DNA of 64,000 nucleotides from Beijerinckiaceae bacterium RH AL1 (GCA_901457705.2 LR590083.2:2976597-3040596), one strand, 5' to 3'; counted from the first letter of the stretch, positions 1 through 64,000 are shown. Numbers and translations: made by a program. The notes: generated from the letters alone by a model not told the origin.

Positions 1-90
1 CACCTTCTAAGGCTCTCGATGCGTCCTGTCCCGAACGACGAGCGACAGCCCGACGCAGTCGGCGTTCTTGAGGGGTGTGGTTCTCTTCAC

Positions 91-1581
91 GTGAGGTGTC
101 TCAGACTTTCTCGCCGGTCCCGCGCGGCGGTCTTGCGCCGGACGGCATCGTGGATTGTGCCGATGACGATGACGAGCACGCTCGGCGGGTGCCTGGTCGG
201 GCCGAACTACGTCCGTCCCTCGGCGCCGACGCCCGAGCACTTCAAGGAAGCCGCGGCTCCGGCCAAGGGGTGGAAGCGCGTGAGCCCGCTCGACACCATC
301 GACCGCGGCGCGTGGTGGGACGTCTATCGCGATCCGACCCTTTCGGCGCTCGCGTCGCAAGTCGACATCTCGAACCAGTCGGTCGCGTCGGCCGCCGCCA
401 ACTACGTCGCGGCCCGCGAGGCGATCAAGGAGGCGCAAGCGAGCCTTTTTCCGACCGTGACCGCGAGCCACACGACGACGGCCTCGGGCAGCCGCGTGAG
501 CCGCACGACGCTCACCTTCGTGCCGTCGGCGACGGCGACCTGGGACATCGACGTCTGGGGCCGCATCCGCCGCAACGTCGAGGCGAGCGCGGCCGCCGCG
601 CAGGCGAGCGCCGCCGACCTGCAGAACGCCAAGCTCTCCGAGCAGGGTGCGCTGCTCACCGCCTACTACGATCTGCGCGCGACGGACGCGCTGAAAGACC
701 TCTACGACCGCACCGCCGCCGCCTACCAGAAGACGCTCGAGATCACCCGCAACGAGTTCAAGGGCGGCACCGTCTCCGAGGCCGACGTGGTGACGGCACA
801 GACCCAGCTCTACCAGGTGCAGGCCCTGTCGATCGACACCGGCGTCCTGCGCGCGCAGTACGAGCACGCGATCGCCCTGCTGATCGGCCGCCCGCCAGCG
901 GACCTCCGGGTGCAGCGCAACGGCCGGGCGCTGCCGCCCCCGCCCGCGACGCCGATCACCGTGCCCGCGCGCCTGCTGGAGCGCCGCCCCGATGTCGCGG
1001 CGGCCGAGCGGACCCTGCAGCAGGACAGCGCGCTGATCGGCGTCGCGGTCGCCAACTTCTATCCCGACATCAACCTGACCGCGCTGTTCAGCTACACGGC
1101 GGGGCCGCCGCCCGTCTCGATGGCCGGCGCCGCCTGGTCGATCGCCGGCTCGGCGACGCAGCCGATCTTCGACGGCGGCCTGCTCTCGGCGCAGCTCGCC
1201 GCGGCGCGCGCCAACTACGACTCGAGCGTCGCGACCTACCGGCAGACCGTGCTCACCGCCTTCCAGCAGGTGGAGGACGCGCTTGCCGCGATCCGCGTCT
1301 ACGCGGCGGAGGCGGCGAAGGACCGCGAGACCGTGGCGGCGGCGAAGAAGGCGGTGGCCGTCTACCTGAACCAGTACCAGGCCGGCACGGTGGCCTTCAC
1401 CACCGTCGTCACCGCGCAGGCGACGCAGCTCACCGCCGAGGAATCGCTGCTCGCCGTGCAGCAGTCGCAGCTCATCGAGAGCGTGGCCCTGATCCAGGCG
1501 CTCGGCGGCGGCTGGCACGCCGACGAGCTGTCGCCGATCGAGACGCTGACCCCGGTCTCCACCCTGACGCCGCCGCTCTGA
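91..1581 (+). CDS. RND efflux outer membrane factor (NodT/OprM-type lipoprotein)
   Basis: Outer membrane channel of a tripartite efflux pump, about 496 residues. The mature part starts with CLVGPNYVRP, the usual opening of NodT-family lipoproteins, and a lipobox LGGC lies at about residues 31-34. Two TolC-like repeats follow, with the typical sequence ERRPDVAAAERTL near the middle and long helical stretches rich in Ala, Gln and Glu. The GTG at 91 is preferred because a GAGGGG element lies upstream and an Arg-rich n-region precedes the lipobox; an ATG at 19 is in frame but gives an unusual N-terminus. The hydrophobic core of the signal is weak, so the start stays uncertain. It is followed after 30 bases by the adaptor and then two RND pumps, so all four form one operon. 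Drug substrate cannot be read from sequence. Confidence 0.85.
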   Translation: MRCLRLSRRSRAAVLRRTASWIVPMTMTSTLGGCLVGPNYVRPSAPTPEHFKEAAAPAKGWKRVSPLDTIDRGAWWDVYRDPTLSALASQVDISNQSVASAAANYVAAREAIKEAQASLFPTVTASHTTTASGSRVSRTTLTFVPSATATWDIDVWGRIRRNVEASAAAAQASAADLQNAKLSEQGALLTAYYDLRATDALKDLYDRTAAAYQKTLEITRNEFKGGTVSEADVVTAQTQLYQVQALSIDTGVLRAQYEHAIALLIGRPPADLRVQRNGRALPPPPATPITVPARLLERRPDVAAAERTLQQDSALIGVAVANFYPDINLTALFSYTAGPPPVSMAGAAWSIAGSATQPIFDGGLLSAQLAAARANYDSSVATYRQTVLTAFQQVEDALAAIRVYAAEAAKDRETVAAAKKAVAVYLNQYQAGTVAFTTVVTAQATQLTAEESLLAVQQSQLIESVALIQALGGGWHADELSPIETLTPVSTLTPPL

Positions 1582-1611
1582 CGCCGACGCCCGAGAGGAA
1601 CGCACGACGCC

Positions 1612-2898
1612 TTGACCCGCAACGAGATCGACCAACCGAAGCCCGGCACCGAACGGCCGGTGCGCCATGACGAGCCCGGCCGCAACGAGCAGCCGGGCTG
1701 GGACGCGCCGCCGCGCTCGCGGACGCGACGCGGCCTGTCGTTCATCGGCACGACGCTGACGGTCATCATCATCGGCGCGGCCGTGTTCTACGCCTACAAG
1801 ACGCTCATCCCGCACGGCGAGAAACCGCCGCAGAAGGCCGGCGCCGGCGGACCGCCGCCGACGGTCGGCGTCGCCACGATCGGCCGCGGCGACATCGAGG
1901 TCGACGTCGAGGCGCTCGGCACCGTGACGCCGATCGCCAACATCACCGTGAAGACGCAGATCAACGGCGTGCTCACCGAGGTCGGCTTCAAGGAAGGCCA
2001 GATGGTGAAGGCGGGCGACTTCCTCGCCCAGATCGATCCGCGGCCCTACCTCGCGCTCTTGCACCAGTACGAGGGCCAGCTCGCCCACGACCAGGGCCTG
2101 CTCGACGAGGCGATCGTCGACGCCAAGCGCTACGCCACCCTGCTCGCCCAGACCTCGATCGCCAGGCAGCAGGCCGAGGACCAGAAATACGTCGTCGAGC
2201 AGGACCAGGGCCAGGTCCAGTCCGACAAGGGCCTCATCGAGGCGCAGAAGGTGAACCTCGCCTTCTGCCACATCACCGCGCCCGTCACGGGTCGCGTCGG
2301 CCTGCGCCAGGTCGACCCCGGCAACTACGTGCAGACGAGCGACACCAACGGCATCGTCGTGCTGACGCAGCTGCAGCCGATCTCGGTCATCTTCTCGATT
2401 CCCGAGAACGTCATCCCCGAGGTCGCCGACGCGCAGGCGAGGTCCAAGGAGAAGCTGCAGGCCACCGCCTTCGACCAAGCCGACCAGAAGTCGCTCGAGG
2501 TCGGCCGGCTCGAGACGCTCGACAACACGATCGACACGACGACGGGCCAGCTCAAGGCGCGCGCCGTCTTCGAGGACACCGACAATCATTTGTACCCGAA
2601 CCAGTTCGTCAACATCCACCTGAAGATCGGCGAGCTGACCAACGTCATCGTCGTGCCGACGGCCGCCGTGCAGCGCGGCACGCCGGGCACCTTCGTCTAT
2701 GCCGTCGGCGCCGACGACAAGATCGTGATGAAGAAGATCGTGCTGGGGCCGACGCAGGGCGCGACGGTCGCCGTCACCAGCGGCCTACAGCCGGGCGACC
2801 GTGTCGTCACCGACGGCAGCGATAGGCTGCGCGACGGGCTCAAGGTGAACGTCGCCGGCGCGCCGCACCAGCATGCCGGCCACCATGGCAAGCCCTAG
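1612..2898 (+). CDS. mdtA: RND efflux periplasmic adaptor (MdtA-like)
   Basis: Membrane fusion protein bridging the outer membrane channel and the RND pumps, 428 residues. It has a Pro/Arg-rich cytoplasmic start (about 1-42), one transmembrane anchor (about 43-62), a barrel-sandwich/lipoyl half beginning near VDVEALGTVTP, a coiled-coil hairpin (about 140-210, rich in Gln, Asp and Glu), the second lipoyl half, and a beta-barrel and C-terminal domain ending in a His-rich tail. The start is TTG with a GAGAGGA element 13 bases upstream; no ATG fits the anchor. Pairing with two different downstream RND genes is the MdtABC arrangement, where the pump can be a heteromer. Confidence 0.85.
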   Translation: MTRNEIDQPKPGTERPVRHDEPGRNEQPGWDAPPRSRTRRGLSFIGTTLTVIIIGAAVFYAYKTLIPHGEKPPQKAGAGGPPPTVGVATIGRGDIEVDVEALGTVTPIANITVKTQINGVLTEVGFKEGQMVKAGDFLAQIDPRPYLALLHQYEGQLAHDQGLLDEAIVDAKRYATLLAQTSIARQQAEDQKYVVEQDQGQVQSDKGLIEAQKVNLAFCHITAPVTGRVGLRQVDPGNYVQTSDTNGIVVLTQLQPISVIFSIPENVIPEVADAQARSKEKLQATAFDQADQKSLEVGRLETLDNTIDTTTGQLKARAVFEDTDNHLYPNQFVNIHLKIGELTNVIVVPTAAVQRGTPGTFVYAVGADDKIVMKKIVLGPTQGATVAVTSGLQPGDRVVTDGSDRLRDGLKVNVAGAPHQHAGHHGKP

Positions 2899-2916
2899 CG
2901 GCGGCGGGGTGTCGCG

Positions 2917-5900
2917 GTGAACCCGTCACGCCTCTTCATCCTGCGGCCGGTCGCCACCACGCTCCTGATGGCGGCGATCCTCCTGTCGGGTCTCTTCGCC
3001 TACCGCTTCCTGGCGCTCTCGGCGCTGCCCGAGGTCGACTACCCGACGATCCAGGTGCAGACGTTCTACCCCGGCGCCAGCCCCGAGGTGATGACCTCGT
3101 CGGTCACGGCGCCGCTCGAGCGGCAGTTCGGCGAGATGCCGGGCCTCTCGCAGATGACCTCGGCGAGCTCTGGCGGCGCCTCCGTCATCACCATGCAGTT
3201 CAGCTTGAGCCTGAACATCGACGTCGCCGAGCAGGAGGTGCAGGCGGCGATCAACGCAGCGCAGAACTTCCTGCCGAGCGACCTGCCGACACCGCCCGTC
3301 TACGCCAAGATCAACCCGGCCGACGCGCCGATCATGACGCTGGCGATCACCTCCGACACGATGAAGCTGACCGACCTCGAGGACATCGCCGAGACGCGGC
3401 TCGGGCAGAAGATCTCGCAGGAGAACGGCGTCGGCCTCGTCAGCGTCAGCGGCGGCCATCGCCCCGCCATCCGCGTGCAGCTCGACCCGCAGAAGCTCGC
3501 CGCGCACGGCATCGCGATCGACGATATCCGCACCGTCATCGGCAACGTCAACGTCAACACGCCGAAGGGCAACTTCGACGGCCCGGCGCAGGCCTCGACG
3601 ATAAACGCCAACGACCAGATCTACGACCCGAAGGAGCTCGGCCGCACGATCGTCGCCTATCGCAACGGCAATCCCGTGCGGCTCGACGACGTCGCGACGA
3701 CGGTGAGCGGGCCGGAGAACGACAAGATCGCGGCGTGGGCCAACAAGACGCCCGCCATCGTGCTCAACATCCAGCGGCAGCCCGGCGCCAACGTCATCCA
3801 GGTCGTCGACCAGATCAAGGCGCTCCTGCCGAAGCTCGAGTCGGGCCTGCCGGCCGAGCTCAAGATCGACATTTTGAGCGATCGCACGGTCACGATCCGC
3901 GCCTCGATCGCCGACGTCGAGTTCGAGCTTGGCCTCGCCATCGTGCTCGTCGTGCTGGTGATCTTCGTCTTCCTGCGCAACCTGCCCGCGACGATCATCC
4001 CGAGCCTCTCCGTGCCGCTCTCGCTCGTCGGCACGCTGGTGGCGATGTACCTTCTGAACTTCAGCCTCGACAACCTGTCCCTGATGGCGCTGACCATCTC
4101 GACCGGCTTCGTCGTCGACGACGCGATCGTGATGATCGAGAACATCGCCCGTTTCGTCGAGGAGGGCGAGGACCCGCTCGCCGCCGCGCTGAAGGGCTCG
4201 GAGCAGATCGGCTTCACGATCATCTCGCTCACCGTCTCGCTGCTCGCGGTGCTGATCCCGCTTCTGTTCATGGGCGACGTGGTCGGGCGACTCTTCCACG
4301 AGTTCGCGATCACGCTGGCGGTGACGATCGTCATCTCGGCCGTCGTCTCGCTGACGCTCGTGCCGATGATGTGCGCCAAGCTCCTGCGCCATCGCCCGGA
4401 GAGCGAGCGCGGCTGGTTCGACAGGCGCGCCGAGGCGGTGATCGACGGCACCATCGCGGTCTACGCCCGCCTGCTGCGCGTCGTCTTGAACCATCAGCCG
4501 CTCACGCTCCTCGTTGCCCTGGCGACGCTGGCGCTCACCGTGTTTCTCTACATCGACATTCCAAAAGGCTTCTTCCCGACGCAGGACACCGGCGAGATCG
4601 AGGCCGTCTCCGAGGCCGCGCAGACGATCTCCTTCAAGGCGCTGAGCGACAAGCAGCGCGCGCTCGCCGACGTCATTTTGGAGAACGGCGCGGTCGAGAA
4701 CGTCGAGTCCTTCGTCGGCATCGACCAGAACAACACGACGCCGAACTCCGGCCGCGTCTTCATCACCTTGAAGCCGCTCGAGGTGCGCCAGCGCAGCGTC
4801 ACGACGGTCATCGCCGAGCTGCGCCGCGCCGTCGCCGCGGTGCCGGGCATCAGCCTCTACATGCAGCCGGTGCAGGACCTGACGATCGACTCCACCGTCA
4901 CCCGCGCCCAGTACCATCTTGCGATCGAGAATCCCGACATCGGCGTGCTGTCGACCTGGGTCCCGCGCTTCGTCGACGCGTTGAAGGCACGGCCCGAGCT
5001 CGCCAATGTCGCGAGCGATCTCGCGGACGGCGGCAAGGCCGTCGACCTCACGATCGACCGCAAGACCGCGAGCCGCTTCGGCATCACGCCGGCCTCGATC
5101 GACAACCTGCTCTACGACGCCTTCGGCCAGCGCATCGTCTCGACGATCTACACGCAGTCGAACCAGTACCGCGTGATCATGGAGGTCGCGCCCGACCTGC
5201 AGAAGGATCTCGCAGCGCTGCGGATGTTCTACCTGCCCTCGTCGCTGTCGACGACGAACGGCCAGGTCGCGCTGAGCGACCTCGTGCACGTGCACGAGCG
5301 CACCGGGCCGCTGCAGATCTCGCACTACAGCCAGTTCCCGTCGGCCAACATCTCGTTCGACGTCGCGCCCGGCGGCTCGCTCGGCGCAGCCGTCGATGCC
5401 GTGCAGGACGTGCAGGCGCAGCTCGACCTGCCGGCAAGCTTCGTCGTCTCGATGCAGGGCAGCGCCGCGGCGTTCTCGGCCTCGCTGAGCAACCAGCTCA
5501 TCCTGATCGTCGCTGCGATCGCGACGATGTATATCGTGCTGGGCGTGCTCTACGAGAGCTTCATCCACCCGATCACCATCCTCTCCACCCTGCCGTCGGC
5601 GGGCGTCGGCGCGCTGCTGGCGCTGCGCATCGTCGGCAGCGAGCTCGACGTCATCGCGATCATCGGCATCATCCTGCTCATCGGCATCGTGAAGAAGAAC
5701 GCGATCATGATGGTCGACTTCGCGCTCGAGGCCGAGCACGAGCAGGGCCTGTCGCCGCGGGAAGCCATCTACCAGGCCTGCCTCCTGCGCTTCCGCCCGA
5801 TCCTGATGACCACGCTCGCCGCCATGCTCGGCGCCGTGCCGCTGATGCTCGGCACCGGCGTCGGCTCGGAGCTGCGCCGGCCACTCGGCATCGCCATCGT

Positions 5901-6033
5901 CGGCGGCCTCACCGTCAGCCAGGTGCTGACGCTGTTCTCGACGCCGGTGATCTACCTCGCCTTCGAGCGCCTCGGCACCCGCTTCAGGCGCCGGCCACCG
6001 GAGCCGCGGCTCGCCGCGGAGCCCGGCGAATGA
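2917..6033 (+). CDS. mdtB: RND multidrug efflux permease, first of two (MdtB-like)
   Basis: Inner membrane proton-driven efflux pump of 1038 residues, the full AcrB/MdtB length. It begins with the conserved [17 protein letters not shown], has TM helices near 12-30, 335-500 and 860-1030, and two large periplasmic loops. The TM4 proton-relay acids are visible in the segment ending [13 protein letters not shown]. The start is GTG at 2917. It overlaps the next RND gene by the four bases ATGA, indicating translational coupling. Substrate range is unknown; MdtBC-type pumps handle bile salts, novobiocin and similar amphiphiles in enterobacteria. Confidence 0.9.
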
Positions 6034-9000
6034 ACATCGCCAAGCTCTTCATCCTGCGGCCGGTGGCGACGACGCTGCTCACGATCGGCATCGCGATCTC
6101 CGGCATCATCGCCTTCCCGCTGCTGCCCGTCTCGCCGCTGCCGCAGATCGACTTCCCGACGATCCTCGTCACCGCGCAGCTGCCCGGCGCCAGCCCAGAC
6201 ACGGTGGCGAGCAGCGTCGCCGAGCCGCTCGAGCGCCACCTCGGCCAGATCGCCGACGTCACCGAGATGACCTCGCAGTCCTCGGTCGGCCAGACGCGCA
6301 TCACGCTGCAGTTCGATCTGTCGCGCGACATCAACGGCGCGGCGCGCGACGTCGAGGCGGCGATCAACGCCGCGCGCGCCGACCTGCCGACCAACCTGCC
6401 GAGCAACCCGATCTATCGGAAGCTGAACCCCGCGGATGCGCCGATCCTCGTCTTCGCGCTGACCTCGCCGACGATGACACAGGGCCAGATCTACGACGCG
6501 GCGAGCAACGTGCTGCAGCAGCGCCTGTCGCAGCTCGACGGCGTCGGCCAGGTCGAGATCGGCGGCTCGTCGCTGCCGGCGGTCCGCGTCGAGCTCAACC
6601 CGCTGAAGCTCTACAAGTACGGCATCGGGCTCGAGGACGTGCGCGCCGCGCTCGCGTCGGCCAACGCCAACAGCCCGAAGGGCGCGATCGAGTCCAATTC
6701 GACGCGCATCCAGATCTACACCAACGACCAGGCGAGCAAGGCGGCCGACTTCAAGGGCCTCGTCATCGCCTATCGCAACGGCAACCCGGTCTTTCTCTCC
6801 GATGTCGCGGATGTCGTCGACGGCGTGCAGGACATCCGCAACCGCGGGCTCGCCGGCGACAAGCGCTCGATCCTGGTGATCATCTTCCGGCAGCCCGGCG
6901 CCAACATCATCGACACGATCAACACGATCAAGAGCGAGCTCAACCACCTCAAGGCGGCGATGCCGGCCTCGATCGACGTCATCACCGCGATCGACCGCAG
7001 CACGACGATCTCGGCCTCGCTGCACGACACCGAGAAGACGCTGGTGATCGCCGTCGTCATGGTCATCGCGATCGTCGCGATCTTCCTGCTCGACTGGCGC
7101 GCCACCCTGGTGCCGAGCGTCGCGGTGCCGATCTCGATCATCGGCACGTTCGGGATCATGTACCTGCTCGGCTTCAGCCTCGACATCTTCTCTTTGATGG
7201 CGCTGACGATCTCGACCGGCTTCGTCGTCGACGACGCGATCGTCGTGCTCGAGAACATCGCCCGCCACGTCGAGGAGGGCGTGCCGCGGCTCGAGGCGTC
7301 GCTGCGCGGCGCTCGCGAGGTCGCCTTCACCGTCATCTCGATCAGCCTGTCGCTGATCGCCGTGTTCACGCCGATCCTGTTGATGAGCGGCATCCTCGGC
7401 CGCCTGTTCCGCGAGTTCGCGCTCACGCTGACGGTGGCGATCCTCGTCTCGCTCGTCGTCTCGCTGACGACGACGCCGATGCTCTGCTCGCTCCTGCTCA
7501 AGCGTCGCGACGTGCCGCGCAACAAGCGGCGCTGGACGCCCTTCGCGCTGATCCTGCGCGGCTACGAGCACAGCCTGCAGTGGTCGCTGCGCCACCCCGT
7601 CATCATGGTCTCGATCTTCCTCGCCACGATCGCGCTCACCGGCATTCTTTACGTGGCGATACCGAAGGGCTTCTTCCCGCAGGAGGACACCGGGCGCCTC
7701 GTCGGGGCGATCCAGGCCGACCAGGCGATCTCCTTCCAGGCGATGGAGAAGAAGCTCGCGGAGAGCATGAAGATCGTCGAGCGCGATCCGGCCGTGCAGA
7801 CCGTCGTCGGCTTCACCGGCGTCGGCAGCGGCGGCGGCCCGAGCGCCGCGCTCAACTCGGCCACCGTCTTCGTCGCGCTGAAGGACCTGTCGCAGCGCGA
7901 CGCGAGCGCCGATGAGGTGATCGCCCGCCTGCGCGGGCCGCTGACGCGGATCGCCGGCGCCAGGCTCTACCTGCAGCCGGTGCAGGACGTGCGCATGGGC
8001 GGCCGCTCGTCGAATGCGCAGTACCAGTACACGCTGCAGGGCGACTCCACGGCGGAGCTCTACGAATGGGCGCCGAAGCTGATGACGGAGATGCAGAGCC
8101 TGCCCTCGCTCACCGACGTCAGCTCCGACCAGCAGCAGAAGGGCCTCGAGACCGACCTGACGATCGATCGCGACGCGGCGGCGCGGCTCGGCCTGACGGA
8201 GAGCCAGATCGACAACACGCTCTACGACGCCTTCGGCCAGCGCGAGGTGTCGACGATCTACAGCACGGTCAACCAGTACCACGTGGTGATGGAGGCGGCG
8301 CCGCGCTTCTGGCAATATCCGGACTCGTTGAAGCAGGTCTACATCTCGACCTTTGGCGGCACGCCGAGCGGCACGGCGACGACGCAGGCGCCGTCAGGCA
8401 CGGTGGCCACGACGCAGACGCCGCCGCCTGCCGCGCAGACGACGATCACGTCGGCGGTCGCGACGGGCGCCACGGCGCCGATCGCCGCGACGAGCTTCGT
8501 GTCGCCGGTCACGATCTCCACCCAGGCGGCAAGCAGCGGCACGACGAGCGCGGTGAGCACGGCGCGCAACGCCTCGACGAATGCGATCGGCAACTCGGGC
8601 AATGCGTCGGCCTCGGCGGGCTCGGCCGACAGCACCAGCGCCGAGAAGATGGTCCCGCTCGGCGCGCTCGCCCGCTACGCGGCGGGCCACACGCCGCTGC
8701 AGATCTCGCATCAGGGCCCGTTCGTCGCGGCGACGATCTCGTTCAATCTCGCCCTCGGCACCTCGCTCGGCGAGGCGGCGGACCAGATCAAGGCGGCGCA
8801 GGAGCGCATCCGCATGCCGGCGACGATCCGCGGCAGCCTGACCGGCACCGCGCAGCTCTTCGCCAAGTCGCTGCAGGACGAGCCGATCCTGGTGCTCGCC
8901 GCGCTCATCGCCGTCTACATCGTGCTCGGCGTGCTCTACGAGAGCTACGTGCACCCGATCACCATCCTCTCGACGCTGCCGTCGGCCGGCGTCGGCGCGC

Positions 9001-9386
9001 TGATCACGCTGATGGCGTTCAAGAGCCAGTTCACGATCATCGCGCTGATCGGCGTGATCCTGCTGATCGGCATCGTGAAGAAGAACGCCATCCTGCTCAT
9101 CGACTTCGCGATCGAGGCGGAGCGCGAAGGCGATCTCACCTCGCGCGAGGCCATCGTGCAGGCCTGCCTTCTGCGCTTCCGCCCGATCCTGATGACGACG
9201 CTCGCCGCCATCGTCGGCGCCGTCCCGCTCGCCTTCAGCGCCGGCTACGGCTTCGAGATCCGCCAGCCGCTCGGCCTCGCGATCGTCGGCGGCCTCATCG
9301 TGAGCCAGCTGCTCACGCTCTACACGACGCCGGTGCTCTACCTGCTGCTGGACAAGCTCACGACGCGGCGCAAGCTGGCGCACTGA
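6030..9386 (+). CDS. mdtC: RND multidrug efflux permease, second of two (MdtC-like) with a low-complexity insert
   Basis: Second RND pump, 1118 residues, about 80 longer than its neighbour. It shares the [16 protein letters not shown] start, the TM4 segment with paired Asp residues ([13 protein letters not shown]) and the C-terminal [14 protein letters not shown] segment. The extra length is an Ala/Thr/Ser/Pro-rich run at about residues 778-871 that the MdtB-like paralogue lacks, placed in the second periplasmic loop just before the conserved segment [20 protein letters not shown]. The run contains no Cys, and acidic residues appear only at its very end. It starts at the ATG overlapping the stop of mdtB and is the last gene of the efflux operon. 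Confidence 0.9.
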
Positions 9387-9503
9387 CGGACCCGGGTCGG
9401 CAGCGCTTAGTCCCGACTGAGGACGTGCTGTTCTCGTTTGCTTTAAGTCCCGCCCTGCATCCTTGCCCCTCGGGGTTGATCAGCCGAGCCACCGGTGGCC
9501 CTA

Positions 9504-10211
9504 TCAAGCTTCGTCAAAATGCTGGAACTCTGCACCGTAAAGATTCATCTCGATCATTTCGCGTCCCAAGTCATCGGAGATGAACGGATGGTGAGCATTT
9601 ATAAAACTGCGGTCGACCCACATTTGTCGTTCGCCTATAGCTTCGCGATCGAATATAACGGGCGCGTTGCTCTTTGGTTGATTTGTTAAGGTTCCGCTAA
9701 AATCCCACAAGCGTGGGGCGGTACTCCCGTCGGGATTGATGACGGCGGCACGAGGTTGATGGGTATCTTCCGCACTGACAAAGTCAAAATGCTGCCCAAC
9801 GACGAGCCAGTAGCTTCGCGCAACGGGTGCTTCACCAATTTCAAAAGGTCGAGGGCTAATGTAGACGTCTACTGGTAGGAATTGATGAACACCGGGCTCC
9901 GCGTGCTCCATGACATCGCGAACGCGCTCCGATATAAGCATGGTGTCGTGTGTCACACCAACGTCAACAACATGGACCGACTGCTTGCCGCACCTGCGAA
10001 CCATGCGCGGAACAGTTTCAGGATCCACGGCACACCCGACGGTCATAGGGTTGCTTTTTCTAGTTGCTAACCAATCCACTTTGTTCGGATGAAGAAACTC
10101 GACGGATGGCTTTTGCACGCCGAGCACAAAAAGCCGAAGCGGCCGATTCGGGTCGATGATCTCATACCCGCCCGAGATCCTCTGACCTTTGTCTTTGAGC
10201 CTGTAAACCAT
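9504..10211 (-). CDS. Imm11/DUF1629-like immunity protein, intact copy
   Basis: A 235-residue soluble protein starting MVYRLKDKGQRISGGYEIID. The C-terminal part, with RQMWVDRSFI, HHPFISDDLGREM and a final LYGAEFQHFDEA, resembles the Imm11 (DUF1629, MXAN_0049-type) family, whose members end in a Trp-Asp-Arg / iSdel / GfeF pattern. Those proteins protect against polymorphic toxins. The ATG at 10211 is chosen because it matches the start of the neighbouring paralogue and has a GAGA element upstream; an in-frame ATG at 10289 would add 26 unlike residues. Base composition is less GC-rich than the flanks, which suggests acquisition. No toxin gene is visible nearby, so it may be an orphan immunity gene. 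The family call is by eye. Confidence 0.6.
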   Translation of the reverse strand: MVYRLKDKGQRISGGYEIIDPNRPLRLFVLGVQKPSVEFLHPNKVDWLATRKSNPMTVGCAVDPETVPRMVRRCGKQSVHVVDVGVTHDTMLISERVRDVMEHAEPGVHQFLPVDVYISPRPFEIGEAPVARSYWLVVGQHFDFVSAEDTHQPRAAVINPDGSTAPRLWDFSGTLTNQPKSNAPVIFDREAIGERQMWVDRSFINAHHPFISDDLGREMIEMNLYGAEFQHFDEA

Positions 10212-10285
10212 GCCGCAGCGTCTCTTTCGCGAATAGATCGCGTCCGCCCTTCGGGGGTCATCAGTGTGACACGTACCGGCGCAAT

Positions 10286-10992
10286 TCAAACTTCATCAAA
10301 ATGCTGGAACTCGGCACCGTAGAGATCCATCTCGAGCAAGGCACGTCCCAAATCGTCGGAGATGAACGGATTTTGACGGTGAATGAAGTTACGGTCGACC
10401 CACATCTGCCGTCCGCCTATAGCTTCCCGATCGAATATAACCGGCGCGTCGCTCTTCGGTTGATTTGTTAGGAGTCCGTTAAAGTCCCACATTCCCGGTT
10501 CGGTACTTCCGTCGGCACGGGTAATAACAGCACGAGGCTGGTGGGTATGTTCCGCGTTGACGAAATCGAAATGCTGCCCCACGACAAGCCAGTAGCTTCG
10601 CGCAACGGGTGCTTCACCAGTTTCGAAAGGTCGAGGGCCGAGGTAGATGTCAACAGGCAGAAACTGATGGACACCGGGTTCCGCGCGCTCCATGACATCG
10701 CGGACACGCTCGGAAATGAGCATCGTGTCATGTGTCGCATCGACATCAACGACACGGACCAACTGCTTGGCGCACCAGCGCGCCATACGCGGAACGGTAT
10801 TCGGATCCACGGCGCATCCGACAGTCATCGGATTGCTTTTTCTCTTCGCTCGCCAATCGACTTTATCTGGACAGAGAACTTGACGGATGGCTCTTGTACG
10901 CCGAAGAGGCCGAACCTCAGTTGTCGATCCGGATCAATGATCTCATATCCTGCCGAGATTTTCAGAGCTCTGTCTTTTAGTTTGTAGACCAT
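10286..10992 (-). pseudogene. Imm11/DUF1629-like gene, second tandem copy, frameshifted
   Basis: Paralogue of the gene just downstream, alike over its full length (707 against 708 bases). It opens MVYKLKDRALKISAGYEIID after a GGAGAGAG ribosome binding site. A single base is missing near position 10877, in the codon aligned with Phe of EFLHP in the intact copy. Restoring it joins VKF to LCPDKVDWRAKRKSNPMTVG and gives a continuous 235-residue protein. As written, translation stops after 55 residues; an internal ATG at 10828 could still give a 180-residue fragment. It may be a decayed duplicate or a read error. Confidence 0.65.
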
Positions 10993-11162
10993 GCCGCGGC
11001 CTCTCTCCAGCTTGTGATCGCCCGGATGAAGCGACGAAGTATCGCGCATTTATGCCACAAATAGACCACGCCAGTCTCCTAAATGAAGTCATCGACGAAT
11101 ACTTACGGGCTGAGATTACCATTTTCTTGCCGACGTCGACGCCCCTGAATCAATCAACGGCC

Positions 11163-11792
11163 TCATCCAGCCCATTCCCGCCGCAGCCGCTCGCGGTGGC
11201 GCGCGAACCACGACAGCACGATGACGGCGGGGGCCGATTCGATCTGCCCGGCATCGAGCCGTGCGATGGCCTCGGCGGCGTCGAAGACCTCGACGCGGAT
11301 GTCCTCGTCCTCCGCGGCGGCCCCGTGCACCCCGCCGGCCGTCGCGAGATCGGCCTCGCCGACGAACGCCACCACGCGCTCCGACGAGCCGCCCGGCGTC
11401 GGCAGGAAGGATTGCGCGCGGATCACGCGGCGCATCTCGCAGGCCGCCTCCTCCATCGCCTCGCGGCGCGCCGCCGCCTCGTCGTCCTCGCCGTCGTCGA
11501 CCATGCCGGCGATGACCTGCAACGGACGCGGCGCACGCCCGGCGACGAACGAGCCGATGAGGAATTGGCGGATCAGCAGCACGCGATCGCTGCGCGGATC
11601 GTAGGGCAGGATGCAGACCGCCGTGCCGCGCTCCAGAAGCTCGCGCCTCAAGGACGCCACGCTGCCATCGAAGCGCGGCACGCGCAGCTCGTAGTGATCG
11701 ACCGAGAGGAAGCCCGTGTAGGCCCGCTCCGCGGCCACCACCTCGACATCGACGTCGTCCTCGGTGGGCCAACCCTGGCTCGGCTGTGTCAT
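11163..11792 (-). CDS. Nudix hydrolase, ADP-ribose pyrophosphatase type
   Basis: A 209-residue Nudix protein that would hydrolyse ADP-ribose or another nucleoside diphosphate sugar in the cytosol. The Nudix box runs from Gly-Met-Val-Asp-Asp-Gly-Glu to REAMEEAA, matching G-x5-E-x7-RE-x2-EE, with Ala at the usual final Gly. Upstream are VLLIRQFLIG and an N-terminal strand region, and downstream SFLPTPGGSSERV, which is typical of the NudF/GDP-mannose pyrophosphatase branch. It stands alone on the minus strand, divergent from the catalase-like gene. Exact substrate is not determined. Confidence 0.8.
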   Translation of the reverse strand: MTQPSQGWPTEDDVDVEVVAAERAYTGFLSVDHYELRVPRFDGSVASLRRELLERGTAVCILPYDPRSDRVLLIRQFLIGSFVAGRAPRPLQVIAGMVDDGEDDEAAARREAMEEAACEMRRVIRAQSFLPTPGGSSERVVAFVGEADLATAGGVHGAAAEDEDIRVEVFDAAEAIARLDAGQIESAPAVIVLSWFARHRERLRREWAG

Positions 11793-11902
11793 GTCGGCTC
11801 CCTTCTCGCGCGGCGAAACCTTGGTTGACGCCGGACGGCAACCTCAGCAAGTTCGCGGGCGCCACGGCGGCAACGCCGGCGAACACGAATCGGAACCATC
11901 GA

Positions 11903-12949
11903 ATGTCGAAATCGCCGGGATTGGCGGGCCAGCTGGGTGCGCTCGTGCTGATCGGCGGCGTCGTGGTCGTCGCGGCCGGCGCCTTCCTCTACACCGCCGG
12001 CGCCTTCTCGCCGCACCGCCTGACCCCCGACAAGATGGTCGCCGCCTTCGCGCCGCCCGGCGGCCCGGCGCTCGGCCATCGCCGCAACCATGCGAAGGGC
12101 ATCTGCTTTACCGGCACCTTCGAGGCGACCGGCGACGGCACGTCGCTGTCGCGCGCCGCGATGCTCGCCAAGGGCACCTATCCCGTCATCGGCCGGCTCA
12201 ACCTCGGGACCCCGATGCCGACGGCGGCCGACGCCTCCGCCCGCGTCCGCGGCCTCGGCCTGCAGATCTCGAGCGGCGACCAGGTCTGGCGCATGGCGAT
12301 GATCAATGCGCCGATCTTCGCGGTATCGACGCCGCAGGCTTTCTACGGCCTGCTCAAGGCGCAGAAGAGCAAGGACCCCGGCGCGATGAAGGCCTTCGTC
12401 GGCGCGCATCCTGAGATGGCCGGCTTCCTCGGCTGGGCCGGCACCGCGCCGTGGACCGCGAGCTACGCCGAGACGGCCTTCAATGCGCTCAACGCCTTCC
12501 TCTTCGTCGATGCGTCCGGCGCCTCGCACCCCGTCCGCTGGTCGCTGAAGCCCACCGCGACGCCGGTCGACGTGAAGCCCGACGAGCTCGCGAAGGGCGG
12601 TCCAGACGTGCTCGAGACGGAGATCACCGAGCGCATCGCCGAGGCGCCGGCGACATGGACGATGGTCGCGCAGGTCGCCGAGCCGGGCGACCCGACCGCC
12701 GACCCGACCAAGGCCTGGCCGCCGCAGCGCCGCGTCGTGGAGCTCGGCACGCTGACCGCCGCGAAGATCGAGCCCGAGGCCGACGGGCCGTGCCGCGACA
12801 TCAACTTCGACCCGACCGTGCTGCCGGACGGCATCACCGTCTCTGATGATCCGTTCCCGGCCGCGCGCTCGGCCGTCTACGCCAAGTCCTACGATCTCAG
12901 GTCGGCCGAGGAGCAGGACTATCCGCGCACCGCGACGGGAGCCAAGTAA
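11903..12949 (+). CDS. SrpA-like catalase-related peroxidase
   Basis: Heme-dependent catalase-family peroxidase of 348 residues, shorter than true catalases. An N-terminal membrane anchor or signal (about 8-33, LGALVLIGGVVVVAAGAFLY) places it in the periplasm. The distal heme His lies in RNHAKGICFTG, and the C-terminal ARSAVYAKSYD holds the proximal Tyr region. It starts at the ATG at 11903, just after a CGGAA element. The stop overlaps the ATG of the cytochrome b561 gene by one base (TAATG), a pairing common for this family, in which the b-type cytochrome probably passes electrons to the peroxidase. Confidence 0.8.
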   Translation: MSKSPGLAGQLGALVLIGGVVVVAAGAFLYTAGAFSPHRLTPDKMVAAFAPPGGPALGHRRNHAKGICFTGTFEATGDGTSLSRAAMLAKGTYPVIGRLNLGTPMPTAADASARVRGLGLQISSGDQVWRMAMINAPIFAVSTPQAFYGLLKAQKSKDPGAMKAFVGAHPEMAGFLGWAGTAPWTASYAETAFNALNAFLFVDASGASHPVRWSLKPTATPVDVKPDELAKGGPDVLETEITERIAEAPATWTMVAQVAEPGDPTADPTKAWPPQRRVVELGTLTAAKIEPEADGPCRDINFDPTVLPDGITVSDDPFPAARSAVYAKSYDLRSAEEQDYPRTATGAK

Positions 12950-13503
12950 TGACCGAGCAGTCCTTCGCGACCTCGCAGAAGCTCGTGCACTGGCTGATGG
13001 CGATCTGCATCATCGCGATGCTGTTCATCGGCGTCGGCATGGTCTCGACCGTGAAGCCCGACTACCTGGCGCTGACCTCGATCCACAAGTCGCTCGGCAT
13101 CGCGATCCTGGCGCTGGTGGTAATCCGCATCGCGCTGCGCCTGACCCTCGGCGCACCGCCGCTGCCGGCCGATCTGCCGGGGCCGCTGAAGCTCGGCGCG
13201 CGTCTCTCGCACGTCGCGCTCTACGGGCTGATGATCGTCATGCCGCTGCTCGGCTGGGCGATGCTGTCGGCGGCGCAGTACCCGATCGTCGTCTTCGGCG
13301 GCCTGCGGCTGCCGCCGATCCTGCCGCCCAACGCCAGCCTGCATGCGGTGCTGTGGGACCTGCACGCGAGCCTGGCCTATCTCTTCTTCGCTGTGGTGCT
13401 GATGCACATCGCCGCCGCGCTGTTCCACGCGCTGATCCGACGGGACGGGGTGTTCGAGGCGATGGCCGCCTTCGGCCGGCCCAAAGTGGCGCCAGCGGAG
13501 TAG
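12949..13503 (+). CDS. Cytochrome b561, YceJ-like
   Basis: Four-helix diheme b-type cytochrome of 184 residues in the inner membrane. Histidine ligands are visible in QKLVHWLMAI, TSIHKSLGIAIL, ARLSHVALYGL and VVLMHIAAALFH, one per helix. It overlaps the catalase-related gene and very likely supplies it with electrons from the quinone pool. It converges with dsbB after a 13-base gap. Confidence 0.85.
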   Translation: MTEQSFATSQKLVHWLMAICIIAMLFIGVGMVSTVKPDYLALTSIHKSLGIAILALVVIRIALRLTLGAPPLPADLPGPLKLGARLSHVALYGLMIVMPLLGWAMLSAAQYPIVVFGGLRLPPILPPNASLHAVLWDLHASLAYLFFAVVLMHIAAALFHALIRRDGVFEAMAAFGRPKVAPAE

Positions 13504-13516
13504 CGCTCCGCGCCGG

Positions 13517-14017
13517 CTAGCGGCGCAGGCCTGCGGCCGCCAAGCCCGCGATGACCAGCGAGACGATCGCATTCCACCCGGCGAGCGACAGGCCGAGGAT
13601 GCGGATCGCCACGGCATCGCAGCGCACGACATGCACGCTATGCAGCTGCTGAAGGAAGTCGGCGTTCGACGTCGGGCGGTTGATGGCGCCGGTGCAGCCG
13701 GTGGGGCCCGGCCACCACTTCCACTCGACGCCGGCGTGATAGACGCCGAAGCCGGCCGAGAACAGGAACAGCACCACGAGAAGCCCGAGCCCGACGCGGG
13801 CGAGCGCGGGCGGGCCGCGCCAGGCTAGCGCCAGGGTGAGCACAGCAAGCGCGATGCCGGCATAGTACGGCAGCCGCTCCTTCAGGCACAGCTCGCAGGG
13901 GGCGTAGCCAGCGGCCTGGAAGGCGAAGGCGCCGGCGATGGTGGCGACGGCGAGCGCGAGCACCAGCGCCGCAGGGCGCACCAGCGGCCGCTCGACGACG
14001 GCGACGGGCGCATCCAT
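13517..14017 (-). CDS. dsbB: Disulfide bond formation protein DsbB
   Basis: Inner membrane quinone-linked thiol oxidase that reoxidises DsbA, 166 residues with four transmembrane helices. The first redox pair is in YAPCELCLKERLPYY, the usual CxLC site, and the second pair is the Cys of GPTGCTGA and the Cys of VVRCDAV. The start ATG overlaps the stop of the upstream YqaA-type gene (TGATG), so the two are coupled. Confidence 0.88.
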   Translation of the reverse strand: MDAPVAVVERPLVRPAALVLALAVATIAGAFAFQAAGYAPCELCLKERLPYYAGIALAVLTLALAWRGPPALARVGLGLLVVLFLFSAGFGVYHAGVEWKWWPGPTGCTGAINRPTSNADFLQQLHSVHVVRCDAVAIRILGLSLAGWNAIVSLVIAGLAAAGLRR

Positions 14018-14658
14018 CAGATCACCTTGGCGGCGATGACGAAGCCGACGACGATGGTGAGCACGAGGATCAGCATGAAGGCGCCGAAGTAGCGCTCGAG
14101 CCAGCCCTTGATCGTGTCGCCGAAGAGGTTCAGCAGCACCGCCAGCACGAAGAAGCGCGCGCCGCGCGTCAGCGTGCAGAGCGCGACGAAGAGCGGCAGC
14201 GGATAGTTGAGCAGGCCGCAGGTGATGGTGACGATCTTGAACGGGATCGGCGTCAGGCCCTTCAGCAGGATCACCGCCCAGCCCCATTGCGCGAAGAGCG
14301 CCTTCAGCTCGACGACGCGGGCGCCGTAGCCGTAGAGGTGGATGAGCCACAGCCCGACCGTGTTGTAGAGCAGCGAGCCGATGGCATAGCCGAGCAGCGC
14401 GCCCAGGACCGAGCCGATGGTGCAGATCAGGGCGTAGACCCAGGCGCGGCGCGGGCGCGCCAGCGACATCGGCACCAGGATCACGTCCGGCGGGATGGGA
14501 AAGAACGAGCTTTCCATGAAGGCGATGATGCCGAGCGCATAGGGCGCCGACGGCTTCTCGGCCTGGGCCAGCGTCCAGTGGTAGAGGCGCTTCATCGGGC
14601 CGTCGCGGCGCCCGGCCAGGGCCGGCGCGGGAGTCAGGGCTTGGCTCGTGTCGCTCAT
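14017..14658 (-). CDS. YqaA/DedA-family membrane protein (SNARE-associated)
   Basis: Multi-pass inner membrane protein of about 213 residues. It has the DedA-type signature around FMESSFFPIPPDVILVPM and the second re-entrant segment around LKGLTPIPFKIVTITCGLL. DedA proteins are linked to lipid carrier flipping and membrane homeostasis. The start is uncertain: the ATG at 14658 (MSDTSQ) is used, but an ATG at 14595 (MKRLYHW) also fits, and in-frame codons extend to 14748. It is coupled to dsbB. Confidence 0.78.
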   Translation of the reverse strand: MSDTSQALTPAPALAGRRDGPMKRLYHWTLAQAEKPSAPYALGIIAFMESSFFPIPPDVILVPMSLARPRRAWVYALICTIGSVLGALLGYAIGSLLYNTVGLWLIHLYGYGARVVELKALFAQWGWAVILLKGLTPIPFKIVTITCGLLNYPLPLFVALCTLTRGARFFVLAVLLNLFGDTIKGWLERYFGAFMLILVLTIVVGFVIAAKVI

Positions 14659-14922
14659 GCGGGGATCCGTGAAGCTTTGGCGTGCGCATGCCACGCGCTT
14701 GCGGCCTAAAGATGTTGCGCGGGATGAGACCCCGGCGACCGTCTCCATATAGAGCCATATAGCGGGCGCGTGGTTGCGACTTCCTTGCCACGCGGGCGCG
14801 GAAACGGGCGGCGGCCGCCCGGCCCTCTCGGGCGGACGCCTTGGCCGCAGGTTCGACGGGCTGTCGCGCCGATGCTACGGTCCCGCCGCGAAAAACTCAC
14901 AAAGCCGGGAGGCTCCCCACGC

Positions 14923-14940
14923 ATGACCGAGACCCGATGA
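14923..14940 (+). other. Five-codon leader ORF coupled to plsC
   Basis: A mini-ORF, ATG ACC GAG ACC CGA TGA, sits behind a clear GGGAGG ribosome binding site. Its stop overlaps the ATG of the acyltransferase gene by ATGA. The plsC start has no ribosome binding site of its own at a suitable distance, so ribosomes ending on the leader may re-initiate. It could be chance. Confidence 0.35.
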
Positions 14941-15737
14941 TCCTGGTCCGCTCGGCGATCTTCCAGGTCGTCTTCTACACCACCTTCATCCTCATGATGC
15001 TGCTCGGCCTGCCCTGCCTGGTGCTGCCGCGGCGCGCGACGATGCGGCTCGTGCGCACCTGGGCCTGGATCTCGGTGAAGCTGCTTGCGCTGATCTGCGG
15101 CACCAAGGTGGAGTTCCGCCACCTCGAGCATCTGCCGAAGGGCGCCGCGCTGCTCGCGGTGAAGCACCAGTCGTTCCTCGAGACCTTCGCGCTCATCACC
15201 GTGCTCGACGACTTCTCCTTCATCCTCAAGAAGGAGCTGACGGCGATCCCGTTCTTCGGCTGGTATGCCAAGCGCGCCGGGCAGATCGCGCTCGACCGCA
15301 GCAAGCGCGGCGCGACCATCGCCGGGCTGCAGCGCAGCGTGCGGGCGGCGCTCGCCGCAGGGCGCCAGGTCGTCATCTTCCCCGAAGGCACGCGCAAGCC
15401 CGTGGGCGCGCCGCCCGACTACAAGGCCGGGATCGCGGCGCTCGTCGGCGCCTCCGGCATGGCCTGCGTCCCTGTGGCGTTGAACTCCGGCGTCTTCTGG
15501 CCGCGCCGCGGCTTCCTGCGGCGCCCCGGCACCATCGTGTTCGAGTTCCTGCCGCCGATCGCGCCGATGGCGGACAAGCGCGCGTTCCTCAAGGCGCTCG
15601 AAGGCGCGATCGAGCCGGCGACCGACTCGCTCGTCGCCGAGGCGCTCGCCGCCGATGCGAGCCTCAGGACGGTCGTGCCGCAGCCCGCCGCGCCGCGCTG
15701 TGCCGACAAGGCCGGGAAGTCTCCTGCGATCGTCTGA
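14937..15737 (+). CDS. plsC: 1-acyl-sn-glycerol-3-phosphate acyltransferase (PlsC)
   Basis: Membrane-associated acyltransferase making phosphatidic acid, 266 residues. The hydrophobic N-terminus spans about 5-27. Motif I is KHQSFLETF, an HX4E form where most relatives have HX4D. The phosphate-binding FPEGTR motif is intact, followed by the conserved ALNSGVFW segment. The ATG at 14937 opens MILVRSAIFQVVFY, the normal start for alphaproteobacterial PlsC. It is divergent from yqaA-dsbB. Confidence 0.85.
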   Translation: MILVRSAIFQVVFYTTFILMMLLGLPCLVLPRRATMRLVRTWAWISVKLLALICGTKVEFRHLEHLPKGAALLAVKHQSFLETFALITVLDDFSFILKKELTAIPFFGWYAKRAGQIALDRSKRGATIAGLQRSVRAALAAGRQVVIFPEGTRKPVGAPPDYKAGIAALVGASGMACVPVALNSGVFWPRRGFLRRPGTIVFEFLPPIAPMADKRAFLKALEGAIEPATDSLVAEALAADASLRTVVPQPAAPRCADKAGKSPAIV

Positions 15738-15740
15738 GCT

Positions 15741-15773
15741 TGACTTGTCCGCCGTTTGTTCTATTCTTGTTCC
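15741..15773 (+). promoter_or_regulatory. Sigma-70-like promoter with an alphaproteobacterial LexA (SOS) box
   Basis: A TTGACT -35 at 15741-15746 and TATTCT -10 at 15763-15768 are separated by 16 bases. Overlapping the -10 is GTTC-N7-GTTC (15759-15773), an exact match to the LexA operator known in alphaproteobacteria. Its position just ahead of the 137-residue hypothetical gene implies repression by LexA and induction on DNA damage. Confidence 0.6.
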
Positions 15774-15792
15774 CTGACTTGAGGGGGCTGGG

Positions 15793-16206
15793 ATGGTCGT
15801 GGTAGACAGCGCGGTGATCTTTGAACTGGCGCCTGCCGTCGGCGCTCTTGCGAGCCTTCGCACGCACGCCTTGCGCGACGGCTATCACGCCTGGCACGGC
15901 GCCTCCGGCCGCCGCTACGTCGCCTCCGTCTTCCCGTTCGATTCGAGCGCCCGCGACGCCGGGCTGCCGGCCTTCGAGGCCTTCGTGCTGATCGCCGCTG
16001 TGGCCGACGGCGCGCGGCGCGTTGCCCGGCGCGTCGAGGTGATCGAGTGGGGCTCCGTGCGCCATCGCGCGGTCGCGGCGGCGATCGAAGACGGCGTGGA
16101 GGAATGGCACGTGCACCTGCTCGGCGGCAGCCGCGCCGAGCGCGAGGCGATCGCCGCCGACCTGCGTGCCGCGTCGGGTCTCGGCGCGCTCGCCCGCACG
16201 GCCTGA
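15793..16206 (+). CDS. Hypothetical protein, probably SOS-regulated
   Basis: A 137-residue soluble protein opening MVVVDSAVIFELAPAVGALA, with a good AGGGGGC ribosome binding site and codon usage like its neighbours. No signal, membrane segment or catalytic motif was recognised. Notable stretches are HAWHGASGRRYVASVFPFD and VEEWHVHLLGG. A LexA-type operator lies over its promoter, so a role in the DNA damage response is inferred from regulation only. Confidence 0.7.
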   Translation: MVVVDSAVIFELAPAVGALASLRTHALRDGYHAWHGASGRRYVASVFPFDSSARDAGLPAFEAFVLIAAVADGARRVARRVEVIEWGSVRHRAVAAAIEDGVEEWHVHLLGGSRAEREAIAADLRAASGLGALARTA

Positions 16207-16275
16207 GGCGGCGACAGGCTTCATCGCCTCGACGCAATCGCGTGCTTCCTCCAAGGCGAGCACGGAGCGCGGCGC

Positions 16276-17870
16276 ATGGCATCCTCGGACGGCACCGGCC
16301 ACTGGTGGCAGCGCGCCATCATCTACCAGGTCTATCCCCGCTCCTTCCAGGACAGCGACGGCGACGGCATCGGCGACCTCGAGGGCATCCGCCACCGGCT
16401 CGATCATCTCGAGCGCCTCGGCATCGACACGATCTGGCTGTCGCCGATCTACCCCTCGCCGATGGCCGACTTCGGCTACGACGTCGCCGACTACGGCGAC
16501 ATCGACGGACGCTTCGGCACGATGGCCGACTTCGACCGGCTGATCGCCGACGTGCACCGACGCGGCATGAAGCTCGTGCTCGACTTCGTGCCGAACCATT
16601 CCTCGGATCATCATCCCTGGTTCGTGCAGAGCCGGTCGTCGCGCGAGAGCCCCAAGCGCGACTGGTACATCTGGCGCGATCCGAAGCCCGACGGTTCGCC
16701 ACCCAACAACTGGATGTCGCATTTCGGCGGCTCGACCTGGACATTCGACGCGGCCACAGGCCAGTACTACCTGCACTCCTTCCTGAAGGAGCAGCCGGAC
16801 CTCAACTGGCGCAACCCGCAGGTCAAGCAGGCGATCTTCGACGTGCTGCGCTTCTGGCTCGGCAAGGGCGTCGACGGCTTCCGCGTCGACGTCATCTGGT
16901 GCCTCGTGAAGGACGAGCATTTTCGCGACAACCCGGTCAATCCCGATTGGAAGCCCGGGCTGGGCGACCGCGAGCGGCTGATCTCGATATACGAATGCGA
17001 CCGCCCGGAGATGATGGGCCTCGTCGCCGAGATGCGCGCGGTGCTCGACACCTACCCCGGCGACCGGCTGCTGATCGGCGAGATCTACCTGCCGCTCGAC
17101 CGTTTGGTCGCCTACTACGGCGTCGACCTCAAGGGCGCGCAGCTTCCCTTCAACTTCCTGCTCATCGGCGCGACGTGGTCGGCCGACAGCATCGGCAGGA
17201 TCGTCGCCGACTACAACGCCGCCCTGCCCGCCGGCGCGTGGCCGAACTGGGTGCTCTCGAACCACGACAGGTCGCGCATCGCCTCGCGCGTCGGCCCGCC
17301 CAGGCGCGGGTTGCGGCCATGCTGCTGCTGACGCTCCGCGGCACGCCGACGATCTACTACGGCGAGGAGATCGGCATGCTCGACACGCCGATCCCGCCGG
17401 AGCTCGTGCAGGACCCGTCGGAAAAGCGCCAGCCCGGCATCGGCCTCGGGCGCGACCCCGTGCGCACGCCGATGCCGTGGGACGCCTCGCCGACCGGCGG
17501 CTTTACCACGGGCCATCCCTGGCTGCCGCTCGGCGAGCACGCGACGACCAACGTCGCCGCGGAATCGCGCGACCCGCACTCGATGCTGTCGCTCTACGAG
17601 AAGCTCATCGCGCTGCGCCACGCGCAGCCCGCGCTCATCGGCGGCACCATCGAGGCCATCGCCTGGGGCGATGGTGTGGTCTCCTACGAGCGGCGGCTCG
17701 GCGCCGCGCGCTTGAAGATCGTGCTCAACCTGACGCGCGAGCCGCGCCACGCCGTGGGGGACGGCGGGCGCGTGCTGCTTTCGACGACGCTCTCGCGCGA
17801 GGGCGAGCACGTGTCCGAAAGGCTCGACCTCGGCGCGGACGAGGGGGTCGTCGTCGCGCTCGGGAGCTGA
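16276..17870 (+). pseudogene. GH13 alpha-glucosidase/oligo-1,6-glucosidase, frameshifted
   Basis: Alpha-amylase superfamily enzyme acting on short alpha-glucosides. The first part (from 16276) carries DFVPNHSSDHHPWF, the nucleophile region GFRVDVIW, the acid/base IGEIYLPLDRL and LSNHDRSRIASR. One base is missing near 17296-17299, where GGCCCGCCCAGG should read with an extra G. After it the frame changes and the C-terminal part continues ARVAAMLLLTLRGTPTIYYG to 17870. Corrected length is about 531 residues, normal for the family. All catalytic residues are present, so this may be a read error rather than a dead gene. The nearby GH15 and glycogen genes fit storage glucan or trehalose metabolism. 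Confidence 0.8.
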
Positions 17871-17900
17871 TGAGAGAGGCGGCGAGAGGCCGCCGCGCCG

Positions 17901-18119
17901 TCAGAAGCAGCGATAGACGCCGCGGCCGACGTAGGTCGCCATGTGCCCGGTGTGGCGCAGGCACCAGGCCTGGTTCTGGCCGCCGAACACGCAGCGGCCG
18001 TAGACGTTGCGATGGCCGTTGGGGCCGCAGGCGCCGAGCGCGAAGGCCGGCGTCGCCGCCGAGGACACGAGAGTCGAGAGGACGAGGGCGCCGATCAGCG
18101 CGGCAAACAGCTTCTTCAT
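17901..18119 (-). CDS. Small secreted Cys-containing protein
   Basis: A 72-residue protein with a Sec signal peptide (MKKLFAALIGALVLSTLVSS, cleavage near PAFA). The mature part has four Cys and the run GACGPNGHRNVYGRC, a pattern seen in small exported proteins of Hyphomicrobiales. The ATG at 18119 has GGAG seven bases upstream; the ATG at 18131 is less likely. Function unknown. Confidence 0.7.
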   Translation of the reverse strand: MKKLFAALIGALVLSTLVSSAATPAFALGACGPNGHRNVYGRCVFGGQNQAWCLRHTGHMATYVGRGVYRCF

Positions 18120-18206
18120 GACGATCTCCATGGGTGTGGATGGCCATGAAACGGCTGCCGCGCGCCGACCCTACGAGCACCCGCCGCGACTTTGGCGAGT
18201 CCGCGG

Positions 18207-19163
18207 CTACTTCCGCTCGCGCGGCGTGACGGTGATCCGCTCGACACGGCCGTTGCGCAGCACGGCGACCTCGGTCGGCCGGCCGATTGCGTCGGCATTC
18301 AGCGCCCGGATGAGGTCGTCGGCGCCGCCGACGGGCTGGCCGGCCAGCTCGAAGATCAGGTCGCCGTCCTTCAGGCCCTGCGTCGCGGCGGGACCGCCCG
18401 GCTCGAGCGCGCCGATGCGCACGCCGCGCGGGCCGCTGCCGATCGCCACCGCGATGCGGCGCGCCACCGGCACGGTCTGCGCCTCGATGCCGAGGTGCGC
18501 GCGCCGCACGTGGCCGTGCGCGACGAACTCGCTGACGACGAACCGCGCCGTGTTCGCCGAGACCGCAAAGCAAAGCCCCTGCGCGCCGCCGATCATCGCG
18601 GTGTTGATGCCGACGACCTCGCCGGAGCCGGCGACCAGCGGACCGCCCGAGTTGCCGGGGTTCAACGCCGCATCGGTCTGGATGACGTCCTCGATCAGGC
18701 GGCCGCCGTAGCCGCGTAGCGAGCGCCCGAGCGCCGACACGACGCCCGCCGTCACCGTGGATTCGAAGCCGAGCGGATTGCCGATCGCCACCACGAGATG
18801 GCCGCGGCGCAGCAGCTTGGAGTCGCCGAGCCGCGCGACGGCGGTCCCGGCCGGCAGCGGCGCGCGCAGCAGCGCGAGGTCGGTGGCGGGATCGTCGCCG
18901 ATCACCTCGGCGCCGGCCTCGCGGCCCTCCGTCAGCACGACGCGGACGCGCTTGGCACCGGCCACGACGTGCGAGTTGGTGAGCACGAGGCCGTCGTCGG
19001 CGATGACGAAGCCGGAGCCGATGCCGCCGCGTCCGCCCTTGGCGCCCGTCTCGATGCGGGCGACCGCCGGGCCGACGGCGTCGACGAGGTGCGCGACGGT
19101 GCGCGAGTAGGCGTCGAGCGCGGCCTCGTCCGCGCCCGTCTCATGGATGAGCTCTGTGATCAT
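18207..19163 (-). CDS. HtrA-like S1C serine protease with PDZ domain, no signal peptide
   Basis: Trypsin-like protease of 318 residues. The catalytic triad is His65 (LTNSHVVAG), Asp95 (PATDLALLR) and Ser172 (NPGNSGGPL). A single PDZ domain follows from about residue 225 to the end. Unlike DegP/DegQ there is no signal peptide or anchor, so it should be cytoplasmic, as some alphaproteobacterial trypsin-like paralogues are. Role is presumably protein quality control. Confidence 0.85.
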   Translation of the reverse strand: MITELIHETGADEAALDAYSRTVAHLVDAVGPAVARIETGAKGGRGGIGSGFVIADDGLVLTNSHVVAGAKRVRVVLTEGREAGAEVIGDDPATDLALLRAPLPAGTAVARLGDSKLLRRGHLVVAIGNPLGFESTVTAGVVSALGRSLRGYGGRLIEDVIQTDAALNPGNSGGPLVAGSGEVVGINTAMIGGAQGLCFAVSANTARFVVSEFVAHGHVRRAHLGIEAQTVPVARRIAVAIGSGPRGVRIGALEPGGPAATQGLKDGDLIFELAGQPVGGADDLIRALNADAIGRPTEVAVLRNGRVERITVTPRERK

Positions 19164-19314
19164 GTTCGGATGCCTTCAGCGGGCGCCTGGCGCCCTGTTT
19201 CCAAAGTGAGGTGGTCGGCAGGCCTCGCCGATTCAAGGCGGCGCCCCAGCGGTGGCGGCGCGTCTCCTGCGCCCCATATGTCGCGCACGATCGAGTTAGC
19301 TCTCAGGAGACTGC

Positions 19315-20184
19315 ATGCAGACTGCACCGACCACCCAGACGCCAGGCATCCATCGCAAGAAGATCGGCGACATCGTCGTTACCGCCATCGTCGACGGCGT
19401 GCTCCACGGCAATTTCGGAATTGTGAAGGCGATCGAGGAAGGCGAGGCCAAGCAGCAGCTCGCGACGCAGTTCCGCTCGCAGGAGCCGATCATCACGATC
19501 AACTGCTTCGTCGTCCATACCGGCGGCAAGTGCGTGCTCATCGATTCCGGCGCCGGCAAAAACCCGATGTTTGCAGCCGGCGCTCTGCCCGCAGCCCTGA
19601 ACGCCGCCGGCGTCTCGCCGGACAGCGTCGACACGATCCTGATGACGCACCTCCATCCCGACCACGCTGGCGGCCTCGCCGGCGAGGGCGGCCAGGCGAT
19701 CTTCCCGAATGCCGAGCTGCTGCTGCACGAGGACGAGGCCAAGTTCTGGCTCGAGACCAGCAATCCGCCGGAGGAGATGAAGCCTTATTTCGAGGCTGCG
19801 CAGACGGCGGTTGCCCCCTACAAGGCGCGGATGCGCACCTTCGCCAAGGGGGAGGTCGCGCCGGGGATCGAGTCCGAGCCGCTGCCGGGCCATACGCCGG
19901 GCCACACGGGCTTCCACATCACCTCGGGCAACGAGCAGCTCTTGATGTGGACCGACATCGTCCACCTGCCGTTCCTGCAGTCGCGCCATCCGGAGATCTA
20001 CCTCGCCTTCGACGTCGACCCCGAGCAGGCGAAGGCGCATCGCAAGCGGCTGTTCGACAAGGTCGCGACCGACAAGCTGCGCGTCGCCGGCTCGCACCTC
20101 GACTTCCCGGCGTTCGCGCATCTCGAGCGGCTCGGCGACGGCGGCTACGCGTTCATCCCCGAGGTCTGGCGCCCCTACATCTAA
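19315..20184 (+). CDS. MBL-fold metallohydrolase
   Basis: Metallo-beta-lactamase fold protein of 289 residues. The metal-binding motif is THLHPDHAGG, with further ligands in LPGHTPGHTGF and TDIVHLP, and the late His in VAGSHLDFP. It has no signal peptide. Such proteins include lactonase-like and other hydrolases; the substrate cannot be stated. It converges with the GH15 gene. Confidence 0.8.
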   Translation: MQTAPTTQTPGIHRKKIGDIVVTAIVDGVLHGNFGIVKAIEEGEAKQQLATQFRSQEPIITINCFVVHTGGKCVLIDSGAGKNPMFAAGALPAALNAAGVSPDSVDTILMTHLHPDHAGGLAGEGGQAIFPNAELLLHEDEAKFWLETSNPPEEMKPYFEAAQTAVAPYKARMRTFAKGEVAPGIESEPLPGHTPGHTGFHITSGNEQLLMWTDIVHLPFLQSRHPEIYLAFDVDPEQAKAHRKRLFDKVATDKLRVAGSHLDFPAFAHLERLGDGGYAFIPEVWRPYI

Positions 20185-20236
20185 CGGCGCAGACAATCGT
20201 AAAGCGCGGCGTGAACCGCCTGGTTCGCGAAGCGCT

Positions 20237-22036
<1,800 letters not shown>

Positions 22037-22136
22037 CGCGTCATCCTCGGCCTACGACCTCGCGCTCCCGCACTGCAACGGAACGGCCGAGCGGCAGCAA
22101 GCGTTGCCTTTCGGAACCCTGAATCTGGAGGCTCGG

Positions 22137-22364
22137 ATGCGCTTTCTGACCGGACTGGCCGTCGGCATCATGCTGACGATCGGCGCTGCCTACATCACCG
22201 ACGTCATGCACTCGGCGCCGGGCCCCGACGCGCGCTCCGCGCCGCAGATGGTCAACTGGACCGTCGTGAACGACAACCTGCGCGGGCTCTCCACCGACGT
22301 GCAGGACGGCTGGAACCGGCTCGTCTCGGCCACCAAGCAGGTCGACAAGAAGTCGGGCATCTAG
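22137..22364 (+). CDS. Small membrane-anchored hypothetical protein
   Basis: A 75-residue protein with one N-terminal hydrophobic helix (MRFLTGLAVGIMLTIGAAYI) and a short soluble tail with QMVNWTVVNDNLRGLS. The ATG at 22137 follows GGAG. Its function is not known. Confidence 0.65.
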   Translation: MRFLTGLAVGIMLTIGAAYITDVMHSAPGPDARSAPQMVNWTVVNDNLRGLSTDVQDGWNRLVSATKQVDKKSGI

Positions 22365-22388
22365 CGGCGGCCTGTACTTGGACCGCCG

Positions 22389-23090
22389 CTACCTCAGCGT
22401 GTCGGTCCGCGGCAGCTCGAGCATGAAGCCACGGCCGCGGACCGTCGAGATGGACGGCCCGCCGGCCTTCACGACGTCTGACATCTTCCCGCGCAGATAG
22501 CCGATGTAGACGTCGACGACGTTGAGCGACGCGCCGCCCTGCTCGAGCCACAGGCGATCGAAGATGTCGCCGCGCGAGATCGGCTTGCCGGGGCTCTGCA
22601 TGAAGAGCGCGAGCAGCTCGGCCTCGCGCTGGGTGAGCCGCGCGACGATGTTGCGGAAGCGGACCTGGCGCGTGTCGATGTCGAGCGTCATGCCGCCGGC
22701 CTCGGGCAGCCGCGGCGCATCGGACGCCTTACGGCGGATGAGCTGCGCGCTCAGGCGCGCCACCAGCTCGTCGAAGGCGAACGGCTTCACGATGTAGTCA
22801 TCGCCGCCGGCCGCGAGGCCGTCGGCACGGTCCGACACCTCGTCCTTGGCGCTGAGGAAGAGGATAGGGCCGTGGAAGCCCTTCTGCCGAAACGTGCGGC
22901 ACAGCTCGTAGCCCGTGCCGTCGGGCAGCATCACGTCGAGCAGGATGGCGTCTGGGGTGTGACCGGCGAAGTGCTGCAGGGCGCTGCCCGTCGTGTCGAC
23001 CCAGGTGACGGCGAAGCCGGCGGCGCCGAGCCCGCGATCGAGCAGCGCGCCGATGTCGGGATCGTCCTCGACGACGAGAAGGACGGGCAT
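22389..23090 (-). CDS. OmpR/PhoB-family response regulator, linked to the lut-type operon
   Basis: DNA-binding response regulator of 233 residues. The receiver domain (1-120) has acidic residues at 9-10, the phosphoacceptor Asp52 in LLDVMLPDG and Lys in IVKPFAFDE. A winged-helix DNA-binding domain follows (about 135-230, ending STVRGRGFMLELP). Its ATG overlaps the end of the kinase gene upstream, so they form a pair. Both lie at the 3' end of the lanthanide-uptake-type gene run, which suggests control of that pathway, but the target genes are not known. Confidence 0.85.
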   Translation of the reverse strand: MPVLLVVEDDPDIGALLDRGLGAAGFAVTWVDTTGSALQHFAGHTPDAILLDVMLPDGTGYELCRTFRQKGFHGPILFLSAKDEVSDRADGLAAGGDDYIVKPFAFDELVARLSAQLIRRKASDAPRLPEAGGMTLDIDTRQVRFRNIVARLTQREAELLALFMQSPGKPISRGDIFDRLWLEQGGASLNVVDVYIGYLRGKMSDVVKAGGPSISTVRGRGFMLELPRTDTLR

Positions 23091-24718
23091 CAGGTCTCGG
23101 CCAGCTGTGTCTCGACCTGATGGACCTTGGACAGTGGCAGGCATATCGCGATCTCGGCGCCATGCGCAGGTGACGCGGCATCGCGCAACGTGACGGTGCC
23201 GTGATGTTTGTCCACCACCCATCGCACCAGCGCAAGGCCGATTCCGAAGCCCGACGGGCCGTCCTTCACGTTGCGCCGCGAGAACCTTTCCAGAAGTTCC
23301 CGAGGATCGCCGGCGCCAAATCCCGGCCCGTCGTCGCGTATTTCCAAATGCGCCTCGCCGTCCCGCACGGCGCAGGAGAGCACGATCCGCGTGACGCCCT
23401 TGGCGTGGCGCAGCGCATTGTCGATCATGCCCTCGACGATCTGGCGCAGCCACTCGAAGTCGCCGTCGATCCGCACGTCCTCGGGACCCGACTCCAGCAC
23501 GATCGCCACGTCGCGCTTGCGCGTCGCGCCCTCGAAGGCCTCGACGGCGCTCGCACACACCGCCTGCAGCGCGACCGGCTTGAACGTGAGATCGATCGTG
23601 CCGCTCTCGGAGCGCGCGATCCGCATCATGTCCTCGACCCGCCGCTGCAGGCGCTGCGCGCGCCGCCGGATTACCGCAAAGGCCGCGTTCGCCTGATCGA
23701 GCCGCTTCGCCAAAGCCGACGGCCCGTCCGGCTTCGGCGGGGCCAGCGCGATCTCGCACTCGCCGAGGATGACGGTGAGCGGCGTGCGCAGCTCGTGCGA
23801 AACGTCGGCGAAGAAGCGGCGCCGCGAGCTGTCGATGGCGCTGAGCGTCTCGTTGGCCGCGCGCAGGTCGCTGGTCCGGTCGGCGATGGTCTTCTCGAGC
23901 GCGGTGCGATCGCGCGCGACCCTCTCCTCGCCGCGCCGCAGCCGCGCCGTCATGCGGTTGAACACGACCGCGAGAAGCCCGAGCTCGTCGCGATTGCGCA
24001 CCGGGAGCCGCAGGTTGCGCTCGCCCTGCCCGATCGCCACGGCCGCGTCGTGGATCTCCGCCACCGCCGCCAGGATCGGCCGCGACGTCACGCGATAGAG
24101 CAGGAGCGCGCCGAGAAGCGCGACGACGACGAGAACGACCGCCGCCTCGGTGATGGTGCGGGAGATCGCCCGCGCCTCCTCTCGACCGACCTCGACGCCG
24201 CGGCGGTCGGCCTGCATCAGGAAGAAGAGGTAGGGCCCCGTGAAGGTCGCGAAGCCGTTGAACGCGCCGCGGATGCGGTCCTCGCGGGCGTGCGCGTCGG
24301 GCTCGGAGAGCGCGTCCTGCACCTGCCGCACGAGGACGTGGAAGCCGGCACGCACCTGCTCCAGCGGCTTCGCGCGAGCGGCCATCGCGTTGACGTCGAG
24401 CGGCAGGTCGGCATCGGCGATCGCCCTGGCGATCTCCGGCTCGAAGCCCTTGATCGCCTCGTCGACGCCGCGCTCGGCGTCCTTGAGGCGCGTCGCGGCC
24501 AGCGCCGGCTCGTTGACGGTCGAGATGGCGAGGAGGCCGTAGAGCTGGATGCGGCCGGACAGTTCGGTGAGGCGGTCGAGCCGGCGCTGCGCGTCGAGCG
24601 CACGATCGACGGTGCGATCGGTGACATGCAGGGCGTAGATCACGCCGGCGCCGGCCGCGAAGGCGATGAACAGGCAGCCGAAGACGAGCAGCCCGAGCCG
24701 GAAGCGGATGGTGCGCAC
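23090..24718 (-). CDS. Membrane sensor histidine kinase, linked to the lut-type operon
   Basis: Sensor kinase of 542 residues. TM1 is about 8-30 and TM2 about 190-210, with a roughly 160-residue periplasmic domain between. A HAMP domain (about 209-262) is followed by a coiled coil, the phosphoacceptor His308 in ADVSHELRTPL, and an ATPase domain with N box IDNALRHA, G1 DDGPGFG and G2 FGIGLAL. The periplasmic domain is helical and matches no sensor type I recognise. The gene starts 24 bases after a small exported protein gene that follows the lut-type genes, so it is probably cotranscribed with them. Confidence 0.85.
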   Translation of the reverse strand: MRTIRFRLGLLVFGCLFIAFAAGAGVIYALHVTDRTVDRALDAQRRLDRLTELSGRIQLYGLLAISTVNEPALAATRLKDAERGVDEAIKGFEPEIARAIADADLPLDVNAMAARAKPLEQVRAGFHVLVRQVQDALSEPDAHAREDRIRGAFNGFATFTGPYLFFLMQADRRGVEVGREEARAISRTITEAAVVLVVVALLGALLLYRVTSRPILAAVAEIHDAAVAIGQGERNLRLPVRNRDELGLLAVVFNRMTARLRRGEERVARDRTALEKTIADRTSDLRAANETLSAIDSSRRRFFADVSHELRTPLTVILGECEIALAPPKPDGPSALAKRLDQANAAFAVIRRRAQRLQRRVEDMMRIARSESGTIDLTFKPVALQAVCASAVEAFEGATRKRDVAIVLESGPEDVRIDGDFEWLRQIVEGMIDNALRHAKGVTRIVLSCAVRDGEAHLEIRDDGPGFGAGDPRELLERFSRRNVKDGPSGFGIGLALVRWVVDKHHGTVTLRDAASPAHGAEIAICLPLSKVHQVETQLAET

Positions 24719-24742
24719 GGCGCCGGCGCCCCGCTTACGTCG

Positions 24743-24949
24743 TCACAGCGGCTGCTCGAGCCGGCTGCGCGGCACGCACTTCCATCGCTTGACGACGTAG
24801 GCGGGATGCTCGGTCTGCCACACGGCGACCGTGCTCTGGCCTTCGACGATGCAGGCGATCGGCGGCCGCTCCTCGTAGGTCTGCTGCACGCGTTCCTCCC
24901 TGCAGGTGCCGGGCGCAGCGATGAGGCAGACGGACATGATGATGAACAT
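24743..24949 (-). CDS. Small exported protein, CREE-type
   Basis: A 68-residue protein with a short hydrophobic N-terminus (MFIIMSVCLIAAPG) followed by TCREERV, a second Cys in PPIACIVEGQ and a third near the end in VKRWKC. The pattern of an early C-R-E-E and a late R-W-K-C recurs in small proteins of Hyphomicrobiales. The ATG at 24949 has GGAG upstream. It sits in the lut-type operon between another small gene and the sensor kinase. Function unknown. Confidence 0.65.
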   Translation of the reverse strand: MFIIMSVCLIAAPGTCREERVQQTYEERPPIACIVEGQSTVAVWQTEHPAYVVKRWKCVPRSRLEQPL

Positions 24950-24985
24950 CACCTTCTCCAGGATCGGGTCGTCGGCCGCGGGCGC

Positions 24986-25207
24986 CTAGTTCTCGGCCTT
25001 CTCGCGGCGGCACAGCGTCTTCACGTAGTTGCCGCCCTTCAGGCTCTCCTGGAGACCACCGCGGGCGATGATCTCCTGCCAGCCCGAGGCGCAGCCGAGC
25101 TCGTTGGCGACGTGGATCGAGCGCAGCACCAGCGCATTGTTCTCGTCGCAATCCTGGCGCGGCGTCGCCGCGAGACAGACCAAGACGATCGCCGCGAACC
25201 CGTTCAT
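24986..25207 (-). CDS. Small exported protein
   Basis: A 73-residue protein with an N-terminal hydrophobic stretch (MNGFAAIVLVCLAATP), then QDCDENN, a Cys in NELGCASGW and a final KTLCRREK. The ATG at 25207 follows GGAAAGGACG. It resembles its downstream neighbour in layout, with Cys near the signal and near the end, but not clearly in sequence. It lies 36 bases upstream of that gene. Confidence 0.65.
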   Translation of the reverse strand: MNGFAAIVLVCLAATPRQDCDENNALVLRSIHVANELGCASGWQEIIARGGLQESLKGGNYVKTLCRREKAEN

Positions 25208-25297
25208 CAACGTCCTTTCCGGAGGATCGATCCTCGCATCCCGCTTCGAACGCGTCACATCCCGCGTTCGGGAGAGCCGCGCAGACCGCCGCTGCCG

Positions 25298-25645
25298 CTA
25301 CTTGGCGCAGCCCTCGAGCTGCTTCTCCTCGATGGCGACGATGTCGCCGTCCTTGATCGCGACGCCCTTCACGACGCAGGTGCGGCCGTGGTCGTCCTTC
25401 ACGCGGACGTCGTAGCTGCCGTCGGCGACGCTCCCCAGCTTGATGCGCTCGTCGTGGTCGACGGACCCGTCGGGGTCGAGCTTGGCGAGATCCTGGCCGT
25501 ACTTGCCGGTGCCCGCCGGCGCCAGCTCGATGCTGGTGATCGTGTAGGCGGTCAGGTTCCAGAGCTTCGTCGTCTTGGCCCATGCCGGGCCGGCGAGCGC
25601 GACGGCGAGGATGGACGCGAAGGCGAAGAGTCTGGCGGCGCGCAT
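25298..25645 (-). CDS. Exported protein of the lut-type cluster, acidic DPDG motif
   Basis: A 115-residue protein with a clear Sec signal (MRAARLFAFASILAVALAG, cleavage after AWA). The mature part opens KTTKLWNLTAYTITSIELAP and contains LDPDGSVDHDERIKLG, an acidic loop of DxDGxxD type. One Cys lies in GRTCVV and one at the end, probably a disulfide. Related small proteins occur widely in Hyphomicrobiales without a known function. Its place behind lutF suggests it corresponds to one of the extra exported Lut proteins. Confidence 0.65.
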   Translation of the reverse strand: MRAARLFAFASILAVALAGPAWAKTTKLWNLTAYTITSIELAPAGTGKYGQDLAKLDPDGSVDHDERIKLGSVADGSYDVRVKDDHGRTCVVKGVAIKDGDIVAIEEKQLEGCAK

Positions 25646-25667
25646 GGCTTGGTCTCCGGTCGGAACG

Positions 25668-26507
25668 TCAGATCTGCGCCTGGATGCGCTTGCCGATCTC
25701 ATAGGCGCGCCGCTCGAGCAGGCTCGGCGTCTCGCAGACGTAGGACAGCGCCTGCTTGCGCTCCTTGAAGATGCGCCGGTCCCAGGCGAAGTCGGTGTTC
25801 GCCTGGTCGCGCGCAACGCCGAGGCCCGTCGCCGTCGCGTTCTCCTGCGCTTCCGAGATCTTGTCGGATTCGGCGCGCATGCGCTCGGCGAGGCGCTCCT
25901 GGCCGCGCGCGTAGCGCATGATGCCGTCGAGGATCTGGTCGCGGTTACCGTTGATGATGTCGAGCGTCGCGACGAACAGCTCGGTGAGCTTCTTGTCCTT
26001 GTCGGCGCCGGCCTTCTTGGCGAAGGCGGCGATCAGCTCGTTGGCCTCGTCGAGCGTGGTGCGGCGCGAGGCGAGCTGCTGGGCAAGCTCGGCGACCTCG
26101 TTGTCGTCCTCCCAGCCCTTGCCGGCATCGAGGCTCGGGCCGGACCAGATCGTGCCGGCGCTGATCTTGGCAACCTTCGCCTGCGCGCAGGGCCACGGCA
26201 CGTCCTTCTCGGCCTGTGCCGGCGCGTAGACGGTGGTGGTGCCGGAGTCCGGGCTCGCGCCGGGCAGCACGGTGCCCTGCTCGGCCTTCGAGCCAGGCGC
26301 GCGCTGCGGCTCGCCGGCGCTGCCCTCCCCCGGCGAGAGGCTGTTCGGCTGCTGCTGCAGCGACGGGACCGCGCCGGCCGCGGGCGGCGGCCCGCCGGCA
26401 CCGCCCTGCTGCGGCAGCATGCCGGGCACCGGCCCCTGCGCCAGCGCGGGGCCGGCGAGCGGCGCGACGCCGAGAAGGAACGCAGCGGCGAACGAAAAAC
26501 GCATCAT
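25668..26507 (-). CDS. Exported protein of the lut-type cluster
   Basis: A 279-residue exported protein. It has a signal peptide (about 1-23), a Pro/Gly/Gln-rich linker (about 24-100) and a helical domain beginning EKDVPWPCAQAKVAKISAGTIWSGP, with conserved Trp residues and a second Cys in SYVCETPSLLE. The ATG overlaps the lutF stop (TGATG). Extra exported proteins accompany the lut and ped-type transporter genes in known methylotrophs. Its role, perhaps binding metal or the transporter, is inference. Confidence 0.65.
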   Translation of the reverse strand: MMRFSFAAAFLLGVAPLAGPALAQGPVPGMLPQQGGAGGPPPAAGAVPSLQQQPNSLSPGEGSAGEPQRAPGSKAEQGTVLPGASPDSGTTTVYAPAQAEKDVPWPCAQAKVAKISAGTIWSGPSLDAGKGWEDDNEVAELAQQLASRRTTLDEANELIAAFAKKAGADKDKKLTELFVATLDIINGNRDQILDGIMRYARGQERLAERMRAESDKISEAQENATATGLGVARDQANTDFAWDRRIFKERKQALSYVCETPSLLERRAYEIGKRIQAQI

Positions 26508-27355
26508 CAGTCTCCTGGACCGCCGCGACGCGCCAGCATGCCGCGGCCCGGGTCGTAGGCCATGGCCGAGAGGCCGAACGCGACCACCGTAACGCCGACG
26601 ACCACGAGGAAGGCCGTTGGCTCGAACTGCAGGTAGAGCGCGAAGCGCACGAGCTCGACCGCGTGAGTGAAGGGGTTGATCTCGCAGACGTAGAACAGCG
26701 TCTGCGAAGCCTCCTGCATCTTCCACAGCGGGTAGAGCGCGGAAGAGGCGAAGAACATGGGGAAGATGATGAAGTTCATCACGCTCGCGAAGTTCTCGAG
26801 CTGCTTGATCTGCGAGGAGACGAGCAGCCCGATCGACCCGAGCATCAGCCCCGACAGCACCAGCGCCGGGAAGGCCGCGAGATAGCCCAGCGGATCGAGC
26901 TGGATGCCGTAGAACCACGCGATGACGAAGAAGACGTAGACCTGCACCACCGAGACGATGACACCGGCAAACAGCTTGGCGAGCAGCAGCGTCCAGCGCG
27001 GGAACGGGCTCGTCAGCAGCACGCGCATCGAGCCGACCTCGCGATCGTAGACCATCGAGAGCGAGGACTGCATGCCGGCGAAGAGCTGGATCATCACCGC
27101 GAGGCCAGGCGTCACGTACTCCTCGTAGAGGACGTAGGTCTGGTAGGGCGGGATGATCGAGACGCCGAGCGCCGAGCGGAAGCCGGCGGCGAAGATGAAG
27201 AGCCAGATGAGCGGGCGCACGAGCGCCGAGAAGAAGCGCTCCTTCTGGTTAACGAACTTCAGGAGCTCGCGCTTGGTGATGCCGGCGAGGCAGGTGAGAT
27301 AGCCGGCGAGCCCGATCGAGCGATGCGGGGCGGTGGCCGCAGTGATGTCCGTCAT
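26507..27355 (-). CDS. lutF: ABC-2 type permease, PQQ-alcohol dehydrogenase/lanthanide-associated (LutF/PedC-like)
   Basis: Membrane subunit of an ABC-2 type transporter, 282 residues with six predicted helices. Typical sequence is SMVYDREVGSMRVLLTSPFP followed by the ABC-2 core and PLWKMQEASQTLFYVCEINP. Gene order matches the PedA1A2BC system of Pseudomonas putida and the Lut system of Methylobacterium, both linked by genetics to lanthanide uptake. It overlaps the ATPase gene by ATGA. Confidence 0.8.
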   Translation of the reverse strand: MTDITAATAPHRSIGLAGYLTCLAGITKRELLKFVNQKERFFSALVRPLIWLFIFAAGFRSALGVSIIPPYQTYVLYEEYVTPGLAVMIQLFAGMQSSLSMVYDREVGSMRVLLTSPFPRWTLLLAKLFAGVIVSVVQVYVFFVIAWFYGIQLDPLGYLAAFPALVLSGLMLGSIGLLVSSQIKQLENFASVMNFIIFPMFFASSALYPLWKMQEASQTLFYVCEINPFTHAVELVRFALYLQFEPTAFLVVVGVTVVAFGLSAMAYDPGRGMLARRGGPGD

Positions 27356-28113
27356 CGCGCCATCTCCGCCCGCGTCGTGTCGACCGTCAGCGCCCGGAAG
27401 GCGTCGGCGAGCTGGCCGGACTTCGCGCCGGCGGCGATCTCCTCGGACCGGCCCTGGCTGACGATCGCGCCGTTGTTCAGGACGTAGACGCCGTCGGTCG
27501 CCTCGATCTCGTCGAAGATGTGCGTCGCCCACAGCACCGAGAGCCCGTCCTCGCGCACGAGGTCGCGCACGATGCGCACGATGTCGGCGCGCGACGCGAG
27601 ATCGAGCCCGACGGTGGCCTCGTCGAGCAGCAGCAGGCGCGGCCCGTGCACCAGCGAGCGCGCGATCTCGATGCGGCGCGACTGGCCGCCCGACAGCGTG
27701 CGCACCTTGTCCTTGGCGCGATCGGCGAGGCCGACGCGGGCGAGCAGCTCCTCGATGCGCGTGCGCGCCGGCTTGCCGCTCATGCCGTGCAGGCTCGCGT
27801 GGTAGGCGAGGTTCTGGCGCACGGTGAGATCGGAATCGAGCGTCGGCTTCTGGAAGACGACGCCCATCTCGGCGAGCGCGGCGGAGGGCTCGCGCTTCAG
27901 CTCGCGGCCGAAGATGCGCACCTGGCCCTCGCGGGTGTTGTAGAGCCGCGTGATGATCGCAAACAGCGTCGTCTTGCCGGCGCCGTTGGGGCCGAGCAGC
28001 GCCGTGAAGGCGCCGCGCTCGACGCGCAGCGACACGTCCTTCAGCGCCTGGCGCTGGCCGAAGCGGTGCGAGACGTTCGCGACCTCGAGCGCGGGATTGT
28101 CGACCATCATCAT
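27352..28113 (-). CDS. lutE: ABC transporter ATPase, PQQ-alcohol dehydrogenase/lanthanide-associated (LutE/PedB-like)
   Basis: ATP-binding subunit of 253 residues. Walker A is LLGPNGAGKTTLF, the signature LSGGQSRRIEIARSL, Walker B LLLLDEATVGLD and the switch His is in WATHIFDEIE. The start lies in a run of three ATG codons; the first (28113) has GGAAAG just upstream. It partners the ABC-2 permease and the binding protein of this operon. Confidence 0.85.
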   Translation of the reverse strand: MMMVDNPALEVANVSHRFGQRQALKDVSLRVERGAFTALLGPNGAGKTTLFAIITRLYNTREGQVRIFGRELKREPSAALAEMGVVFQKPTLDSDLTVRQNLAYHASLHGMSGKPARTRIEELLARVGLADRAKDKVRTLSGGQSRRIEIARSLVHGPRLLLLDEATVGLDLASRADIVRIVRDLVREDGLSVLWATHIFDEIEATDGVYVLNNGAIVSQGRSEEIAAGAKSGQLADAFRALTVDTTRAEMAR

Positions 28114-28133
28114 GCTTTCCGCGATCCCCGCGC

Positions 28134-29111
28134 TCAGTTCGGCGAGATCGCCACGCCCCAGGGATACGAGCCCACGGGGATCGAGCGCGTCACCTTGAGC
28201 CGGGGCACATCGATGACCGAGACGTCGTTCGAGATGCCGTTGGTCGTCAAGAGGGTCTTGAAGTCCGGCGTGAAGGCCATCTGCCACACCCGCTGCCCGA
28301 CGAGCAGGTACTTCTCGACCTGGAAGGTCTTGGCGTCGACGACCGCGACGTGGTTCGCCGGCCCCAGCGCGACGAAGGCAGTCGTGCCGTCCGGGGTCAG
28401 GCGGATGCCGACGGGCTGGATCGTGTCGGCCGTGATCGAGGGGATGGCGAAGGCGATCGTCGCGAGCACCTTGTGCGTCTTCGTGTCGATGACGGTGACC
28501 TTGCCGCCGACCTCGGACGACACCCAGACCTGCGTCCCGTCCTTGTTGAAGACGGCGATGCGCGGGCGCGACGGCACCAGCACGTTGGCGACGATCTTCT
28601 GCGTCTTCACGTCGATGAAGGTCGCCATGTTGGTCGTCTCGGAGGTGTTGACGATCGTCGAGCCGTCCGGGCTCACGCCCTCCCCCTCCGGCTCGACGCC
28701 GACCGGAATCTGCACGAGCGCCTTGTTCGACGGGATGTCGATGATCGTGACCTCGTTGTCGTCCTCGTTCGAGACGTAGAGCGTCTTGCCGTCCGGGCTG
28801 ATCGCGAAGGTCTCGGGATCGGGGCCGGAGGGCAGCGTGCGGATCTGCTTCATGGTCTTCGGATCGAAGACCTGGATCGTGTCGTCGTCGGACGCGCAGA
28901 CGTAGAGCTCCTTGCCGTCCGGGCTCATGATGATGCCGCGCGGGCGGCGGCCGACGTCGACGGTGCGCGTCACCTTATAGGTGTCGAGGTCGATGACGCT
29001 GACCGTGTTGTCCTTCTCGTTGGTGACGTAGGCCGTGAGGGCCTGCGCCGGCACGCTGCCGGCGACGAGAGCGAGGGCGAGAAGGGCGCCGAGCGCCGGG
29101 ACACGCGTCAC
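28134..29111 (-). CDS. lutB: YVTN beta-propeller protein, PQQ-dependent catabolism-associated (LutB/PedA2-like)
   Basis: Exported protein of 325 residues with a signal peptide (about 1-24, ending VPAQA) and seven-bladed YVTN-type repeats. Repeats of the form SPDGKxLYVxxxxDxxVxxxD are visible, such as MSPDGKELYVCASDDDTIQV and ISPDGKTLYVSNEDDNEVTI. It belongs to the propeller type regularly found next to PQQ alcohol dehydrogenase ABC genes. It overlaps the lutA gene by four bases. Confidence 0.82.
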   Translation of the reverse strand: MTRVPALGALLALALVAGSVPAQALTAYVTNEKDNTVSVIDLDTYKVTRTVDVGRRPRGIIMSPDGKELYVCASDDDTIQVFDPKTMKQIRTLPSGPDPETFAISPDGKTLYVSNEDDNEVTIIDIPSNKALVQIPVGVEPEGEGVSPDGSTIVNTSETTNMATFIDVKTQKIVANVLVPSRPRIAVFNKDGTQVWVSSEVGGKVTVIDTKTHKVLATIAFAIPSITADTIQPVGIRLTPDGTTAFVALGPANHVAVVDAKTFQVEKYLLVGQRVWQMAFTPDFKTLLTTNGISNDVSVIDVPRLKVTRSIPVGSYPWGVAISPN

Positions 29112-30421
29112 GATTTATCTCCGGAAGGACTTTTGCAGCCGGTCTCGGGCTTGTCGAAGCCGAGCGACTCGAGGGGGCTGACGGGATGAAGGAAGCCGGG
29201 CTCTGGGGCGACCGACACCAGCATCTTCGGCTGCACGAGCAGGATCGGCTGCGACAGCTGCCGGTCCCAGGGGCGGAAGTGCACCGGCACGCCCTTGAAG
29301 GCGGCGATGTCGAAATCGGGGCGCATCGCATAGTCGGCGATGGTGTGGGGGTCGGCGCTCTTCGAGCGGGTCGCCGCCTCGCCGATGACGCGGATCGCCA
29401 CCCACGCCTGGTAGTCGAGCGGGCGCATCGGCCGCTTGTTGGTGCGCACGAAGCGGCTCTGCAGCTGTGCCGAGCCCCACGAATCCAGCACGCGCGACCA
29501 GGTCGCCGGCACCAGCCCCTGGGTGCCCGTGACCAGCAGCGGCTCGGACGTGTGGTACTGGATGTAGTCGCCGAAGTTGCCGGCCTCGTCGGCGACGACG
29601 ATCACGTCGGCGCCGGTGCCGCGGGTGAAGACCAGCGCCGCCGCCTGCACCGGGCCGTCGGCGCGGGCACGCGCAAGGTCGCCGTATTCCCAGACCTTGT
29701 CGCCGACGATCCTGGCGCCGAATTTCTTGGCCGAGCGGCGCACGGCCTCGGCGTAGAGCTGGTCCTCGGGGTTCTTGCCGACGACGAGGAAGATCTTCGG
29801 CCACTTCGAGTAGATCAGGAACTGCACCAGCGCGTCGGTCAGCATCGCGCGCGAAGGCGCGACATCGTAGACGTTGGCGCGGCAGTCCGCATTGCGCAGC
29901 GTGTCGTCCTCGGACTGGATCGAGTAGAGCGCCGCCGGCGAATCCTTCAGGGCGTCCGAGACCTCGAGCAGGTCCTTCGTCGGCAGGTCGGCGACGATCA
30001 GCCCCTCGCCTTTCGCAACCAGCGCCTTCGCGGCATCGACCGCCGACTCGCCCCTGGCGAGGATGTGCTCGTCGAGCGTAAAATTCTGGCCGGTGAGGCG
30101 GCCGGTCGTCGTCATGTCGCGCATGGCGATCTTGGCGCCGGCGATCCCGACATCGGCCGGATCGTCCTCGTAATCGTAGACCGGCGGCGCCGGGCGGCGG
30201 AAGCCGAGATAGGCGATCTTGATGTCCTGCGCGGCGCCTGGCGCCGGCATGCCGGGCGCGGCGGTCGGCGGGCTGCCGGTCGGCGCCTGGGCGACGGCTG
30301 GGCTGAGGACGGGAAGGGCGAGGATCGCAGACGACAGAAGCGCAGCGCGCGCCAGCACGGGGAGGCGTGACGACAAGATCTTCCTCAGCGGTTCCTCGAT
30401 GCCGCGCGGGGGCCGCGACAC
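29108..30421 (-). CDS. lutA: Periplasmic binding protein, PQQ-alcohol dehydrogenase/lanthanide-associated (LutA/PedA1-like)
   Basis: Exported binding protein of 437 residues, related to branched-chain amino acid type receptors. The signal peptide is about 18-45 (ending PAVAQA), then a Pro-rich linker and the binding domain from DIKIAYLGFRRPAPPVYDYE. Conserved stretches include GRLTGQNFTLDEHILARGE and CRANVYDVAPSRAMLTDALV. In Methylobacterium and P. putida the equivalent is needed for growth at low lanthanide. The start is a GTG at 30421. It is the first gene of a ten-gene minus-strand run. Confidence 0.8.
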   Translation of the reverse strand: MSRPPRGIEEPLRKILSSRLPVLARAALLSSAILALPVLSPAVAQAPTGSPPTAAPGMPAPGAAQDIKIAYLGFRRPAPPVYDYEDDPADVGIAGAKIAMRDMTTTGRLTGQNFTLDEHILARGESAVDAAKALVAKGEGLIVADLPTKDLLEVSDALKDSPAALYSIQSEDDTLRNADCRANVYDVAPSRAMLTDALVQFLIYSKWPKIFLVVGKNPEDQLYAEAVRRSAKKFGARIVGDKVWEYGDLARARADGPVQAAALVFTRGTGADVIVVADEAGNFGDYIQYHTSEPLLVTGTQGLVPATWSRVLDSWGSAQLQSRFVRTNKRPMRPLDYQAWVAIRVIGEAATRSKSADPHTIADYAMRPDFDIAAFKGVPVHFRPWDRQLSQPILLVQPKMLVSVAPEPGFLHPVSPLESLGFDKPETGCKSPSGDKS

Positions 30422-30651
30422 CCTGCGGAAAGCCTGGCCTGCCGACGGTTAAGTCCCGTCGATCTCGCGGCTTTCCTGGTTGTCCCGACGCTAACAGGCG
30501 GGACTGAGCGCAGCAAGCCAAGAGCCATAAGGCGTTTCTAAGAACAAGCCGCGGGTGGCCGGCCTCGTTGATCTTGCTTGACCTTGCTTGACCTTGGCGC
30601 CGGCGTCACGCGATACGCCAGCCTCAGGCGCCCCAGCGACGACCCGCGCGG

Positions 30652-31275
30652 ATGATCTCGCACAAGCACAAGTTCATCTTCATCCACATCCCGAAGACCG
30701 GCGGCAATTCCGTGCAGACGGTGCTCGCCCCGTTCTCCGACGACAGGATCGAGGCGCGCCATACCCACCAGGACGGCGTCGAGCGCTTCGCCGTGCGCGG
30801 CCGGCTGACCCCCGACAAGCACGTCGATCTCGCCTATTACGCCCGCCATCTGCGGCTCGATCGCTTTCGGATCGTCGCCTGCGTCCGGCACCCGGTCGAG
30901 CGTCTGCTCTCGTACTATTTCTCGCCGAGCAAATGGTACGTCCAGCACCGCGACGGCAGCTGGCACCACAAGCCGCCTTACTGGGATCGCGAGCGGTTCC
31001 TCGCCGAGCTCGGTCCGCGCGCGGTCGACTTCCTCACCGTCGACGGCGCGTTCCGTGCGCCGGACCACCTGCTGCGCTTCGAGCGGCTGGAAGACGACTT
31101 CGCCGCCTTCCTGCGCGCGGCCGACATCCCGGCGACGGCAGCCCTGCCGAAGGTCAACGTCGGTCGCACCCCCAGCGAGGCCCTGGCGCAGGCGCAGGCC
31201 GATCCCGTCGTCGCCGAGGTTGCACGGGACCGCTATCGCGAGGACTTCGAGCGCTTCGGCTTCGCCCTGCCCTAA
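30652..31275 (+). CDS. Sulfotransferase family protein
   Basis: A 207-residue sulfotransferase-fold protein. The 5'-phosphosulfate-binding loop is FIHIPKTGGNSVQ, and the 3'-phosphate region is IVACVRHPVERLLSYYF. It has no signal peptide or membrane helix. The acceptor is unknown. It is divergent from lutA and converges with pgm. Confidence 0.75.
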   Translation: MISHKHKFIFIHIPKTGGNSVQTVLAPFSDDRIEARHTHQDGVERFAVRGRLTPDKHVDLAYYARHLRLDRFRIVACVRHPVERLLSYYFSPSKWYVQHRDGSWHHKPPYWDRERFLAELGPRAVDFLTVDGAFRAPDHLLRFERLEDDFAAFLRAADIPATAALPKVNVGRTPSEALAQAQADPVVAEVARDRYREDFERFGFALP

Positions 31276-31292
31276 GCCGTCGCGGCGCCCGC

Positions 31293-33050
<1,758 letters not shown>

Positions 33051-33054
33051 CTAG

Positions 33055-33357
33055 ATGAGCACCATGGCACCCCGACTGCCCGTGAAGCTTTTCCTCGACG
33101 GCGACGAGCCGCAGGGACGCCTGCCCGCGCTCGCGGCGCTGTGGCACGCGCATCGCGGCGCGTGGGAGCGCGCCCACGCGCTCGTCCAGGACGCCGCCGG
33201 GTCGGACGCCGCCTGGGTGCACGGCCACCTGCATCGGCTCGAGGGCGACATCCCCAACGCGTCCTACTGGTACCGGCGCGCGGGGCGCGCGATGCCGGGC
33301 TGCGATCCGGCATCGGAACGCACGGCGATGATCGAGACGTTGCTGGGGGAGCGCTGA
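33055..33357 (+). CDS. Conserved hypothetical protein
   Basis: A 100-residue soluble protein. It contains LPALAALWHAHRGAWERAHA and AAWVHGHLHRLEGDIPNASY followed by WYRRAGRAMP, a pattern of His, Trp and Tyr residues found in small proteins of many proteobacteria. The two helical halves look like a degenerate TPR-type pair. No function known. The ATG at 33064 is an alternative start. Confidence 0.65.
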   Translation: MSTMAPRLPVKLFLDGDEPQGRLPALAALWHAHRGAWERAHALVQDAAGSDAAWVHGHLHRLEGDIPNASYWYRRAGRAMPGCDPASERTAMIETLLGER

Positions 33358-33360
33358 GGC

Positions 33361-33735
33361 TCAGGCAGCCATGCGCTGGAGCATGGCGGTGACGCGGGCG
33401 GCGTCGTAGGGCTTGGGGAAGAACATGCCGCGGTCGGGAAGCTCCGACTTCGCGGGCCACGCCTTGCCCGAGGTGACGATGATCTCGATCGGCGGCCAGC
33501 GGTCGCGGATCGCGGCGGCGAGCTTCAGCCCGTCCATCGAGCCCGGCATGTCGATGTCGGTGAACACGATGTCGATGTCGGCGCGCGACAGCAGCACCTC
33601 GATCGCCTTGTCGGCATTCGGCGCCGTCACCGCCTCGAAGCCGGCATCCTCGACGATATCCGCCGCCAGCATGAGCAGAAGCGGTTCGTCTTCGACGACG
33701 AGCACCGTCTTCTTGGTCGAATTCGCCGAAATCAT
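33361..33735 (-). CDS. Single-domain response regulator
   Basis: A receiver domain without output domain, 124 residues. It has the acidic pair in LVVEDEPLLLML, the phosphoacceptor Asp in FTDIDMPGSMDG and Lys in FFPKPYDAAR. It sits directly downstream of the HWE kinase gene with a 33-base gap, so it is the likely partner. A GTG at 33741 is an alternative start. Confidence 0.8.
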   Translation of the reverse strand: MISANSTKKTVLVVEDEPLLLMLAADIVEDAGFEAVTAPNADKAIEVLLSRADIDIVFTDIDMPGSMDGLKLAAAIRDRWPPIEIIVTSGKAWPAKSELPDRGMFFPKPYDAARVTAMLQRMAA

Positions 33736-33768
33736 ACGCACCCTTGTACCGAAAAAGCTGAGCTACCG

Positions 33769-35799
33769 TTAACTTTCGACAATCGCGCGCAACGGAGCCG
33801 AGAATTCCGCGGCGAGCCCTTCCTCTCCGTAGTCCAGGCGGGCGCTTCCGGCGCCGACCAAACCCATGCCGATGAGGCGGGAGCCGAAGCCCTTCCGCGT
33901 CGGCGCCCGTGCCGGCGGCCCGTCGCGCTCGAGCCAGGACAGCACGAGGATCGGCTGGGCGTCGCTCGCTTCGATCCTCCAGTTGAGCGCGACCCGGCCC
34001 GTGTCCACGGACAATGCGCCATACTTGATTGCGTTCGTGGCCAGTTCATGAAGCAGGAGTGACAGCGAGAGCGTGGCTTTCGGAGACATGGTGATGTCGG
34101 GCCCGCCGCTCTCGAACTGACCCTCGTGCCCGTGCAGGCCGAGCACCTGCGTCACCACGCTGCCGATCGGCGCCGACACGAACTTTTGCTCGATCAGGAC
34201 GTCGTGCGCCTTGGACAGCGCGATGATGCGCGCCTCCAGCGCCTTCACGATGTCGCGCTCGGCGATATTGCGCAGGGTCTGATTGGTGATCGCCTGCACC
34301 ATGGCGAGCGTGTTCTTCAGCCGATGGCTCAGCTCCTGGTTCAGGACGCTCTGATGCTCCTCGGCGCGGATGCGGGCGATCGTCGCGTAGGTGCGGTCGG
34401 CGACCGCGAGCGCGAAGTCGATCTCGGCCTTGCTCCAGGTCCGCGGCTCGGCGCTGTGCACGAAGAGCGCCGCGAGCAGGCGGCCGTGGTCGAGCAGCGG
34501 CACGACGATCTGCGCCTTCGCGCCGATCGCCTCGTAGCTGGAGCGGTCCGCCGTCAGCCAGAGGTCGGCCGGGATGTTGGCATTGATGATCGTCGCGCCC
34601 GTCTTGAGGCGCTCGACCGTCGCCGAGAACATCGACAGGTGATGCGTGCCGGCGAGGCTTGCGACGCCGGGTGCGCACCAGTTGTGCTCGACGTGGAACG
34701 TGTCGCCCGCCACATCGATCAGCGTCATCGCGGCGCGCGCGGCATCGAGGGTGGTGCCGAGCGTCCGCGCCGCGAAGCCGACGATCTCGCCGACCGTCGT
34801 CGCCTCGCGCACGAGGTCGCCGAGGTCGAGCAGCGCCTTGGCCCGCAGGTCGATCAGCTTGCTTTCGGTCACGTCGCGCACGACGCCGATCAGCGCGACC
34901 ACGTTGCCCGCGGCATCGAAGCGGAAGTCGGCATTGCGCGAGATCCAGCGCAGGGCGCCGTCGTTGGCCCGGTGGATGCGATAATCGACCGCGCCGGCTG
35001 CCGTCCCGTCGGCCAGGGTATCGCTCGTCATGATGCGGCCGCGATCGGGCTCGGCGACGAGCGCCTTCAGCTCCTTGACGGGATAGTCGGGCCGCACCGG
35101 AAGGCCGAAGAGCCGGCACGTCGTCGCGGAGACCGCGACGCGGTGGCTGGCGAGATCGACCTCGAACGTGCCGACGCCGCCGGCCTCCTGCGCGTCGATG
35201 AGGCGAACCTGCTCCTCGCGCGACGCCATCCCCTGCGAATGGGCGGCGACGATCGCCACCTCGCGGTCGAGCACCGCGCGGCGCATGGTCATGATCGCGA
35301 TGACTTGGCGCGACAGCGCCCGCAGCGCGTCCGCCTGCGCCGGCGTGAGGCCGCCCGGGCGCGGCACACCGTCGATGACGCAGAGCGAGCCGATGGGCAC
35401 GCCCTCCGGCGTCCGAAGCGGCGCGCCGGCGTAGAAGCGGATATGCGGCGCGCCGGTCACCAGGGTGTTGGCGCACGTCCGCGGATCGGCGGTGAGGTCG
35501 GGGATCACCAGCAGGTCCGGCTCGACCAGCGCATGGACGCAGACCGACTGGCTGAGCGGCGTCTCGCAGGCGCCGAAGCCGACGCGGGCCTTGAACCATT
35601 GCCGCTCCGAGCCGACGAGGCTCACGAGCGCCGTCGGCGTGTCGCAGACCAGACGGGCGATCTGCACGACGTCGTCGAACTCGGGCTCCGGCGGGGTGTC
35701 GAGAATGTCGTAGCTCGCGAGAGCCTCGAGGCGGGCGTCAAGGAGCGTCAAGGAGAGAACCGGCCGAGCGTTTCGGCGATAGAGGAACGGAGCGGCCAC
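33769..35799 (-). CDS. HWE-family histidine kinase with GAF-PAS-GAF sensor region
   Basis: Soluble kinase of about 676 residues. It starts near LDARLEALASYDILDTPPEP, the typical opening of a first GAF domain (about 25-180). A PAS/PAC domain follows (about 205-325, with DYRIHRANDGALRWISRNAD), then a second GAF domain and the HWE kinase core with LNQELSHRLKNTLAMVQAI and LLLHELATNAIKYGAL. No membrane helix is visible. The start is unsure: the GTG at 35799 is used, but a TTG at 35751 gives an N-terminus closer to relatives. The cognate regulator lies just downstream. Confidence 0.78.
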   Translation of the reverse strand: MAAPFLYRRNARPVLSLTLLDARLEALASYDILDTPPEPEFDDVVQIARLVCDTPTALVSLVGSERQWFKARVGFGACETPLSQSVCVHALVEPDLLVIPDLTADPRTCANTLVTGAPHIRFYAGAPLRTPEGVPIGSLCVIDGVPRPGGLTPAQADALRALSRQVIAIMTMRRAVLDREVAIVAAHSQGMASREEQVRLIDAQEAGGVGTFEVDLASHRVAVSATTCRLFGLPVRPDYPVKELKALVAEPDRGRIMTSDTLADGTAAGAVDYRIHRANDGALRWISRNADFRFDAAGNVVALIGVVRDVTESKLIDLRAKALLDLGDLVREATTVGEIVGFAARTLGTTLDAARAAMTLIDVAGDTFHVEHNWCAPGVASLAGTHHLSMFSATVERLKTGATIINANIPADLWLTADRSSYEAIGAKAQIVVPLLDHGRLLAALFVHSAEPRTWSKAEIDFALAVADRTYATIARIRAEEHQSVLNQELSHRLKNTLAMVQAITNQTLRNIAERDIVKALEARIIALSKAHDVLIEQKFVSAPIGSVVTQVLGLHGHEGQFESGGPDITMSPKATLSLSLLLHELATNAIKYGALSVDTGRVALNWRIEASDAQPILVLSWLERDGPPARAPTRKGFGSRLIGMGLVGAGSARLDYGEEGLAAEFSAPLRAIVES

Positions 35800-35875
35800 C
35801 CATTTCGTGGATGTGCGCCGGTGTAAAGCGCTGCAGTGCGCATTTCGCACCGTTTTGGTTGTCGACCCCGGTGTC

Positions 35876-36257
35876 TTACGACGTTCGGGATACCTCGGTG
35901 AAGACCAGGACATTACCGAAGGGGGTCGTGGACCGTCACCTCCAGCGCGCCCCATTCCGTCCGCTCGAGGCCGGGTCGCCCGTAGCCGTAGCGCTTGGCG
36001 GCGAGCTCGCGCTGCAGCGCCTCGACGCCGCGGGTCGTGACGCGCACACGGGCGCCGGGGCAGCCGTCGCCGTGGTGCTCGCTGAGGTGCAGGACGAGGC
36101 CGCCGCGCGAAATATGCCGGTAGAGCGGCGGCAGGCCCGGCTCGAAGCGGTGGTCCCAGTCGACCGCAAACCCGAGGAAGCCGAGGTAGAACTCGTCCGA
36201 CTTGGCGACGTCGAAGATGCGCAGGATCGGCACGACGCCGCCGAAGCTGATGTCCAT
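35876..36257 (-). pseudogene. Glyoxalase/bleomycin-resistance-type protein, frameshifted at the C-terminus
   Basis: Small vicinal oxygen chelate protein. It opens MDISFGGVVPILRIFDVAKS and has DEFYLGFLGFAVDWDHRF and LVLHLSEHHGDG. As written it ends VHDPLR at 35913. Removing one G from the GGGGG run at 35921-35925 restores DPFGNVLVFTEV and a stop at 35876, giving a normal 126-residue protein. The members with this layout include bleomycin-binding and related resistance proteins; substrate unknown. Confidence 0.7.
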
Positions 36258-36385
36258 TTTCGCCTCCTTTCGCCGCCAGCCATGCGCGGGAGAGACATGC
36301 GTCCAAAGCAGAGATGGGCCGACAGAGGGCCTTTGCCATCCGGCGCAGGGGTTGCAAGGATGACTGGACCGACCGGAGCACGCCC

Positions 36386-37021
36386 ATGATCGAGACCGGA
36401 CCCCATCGCCTTCTGCGCTCGGCGCGCCTCGTGCCCGTGCTGACGATCGCGCGCGAAGAGCACGCCGTGCCGCTCGCCCGCGCGCTCGTCGCCGGCGGCG
36501 TCAAGACGCTCGAGATCACCCTGCGCACCGCCGCCAGCATGTCGGCGGCCAAGCTGATCCACGCTGAGGTCGAGGACGCGGTCGTCGGGCTCGGCACCGT
36601 GCTGACGCGGCGCGACCTCGAGGTCTGCGTGAACAACGGGCTGAAGTTCGCCTTCTCGCCCGGCGCCTCGCCGGCCCTGCTCGACGCGGCCGCCGCCATC
36701 GGCCTCGAGTTCGTCCCCGGCGTGCAGACGGCGTCCGAGATCATGGCCTGCCTCGAGCGCGGCTTCCATGTTATGAAGTTCTTCCCCGCCGTGCCCGCTG
36801 GCGGCATCCCGGCGCTGAAGTCCCTCGCCGGGCCGTTCCCGCAGGTGAGCTTCTGCCCGACGGGCGGCATCAGCGAAGCCGACGCGCCGACGTGGCTCGC
36901 CCTGCCCAACGTGCTCGCCGTCGGCGGCTCGTGGCTGGCGCCCGCCGAGCTCGTTGAGGCCAGCGACTGGACCGCGATCACCGCGCGCGCCAGAAAATCG
37001 ATGGAGCTGCTCGGGGCCTGA
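36386..37021 (+). CDS. eda: KDPG/KHG aldolase
   Basis: Entner-Doudoroff aldolase splitting 2-keto-3-deoxy-6-phosphogluconate to pyruvate and glyceraldehyde 3-phosphate, 211 residues. The catalytic Glu is in LEITLRT and the Schiff-base Lys in HVMKFFPA; the phosphate loop is SFCPTGGI. The ATG at 36386 has GGAG nine bases upstream. It is followed by edd after 29 bases, forming an operon. Confidence 0.9.
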
Positions 37022-37050
37022 CCGCTGCGGCTGGTATTCAAGGACAGACC

Positions 37051-38865
37051 ATGACCCTCCACGCCCGCATCGCCGAGGTCACCGAGCGCGTCGCCCTGCG
37101 CAGCCGCGACAACCGCTCGCGCTACCTCGACCGGCTCGAGGCCGCCGCCGCGCAGGCGAAGACGCCGCGCGCGCGGCTCGGCTGCGCCAACCAGGCGCAC
37201 GCCTTCGCCGCCGCGCCGGCCAACGACAAGGCGCGGCTCGCGGTCGGCCGCACGCCGAACCTCGGCATCGTCACCGCGTACAACGACATGCTCTCGGCGC
37301 ATCAGCCCTACGAGACCTACCCCGAGCTGATCCGCCGCGCCGCGCGTGCCGCCGGTGCCACGGCGCAGGTCGCGGGCGGCGTGCCGGCGATGTGCGACGG
37401 CGTCACCCAGGGCGAGGCCGGCATGGAGCTCTCCCTCTTCTCGCGCGACGTGATCGCGCTGGCGACTGCCGTGGCGCTCTCGCACCAGACCTTCGATGCC
37501 GCGGTCTACCTCGGCATCTGCGACAAGATCGTGCCGGGCCTGGTGATCGGCGCGCTCTCCTTCGGCCACCTGCCGGCCGTGTTCGTGCCGGCCGGCCCGA
37601 TGACGACCGGCATCTCGAACACCGAGAAGAGCCAGATCCGCCAGCTCTATGCCGAAGGCAAGGTCGGCCGCGACGAGCTCTTGAAGTCCGAGATGGGCGC
37701 CTACCACGGGCCGGGCACCTGCACGTTTTACGGCACGGCCAACACCAACCAGATGCTGATGGAGATCATGGGCCTGCACCTGCCCGGCGCCGCCTTCATC
37801 AATCCCGGCACGCGGCTGCGCGAGGCGCTGACCGAGGAAGCCGCGCGCCGCGCGCTGTCGCTTACCGCCGCCGGCAACGGCTACACGCCGATCGGCCGCA
37901 TGCTCGACGAGAAGGTGTTCGTCAACGGCATCGTCGGCCTGCACGCGACCGGTGGGTCGACCAACCACACGATCCATCTCATCGCCATGGCGAATGCCGC
38001 CGGCGTCACGCTGACCTGGGACGACTTCTCGCAGCTCGCCGAGGTGACGCCGCTGCTCGCCCGCGTCTACCCCAACGGCACGGCCGACGTGAACCATTTC
38101 CACGCCGCCGGCGGCATGGCCTTCGTCATCCGCGAGCTGCTCGACGCGGGCCTGCTGCACGACGACGTCGCGACGGTCGCCGGCGACCTGCGCTCGTATG
38201 CGACCGAACCATTCCTCGACGCCGACGGCGGCGTCGAGTGGCGCCCGATCCCGGAGGCCAGCGCCGACACCAGCGTGCTGCGCCCCGCCGCCGAGCCCTT
38301 CAACTCGACCGGCGGCCTGCGCGTGCTGCACGGCGACCTCGGGCATGCGGTGATCAAGCTCTCCGCCGTGCATCCGGAGCGTCACATCGTCGAGGCGCCG
38401 GCGATCGTCTTCCACACGCAGGAGCAGCTGCAGGACGCCTTCAAGGCCGGCGAGCTCGACCGCGACTTCGTCGCCGTCGTGCGCTTCCAGGGCCCCAAGG
38501 CCAACGGCATGCCGGAGCTGCACAAGCTGATGCCGCCGCTCGGCGTGCTGCAGGACCGCGGCTTCAAGGTGGCGCTGGTGACCGACGGCCGCCTCTCCGG
38601 CGCCTCCGGCAAGGTGCCCGCGGCGATCCACGTGACGCCGGAAGCCGTGAACGGCGGCGGCATCGGCCGGATCGTCGACGGCGACATCGTCCGCATCGAC
38701 GGCGACGCCGGCACGCTCAGCGTGCTGGTGCCGCCGGAGGAATGGGCGGCACGGCCGCAGGCCGAGGCCGACCTTTCCGCCAGCACCTTCGGCTGCGGGC
38801 GCGACCTCTTCGCGATGTTCCGCGCCAACGTCGGCGGGGCGGACGCCGGCGCGGCGGTGTTCTAA
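37051..38865 (+). CDS. edd: Phosphogluconate dehydratase
   Basis: First enzyme of the Entner-Doudoroff pair, an IlvD/Edd-family iron-sulfur dehydratase of 604 residues. Cluster-binding Cys are in [10 protein letters not shown] and [11 protein letters not shown], and conserved regions include [16 protein letters not shown] and [17 protein letters not shown]. It follows eda. Confidence 0.92.
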
Positions 38866-38961
38866 CGACGGGTTTTGTCTCGCCTGAAAGACATCTCCCC
38901 GTCTCTTCCTATTCGGCCATAATTACCCTACGGGCATACGAGAGTGGCCGGGAGGACTCGC

Positions 38962-40230
38962 ATGCTGGACAAGACCCGGGTGAGCGCGCCGCTCTCCCGC
39001 TATGCGATGGCCTATGTGCTGGCGGGCGGGCGCGGCAGTCGACTCCTCGAGCTCACCGACACGCGCGCCAAGCCCGCGGTCTATTTCGGCGGCAAGTCCC
39101 GCATCATCGACTTCGCGCTGTCGAACGCGCTGAACTCGGGCATCCGCCGCATCGGGGTCGCGACGCAATACAAGGCGCACTCGCTGATCCGCCACCTGCA
39201 GCGCGGCTGGAACTTCTTCCGCCCCGAGCGCAACGAGAGCTTCGACATCCTGCCGGCCTCCCAGCAGGTGTCGGAAAACCTTTGGTATGCCGGCACGGCG
39301 GACGCCGTGACGCAGAACATCGAGATCATCCGCGGCTACGGCCCGCGCTACATGGTGATCCTGGCGGGCGACCACATCTACAAGCAGGACTACGAGCTGA
39401 TGCTGCAGCAGCACGTCGACTCCGGCGCCGACGTCACCGTCGGCTGCCTCGAGGTGCCGCGCATGGAGGCCGTCGGCTTCGGCGTGATGGCCGTCGACGA
39501 GAACGACGTCATCACCTCGTTCCTCGAGAAGCCGAAGGACCCGCCGGCGATGCCCGGCAAGCCCGACATGGCGCTCGCCTCGATGGGCATCTACGTCTTC
39601 GAGTCCGAGTTCCTGTTCGAGCAGCTGCGGCGCGATGCTCTTGACCCGAACTCCAGCCACGACTTCGGCAAGGACATCGTCCCCTACATCGTCAAGCACG
39701 GCAAAGGCGTCGCGCACCCGTTCGGCCGCTCGTGCGTGCGCTCGTCCGACGAGGCCAACGCCTACTGGCGCGATGCCGGCACGCTCGACTCCTACTGGGA
39801 GGCCAACCTCGACCTCACCGACGTGGTGCCGGGCCTCGATCTCTACGATCGCGACTGGCCGATCTGGACCTACGGCGAGATCACGCCGCCGGCCAAGTTC
39901 ATCCACGACGACGACGGCCGGCGCGGGCGCGCCACCAATTCCCTCGTCTCCGGCGGCTGCATCATCTCGGGCACCGACATGTCGCGCTCGCTGCTGTTCA
40001 CCGGCGTGCACGTGCACTCCTACGGCCGCATCCACGGCGCGGTGATCCTGCCCTACGCCGACATCGGGCGCGGCGCGCGGCTCAGCCGCGTCATCATCGA
40101 TCGCGGCGTGCGGATCCCCGAAGGCCTCGTCGTCGGCGAGGACCCCGGGCACGACGCCGCCCGCTTCCGCCGCACCGACAAGGGCGTGTGCCTGATCACC
40201 CAGCCGATGATCGACCGGCTGAAGAACTAG
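38962..40230 (+). CDS. glgC: Glucose-1-phosphate adenylyltransferase
   Basis: Makes ADP-glucose for glycogen synthesis, 422 residues. The N-terminal nucleotidyltransferase has [17 protein letters not shown] and [19 protein letters not shown]; the substrate site includes FLEKP and the C-terminal half is a left-handed beta-helix. The ATG at 38962 has GGGAGG at ideal spacing. It precedes glgA with a REP-like palindrome between. Confidence 0.92.
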
Positions 40231-40240
40231 TTTGAGCTTA

Positions 40241-40397
40241 CTTCCTTCTCCCGCCTGCGGGAGAAGGTGGCCCCGCGAAGCGGGGTCGGATGAGGGGCGA
40301 TGCCGTCTCTCTCCGATCTCCTAGCCAAGCGGGACCGTCCCTCATCCGACCCGACTTCGTCGGGCCACCTTCTCCCGCAAGCGGGAGAAGGAAGGAG
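40241..40397. repeat. REP-like inverted palindrome pair between glgC and glgA
   Basis: Two perfect 11-bp-arm palindromes, CCTTCTCCCGC/GCGGGAGAAGG with loops CT and AA, lie at the two ends in opposite orientation. Each is next to a smaller hairpin (CCCCGC-GAA-GCGGGG and CCCGAC-TTC-GTCGGG) and a GGATGAGGG or CCCTCATCC arm. The halves are near inverse complements of each other, so the whole can fold as one long stem. Elements of this kind are common in Hyphomicrobiales. It may reduce glgA transcription. Confidence 0.75.
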
Positions 40398-40403
40398 GCC
40401 GAG

Positions 40404-41627
40404 ATGTCTATGAAGAAGGTCGCCCTCTTCTCGAAGGAATACCCGCCCTACGTCTACGGCGGCGCCGGTGTGCACGTCGAGTATCTCGCCGCCGCGCTGG
40501 CGAAGAGCATCGACGTCGAGGTGCGCTGCTTCGGCGACCAGCACGCCGACGACGGCCGCCTCGTCGTGCGCGGCTATCCGCAGTGGGAGGAGACCAAGGC
40601 CAACACCGATCCGCGCTTCGTCGGCGCGATCGATGCCTATGCCCGCTCGCTGGCGATGGCCAAGGACCGGCTCGAGGCCGACCTCGTCCACTGCCACACC
40701 TGGTACACCGACATGGGCGGCCTCATCGCCGCCAAGCTCTGGGGCGTGCCCTACGTGCTCACCATCCACTCGCTGGAGCCGCTGCGGCCGTGGAAGGTCG
40801 AGCAGCTCGGCAACGCCTACCACCTCTCCGCCTGGATGGAGCGCACGGCGATCGAGCAGGCGGATGCGATCATCGCCGTCTCGAAGGAGACCCGCGCCGA
40901 CGTGCTGCGGCTGTTCGACGTGAAGCCGGAGCGCGTGCATGTCGTCCACAACGGCATCGATCTCGACGAGTACAAGGCGGTCGCGTGCACCGACGTGCTG
41001 ACGCAGCGCGGCATCGATCCGTCGAAGCCGTTCCTCCTTTTCGTCGGGCGCATCACGCGCCAGAAGGGCATCATCCATCTCGTCAACGCGATCCCGAAGA
41101 TCGATCCCGACCTGCAGATCGTGCTGGCCGCCGGCGCGCCCGACACGCCGGAGATCGGCGCGGAGATGGAGGCGGCCTTCGCCCGCGTCGCGGCCGACCG
41201 GCCGGGCCTCGTCTGGATCCGCGAGATGCTGCCGCGCGCCGACGTCATCCAGCTCTATACGCACGCCGCTGTGTTCTGCTGCCCGTCGGTCTACGAGCCG
41301 TTCGGCATCATCAACCTCGAGGCGATGGCCTGCGGCACGGCCGTGGTCGCCTCGAACGTCGGCGGCATCCCCGAGGTCGTGGTGCCGGAGGAAACGGGCC
41401 TGCTCGTCGACGTCGGGCTGAAGCCCGGCGGCTTCGACCCCGCCGATCCCGCCGCCTTCGCCGCGGCGCTGGCCGACGCGATCAACCGGCTGGCGCGCGA
41501 CCCCGCCCTCAGGGAGCGGTTCGGCAAGGCCGGACGGGCGCGTGTCGAGGCGCATTTCAGCTGGGGCGCGATCGCCGAGCGGACGCTCGACCTCTATGCC
41601 AAGGTGATCGAGGCGCACCATGCCTGA
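40404..41627 (+). CDS. glgA: Glycogen synthase, GT4 (actinobacterial GlgA/GlgM type)
   Basis: Glycosyltransferase family 4 protein of 407 residues. It begins MSMKKVALFSKEYPPYVYGG and has the Gly-rich loop GGAGVHVEYLA, VVHNGIDLDEY, FVGRITRQKG and the nucleotide-sugar E-x7-E region in YEPFGIINLEAMACG. This type uses ADP-glucose to make glycogen or maltose 1-phosphate in other bacteria. The ribosome binding site AAGGAGG lies at the edge of the REP element. Its end overlaps the peroxiredoxin gene by eight bases. Confidence 0.85.
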   Translation: MSMKKVALFSKEYPPYVYGGAGVHVEYLAAALAKSIDVEVRCFGDQHADDGRLVVRGYPQWEETKANTDPRFVGAIDAYARSLAMAKDRLEADLVHCHTWYTDMGGLIAAKLWGVPYVLTIHSLEPLRPWKVEQLGNAYHLSAWMERTAIEQADAIIAVSKETRADVLRLFDVKPERVHVVHNGIDLDEYKAVACTDVLTQRGIDPSKPFLLFVGRITRQKGIIHLVNAIPKIDPDLQIVLAAGAPDTPEIGAEMEAAFARVAADRPGLVWIREMLPRADVIQLYTHAAVFCCPSVYEPFGIINLEAMACGTAVVASNVGGIPEVVVPEETGLLVDVGLKPGGFDPADPAAFAAALADAINRLARDPALRERFGKAGRARVEAHFSWGAIAERTLDLYAKVIEAHHA

Positions 41628-42270
41628 GCCGACGACCTATGCGACCCTCCCCGACGACCTGCCGCAGCCGCAGGACGACGGCGCCTGCGCGCACCTGCCC
41701 GGCCGCCGCCTGCCCGCGCTCGCGCTGCCGGCGACGCAGGGCGACCCTGTCGACCTCTCGGCCCTGCCTGGCCGCACCGCGGTCTTCGTCTATCCGATGA
41801 CCGGCCGCCCCGGCGTCGCCCTGCCCGAAGGCTGGGACGCGATCCCCGGCGCCCGCGGCTGCACGCCGCAGAACTGCGCGATCCGCGACTCGCATCGCGC
41901 CTTCGCCGACCTCGGCGTCGCGGTCTACGCGCTGAGCACGCAGACGACCGCCTACCAGGCCGAGATGGCCGAGCGGCTGCACCTGCCCTATCCTGTGCTG
42001 AGCGACGCGGAGCTGCGCTTCGCCAAGGCGCTGGACCTGCCGACGTTCGAAGCCGACGGCATGCCGCTGATCCGCCGCCTGACCCTTCTCGTGAAGGACG
42101 GCACGATCGAGCAGGTGTTCTATCCGGTGTTCCCGCCGGACCGCAGCACCGAGCCCGTGCTGGCCTGGCTCCAAGACGGCGTGACGTCGTCTAACCTTAC
42201 GAATCTCTTAGCAAAAACCCGATCGGCGGAGGCGCCGACTGCTTGCCAAACTTTCCCGGCGAAGGGATAA
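41620..42270 (+). CDS. Peroxiredoxin (AhpC/TSA type)
   Basis: A thioredoxin-fold peroxidase of 216 residues. The fold is shown by FVYPMTGRPG and the redox Cys lies in ARGCTPQNCAIRD, a CxxxxC layout of PrxQ type, followed by DSHRAFADLGVAVYALSTQT. The last 30 residues look unrelated to the family, as if the original stop were lost. It overlaps glgA. Confidence 0.75.
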   Translation: MPEPTTYATLPDDLPQPQDDGACAHLPGRRLPALALPATQGDPVDLSALPGRTAVFVYPMTGRPGVALPEGWDAIPGARGCTPQNCAIRDSHRAFADLGVAVYALSTQTTAYQAEMAERLHLPYPVLSDAELRFAKALDLPTFEADGMPLIRRLTLLVKDGTIEQVFYPVFPPDRSTEPVLAWLQDGVTSSNLTNLLAKTRSAEAPTACQTFPAKG

Positions 42271-42359
42271 GTCTGGCGCCCGCACCAAGACGGGCCGCCG
42301 CCCTCGCGATCCCACCCAATCCGAGCGACGGCGCATGAGGAAGCACAAGGAGCAGGCAC

Positions 42360-42449
42360 ATGAGCTGGGTCGCACCCGTCATCGAGGAAATCTGCGTCGG
42401 CATGGAAGTCACGAGCTACGACTCGGCCGACCTCGACGTCCTGTTCTGA
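42360..42449 (+). CDS. pqqA: PQQ precursor peptide PqqA
   Basis: A 29-residue peptide, ending in DVLF, from which pyrroloquinoline quinone is built. The Glu16 and Tyr20 that are cross-linked and excised are present in the conserved core GMEVTSYDSAD. The ribosome binding site AAGGAG lies seven bases upstream. It heads pqqABCDE; pqqF-type protease genes were not seen in the window. Confidence 0.95.
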   Translation: MSWVAPVIEEICVGMEVTSYDSADLDVLF

Positions 42450-42459
42450 TCATCACTCA

Positions 42460-42472
42460 CGCTCACTGAGCG
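42460..42472 (+). other. Small hairpin between pqqA and pqqB
   Basis: CGCTC-ACT-GAGCG lies in the 32-base gap. Partial termination after pqqA is known in other methylotrophs, giving more pqqA than pqqB message; a stem this short is only suggestive. Confidence 0.35.
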
Positions 42473-42481
42473 AGACCTCGC

Positions 42482-43380
42482 GTGAAGGCTGTCATCCTCG
42501 GATCGGCGGCGGGCGGCGGCGTTCCCCAGTGGAACTGCCGCTGTGCCGTCTGCGAGCTGGCCCGCGCGGGCGATCCGCGCGTGCCCCGCGCACGCAGTCG
42601 TCGATCGCCGTCACGGCCGACGACGAGCACTGGCTGCTCGTCAACGCCTCGCCGGACATGCGCCAGCAGATCGCGGCCACGCCGGCGCTCTATCCGCGCC
42701 ACGGCGCGCGCCATTCGCCGATCGCCGCGGTGCTGCTGACGAATGGCGACGTCGACCATGTCGCCGGCCTGCTGACGCTGCGAGAGAGCCAGCCGTTCAA
42801 GCTGTTCGCCACGGACGCGACGCGCGAGTCGGTCGATGCCAACCGCATCTTCTCGGTCGCCAATCCGACGTTCGTGCCCCGCATCACGGTGGCGATGGAC
42901 GAGCCCTTCGAGCCGGTGCCGGGGCTCAAGGTCGAGATGTTCGCGGTGCCGGGCAAGGTCCCGCTTTGGCTCGAGGACGAGACGCTGAAGATCGGCGAGG
43001 CGACCGAGACGACGGTCGGGCTCGACATCTCGGCGGACGGCCGCCGCCTGCTCTACATCCCCGGCTGCGCCGAGGTGACGCAGGCGGTGAAGGCACGCGT
43101 CGCCGGCGCCGACGTTTTGCTCTTCGACGGCACGCTGTGGACCGACAACGAGATGATCGAGGCGGGCCTCGGCGTCAAATCAGCGCGGCGGATGGGGCAC
43201 GTCCCCATGTCCGGGCCCGGCGGCTCCCTCGAAAGTCTGGCGGACGTTGGGGTCTCCCGGCGCGTATTCGTCCACATCAACAACACCAACCCGGTCCTCG
43301 TGTCGGACTCGAGCGAGCGGGACCAAGCAGAAACCTCCGGCTGGGAGGTCGGCTACGACGGGATGAGGATCGACCTATGA
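42482..43380 (+). pseudogene. pqqB: PqqB, frameshifted
   Basis: MBL-fold protein of PQQ biosynthesis that hydroxylates the Tyr of the cross-linked intermediate. The GTG start opens with KAVILGSAAGGGVPQWNC and the Cys pair of NCRCAVCE. One base is missing near 42589, where CCCCGCGCACG should have an extra C; the frame then runs from TQSSIAVTADDEHWLLVNAS to 43380. Later motifs are NGDVDHVAGLL and HVPMSGPGGS. Corrected length is 299 residues, full size. Since pqqACDE are intact, a sequence error is the simpler explanation. Confidence 0.88.
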
Positions 43381-44120
43381 AGGAAGTTTTGTCGCCGGAA
43401 GAGCTCGAGAAGCAGCTGCGCGCGATCGGCGCCAGCCAGTATCACAACCTGCATCCGTTCCATAAGCTGCTGCACGGCGGCAAGCTCAACCGCGAGCAGG
43501 TGCAGGCCTGGGCGCTGAACCGCTTCTATTACCAGGCGATGATCCCCATCAAGGACGCGACCATCCTGTCGCGCATGGAGGATCCGGAGCTGCGCCGCAT
43601 CTGGCGCCAGCGCATCGTCGACCATGACGGCGAGAACGCCGGCGACGGCGGTATCGAGCGCTGGCTGATGCTGACCGACGGCCTCGGCTTCGAGCGCGAC
43701 TACGTCACCTCGCTGCAGGGCCTGCTGCCGGGCACGCGCTTCGCGGTCGACGCCTACGTGCATTTCGTGCGCGAGAAGCCGATGCTGGAGGCGATCGCCT
43801 CGTCGCTGACCGAGCTGTTCTCGCCCAACATCATCTCCGAGCGCGTCTCGGGCATGCTGAAGAACTACGACTTCATCTCGGAGAAGACGCTGGCCTATTT
43901 CGGCAAGCGCCTGACCCAGGCGCCGCGCGACGCGGACTTCGCGTTGGCCTACGTGAAGGAGCACGCCCGCACCGGCAAGGAGCAGGCGGCCGTGTGCAAC
44001 GCGCTGCGCTTCAAGTGCAGCGTGCTGTGGACGCAGCTCGACGCGCTGCAGCACGCCTATGTCGAGGACGGCGCCATGATCCCGCCGGGCGCTTGGCGGC
44101 CCGGGCACGCGGTCTCGTGA
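43377..44120 (+). CDS. pqqC: Pyrroloquinoline-quinone synthase PqqC
   Basis: Cofactorless oxidase doing the last ring closure and eight-electron oxidation of PQQ, 247 residues. It is all helical, with ASQYHNLHPFHKLLHGGKL, QAWALNRFYYQAMIPIKDA and QRIVDHDGENAGDGGIERW, and the active-site His and Arg of the family. It overlaps pqqB by ATGA. It is separate from PqqD, not fused as in Methylobacterium extorquens. Confidence 0.95.
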   Translation: MKEVLSPEELEKQLRAIGASQYHNLHPFHKLLHGGKLNREQVQAWALNRFYYQAMIPIKDATILSRMEDPELRRIWRQRIVDHDGENAGDGGIERWLMLTDGLGFERDYVTSLQGLLPGTRFAVDAYVHFVREKPMLEAIASSLTELFSPNIISERVSGMLKNYDFISEKTLAYFGKRLTQAPRDADFALAYVKEHARTGKEQAAVCNALRFKCSVLWTQLDALQHAYVEDGAMIPPGAWRPGHAVS

Positions 44121-44130
44121 GCTTGCCCGC

Positions 44131-44412
44131 ATGAGCGAAGTGTCCGGCACGAGCATCCCCAAGCTGCCGCGCGGCGTGCGCCTGCATTTCGATCAGGTGC
44201 GCCAGGCGCATGTGCTGCTCGCGCCGGAGCGGGCGTTCAACGTCGACGGCAACGCCGTCGCCGTTCTCCAGCTTGTCGACGGCACGCGCTCCGTCGACGA
44301 CATCGCCGGCGTGCTGGCCGAGAAATACGCGGCGGACAAATCGGTCATCGCGCGCGATATAGGGAAGATGATCGACGATCTGATCGCAAAGCGCGTGATG
44401 GAGGCGGCATGA
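44131..44412 (+). CDS. pqqD: PQQ biosynthesis peptide chaperone PqqD
   Basis: A 93-residue RiPP recognition element that binds PqqA and presents it to PqqE. Typical sequence is [20 protein letters not shown] followed by [20 protein letters not shown]. It overlaps pqqE by ATGA. Confidence 0.93.
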
Positions 44413-45542
44413 CGTCTTCCGGCCTGACGATACCCAATCCCATCGGCGTGCTGATGGAGCTGACGCACCGCTGCCCGCTGCGGTGCCCCTACTGCTCGAA
44501 CCCGCTCGAGCTCGACAAGCGCTCGGCCGAGATGGACACGGCGACCGTGCTTCGCGTGCTGGAGGAGGCGGCGACGCTCGGCGTGCTGCACGTGCACCTC
44601 TCCGGCGGCGAGCCGACGGCGCGCCAGGACATCGTCGAGATCACGGCGAAATGCGCCGAGGTCGGGCTCTACTCCAACCTGATCACCTCTGGCGTCGGCC
44701 GTGCGCTGACCGTGCTGCCGGCGCTCGCCGACGCGGGGCTCGACCACGTGCAGCTCTCGCTGCAGGGCATCGACGTCGCCTCGGCCGACAAGGTCGCGGG
44801 CCTGCGCGGCTCGCACGACACCAAGATGAAGTTCGCCGCCGAGGTCGCGCGGCTCGGGCTGGCGCTGACGGTGAACGCGGTGATCCACCGCGGCAACATC
44901 GACCAGGTCGAGGGCTTCATCGAGCTGGCGCAGCAGCTCGGCGCGCGGCGGCTCGAGATCGCCCACACGCAGTACTACGGCTGGGCCTACACCAATCGCG
45001 CCGCGCTGATGCCGGCGCGTCCCGACGTCGACAAGTCGATTGGCATCGTCGAGGCGGCGCGCAAGCGGCTCTCCGGCACGCTGGTCATCGACCTCGTCGT
45101 GCCGGACTACTACGCGCTGCGCCCAAAGGCCTGCGCCGGCGGCTGGGGCCGCAAGCTGATGAACGTCGCGCCCTCCGGCAAGGTGCTCCCCTGCCACGCG
45201 GCGGAATCGATCTCGAACCTCGAGTTCTGGAACGTGAAGGACCATTCGCTCGGCGACATCTGGCGCCGCTCGCCGGCCTTCAACGCCTATCGCGGCACGG
45301 ACTGGATGCCGGAGCTGTGCCGGACCTGCGAGCGCAAGGAGATCGACTGGGGCGGATGCCGCTGCCAGGCGCTCGCGCTCGTCGGCGATGCGGCCGAGAC
45401 GGACCCCGCCTGCGGCAAGTCGCCGTTCCACGCCAAGATCGAAGCCTTGGCGACGCAGGAGGCGGCAACCGACGCGCCGCCCAATTACGTATATCGCGGC
45501 CCGGGCCAGTCGGCGCCGCGGCAGGTCGAGGAGATTTCGTGA
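44409..45542 (+). CDS. pqqE: Radical SAM PqqA peptide cyclase PqqE
   Basis: Radical SAM/SPASM enzyme joining Glu and Tyr of PqqA, 377 residues. The SAM cluster motif is [12 protein letters not shown] (CxxxCxxC). The C-terminal SPASM region has Cys in [33 protein letters not shown] and DPACGKSP. Its stop overlaps a GTG start of the next gene (GTGA). Confidence 0.95.
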
Positions 45543-46222
45543 GACGATCGAAGCTTGGGTTGGGCGCGGCCGCCATCGTCATGCTGGCCGCCCCCATCGT
45601 TTCCGTGTCGGCGTTAAGCGCCCCGAACACCGCGTCGGACGTCGCGGCGCTGTTGTTCGAAAAGTCGCAATGGACGAATGCGCCGGTCGGCTCGTCGCTC
45701 ACCTACGCCTACTCGCAGAAGATCCCCGTGAAGATGGGGCCGTCCTTCGACGACAAGATCACGCTGAAGCTCGACAAGGGCGACGACGACAAGAGCCGCA
45801 CCGCCGAGGTGCGCATGTTCACCGGCGAGCACGCGACGCCGGCCGGCCCGTTCCGCTCGGACGAGCAGAACCCGGTGATGCTGCTGGCGCTCGAGAACAA
45901 CGTCGAGCAGCTCTCCAAGGCCTGGGGCGCCAACCCGCGCTACCTGAAGAATGCGGTGCGCAAGGCCTGGCGCGAGAACGCGAAGATCGAGAACGTGCCG
46001 CTGACGGTCGACGGCAAGCAGGTCCCCGGCACGCGCATCACCATCGAGCCCTACAAGAACGATTCCGAAGCGGTGAAGATGGGTGGGCTCGAAACCATGG
46101 TCTACACCGTCGAGGTCGCGGATTCTGTGCCCGGCAACCTCGTGCGCGTCGACATCCATGCGCCCGACAGCGGCACGCCGAGCTTCGTCGAGACGCTGAC
46201 CTACGCGGGGGAGACGAAGTGA
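45539..46222 (+). CDS. Exported protein coupled to pqqE
   Basis: A 227-residue protein with a Sec signal peptide ([20 protein letters not shown], cleavage near VSA). The mature part has [36 protein letters not shown] and [20 protein letters not shown], consistent with a beta-rich periplasmic protein without Cys. The start is GTG overlapping the pqqE stop, so it is translationally tied to PQQ synthesis. I recognise no family. A role in PQQ or dehydrogenase handling in the periplasm is inferred from position alone. Confidence 0.75.
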
Positions 46223-46581
46223 GGACGCTTGCGCTCGCCGGCCTGCTGACGCTCGGCCTCGCCGGCACGATCCCGCCGGTCGCCGCGGCGCCGGCCGGGC
46301 TCGTCAACGACTACCCGACGAATGCGCGCGCCGACTACGTGCTCGGCTGCATGGCGGCGAACAGCCAGACGCGGCAGGCGCTGCAAAACTGCTCGTGCTC
46401 GATCGACGTGATCGCCTCGATCCTGCCCTACGACAAGTACGAGCAGGCGGAGACCGTGCTCTCGATGCGCCAGGGCGTCGGCGCGATCACGCGCGAGTTC
46501 ACCGAGATCAAGACGATGAACGACATCGTCGCCGACCTGCGCCGCGCGCAGGCGGAAGCCGAGATCCGCTGCTTCAGGTAG
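46219..46581 (+). CDS. Exported Cys-containing protein, end of pqq operon
   Basis: A 120-residue protein with a signal peptide (cleavage near PVAAA). The mature part contains YVLGCMAANSQTRQALQNCS followed by CSIDVIASILPYDKYEQAE, with a C-S-C pair, and ends EIRCF, giving four Cys. The start is GTG overlapping the previous stop (GTGA), so it is the seventh gene of the pqq operon. Family not recognised; the helical Cys-rich layout would suit a small periplasmic helper protein. Confidence 0.72.
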   Translation: MRTLALAGLLTLGLAGTIPPVAAAPAGLVNDYPTNARADYVLGCMAANSQTRQALQNCSCSIDVIASILPYDKYEQAETVLSMRQGVGAITREFTEIKTMNDIVADLRRAQAEAEIRCFR

Positions 46582-46584
46582 ATG

Positions 46585-46609
46585 CGGCAGCGGCGGCGAC
46601 TTGCTGCCG
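46585..46609. terminator. Possible bidirectional hairpin between the pqq operon and xoxJ
   Basis: CGGCAG and CTGCCG pair across a 13-base loop in the 56-base convergent gap. No clear T-run follows on either strand, so the assignment is weak. Confidence 0.3.
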
Positions 46610-46637
46610 TATGTGCTGAGCGAGGGCTTCGCGCGAC

Positions 46638-47609
46638 CTACTGGTTCGTCGGCGCCGGCCCGGGCATCTGGAAGCCCTTCGGCACCGGCTTCGACCGCTC
46701 GCCGGCCTGCGGGGCCGGCGCGTCGCCACCGGTCGCCGCCGGCTCGATCTTCGGCGCGGCCTCGCTCGTCGCGGTGGCCGGCGGGATCAGATGGCCGAGG
46801 TTGTCGATCAGCGGAACGTTGTAGTCGGCGAGCACACGGTTGATGTCGGCCTTGCGCTTGCGCAGGACGCCTTCGAGCGTGTGCTTCCATTCGTTCTCGT
46901 CGTGGCGCACGCCGAGCGCGATTCGGTAGCTGTAGCCCGGACGGTCGACATCCTTCAGAAGCGGCGTCATGACGAGCGCGCCGTCCGACGTCTTCACCGA
47001 CTCGCCGATGAGCGGGCCCCAGACCACCACCGCATCCGTCACCTTGGCCTTGAGATCGGCCAGCATCGCATCGAGCGGTGAATTGAAGCGGTGATCGACG
47101 AGCAGCGGATAGAGCTTGGCCTGGCCGAGTGTGCCGTTCTTCAGCATCGCGTCCGTCGGCGGCGTCGCCTCGAACACGCCGATCTTGTGGCCCTTGAGCT
47201 TCGGATCGTCGATCGACTGCACGTCGGCGAGCGGGCTGCCCTTCGGCACGACGATGACGTAGGTCGAGCGATAATACGGGTTCGTCGCCTGCACCATCTC
47301 GGCGCCGATCGTGTAGCCCATCACCACGTCGCAGAGGTCTTCGTTCAGCGTGTTGCGCACGAAGCCGGGGCCGGACGGCGCCCAGAAGTAGCGCACCGGC
47401 CGCTTCAGCGAGTCGGCGATGATGTCGGCGATCTTGTTCTCGAAGCCGTCCTTCTTGCGCGTGCTGAAGGGCGGATTGGCCGGATCCTCGCAGACGCGGA
47501 AGGCGGTGCGCGACACGAGGTCGGGGACGTTCTGCGCCATGGCCGGGGGCGACGCGAGCGCCGAGGCAAGAACCGCAGCCGCGGTAATCGCCGTCCTCGA
47601 GATCGTCAT
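46638..47609 (-). CDS. xoxJ: Periplasmic binding-type protein XoxJ (MoxJ family)
   Basis: Exported protein of 323 residues that partners XoxF, related to extracellular solute-binding proteins. The signal peptide ends PPAMAQ. Conserved parts are TAFRVCEDPANPPFSTRKKD, GPGFVRNTLNEDLCDVVMGY and DAVVVWGPLIGESV. The C-terminus is Pro/Ala-rich. The XoxJ family is thought to help activate the dehydrogenase. The ATG at 47609 is chosen for the signal peptide; in-frame codons continue to 47684. Confidence 0.85.
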   Translation of the reverse strand: MTISRTAITAAAVLASALASPPAMAQNVPDLVSRTAFRVCEDPANPPFSTRKKDGFENKIADIIADSLKRPVRYFWAPSGPGFVRNTLNEDLCDVVMGYTIGAEMVQATNPYYRSTYVIVVPKGSPLADVQSIDDPKLKGHKIGVFEATPPTDAMLKNGTLGQAKLYPLLVDHRFNSPLDAMLADLKAKVTDAVVVWGPLIGESVKTSDGALVMTPLLKDVDRPGYSYRIALGVRHDENEWKHTLEGVLRKRKADINRVLADYNVPLIDNLGHLIPPATATSEAAPKIEPAATGGDAPAPQAGERSKPVPKGFQMPGPAPTNQ

Positions 47610-47655
47610 CGCGCCTACCCGTTTCGGAAAGCTCGGCACCGGCGATCTCCTCGCG

Positions 47656-47671
47656 GAACGGACGTCCGTTC
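47656..47671. promoter_or_regulatory. Perfect 16-bp palindrome upstream of xoxJ
   Basis: GAACGGACGTCCGTTC, two 8-bp arms without a gap, centred about 54 bases upstream of the xoxJ start. The form fits a dimeric repressor or activator site. No regulator can be named. Confidence 0.45.
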
Positions 47672-47711
47672 GGCTGCAAACCATTGTCCTACGAGATCCA
47701 ACGGCAAAGGT

Positions 47712-47738
47712 GCTCGCGATCCGCCGCGGATCGCGAGC
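47712..47738. other. Strong hairpin in the xoxG-xoxJ gap
   Basis: Perfect 12-bp arms GCTCGCGATCCG and CGGATCGCGAGC around a CCG loop. It is the second of two stem-loops downstream of xoxG and may halt transcription or stabilise the message. Confidence 0.6.
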
Positions 47739-47754
47739 CGAAAGCCGTGCGCGA

Positions 47755-47776
47755 CCCCGCGTCGTTCGACGCGGGG
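47755..47776 (-). terminator. Strong hairpin just downstream of xoxG
   Basis: Perfect 10-bp arms CCCCGCGTCG and CGACGCGGGG with a two-base centre, 17 bases after the xoxG stop. There is no T-run, so it is either a Rho-assisted end or a 3' protective structure. Confidence 0.5.
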
Positions 47777-47793
47777 CAACGTTTGAGGCGCGA

Positions 47794-48195
47794 CTACTTC
47801 TCGGTCTTCGGGAACTGCGCGCTGGCGACGCTGTCCTTGGTCAGCGGCTTGTCGCCGGCCGGGACGTTGTTCTTCTTCAAGATCCAGGCGAGGATCGGAT
47901 AGAGATTGTCGTCGGTGAGCGACTTCGGCGCATTCTGAGGCATGTTCTCGTAGACGAAGTCGCGCAGGTCCTTCACCGGCTTGCCGGCGAACATGGCCTG
48001 GAACTTGGAATCGTGAAGGTTCGGGCCCAGTGCGCCGTCGAGCTTCGGCCCGTGGCACTGCGCGCAATTGTTGTTGAACTTGACGTGGCCGTCCTCGGCC
48101 TGCGCCTCGGTGTAGGGACCGCTGTCGGCCCGCGCGACACCGGCAGCGCCGGCCAAACCGAGTCCGAGTGCGATCATAAACCCGACAGCACGCAT
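47794..48195 (-). CDS. xoxG: Cytochrome c XoxG, electron acceptor of XoxF
   Basis: Small class I c-type cytochrome of 133 residues that takes electrons from the lanthanide methanol dehydrogenase. The signal peptide ends GVARA. The heme site is C44-A-Q-C-H48 and the likely Met ligand is M85 in YENMPQNAP. Its place between xoxF and xoxJ gives the standard xoxFGJ order. Confidence 0.88.
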   Translation of the reverse strand: MRAVGFMIALGLGLAGAAGVARADSGPYTEAQAEDGHVKFNNNCAQCHGPKLDGALGPNLHDSKFQAMFAGKPVKDLRDFVYENMPQNAPKSLTDDNLYPILAWILKKNNVPAGDKPLTKDSVASAQFPKTEK

Positions 48196-48405
48196 GGCAG
48201 CATTTCCTCGCTTTTGCAGCCGGCTCTCTTCGGCCGGCCTTTGTTGGCACGCCAACCCAATCGCGGCCTGACGCTGACCCGGCCTTTTATGCCGGTCTCG
48301 CCACTCGATGGCAATCGCCAGCGTGGTCGCAGGGGCGCCTTTTGTGGTGAAATTCCAATTGCTTCCGATCGAAATTCCTTTGCCGGCCGGGAGGTGGCGG
48401 CAAGG

Positions 48406-48435
48406 AAAAAGGGCCGACCCAATGGGCCGGCCCTT
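48406..48435 (-). terminator. Rho-independent terminator after xoxF
   Basis: On the minus strand AAGGGCCGGCCCA and a TTGGGTCGGCCC arm form a near-perfect stem followed by TTTTTCC. It begins 27 bases after the xoxF stop and would limit read-through into xoxG. Confidence 0.7.
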
Positions 48436-48462
48436 CCAGTCAGAGACTATCTCGCGACAGTC

Positions 48463-50295
48463 TTAGCTGTTCGGCAGGGTGAACACCGTGAGGGTGCCGC
48501 CGAGCGCGGTGTAGTTGTTGAGGGCGGCGTAGCCACCGACGGCGCCGAGGCCGGCGTTCGGGTCGGTCAGGCCAGCGGCGAGACCGATACCGGCCCAACC
48601 ACCGACGCCCGAGTAGACCGCGACGTACTGCTTGCCCTTGTGCTCGTAGGTCATCACGTTGCCGATGATGCCCGACGGGGTCTTGAACTTGTAGAGCTCC
48701 TTACCCGTCTTGGCGTCGATCGCCTTCAGATAACCCTCGAGCGTGCCGTAGAAGACCACGTCGCCGGCCGTCGCAAGCGCACCGCCCCAGGCGGAGAACT
48801 GCTCGGGATCCGACCACACGATCTTACCCTTGGTGGCGTCCCACGCGATGAAGTTACCCATGTTGGTGCCACCGGGCGCCGGGTACATCGAGAGGGTCGC
48901 GCCGACGTAGGGCTGACCGGGGGTGTAGGACACCTTGAACGGCTCGTAGTCCATGCAGACGTGGTTGGTCGGCACGTAGAACAGGCCGGTCTTGGGCGAG
49001 AAGGCCGAAGGCTGCTCGTCCTTGGAGCCGAGAGCCGCCGGGCAGATGCCCTTCGAGTTGTTGTCCTCGCCGTTGTGCTCGGTCGAGTACTTGGCGACGA
49101 CCTGCGGGCGGCCGTAGTTCGGCGACGACTTGTCCATGTCGACGCCCGACGTCCAGTTCACGGCCGGATCGTACTTCTGGGCAACGAGCAGCTCGCCCGT
49201 CTCGCGGTTCAGCGTGTAGCCGAGACCGTTACGGTCGAAGTGGACCAGCATCGGCGTCTCTTTGCCGTTGATCTTCTGGTTCACCAGCGGCATTTCGTTG
49301 ATGCCGTCGTAGTCCCACTCGTCGTGCGGGGTCATCTGGTAGACCCACTTGGCCATGCCGGTGTCCGGGTTACGGGCCCAGATCGTCATCGACCACTTGT
49401 TGTCGCCCGGCCGCTGCTTCGGGTTCCAGGTCGAGGGGTTGCCCGAGCCGTAGTAGAACAGGTTCAGCTTCGGGTCGTACGAGTACCAGCCCCAGGTGCA
49501 GCCGCCGCCGGTCTTCCACTGATCGCCTTCCCAGGTCTTCAGCGAGGAGTCCTTGCCGACGGGCTTGCCGAGCGAGGTGGTCTTCTCCGGGTCGACCATG
49601 ATCTGGTCGTCCGGGCCTTCCGAGAAGGCGCGCCACACGCGCTTGCCGGTGTTCTCGTCGTAGGCGGTCACGTGGCACTGCACGCCGAACTCGCCGCCGG
49701 AGATGCCGACGATGACCTTGCCGTTGACCGGGAGAACGGTCGCGGTGTTGGTCTCACCCTTCTTGGGATCGCCGTTCTGAACCTTCCAGAGCTCCTTGCC
49801 GGACTTGGCGTCGAGCGCGACGACGTTGGTGTCGGCCTGGTGCAGGAAGATCTTGCCGTTGTCGTAGGCGAGACCGCGGTTGACGGTGTCGCAGCACATG
49901 ACCGGGATGACCGCCGGGTCCTGCTTCGGCGTGTAGCGCCACAGGATCTTGCCGTCGTTGTTGAGGTCGAGCGCGTAGACGATGTTCGGGAACGGCGTGT
50001 GGACGTACATCACGTCGCCGATCACCAGCGGGGCGCCCTCGTGGCCGCGCAGGACACCCGTCGAGAAGGTCCAGGCAACCTGGAGATTCTTGACGTTCTT
50101 GGTGTTGATCTGCTCGAGCTTCGAGTAGGCGGTGTTGGCGTAGTCACCGCGCTGGGCAGCCCAATCGTTGGGGTTCTGCATCAGCTTGGAGAGCGCGGGA
50201 CCAGTGACGCTGCTCGGCGCGGCGTCATCGGCCATTACCGGGAGCGAATAAGACAGAAGACAGGCAGTGGCGACAGCCAAGCCGAAATGTTTCAT
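48463..50295 (-). CDS. xoxF: Lanthanide-dependent methanol dehydrogenase XoxF
   Basis: Periplasmic PQQ quinoprotein oxidising methanol, 610 residues with a signal peptide ending PVMA. The eight-bladed propeller shows the W-motif repeats, the vicinal disulfide Cys134-Cys135 ([11 protein letters not shown]), and metal ligands at Glu202 (SGGEFGV) and Asn286 (GSGNPSTW). The catalytic Asp328 and the extra lanthanide ligand Asp330 lie in HDEWDYDG; calcium-type MxaF has Ala at the second position. The ATG at 50295 follows GGAGGAAG. No mxaF or mxaI gene is in the window. Confidence 0.96.
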
Positions 50296-50692
50296 GTGGG
50301 CTTCCTCCAGAACGACACTAAGGCAGCAAAACCTGCTGTCGTAGAGCCGCAAGGTTCCGTTGTTGAGTAACCAGACATCCTCCGACGACGTCGCTGATTG
50401 TTATTGTTTTGATGCGACTGCCTGGTTCCTCGATGTGGTTTCGCCATCGGAGACGCCGCGACACTACCAACATGCAGGGTGCGCGCAAGGCGTTTCTTAG
50501 GGAACGCTCATATGCCAAACCTCCCCCTTTCGGCATAGGAAAACGCCGAAGGAAAAGTCGGTGCAAAAACATTGGGCTGTTGCGTCGCAGCGAACGCAAA
50601 TTTCTTTAAGCACCTCACGACAAAGATTTTTTTGGGATGCGACGAAACCTCGCGGTCGGGAAATCCGTGCCGGGAATTCCGTGGCGGCAGCC
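50296..50692. promoter_or_regulatory. Intergenic region upstream of xoxF
   Basis: About 400 bases, less GC-rich than its surroundings, between the ABC transporter ATPase gene and xoxF. No convincing coding sequence is present; short ORFs lack family features. It should carry the xoxF promoter but I cannot place -35/-10 boxes with confidence. A hairpin CCTTTCGGC/GCCGAAGG lies at 50526-50552 and a small one, CAGCA-TGCTG, at about 50331-50345. Confidence 0.5.
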
Positions 50693-51448
50693 TCAGGAAG
50701 GGGTCTGACCCGTCTTCCCACGATCGTGAGGCCCCAAACCAAACAGCCGGTCGCGCTCGGCGGCGAGCCAGGCGGCGTCCCGGCTGGATCGGGGCACGGC
50801 ATAATTCAAGGTCTCTATCACCCGGGTCGGACGCGGGGCCAGGACGTGGATCGTATCGCTGAAGATCAGCGCCTCGTCGGAACTATGCGTGACCATTAAT
50901 ACTGTCGCCCGCCGCGCGGCGACCGCATCGAAAACGGTCGTGCGCAAGGCAGTCGCACTCGATTCGTCCAGCGAGACGAAGGCCTCGTCGAGGACGAGCA
51001 GGTCGGGGTCGACGGCGAGGCCCCGCGCCAGGGCGACACGCCGCTGCATGCCGAGCGAGAGCTGGTTCGGCCGATGGTTGCGCCAGGCCAGGAGGCCGAG
51101 TTCGTCCAAAAGCGCGTCGAGCGCGGCCGGCGCGAGGCGCGGTGCGGCGAGCGTCACGTTCTCGGCCACCGTCCGCCAGGGCAGGAGCCGCGGGTCCTGG
51201 AACACGACGCCGAGATGCAGCGAGCCGGGCGCAGGCTCGATGCGCCCCTCGAACTCGGGATCGAGCCCCATGACGATGCGCAGCGCCGTCGTCTTGCCGC
51301 AGCCCGATGGCCCGAAGAGGCAGGTGACCTCCCCCCGCGCCAGCGTGAAGGCGAGGCCGTCGATGATCTCGAGAAGCCCCGAGCCGCGCCCGCGCGTCTT
51401 GCGGGCGATCGTCACATCAAGAAGCGGCGAGCCGCCAGCGTCGGGCAT
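50693..51448 (-). CDS. NitT/TauT/SsuB-type ABC transporter ATPase
   Basis: ATP-binding subunit of 251 residues. Walker A is FGPSGCGKTTALRI, Q-loop VVFQDPRLLPWRTVAENV, signature LSLGMQRRVALARGL (LSLGM instead of LSGGQ, as in many SsuB/TauB proteins), Walker B LLVLDEAFVSLD and the switch His MVTHSSDEAL. It overlaps the permease gene by 32 bases. It lies directly upstream of xoxF in the same direction. Confidence 0.85.
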   Translation of the reverse strand: MPDAGGSPLLDVTIARKTRGRGSGLLEIIDGLAFTLARGEVTCLFGPSGCGKTTALRIVMGLDPEFEGRIEPAPGSLHLGVVFQDPRLLPWRTVAENVTLAAPRLAPAALDALLDELGLLAWRNHRPNQLSLGMQRRVALARGLAVDPDLLVLDEAFVSLDESSATALRTTVFDAVAARRATVLMVTHSSDEALIFSDTIHVLAPRPTRVIETLNYAVPRSSRDAAWLAAERDRLFGLGPHDRGKTGQTPS

Positions 51449-52178
51449 GATTGTCGAGCGGTTGCAGGATGAGGAGCTCGACCGCCAGCATGACGAACGA
51501 GAAGGCGACGCTGTAGCCGATGATCTCCTTGATGGCGAACACGCTGAAGTAGCGCGAGATCGCAAAGCCGACGCCGTTGGAGAGTCCGAAGAACTCGACC
51601 ACCAGCACGATCTTCCAGACGATGCCGATGCCGGAGCGCGTCGCCGCGATGACGAAGGGCATCGCCTGCGGCAGCCAGATCTGCCGGAACCTCGTGAGCA
51701 GCGAGAAGCGGTAGATCACGCCGATGTCGTCGAGGCCGGGATCGAAGGAGCGGACGCCGTCGCGCAGGATGATGGTGTTGTTAGGGAACTTCGAGAGGAA
51801 GACGGCGAGGATCGCCGAGGCGTCGTTGAGGCCGAACCAGATGTAGCAGAGCGCGGCGATCACCAGCACCGGCGTGTTCATGAGCACGAGCACCCAGGGC
51901 ATGAAAGCTTCGTCGGCGGCCTGCGAGCGGCCGAACAGGAAGCCGAGCCCGCAGCCGATCGCCATGGCGACGAAGAAGGCGACGCCGGCGCGCCACAGCG
52001 TCATGGCGATGTTGAAGAGCATGTCGCCGTGGACGAGATCGGTGCCGATGAAGCCGAGCACGGCCCACGGCGTCGGCAGGTTGCGCGGCTGCAGCAGGCC
52101 GGCGACGAGCCCCCACAGCACGACGAAGCCGGCGATCGAGAGGATGAAGCGGAAGCCGCGCCCGACGCTGCCGTTCAA
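51417..52178 (-). CDS. NitT/TauT/SsuC-type ABC transporter permease
   Basis: BPD_transp_1 membrane subunit of 253 residues with about six helices. The coupling EAA-like loop is around IGVIYRFSLLTRFRQIWLPQ, followed by AMPFVIAATRSGIGIVWKIV. The start is a TTG at 52178 overlapping the stop of the binding protein gene (TTGA). Substrate unknown. Confidence 0.82.
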   Translation of the reverse strand: MNGSVGRGFRFILSIAGFVVLWGLVAGLLQPRNLPTPWAVLGFIGTDLVHGDMLFNIAMTLWRAGVAFFVAMAIGCGLGFLFGRSQAADEAFMPWVLVLMNTPVLVIAALCYIWFGLNDASAILAVFLSKFPNNTIILRDGVRSFDPGLDDIGVIYRFSLLTRFRQIWLPQAMPFVIAATRSGIGIVWKIVLVVEFFGLSNGVGFAISRYFSVFAIKEIIGYSVAFSFVMLAVELLILQPLDNHARRWRLAAS

Positions 52179-53191
52179 TTCAGGGCCGCCGCATCGACGT
52201 AGAGATCGGCCGGCAGGCTCGTCGCCTCGCCGACGAGCGCGGCTCCGCCGAGCCCGGCGACGACGGCGAAGAAGGCTTGCGCATCCGCGATCTCGGCCGC
52301 GCGCGGCTTCGTCGGGACGCCGCGGAGATAGGCGGCCTTCAGCGCCTGAAAGGTCGCCTCGTCGGGGGCCCGCATCAGCGGCCGCAGGGGATCCCACGCT
52401 TTCGGCTCGTTCGCCAGGAGGTCGTTGGCCCGGCGGACCGCCTTCGCGAAGCCGGCGCGCGTTGCCGGCGACGTCTCGGGATGCAGCAGGAAGCCGCCGA
52501 TCGCCACGCGCCCCGGGGCGCCGAGCCTGGCGACGATCGATTCGGTGTCGAGCACGCGGCGGAAGCCCTTGGCCTCGAGCCGCGCGGCGTCGCTCCAGTA
52601 GAGAAGCCCGCAGTCGAGCTCGCCGGCGTCGACCTTGGCCGCGAGCAGCGGCGGCGCGCCGAAGGCCGGCCGCGCGTCCTTGGCGAGATCGAGCCTGGCG
52701 CTCTTCTGCGCATCGGCGCGCAGGATCAGCCAGTTCTTGTCGAGCGGGCCGCCGGAGACGCCGATCGACTTGCCCTTGAGATCGCCGACGTCGCGGATCG
52801 TCGAGGTGGGCTTCGCGATAAGAGCGCCCTCGGTCGAGGAGAACGGCAGGAACTGCAGCGGCCTGCCCTCGGCCTTCAGCCGCGCGGCGAAGAAGATGTC
52901 GTTGACGATCGTGTCGACCGAGCCGCCGAGGAAGGCGATGCGCGCCGCCTCGCTCGAGGCGAGCAGCGTGGGGGCGACCGCAAAGCCCTGCGCGGTGTCG
53001 AAGCCGTTGCGGCGGATCGTCTCCATCACCCAGTGGACGGTGCCGAAGGCGAGCGTGCCGACCTTGAAGGAGGTCGCCGGCGCCTCCGCGCGCGCCCGGG
53101 CAGTGGCGGCGAGCGCCGCGGCGCCAGCCATGACGGCGCGCCGGGACACGCTGGCCCGGCGACCGGGAGAATGGCTGATCAGGACGGGCAA
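52175..53191 (-). CDS. NitT/TauT/SsuA-type binding protein, second paralogue
   Basis: Periplasmic binding protein of 338 residues with a twin-arginine-like signal (VSRRAVMAGAAALAA). The binding domain opens FKVGTLAFGTVHWVMETIRR and includes KSIGVSGGPLDKNWL, ARPAFGAPPLLAAK, GELDCGLLYWSDAARLEAKG and a final SLPADLYVDAA. Well over half its residues match the upstream paralogue, including long identical nucleotide stretches at the 3' end. Two binding proteins for one permease and ATPase suggest two related ligands. Linkage to xoxF hints at methylotrophy, but no ligand can be assigned. Confidence 0.8.
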   Translation of the reverse strand: MPVLISHSPGRRASVSRRAVMAGAAALAATARARAEAPATSFKVGTLAFGTVHWVMETIRRNGFDTAQGFAVAPTLLASSEAARIAFLGGSVDTIVNDIFFAARLKAEGRPLQFLPFSSTEGALIAKPTSTIRDVGDLKGKSIGVSGGPLDKNWLILRADAQKSARLDLAKDARPAFGAPPLLAAKVDAGELDCGLLYWSDAARLEAKGFRRVLDTESIVARLGAPGRVAIGGFLLHPETSPATRAGFAKAVRRANDLLANEPKAWDPLRPLMRAPDEATFQALKAAYLRGVPTKPRAAEIADAQAFFAVVAGLGGAALVGEATSLPADLYVDAAALN

Positions 53192-53275
53192 GCTAGCTGG
53201 GCCTCGCGACGCGGCACTTCGCCGGTCGGCTTATAGGCCGGAAGGTGACGACGGCCCAGCCCCACATCCGCGTGA

Positions 53276-54277
53276 TCAGCCGTAGACGGCGGCGTCCACA
53301 TAAAGGTCGGCCGGCAGGCTCGTCGCCTCGCCGACGAGCGCCGCGCCGCCGAGCTTGGCGACGATCGCGAAGAAGGCCTGCGCATCGGCGATCTCCTCCG
53401 CCCGCGGCTTTTTCGGAATGCCGCGGAGGTAGGCGCTCTTCAAGGCTTCGAAGGTGGCGTCGTCCGGCGCCTGCATCATCGGGCGCAGCGCCTCCCAGGC
53501 CTGCGGGTCTTTCTGCAGCACGTCCTCCGCGGCGCGCACCGCCTTGCCGAAGGCGACGAGCGTCGCGGTCTCGACGCCCGGCCGCACCAGGAAGCCGACC
53601 AGCGCGACCTTGCCTTTGGCGCCGAGCGTGTCGGCGATCTGCTCGACGCCCGCCACGCGGCGGAAGCCCTTGGCCTCGAGCCGGGCGCAGGCGCTCCAGT
53701 AGAGCAGCCCGCAGTCGAGCTCGCCGCTCTCCAGCTTGGCGGCGAGCAGCGGCGGCGCGCCGAAGGCGGGGCGCGCGGCCTTCTGCAGGTCGATGCCCTG
53801 CCGCTGCGCCTCGGCGCGCAGCAGGAGCCAGCTCTTGTCGAGCGGGCCGCCGGCGACGCCGATCGACTTGCCGGCGAGATCGGCCACCGACTTGATCGGC
53901 GAGCCGGCCGCGACCATCAGCGCGCCCTCGGTCGTCGAGTAGGGCAAGTACTGCAGCCCCTTGCCCTCGGCCTTGAGGCGCGCTGCGAACAGGAGGTCCG
54001 AGATGATGGCGTCGACGGAGCCCGACAGGAAGGCGATGCGCGCGGCATCGTTGGTGGCGAGCGGCACCGCCTGCACCTTGAGACCCGCCGCCGTGTCGAG
54101 CCCATGATCGGTGATCGTCTTCATCTCCCAGTCGCCCGTCCCGAAGGCGAGCAGGCCGACACGGAACGGAGCGGCCGCGCGGGCCGCCGCCAGCGGCACG
54201 GCCGCGAGCGCGGCTGCGCCGGCCAGGACCGTGCGGCGGGACAAGCGGGATGATGGGCCGGGATGAAGGGGGGACAT
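53276..54277 (-). CDS. NitT/TauT/SsuA-type binding protein, first paralogue
   Basis: Binding protein of 333 residues with a Tat-type signal (LSRRTVLAGAAALAA). It has the same blocks as its paralogue: FRVGLLAFGTGDWEMKTITD, KSIGVAGGPLDKSWLLLRAE, ARPAFGAPPLLAAK and SGELDCGLLYWSACARLEAK. It is the first gene of the four-gene transporter operon. Tat export would mean it folds in the cytoplasm, unusual for a plain anion receptor. Confidence 0.8.
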   Translation of the reverse strand: MSPLHPGPSSRLSRRTVLAGAAALAAVPLAAARAAAPFRVGLLAFGTGDWEMKTITDHGLDTAAGLKVQAVPLATNDAARIAFLSGSVDAIISDLLFAARLKAEGKGLQYLPYSTTEGALMVAAGSPIKSVADLAGKSIGVAGGPLDKSWLLLRAEAQRQGIDLQKAARPAFGAPPLLAAKLESGELDCGLLYWSACARLEAKGFRRVAGVEQIADTLGAKGKVALVGFLVRPGVETATLVAFGKAVRAAEDVLQKDPQAWEALRPMMQAPDDATFEALKSAYLRGIPKKPRAEEIADAQAFFAIVAKLGGAALVGEATSLPADLYVDAAVYG

Positions 54278-54508
54278 GTCCCGCAGAGCATACCCGAGAG
54301 CACGCGGCCGGCAAGGCCAGCTCTCTGGGGAGCCGGCCGCGCATCAAGGGCGTGACGGACGGGCTTGCGCGGCCGTCTGCCGCGCCAAATCGTTGCGTTG
54401 CGAACGGCTCAGCCGACGAAGGGGTAACCATGCCCGCAGGAACAGGTGGGACTTGCACCCATCGTCTTCTACGAAAGGCGTAGGTTAGGCTTCGAGATCG
54501 GGTTGCTC

Positions 54509-54762
54509 ATGCGGCGAACGATGGCGGCGGTCGGCCTCGTCTCGCTGATCGCGTCGGGCTCGGCGTCGGCCGACGAGGTCGCGACAAGTATCACATCACC
54601 AATGCCGAGAAGGTGGCGTGCACGGCGGACGCGATGCGCCTGTGCAGCGGCGTCTATCCGGACGAGGATGGGCTCGTCGCCTGCATGAAGCAGAACCGCG
54701 CCGCCCTCACCACGCTCTGCCGCATCGCCTTCGATGCCGGCATAAAGCGGCGGCATCTCTAG
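54509..54762 (+). pseudogene. Small Cys-rich exported protein, frameshifted
   Basis: It opens MRRTMAAVGLVSLIASGSAS with a signal ending ASA. One base is missing near 54585 (GTCGCGACAAG). With it restored, the mature part reads YHITNAEKVACTADAMRLCS, then GVYPDEDGLVACMKQNRAAL and TTLCRIAFDAGIKRRHL, about 84 residues in all. The pattern A-C-T-x-D-A, C-S, A-C-M and L-C-R is a small secreted family of Hyphomicrobiales. The 230 bases upstream, to the binding protein gene, hold no other gene I can see. Confidence 0.6.
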
Positions 54763-54774
54763 AGCTGGCCGACT

Positions 54775-55482
54775 TTAACGAGACCCGGCGGCCTGCGCCG
54801 CCAGCGGCCGCCGCTGCACCCCGGCCTCATCGAAGTTCTCCGGCGCGAGCCACGCCTCGAAGGCGCCGGCGATGCGCGGCCAGTCGCGATCGATGATGGC
54901 GTACCAGGCGGTGTCGCGGTTGCGGCCTTTTGTGACGACGGCCTGCCGAAAGATGCCCTCGAAGGTGAAGCCGTAGCGCAGCGCGGCGCGGCGCGAGGGC
55001 GCGTTGAGGCTGTCGCACTTCCACTCGAAGCGGCGGTAGCCGAGCGCAAAGGCGCGGCGCATGAACAGGAAGATCGCTTCCGTGCCGGCCCGCGTCCGCT
55101 TGAGCGCGGGCGCGAAGTTGATGTGCCCGACCTCGATGACGCCGTTGCCGGGATCGATCCGCATCAGCGCCGCCATGCCGACGGCGCGGCCGCCGGCGCC
55201 GTCGACGACCGCGAAATGCAGGGGGTCGCGCGATAGCGCCTGCGCCGCGACGAGCGCGCGCAGGCCGTCGACGTCGGCGGGGCGCTCGAGCGGCAGGTAG
55301 GTCCAGTCGCGCGCGTCGGGCGCCGCGGCATAGGCCGAAAAGAGGTCGGCGCCGTGGCGGACGGCATCGAGCGGCTCGAGGCGGCAGTAGCGCCCGACGA
55401 TCGCCTCGCGCGGCGGCGGCGGCGGCGGCGTCCAGCCGGCGAGCGGCTCGCCGATCTCCTGGCCGTAGGGATCGCGCGCCAT
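54775..55482 (-). CDS. GNAT-family N-acetyltransferase
   Basis: A 235-residue acetyltransferase of the RimJ/RimL type. It has YCRLEPLDAVRHGADLFSAY, the acetyl-CoA site around KRTRAGTEAIFLFMRRAF and WKCDSLNAPSRRAALRYGF with GIFRQAVVTKGRNRDTAWYA after it. Its ATG overlaps the heme oxygenase stop (TGATG), so they are cotranscribed. Substrate unknown. Confidence 0.82.
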   Translation of the reverse strand: MARDPYGQEIGEPLAGWTPPPPPPREAIVGRYCRLEPLDAVRHGADLFSAYAAAPDARDWTYLPLERPADVDGLRALVAAQALSRDPLHFAVVDGAGGRAVGMAALMRIDPGNGVIEVGHINFAPALKRTRAGTEAIFLFMRRAFALGYRRFEWKCDSLNAPSRRAALRYGFTFEGIFRQAVVTKGRNRDTAWYAIIDRDWPRIAGAFEAWLAPENFDEAGVQRRPLAAQAAGSR

Positions 55483-56174
55483 CAGCCGGCGACCGCGCGC
55501 TGCACGGCCTCGGACACCGCGATGTTGTGGCGGAAGGCGGCGATCGCCTCGGCGACGATCCGGTCCGCCGTCGCGGACGCGACGGGCACCGTGTCGAGCG
55601 CCGCGCGCATCGCGAGTCTGGTCTCGGCGGGATCGGCGAGTGCCGGGAAGTCGTAGAAGCCGAGCGCCTCCGGCCCGAGGCCGAGGTTGCGCGCGAGGAC
55701 GGGCTTCAGGATCTGCCCGCCGCTGAGGTCGCCGAGATATCTCGCATAGGCATGCGCCGCGAGCGCCGGGACATCGTCGCGGGCATCGGCGATGGCGGCA
55801 CCGTAGGCCGCGGCCTGCGGCAACACGGCGCAGCGGGTCGCCCAGTCAGGGCCTGCGAGCGCGGCGAGGTCGCGCGTCAATGCCGGCAGGCGGGCGAGGC
55901 CGGGCGCCGCGAAGGCCGCGACGAGCGGCGAGTCGGGGGCCTGCGCCAACGCGGCCTCGAGCGCGGCATAGGCGGGGACGAGGCTGCGCAGGAACAGCAC
56001 GTAGCTGTCCCGCGTCGCGCGGTTGCGGATGAGATCGGCGATGACCCCGGCCCGTTCGGCCTCGCGATGCACGGCCGCCGTCTCGTCGCGCAGGCGGCCG
56101 GCGAAGCCGCCGGCGGGCTCGGTGGAGGAAGACGTGGTGGAGGAAGACGCGTCGTCGATGTGGGTGAGGGTCAT
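55482..56174 (-). CDS. Heme oxygenase
   Basis: Heme-degrading enzyme giving biliverdin, 230 residues, HmuO/BphO class. A Ser/Thr-rich N-terminus precedes LRDETAAVHREAERAG, which holds the proximal His, and the distal helix HAYARYLGDLSGGQIL has the Gly-rich segment. The ATG at 56174 fits the family. Next to a photosynthesis operon, it may supply biliverdin for a bacteriophytochrome, though none is in the window; iron recycling is the alternative. Confidence 0.82.
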   Translation of the reverse strand: MTLTHIDDASSSTTSSSTEPAGGFAGRLRDETAAVHREAERAGVIADLIRNRATRDSYVLFLRSLVPAYAALEAALAQAPDSPLVAAFAAPGLARLPALTRDLAALAGPDWATRCAVLPQAAAYGAAIADARDDVPALAAHAYARYLGDLSGGQILKPVLARNLGLGPEALGFYDFPALADPAETRLAMRAALDTVPVASATADRIVAEAIAAFRHNIAVSEAVQRAVAG

Positions 56175-56237
56175 TGGGCTCCGGCCGGCGTGCAGCCGGT
56201 GACGGATACGCGGCGCGGGCGGAGCCGTAAAGCACAC

Positions 56238-56277
56238 GCAAGAAGGGCCCCGGTCAAACGACCGAGGCCCTGCTTGC
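56238..56277 (-). terminator. Strong hairpin at the end of the puf operon
   Basis: On the minus strand GCAAG, GGGCC, CGGTC, loop GTTT, GACCG, GGCCC and CTTGC form a long stem 15 bases after the pufC stop. No long T-run follows. It would end or protect the puf message. Confidence 0.65.
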
Positions 56278-56292
56278 GACGTGCTTGTCCTG

Positions 56293-57402
56293 CTACTTGC
56301 CCGGCTCCGGCGCGGCGGGTGCCGCAGGGGCGGGCGCAGGGGCGGCAGGCGCAGGGGCCGCCGCCGGTGCCGGCGTGCCGGCGCCAGCGCTCGAGGCGTC
56401 CGCCGTGGTTTCCAGCTCCTGGAACTTCTCGGCGATCTTGGCGCCGAGCAGCGGCTTGTAGGCGCCCTGGTGGCAGGTCATGCAGTTCACCTTGGCGACG
56501 TCGCCCTCAGGCCCGAGCCGGTACTTCGGGAACGTGTCGTGCAGGCTCCCGAGGTAGTTGATGTTGATGTCGCGTGCCATCCGAATGCCGTACCAGGCGG
56601 TGACCCGCTGCGGCGAGCTCTGCGCCCACGACGCGAAGGCGCGCGAGTTGTGGCAGAAGGTGCAGTTGACGCCGAGCGCGTTCGAGAAGGCCATCATCAG
56701 CGAGTAGGTGTACTCGGCCGACTGGATGCCCTGCTTGTTCTCGCCCGTCGGCAGCGCCGCGCTGGAGTTGACGCGGATGTTGGCCGCGTTGGCGAGGAAC
56801 GGCGTGTACGGGTTCTCCGGCAGCGAGCTGTCGGCGGCCGCCACCGACACCGTGCCGAAGCGCGAGTTCGGCGACGACCTGGTGTCGAACCAAACGTAGC
56901 TCGGCACCGGCTGGCCGCGATGGCAGGTGTAGCAGACGACGCCGGTCTGGCCGACGTGGTCCTTCCAGTCGACGTTGATGTGGCGCGTCATCTGCAGCAT
57001 GCGGCGGGCGACGCGCTTGGTGTAGAGGTCGTCGGACGCGAAGTTGCCGTTGGCGCCGTGGCAGTAGGCGCAGCTTTGCGTCGGCGCGACCCAAGCCGCC
57101 ATCGAGGCCATGATGCGGCCGAACTCGGCGACGTCGACGTCGCCCAGCACCTTGAGGTTCTTGTAGACCGTCGACGACTTGGTGCCGACCGGCGAGGACG
57201 CCGGGATGATGGCCGGCACCTTGTTGGAGGCTTCCGCCGCGGTGATCTCGGCGCGGTGGTAGACGAGATCCATGCCCGTGCCGCGATAGCCGTGCTGGAT
57301 GCTCTCCGTCCGCGGCGCCTGGAAGGTGCCGAAGACGACGAAGACGAAGGCGACGGCGACGACGGTGAGACCGATGATCGTGCCGATTCCGAGCTTTTTC
57401 AT
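56293..57402 (-). CDS. pufC: Reaction centre tetraheme cytochrome c subunit PufC
   Basis: Periplasmic cytochrome that re-reduces the special pair, 369 residues. Four heme sites are CAYCH, CYTCH, CTFCH and CMTCH. The N-terminal helix (about 5-28) looks like an uncleaved membrane anchor; there is no lipobox Cys. The last 35 residues are an Ala/Pro tail after the usual end of the family. It starts two bases after the pufM stop and is the last gene of the operon. Confidence 0.95.
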   Translation of the reverse strand: MKKLGIGTIIGLTVVAVAFVFVVFGTFQAPRTESIQHGYRGTGMDLVYHRAEITAAEASNKVPAIIPASSPVGTKSSTVYKNLKVLGDVDVAEFGRIMASMAAWVAPTQSCAYCHGANGNFASDDLYTKRVARRMLQMTRHINVDWKDHVGQTGVVCYTCHRGQPVPSYVWFDTRSSPNSRFGTVSVAAADSSLPENPYTPFLANAANIRVNSSAALPTGENKQGIQSAEYTYSLMMAFSNALGVNCTFCHNSRAFASWAQSSPQRVTAWYGIRMARDININYLGSLHDTFPKYRLGPEGDVAKVNCMTCHQGAYKPLLGAKIAEKFQELETTADASSAGAGTPAPAAAPAPAAPAPAPAAPAAPEPGK

Positions 57403-57403
57403 C

Positions 57404-58384
57404 TCACTGCACTCCCGCTTTCAACGCCGGGTCGACCACCACCGGGCCGACCTGCGGGTAGTGTGGCGCCACACCGTGCTTGACCGCCCAGAGGTACCAG
57501 TTGTCGACCGCCGTGCCGGTGAGCAGGATGCCGATGCCGCCGACGAGCGGGGTGAGCACCGCGAACCACCACGCCCAGCGATGGATCGATTCCATCGTGG
57601 CGTTGAAGCCCATCGTCCAGCGCCAGAACAGCGCCGCGCGCTCCGAGGCCGTGCCGCGGTCGACGATCTGCTCGATCTCGCGCTCGCCGCCGAGGCGGGA
57701 GACCGCGAGGATCGTCGCGCCGTGCATGGCGAAGAGCAGCGTCGATCCGTAGAGGAAGGCGATCGAGAGCATGTGGAAGGGGTTGTAGAAGAGGTTGCCG
57801 TAGCGCAGCGAGAAGGCCGCGGTCCAGTCGAGATGCGGGAAGATGCCGAAGGGCACCGCCTCGCCCCAGTTGCCCATCAGCAGCGGCCGGATGAAGCCGA
57901 GCACCAGGAACAGCCAGATCGCCGAGAGAAACGCCCACGCGGCGTGCGTGCCCATGCCGAGCGCCTGCGCGCGGCGATAGATGCGCAGCCACCAGAGCAG
58001 CACGGAGGTCGTGAGGAAGAAGCCGGCGATCTGCCACCAGCCGCCCTGGTCGAGCGGGCAGATCATGCAGAGGCCTGCCGAGGCCGGCGGCGGCTCGAGC
58101 TTGAGCCAGAAGAGCTGGCGGATGAACTGGACCGGGTTCCAGTTCACCGAGGCCCACATGTTGAGGCCGATGATCTCGAAGGCGAGCACGCCGCAGATGA
58201 TCGAGGCGGTGCCGAGGAAGCCGAGGTAGACCGGCCCGACCTGCGCGTCGCCGATGACGCCGGCCCAGTAGCTGAAGAACGGCTTGCCGAGGCGATCGCG
58301 GTTCTCGACGGGGCTCAGCGGGATGCCCTCGTAGAGCGGGCCGCGGACCTGAACCTGGGTGAAGATATTCTGGTACTCAGGCAT
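57404..58384 (-). CDS. pufM: Photosynthetic reaction centre M subunit
   Basis: Core membrane subunit of the type II reaction centre, 326 residues, five helices. It opens [20 protein letters not shown] and has the special-pair ligand region [19 protein letters not shown], the quinone/iron region [20 protein letters not shown] and [15 protein letters not shown]. It starts ten bases after pufL. Confidence 0.97.
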
Positions 58385-58394
58385 GTCGCTCTCC

Positions 58395-59219
58395 TCAGCG
58401 CCAGATCGGCAGGTTAAGCCACCAGTTCCACCATTCCGGCCAGCCCTTCGACCAGAACGGCCCGGAGATGATGATGCAGACGGCACTCCAGAAGCCCGCC
58501 GACAGCGCCAGGAACAGGCCGAGGCGGTGGATGCCGATCGTGCCGATCGACCATCCGATGTAGTCGCGGAACACCGTGTTCTCGTGCTCCGGCGTCTTCA
58601 CGCGCTGGCCCTTCTGCGGGTTGGTCGCGGAGAGGACCAGCGAGCCGTGCAGCGACAGCGCGAGCGTGGTGGCGAAGAAGAAGGTGATCGCCAGCATGTG
58701 CGCGGGATTGTAGTGGAAGTGGAGGTACTGGTAGCCGGTGTTCGACACCCAATCGAGGTGCGACAGGATCCCGTAGGGGAAGCCGAAGCCCCAGGCGCCG
58801 AGCAGGATCGGTCGTATGACCTCCAACGACACGTAGGCGAAGATCGCGACCGCGAAGGCGAACGGCACGTGCAGGCCGATGCCGAGCTTGCGGCAGATCT
58901 CGACCTCGCGGAGCGCCCAGGAGCCGAAGGCGCCGATCGCGCAGATGGTGATGAGCTGCCACAGCCCGCCTTCCTTCAGCGGCGCGAGCGCCAGGCCGTA
59001 GGAGATGTCGGGTGGCGCGATCGAGATCTGCCAGACGTTCCAGGTCGGTCCGAGCGCGGCGCCGTAGATGATGAGCGCCGTGCCGACGAAGGAAAAGAAG
59101 ATCGTCGTAACCCCGAAGAAGCCGACGAAGAACGGTCCGACCCAGAAGTCGAAGAGCTCGCCGCCAATGAGCGTACCACCGGGGACACGGTATTTTCGCT
59201 CGAAAGATAGCATCGCCAT
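58395..59219 (-). CDS. pufL: Photosynthetic reaction centre L subunit
   Basis: Reaction centre L subunit, 274 residues. It opens [20 protein letters not shown], with the ligand region [20 protein letters not shown] and the QB-site region [20 protein letters not shown]. The ATG at 59219 gives the standard N-terminus. Confidence 0.97.
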
Positions 59220-59260
59220 GATCAGAAACCTCCCGCGCGTCACCGTCTGTCGTTATCGAG

Positions 59261-59290
59261 GGCGGCCCGGCCCGGAAGACCGGCGCCGCC
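59261..59290 (-). other. Intercistronic hairpin between pufA and pufL
   Basis: GGCGGC and GCCGCC arms enclose an inner CCGG-TCTT-CCGG stem in the 111-base gap. In Rhodobacter a hairpin here protects the pufBA message from decay and sets the antenna to reaction-centre ratio; the same role is inferred. Confidence 0.65.
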
Positions 59291-59330
59291 ATCGATCGTC
59301 GTGTGACCCTTCAAGTGCTCCCTTGTCCGC

Positions 59331-59522
59331 CTACTTGGCGGGCGAGGGCACCGGCGACATCTCGGTCGCGGCCGAGGCCGTCTTCGAATGGGCTCCTTCG
59401 AGCCAATTGAAGCGGTCGGTCGAGAGCAGGATGAAGTGGATCAGGAGCGCCAGCCCGAACAGGAACGTGAACAGAGCGATAAGCGTCCTGCGGGGATCAA
59501 AGAGCAGCCAAACACGCCACAT
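59331..59522 (-). CDS. pufA: Light-harvesting 1 alpha polypeptide
   Basis: Antenna subunit of 63 residues, one helix. It opens [20 protein letters not shown], the standard LH1 alpha start, with the bacteriochlorophyll-ligand His in [11 protein letters not shown] and a short polar tail. Confidence 0.95.
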
Positions 59523-59533
59523 GTCCGTTCTCC

Positions 59534-59755
59534 TTACGTGAGCGCGGTGAAGGCGTGATGGAGCAAGTCCATCCCGGTCTTGTAGCCTGCCGGCGTCGAC
59601 GGCAGCCACGGGCGCCAGATGTAGACCAGAACATGCGCGACGACCGCCACCGCCGTGAAGGCGAGGAAACTCGTCATGAAGATCTGGTGGAATTCCCGAG
59701 CCTCTGGCTCGGTCATGCCCGATATTGAGACGTCGCGTCCCGGGACATCAGCCAT
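59534..59755 (-). CDS. pufB: Light-harvesting 1 beta polypeptide
   Basis: Antenna subunit of 73 residues. It has [20 protein letters not shown], the ligand His in [15 protein letters not shown], and a C-terminal extension of about 20 residues ([20 protein letters not shown]) that is longer than in many LH1 beta chains. A GAAAGGAGG ribosome binding site precedes it. Confidence 0.95.
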
Positions 59756-59882
59756 GCTACCCTCCTTTCTGTTGGCCTTGCGGCCGTTACCGCACAGTTC
59801 CTGGCGGCGGGATCGTCGCGGCGGCGTACCGCAGCGACGGCTTATGCGCCCGGGGACCCGGACGAATTCGTTCGACGCCGAA

Positions 59883-60104
59883 CTAGCCCCAGAAGGCCAG
59901 CTGCGCCGTGGTGCCGGCGCCGGCGCAGGCGTCGGCAAGGACGGACCGGTGCGGCGTCTCGCTCCGCCAGTAGGCGGGGAACAGCCGCGCCATCATCGCG
60001 ATCGGCAGGTAGATCGCGAAGGAGAGCGCGTAGATCGTCTTGAACTGGACGCCGTCCCAGTCGCGGGCGGGGCCGGTTGGCGCGGCGAGGTGACGAACAG
60101 TCAT
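59883..60104 (-). CDS. pufQ: PufQ-family protein
   Basis: A 73-residue protein with one transmembrane helix ([20 protein letters not shown]) between bchZ and pufB, the position of pufQ in Rhodobacter. A perfect AGGAGGA lies upstream. PufQ affects bacteriochlorophyll supply to the antenna. Similarity is mostly by position and layout, so the family call is moderate. Confidence 0.7.
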
Positions 60105-60135
60105 TGCGATCCTCCTGGTGCGTTGCAGATCGGGG

Positions 60136-61593
60136 TCATGCGGGCGCTCCCGCGAAAGCCTTGGCCGAGTGCTCGATGTGATCGGTGGTGACGCGGCTCT
60201 CGCCGCGCTCCTGCGCGACACTCTCGGCCGCGTCGCGCAGACGCTTGGCGGCGGAGATGCGCACCAACACCGGCTGGGCCTCGACGAGCGTCTCGAGCGC
60301 CGCGCGGGCGTCGTCGTCCCAGTCGAGCTCGGTGCTGCGCCCGGCGAGGCGCGACGGCGTCGCGGCGACCTTGTCCATCGCGGTGGCGAGCGGCAGGATG
60401 TGGAAGAGCGCGTCGAACAGCGCGTTCGCCACCTCCTGCACGAGCCAGGTCGCGCCCGAGTAGCCCATCACCGGCGTGCCGGTGTGGCGGCGGATGATCG
60501 CGCCGGGGAAGGAGAGCGGGATGTAGGTCGCCCGCCCGCCGCACTCGGCGAGATACATGCGCTCGTTGTAGGAGCCGAACATGACCAGCGGCGGCTTCGT
60601 CCTGCACAGCTCGCGCACCGTCTCGTTGTCGGTCTTGGCGCCGGGCTTGCGGCCGATCGCGAAGGTGCACGGCAGGCCGAGCTCGTCCTCGAGGAAGTGG
60701 CGGACGCCGCGGGCATAGGTCTCGGTCGCGACGACGGCGAACGAGGCGGTGCCGAAGAAGTCCTGCGTTACCGAGCGCCACAGGTCCCAAAGCGGCTTGA
60801 TGGTCGTGTGCTTCTCGCGCTCGATGAACGGCTCGGGGTCGAGCCCGGTCAGCTCGCCGAGCGTGCGCAGGAACTTGGTCGTCGAGTGCAGGCCGATCGG
60901 CGCCTGCAGGTAGGGCCGGTCGATCTGCTCGCAGAGCAGCCGCCCGAACTCGCGGTAGAGGCAGATGTTGACGTCGGCCTGCGCGAGCTTGCCCACGTCA
61001 GCGATGTGGCTGCCGAGCGGGAAGGTCATGTTGACTTCGCAGCCCACGCCTTCGACGAGGCGACGGATCTCGGCGAGGTCGGAGGCCATGTTGAAGGTGC
61101 CGTAGATCGGCCCGATGAGGTTGACGCGCGGCTTGGCGCCCTCGGCGCGCGGCTTCGCGGCGGCGACCTTCTTCGGCCCGAACTCGGTCCACAGCCAGTT
61201 GATCGCGCGATCGGCCGACTGCCACTGGTCCTCGTCGATGGTACGCGGCAGGAAGCGCTTGATGTTGGTGCCCTCGGGCGTCACGCCGCCGCCGATCATC
61301 TCGGCGATCGAGCCGGTGACGACGACCGACGGCTGCGTCGGGTCGAGCACGGCGTTGGCGCGGCGCATCGCGCCCTCGGTGCCGGTCTTGCCGAGCTCCT
61401 CCTCGGCGAGCCCAGTGACGACGATCGGCAGCTCGTGCGGCGGCAAGCCATCGGTGTAATGCAGCACCGCGGTAACCGGCAGGTTCTCGCAGCCGACCGG
61501 GCCGTCGATGACGACCTGCAGGCCCTTGATGGCCGTGAACGCGTAGACCGCGCCCCAGTAGCCCCCTGCCCTATCGTGATCGAGGACCAGCAT
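60136..61593 (-). CDS. bchZ: Chlorophyllide a reductase subunit Z
   Basis: Catalytic NifK-like subunit of chlorophyllide a reductase in bacteriochlorophyll synthesis, 485 residues. It opens [20 protein letters not shown], has the cluster Cys in [13 protein letters not shown] and [15 protein letters not shown], and a PCP-red-like C-terminus. Its ATG overlaps the bchY stop (TGATG). Confidence 0.95.
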
Positions 61594-63155
61594 CAGTGCG
61601 GCCCTCCCAGATCCTGGGTCTCGGCCGCGCGCTGCTTGGCCTTGATGTCGAGCGCCTTCTTGTACTTCTCGCGGAACTCCGGCCGGTCGACCGGCACGCC
61701 TTCCCATACGCCGGCGGCGTGACCGGTGCCGACGCCCTCGAAGAAGGCCTTCATCGCGTCGAAGCGCGGCTTGGAGGCGATGGCGGCGTTGACGACCTCG
61801 GCGAGCGAGCCGGCGCCCATCATGCCGAACAGCGGCCGCGCCGAGATGAGGTTGGTGAAGTAGAGCGCCGGGATGCCCCGCGCCTTGGCCTTCTGCACAA
61901 CCGGCGTCGTGCCGATCGCGAGATCGGGCTCGAAGGCCTCCATCGCGGCGAGGTCCTGCTCGAGCGAGGCGCGGTAGGTGACGGGGATGCCGCGGGCGTC
62001 GAGCCACTCGCGGTCGGCTTCCGACCAGGGCGTGCGCGGGCAGGCCGTGCCGACGTAGCAGACGTCGGCGCCGCTCTCGACGAGCAGGCGCGCCACCAGC
62101 AGCTCCGAGCCCTCGTAGCCCGAGAGCGTGATGCGGCCCTTGATCGGCTTGGCGGCCAGCGCCCCGGCGATCGCCGGCAGGAAGCGGTTCTTCGCGGCGT
62201 CGATGCGCTCCTGCGCGACGCCGCAGGTGCGGCCGATCGCGTCGAGCCAGGCCGCGGTGCCGTCGACGCCGACGGGGCCGGAGCCGACGATCGGCCGGCC
62301 GGCCGCCGCGAACTCGCGCAGCGAGGCCTTGTAGAAGGGGTGGATCGCCGCGACCGCCGTGCAGTCCAGCGCCGCATAGAGCTCGCGCCACTCGCGCGTC
62401 GGCACGACCGGGCCGGCGGCGAGGCCGAGCGGCTCGAGCAGCGCGCCGATGCCGACGGGGTCGGCCGGGAACATCTCGCCGACGAGGGCGATCGACGGCC
62501 GCTCGCTGCGGCCCTTCTCTGGCGCGGCGACGGGGCCGGCCATCGCCTCTTCCCGCGCATAGGCCAGCATCGCGCCGGCGAGCACGTCCTTGGCCTCGGC
62601 ATGCGTCGGGATGCCGAAGCCCGGCACGTCGATGCCGATGATGCGCACGCCGTTGATCGCCTTGGGCAGCAGCCGCAGCGGCACGCCGGAGGCCGTCGGC
62701 ACGCAGAGATTGGTGACGACGATCGCATCGTAGAGCGCGGGGTCGGCGAGCTTGTGGACGGCGTCGCGGATGTCCTCGAAGAGCTTGCCCGTGACCAGCG
62801 TCTCGGAATTGAACGGGACGTAGCCGACCGAGCGCCGCGCGCCGTAGAAATGCGAGGTGAAGGTGAGGCCGTAGACGCAGCAGGCCGAGCCCGACAGCAC
62901 GGTGGCGGTGCGCTTCATGCGAAGCCCGACGCGCAGCGAGCCGAAGGCCGGGCACATGCTCTGCGGCTGGTCGTGCGGGCCTTGCGGATAGTCGGCCGCA
63001 TATCGCGCCAGCACCTCGGACTTGCCGGCCTTCTCGGCCGCCGCGCGCATCTCCGCCTTGCCGCCATGGCAGCCCGAGCCCGAAGCGGCAACCGGCTCGC
63101 CGGCTTCCGACATCGTCACGTCTTCGGGGAGGGGCGCGTCGTAATCCATGGACAT
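61593..63155 (-). CDS. bchY: Chlorophyllide a reductase subunit Y
   Basis: NifD-like subunit of 520 residues. Cluster Cys lie in [14 protein letters not shown] and [13 protein letters not shown], followed by [20 protein letters not shown]. It is coupled to bchX and bchZ by TGATG overlaps. A Ser/Gly/Cys stretch, [10 protein letters not shown], lies near the N-terminus. Confidence 0.95.
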
Positions 63156-64000
63156 CAAACCGTATCGTAGACGACTTCGAGCGTCGGCTTGGTGATGTCG
63201 GCGCGGCCGCACATGTCCTGCATCGTGGCCGGCACGAGGACGACGTCGCGTCCGACCGTGTCGCCGGAGAACAGTTCGAGCAGGCCGTCCTGCGTCAGCG
63301 GCTTCGGCCGCACCGGCGGCGCGTCGGCGACGTTCTGCGCCAGCTCCTCGAAGAGCGCGCCCCAGCGGTTGCCGGGCGTGCCGATGATCTCGTAGTTCGC
63401 GCTCTTCTTGCGGATGTCCTCGTCGGCGGGAATCGCCGCCAGCACGGGGATCCCGGCGTTCTCCGCAAAGGCCTGCGCCTCGCCGCTGTGGTCGTCCTTG
63501 TTGATCACCATGCCGGCGACGCCGACGTTGCCGCCGAGCTTGCGGAAGTATTCGACCGCCGAGCAGACGTTGTTGGCGACGTAGAGCGACTGCAGGTCGT
63601 TCGAGGCGACGACGATGACCTTTTGGCACATGTCGCGGGCGATCGGCAGGCCGAAGCCGCCGCACACCACGTCGCCGAGGAAGTCGAGCAGGACGAAGTC
63701 GAAGCCCCACTCGTGGAAGCCGAGCTTCTCGAGCGTCTCGAAGCCGTGGATGATGCCGCGGCCGCCGCAGCCGCGCCCGACCTCGGGTCCGCCGAGCTCC
63801 ATGGCGAAGACGCCGTCGCGCTTGAAGCAGACGTCGGAGATCGAGATCTCGGCGCCGGCCGCCTTCATCTTGGCCGACGTCTCGATGATCGTTGGGCAGG
63901 CCTTGCCGCCGAACAGCAGCGAGGTCGTGTCGCTCTTCGGATCGCAGCCGATGAGCAGAACCTTCTTGCCCTGCTGCGCCATCATGTAGGAGAGGTTGGC
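63155..64000 (-). CDS. bchX: Chlorophyllide a reductase iron protein subunit X, partial
   Basis: NifH-like iron-sulfur ATPase of the reductase. The visible part has [17 protein letters not shown], cluster Cys in [10 protein letters not shown] and [16 protein letters not shown], and an ASNDLQSLY segment. The 5' end, including the P-loop, lies beyond the window; in-frame codons run to position 64000 ([10 protein letters not shown]). Confidence 0.95.

Follow-up and report, generated by a model that had tools for sequence, protein, structure and literature searches.

PqqT of Methylorubrum extorquens is a periplasmic PQQ binder with a Kd of 50 nM (PMC12124388; PMC12828617). Both PqqT and its K142D variant bind La3+ via PQQ, and K142 is the residue that was mutated in a published artificial enzyme (PMC12828617). 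The titles of PDB entries 9b1u, 9b1v and 9ooz describe PqqT with PQQ, PqqT with PQQ and Gd3+, and PqqT Y161W with PQQ. In the available parts of the literature on PqqT we found no tests of the permease and ATPase, and a literature search for xoxF together with NitT found nothing.

Here, we analysed a stretch of 64,000 nucleotides from Beijerinckiaceae bacterium RH AL1 (GCA_901457705.2 LR590083.2:2976597-3040596; hereafter the window), in which an ABC transporter with two related receptors precedes the methanol dehydrogenase gene xoxF. The original prediction, made from the sequence, knew of no described system of this form. This did not hold, as PqqT is published and as Methylobacterium and Methylorubrum commonly have a form with one receptor next to xoxF; because the receptors in the window are relatives of PqqT, the system is largely known already. 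We propose, with a probability of about 0.85, that the locus encodes a PqqT-type PQQ uptake system beside the PQQ-dependent XoxF, in which the receptor gene has been duplicated in this lineage.

Gene content and order of the locus

The predicted layout, two related receptors with one permease and one ATPase ahead of xoxF, is present in the window, and the predicted boundaries were exact, with all transporter ORFs on the minus strand between 54277 and 50693. Receptor 1 (53276–54277, minus strand; 333 aa) is a PqqT-type binding protein of predicted periplasmic location and the slow-evolving copy, while receptor 2 (52175–53191, minus strand; 338 aa, TTG start) is its tandem duplicate and the fast-evolving copy; the two are 66% identical in an end-to-end alignment. 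The permease (51417–52178, minus strand; 253 aa) matched PF00528 (1.6e-19) and fell under every Ssu, Nrt and Tau equivalog cut-off, and its TTG start overlaps the receptor 2 stop. The ATPase (50693–51448, minus strand; 251 aa), the start of which overlaps the permease end, matched PF00005 (9.5e-26) and fell under every NCBIfam equivalog cut-off shown. Both subunits are kept beside PqqT homologues in other genomes.

Transcription on the minus strand runs from receptor 1 through receptor 2, permease and ATPase to xoxF, a c-type cytochrome and xoxJ, with a gap of 397 bp between the ATPase and xoxF. XoxF (48463–50295, minus strand) is a PQQ methanol dehydrogenase (TIGR03075, 1.6e-230; 766 bits vs. 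a cut-off of 480) with a WDYD motif, the mark of lanthanide-type forms. The xoxJ gene (46638–47684, minus strand) matched TIGR03871 above its cut-off (1.4e-82). The cytochrome between them (47794–48255, minus strand; PF13442, 1.3e-9) is an uncertain candidate for XoxG, as it scored 31 bits against a cut-off of 147.8 for the MoxG model and as papers on RH AL1, in the parts available, assign XoxG elsewhere (RHAL1_02256). Genes for PQQ biosynthesis also lie within the window, convergent with the xoxF-xoxJ group, and comprise pqqA (42360–42449, plus strand), encoding a precursor peptide of 29 aa with an ExxxY motif, and pqqB, pqqC and pqqE (42529–45542, plus strand; TIGR02108, TIGR02111 and TIGR02109, each above cut-off). 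The host genome encodes two full-length PQQ alcohol dehydrogenases and one that is more divergent.

Just upstream of the transporter (55482–59243, minus strand) are a predicted heme-oxygenase-like gene and putative genes of a photosynthetic reaction centre, for its cytochrome, M and L subunits. Matches in scans for promoters and terminators did not exceed the number expected by chance, and the four transporter genes go unnamed in the available parts of the RNA-seq papers on Beijerinckiaceae bacterium RH AL1.

Homology of the receptors to PqqT

Judged from their sequences, both receptors are full-length homologues of PqqT. A search of solved structures matched them to M. extorquens PqqT over their mature length (receptor 1, phmmer E 1.4e-93 and 53% identity to 9b1u; receptor 2, E 5e-87 and 51% identity), and in a family tree they fell beside other Beijerinckiaceae in a supported 63-row group with PqqT (95/84). 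The fold agrees: an AlphaFold2 model of receptor 2 (mean pLDDT 89) had 9b1v, 9ooz and 9b1u as its top three PDB matches, with E values of ~1e-36 and TM scores of 0.91–0.92 over the target (0.91 to 9b1v), and the next match was at 2e-14.

Residues characteristic of PqqT were kept in both copies. K142, which is invariant in the family, corresponds to K148 in receptor 1 and K152 in receptor 2, in each case within a GGPLDK loop; K142 is here taken in full-length numbering as the lysine of the GGxLDK loop, the only reading that fits because residue 142 of the crystal chain is alanine. The tyrosine of the LLYW motif (Y161 in 9ooz chain numbering) is likewise kept as Y193 in receptor 1 and Y198 in receptor 2. 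The PqqT clade has 103 columns with conservation of 95% or more, of which receptor 1 retained 94 and receptor 2 retained 87. Changes found in receptor 2 alone included E45 to V55, M115 to I125 and A136 to S146 (PqqT numbering given first); E45 does not vary among 61 clade members, nor does A136 across the family. PQQ binding by receptor 2 is less certain because of the loss of these three clade-conserved residues. In the model of receptor 2, V55 sits in the helix that follows the first strand, whereas S146 closes the strand just before the GGxLDK loop; both may line the ligand pocket.

In each receptor a hydrophobic stretch is preceded by an SRR motif (SRRTVLAG in receptor 1; SRRAVMAG in receptor 2), so that the motifs behind the predicted Tat-type signals are present, the Tat assignment itself being a reading of those motifs. 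RR motifs occurred throughout the PqqT clade, were present in 5 of the 12 other receptors of this class that were sampled, and were absent from many distant PqqT homologues, which have ordinary signals. Since it is this widely shared, an RR-type signal says little, and we rejected it as a special clue; the suggestion that a ligand is bound before export gained no specific support from it.

Distribution, neighbourhoods and likely ligand

We surveyed 192 alphaproteobacterial genomes spread across the class and found the receptor in 20, as a single copy in each except the window's own genome. A PQQ alcohol dehydrogenase was present in 18/20 receptor carriers and 25/172 other genomes (Fisher P = 1e-11), and pqqC in 16/20 and 17/172, respectively (P = 4e-11), these P values being indicative only, as related genomes are not independent. 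The two carriers outside the 18 had a short stretch of PQQ dehydrogenase in one case and pqqC in the other, and pqqC lay 1.2–3.3 kb from the receptor in four surveyed genomes. Because the receptor tracks PQQ dehydrogenase and pqqC across the class, with pqqC close by in four genomes, the common factor appears to be PQQ rather than methanol or lanthanides.

Neighbourhoods were compared in 80 loci from other, named genomes. Homologue loci were found by an alignment-based scan of genome contigs; receptor 1 used as a single-sequence query against the contigs gave no match. The order receptor, permease, ATPase was seen in this sample wherever the contig permits. In 33 of the 80 loci a single receptor, permease, ATPase and xoxF followed one another in the same order and orientation as in the window, often with xoxJ, and thus the arrangement recurs and is not due to chance. 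As the 33 include Methylorubrum loci with receptors ~96% identical to PqqT, this is the gene arrangement of the known PqqT system.

The link to xoxF is not strict, however, as many Methylobacterium loci had no xoxF within ~8 kb downstream of the transporter (among them L052, L057–L061 and, from M. nonmethylotrophicum, L103); the recognisable neighbours in two such loci were a sugar transporter and arginyl-tRNA synthetase. The transporter is therefore a separable module, and these loci suggest that the transporter remained in place when xoxF disappeared or moved. Transporters of more distant families often had a Lut/Ped-type ABC cluster, PQQ dehydrogenases or pqq genes nearby. Lut/Ped-type ABC genes were within ~10 kb of PqqT-type transporters at L036, L038, L041–L044, L046, L047, L114–L121, L124, L125 and L127, which hints at a shared region for the supply of PQQ and lanthanides.

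The ligand is most likely PQQ. A tie to PQQ, one of the options raised in the original prediction, is well supported by homology to PqqT, the PQQ-bound crystal structures and the co-occurrence of the family with PQQ genes. It is extremely unlikely that the transporter serves a sulfonate, nitrate, taurine, phosphonate or thiamine-type compound and has no relation to PQQ. The receptors do resemble the SsuA (6e-7), Phosphonate-bd (1.8e-6) and NMT1 (7e-6) models, and the NitT/TauT/SsuA-type label that they had been given is correct at the level of the superfamily, but it fails at the level of the family, where their scores of 18–29 bits fall well short of the cut-offs for the SsuA and TauA models (163 and 304 bits). 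PqqT was vastly closer in sequence and structure searches, the neighbourhoods hold PQQ genes, and no sulfonate, taurine or nitrate genes turned up in the searched ORFs of the window. On the strength of the family cut-offs, the match to PqqT and the gene neighbourhoods, we rejected a transporter for sulfonate, taurine, nitrate or thiamine. Receptors for a lanthanide or lanthanophore that serve XoxF would suit a position adjoining a lanthanide-type xoxF, and the binding of La3+ through PQQ by PqqT and its K142D variant points the same way (PMC12828617). We nevertheless regard this as very unlikely, since the window has a separate ABC cluster of Lut/Ped type, the kind that the literature ties to lanthanides, at 26.5–30.4 kb, and since members of the family also lie at a distance from xoxF, near pqqC and genes for other PQQ enzymes. 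Similarly disfavoured is the other option raised originally, a lanthanide or C1 ligand, as receptors of distant families lie near pqqC or other PQQ dehydrogenases and not only xoxF. The xoxF-adjacent transporter is not itself a Lut/Ped-type importer: family model searches found no Peripla_BP_6 match or beta-propeller partner in it, its ATPase scored 86.6 bits against a TIGR03864 cut-off of 302, and this candidate was rejected because the subunits differ and because the separate cluster is of that kind. That cluster (26507–30421, minus strand) encodes a Peripla_BP_6 receptor, a YNCE-like beta-propeller, an ATPase and an ABC-2 permease, and is accompanied by a two-component system at 22392–24718.

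In the favoured reading, PQQ uptake beside XoxF, the exported receptors would bind PQQ in a two-lobe cleft with the conserved GGPLDK loop (K148/K152) and pass it to the permease-ATPase pair, which would most likely carry it inward; the cell might in this way recover PQQ released by itself or its neighbours, keeping XoxF supplied. We infer the import direction because transporters of this type are receptor-dependent. Against import, PQQ is used in the periplasm, so that inward transport to the cytoplasm has no obvious purpose, and against a need for uptake, the host genome makes its own PQQ. In the available parts of the report of a screen in M. extorquens AM1 for growth on methanol with lanthanum, no PqqT-type transporter is named among the genes hit at least four times (PMC7391723), and for this reason the role of the transporter in a PQQ producer is probably auxiliary. 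The analysis nonetheless turns a transporter of unknown ligand into a concrete, testable PQQ receptor system that is found with PQQ enzymes across Alphaproteobacteria, and raises the question of why PQQ should be carried inward when PQQ enzymes work outside the cytoplasm.

Receptor duplication and comparison with known systems

What is new at the locus is the asymmetric and lineage-specific doubling of its receptor, the remainder being mostly explained by the known family. In a tree of 96 receptors the two window copies paired (94/65), next to a single-copy relative, and the branch of receptor 2 (0.56) was 3.7-fold longer than that of receptor 1 (0.15). No tandem receptor pair was found in the other 93 receptor loci compared. 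Pairwise substitution ratios between the copies were uninformative and were set aside in view of the third-position GC (0.93) and the constraint on synonymous change.

Receptor 1 probably keeps the ancestral PQQ role, and the main uncertainty concerns receptor 2, which may differ in affinity or in the form of PQQ that it binds. There is a real, though less than even, chance that it is decaying or serves only as a redundant copy for dosage, the doubling being without functional meaning; the other loci compared typically have one receptor and the long branch fits relaxed constraint, whereas the intact frame, the RR-type signal, the stop overlapping the permease start and the retention of 87/103 clade-conserved columns speak against this reading. 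Specialisation, with receptor 1 binding PQQ and receptor 2 another form (reduced PQQ, a lanthanide-PQQ complex or a PQQ precursor) at one shared permease, is a possible but somewhat doubtful alternative. It would account for the difference in branch length and for the loss of the clade-invariant E45 and the family-invariant A136, the latter just before the GGxLDK loop, and a metal-bound ligand is conceivable because PqqT crystallises with PQQ and Gd3+. However, receptor 2 keeps K142, the LLYW tyrosine and most near-universal residues, relaxed constraint alone can give a long branch, and substitution ratios are of no help at this GC content. A fuller version, in which PQQ handling is split at one permease such that receptor 1 recovers free PQQ and receptor 2 binds lanthanide-PQQ or reduced PQQ, thereby linking cofactor and metal supply for XoxF, is unlikely. 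The question raised is whether the diverged duplicate distinguishes forms of PQQ, for example with and without lanthanide.

Among described transporters, the SsuABC, TauABC and NrtABCD importers have a receptor, permease and ATPase of the same superfamily as those in the window, but all of the window subunits are far under the curated cut-offs for these systems. PedA1A2BC/LutABEF (TIGR03863/TIGR03864 type) resembles the window transporter in that its ABC genes lie near PQQ dehydrogenases, and in distant families it is often a neighbour of PqqT-type transporters, but its Peripla_BP_6 receptor, beta-propeller partner and ABC-2 permease set it apart. The system most like that in the window is PqqT of Methylorubrum extorquens AM1, with which the receptors share full-length homology (51–53%), the fold as modelled for receptor 2, K142 and the LLYW tyrosine; the RR-type signal is common to close PqqT orthologues and both window receptors, and close relatives of M. 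extorquens have the same gene order ahead of xoxF. PQQ binding has been measured for PqqT only and is predicted by homology for the receptors in the window, and the PqqT system has one receptor, whereas the window has two, the second of which has diverged.
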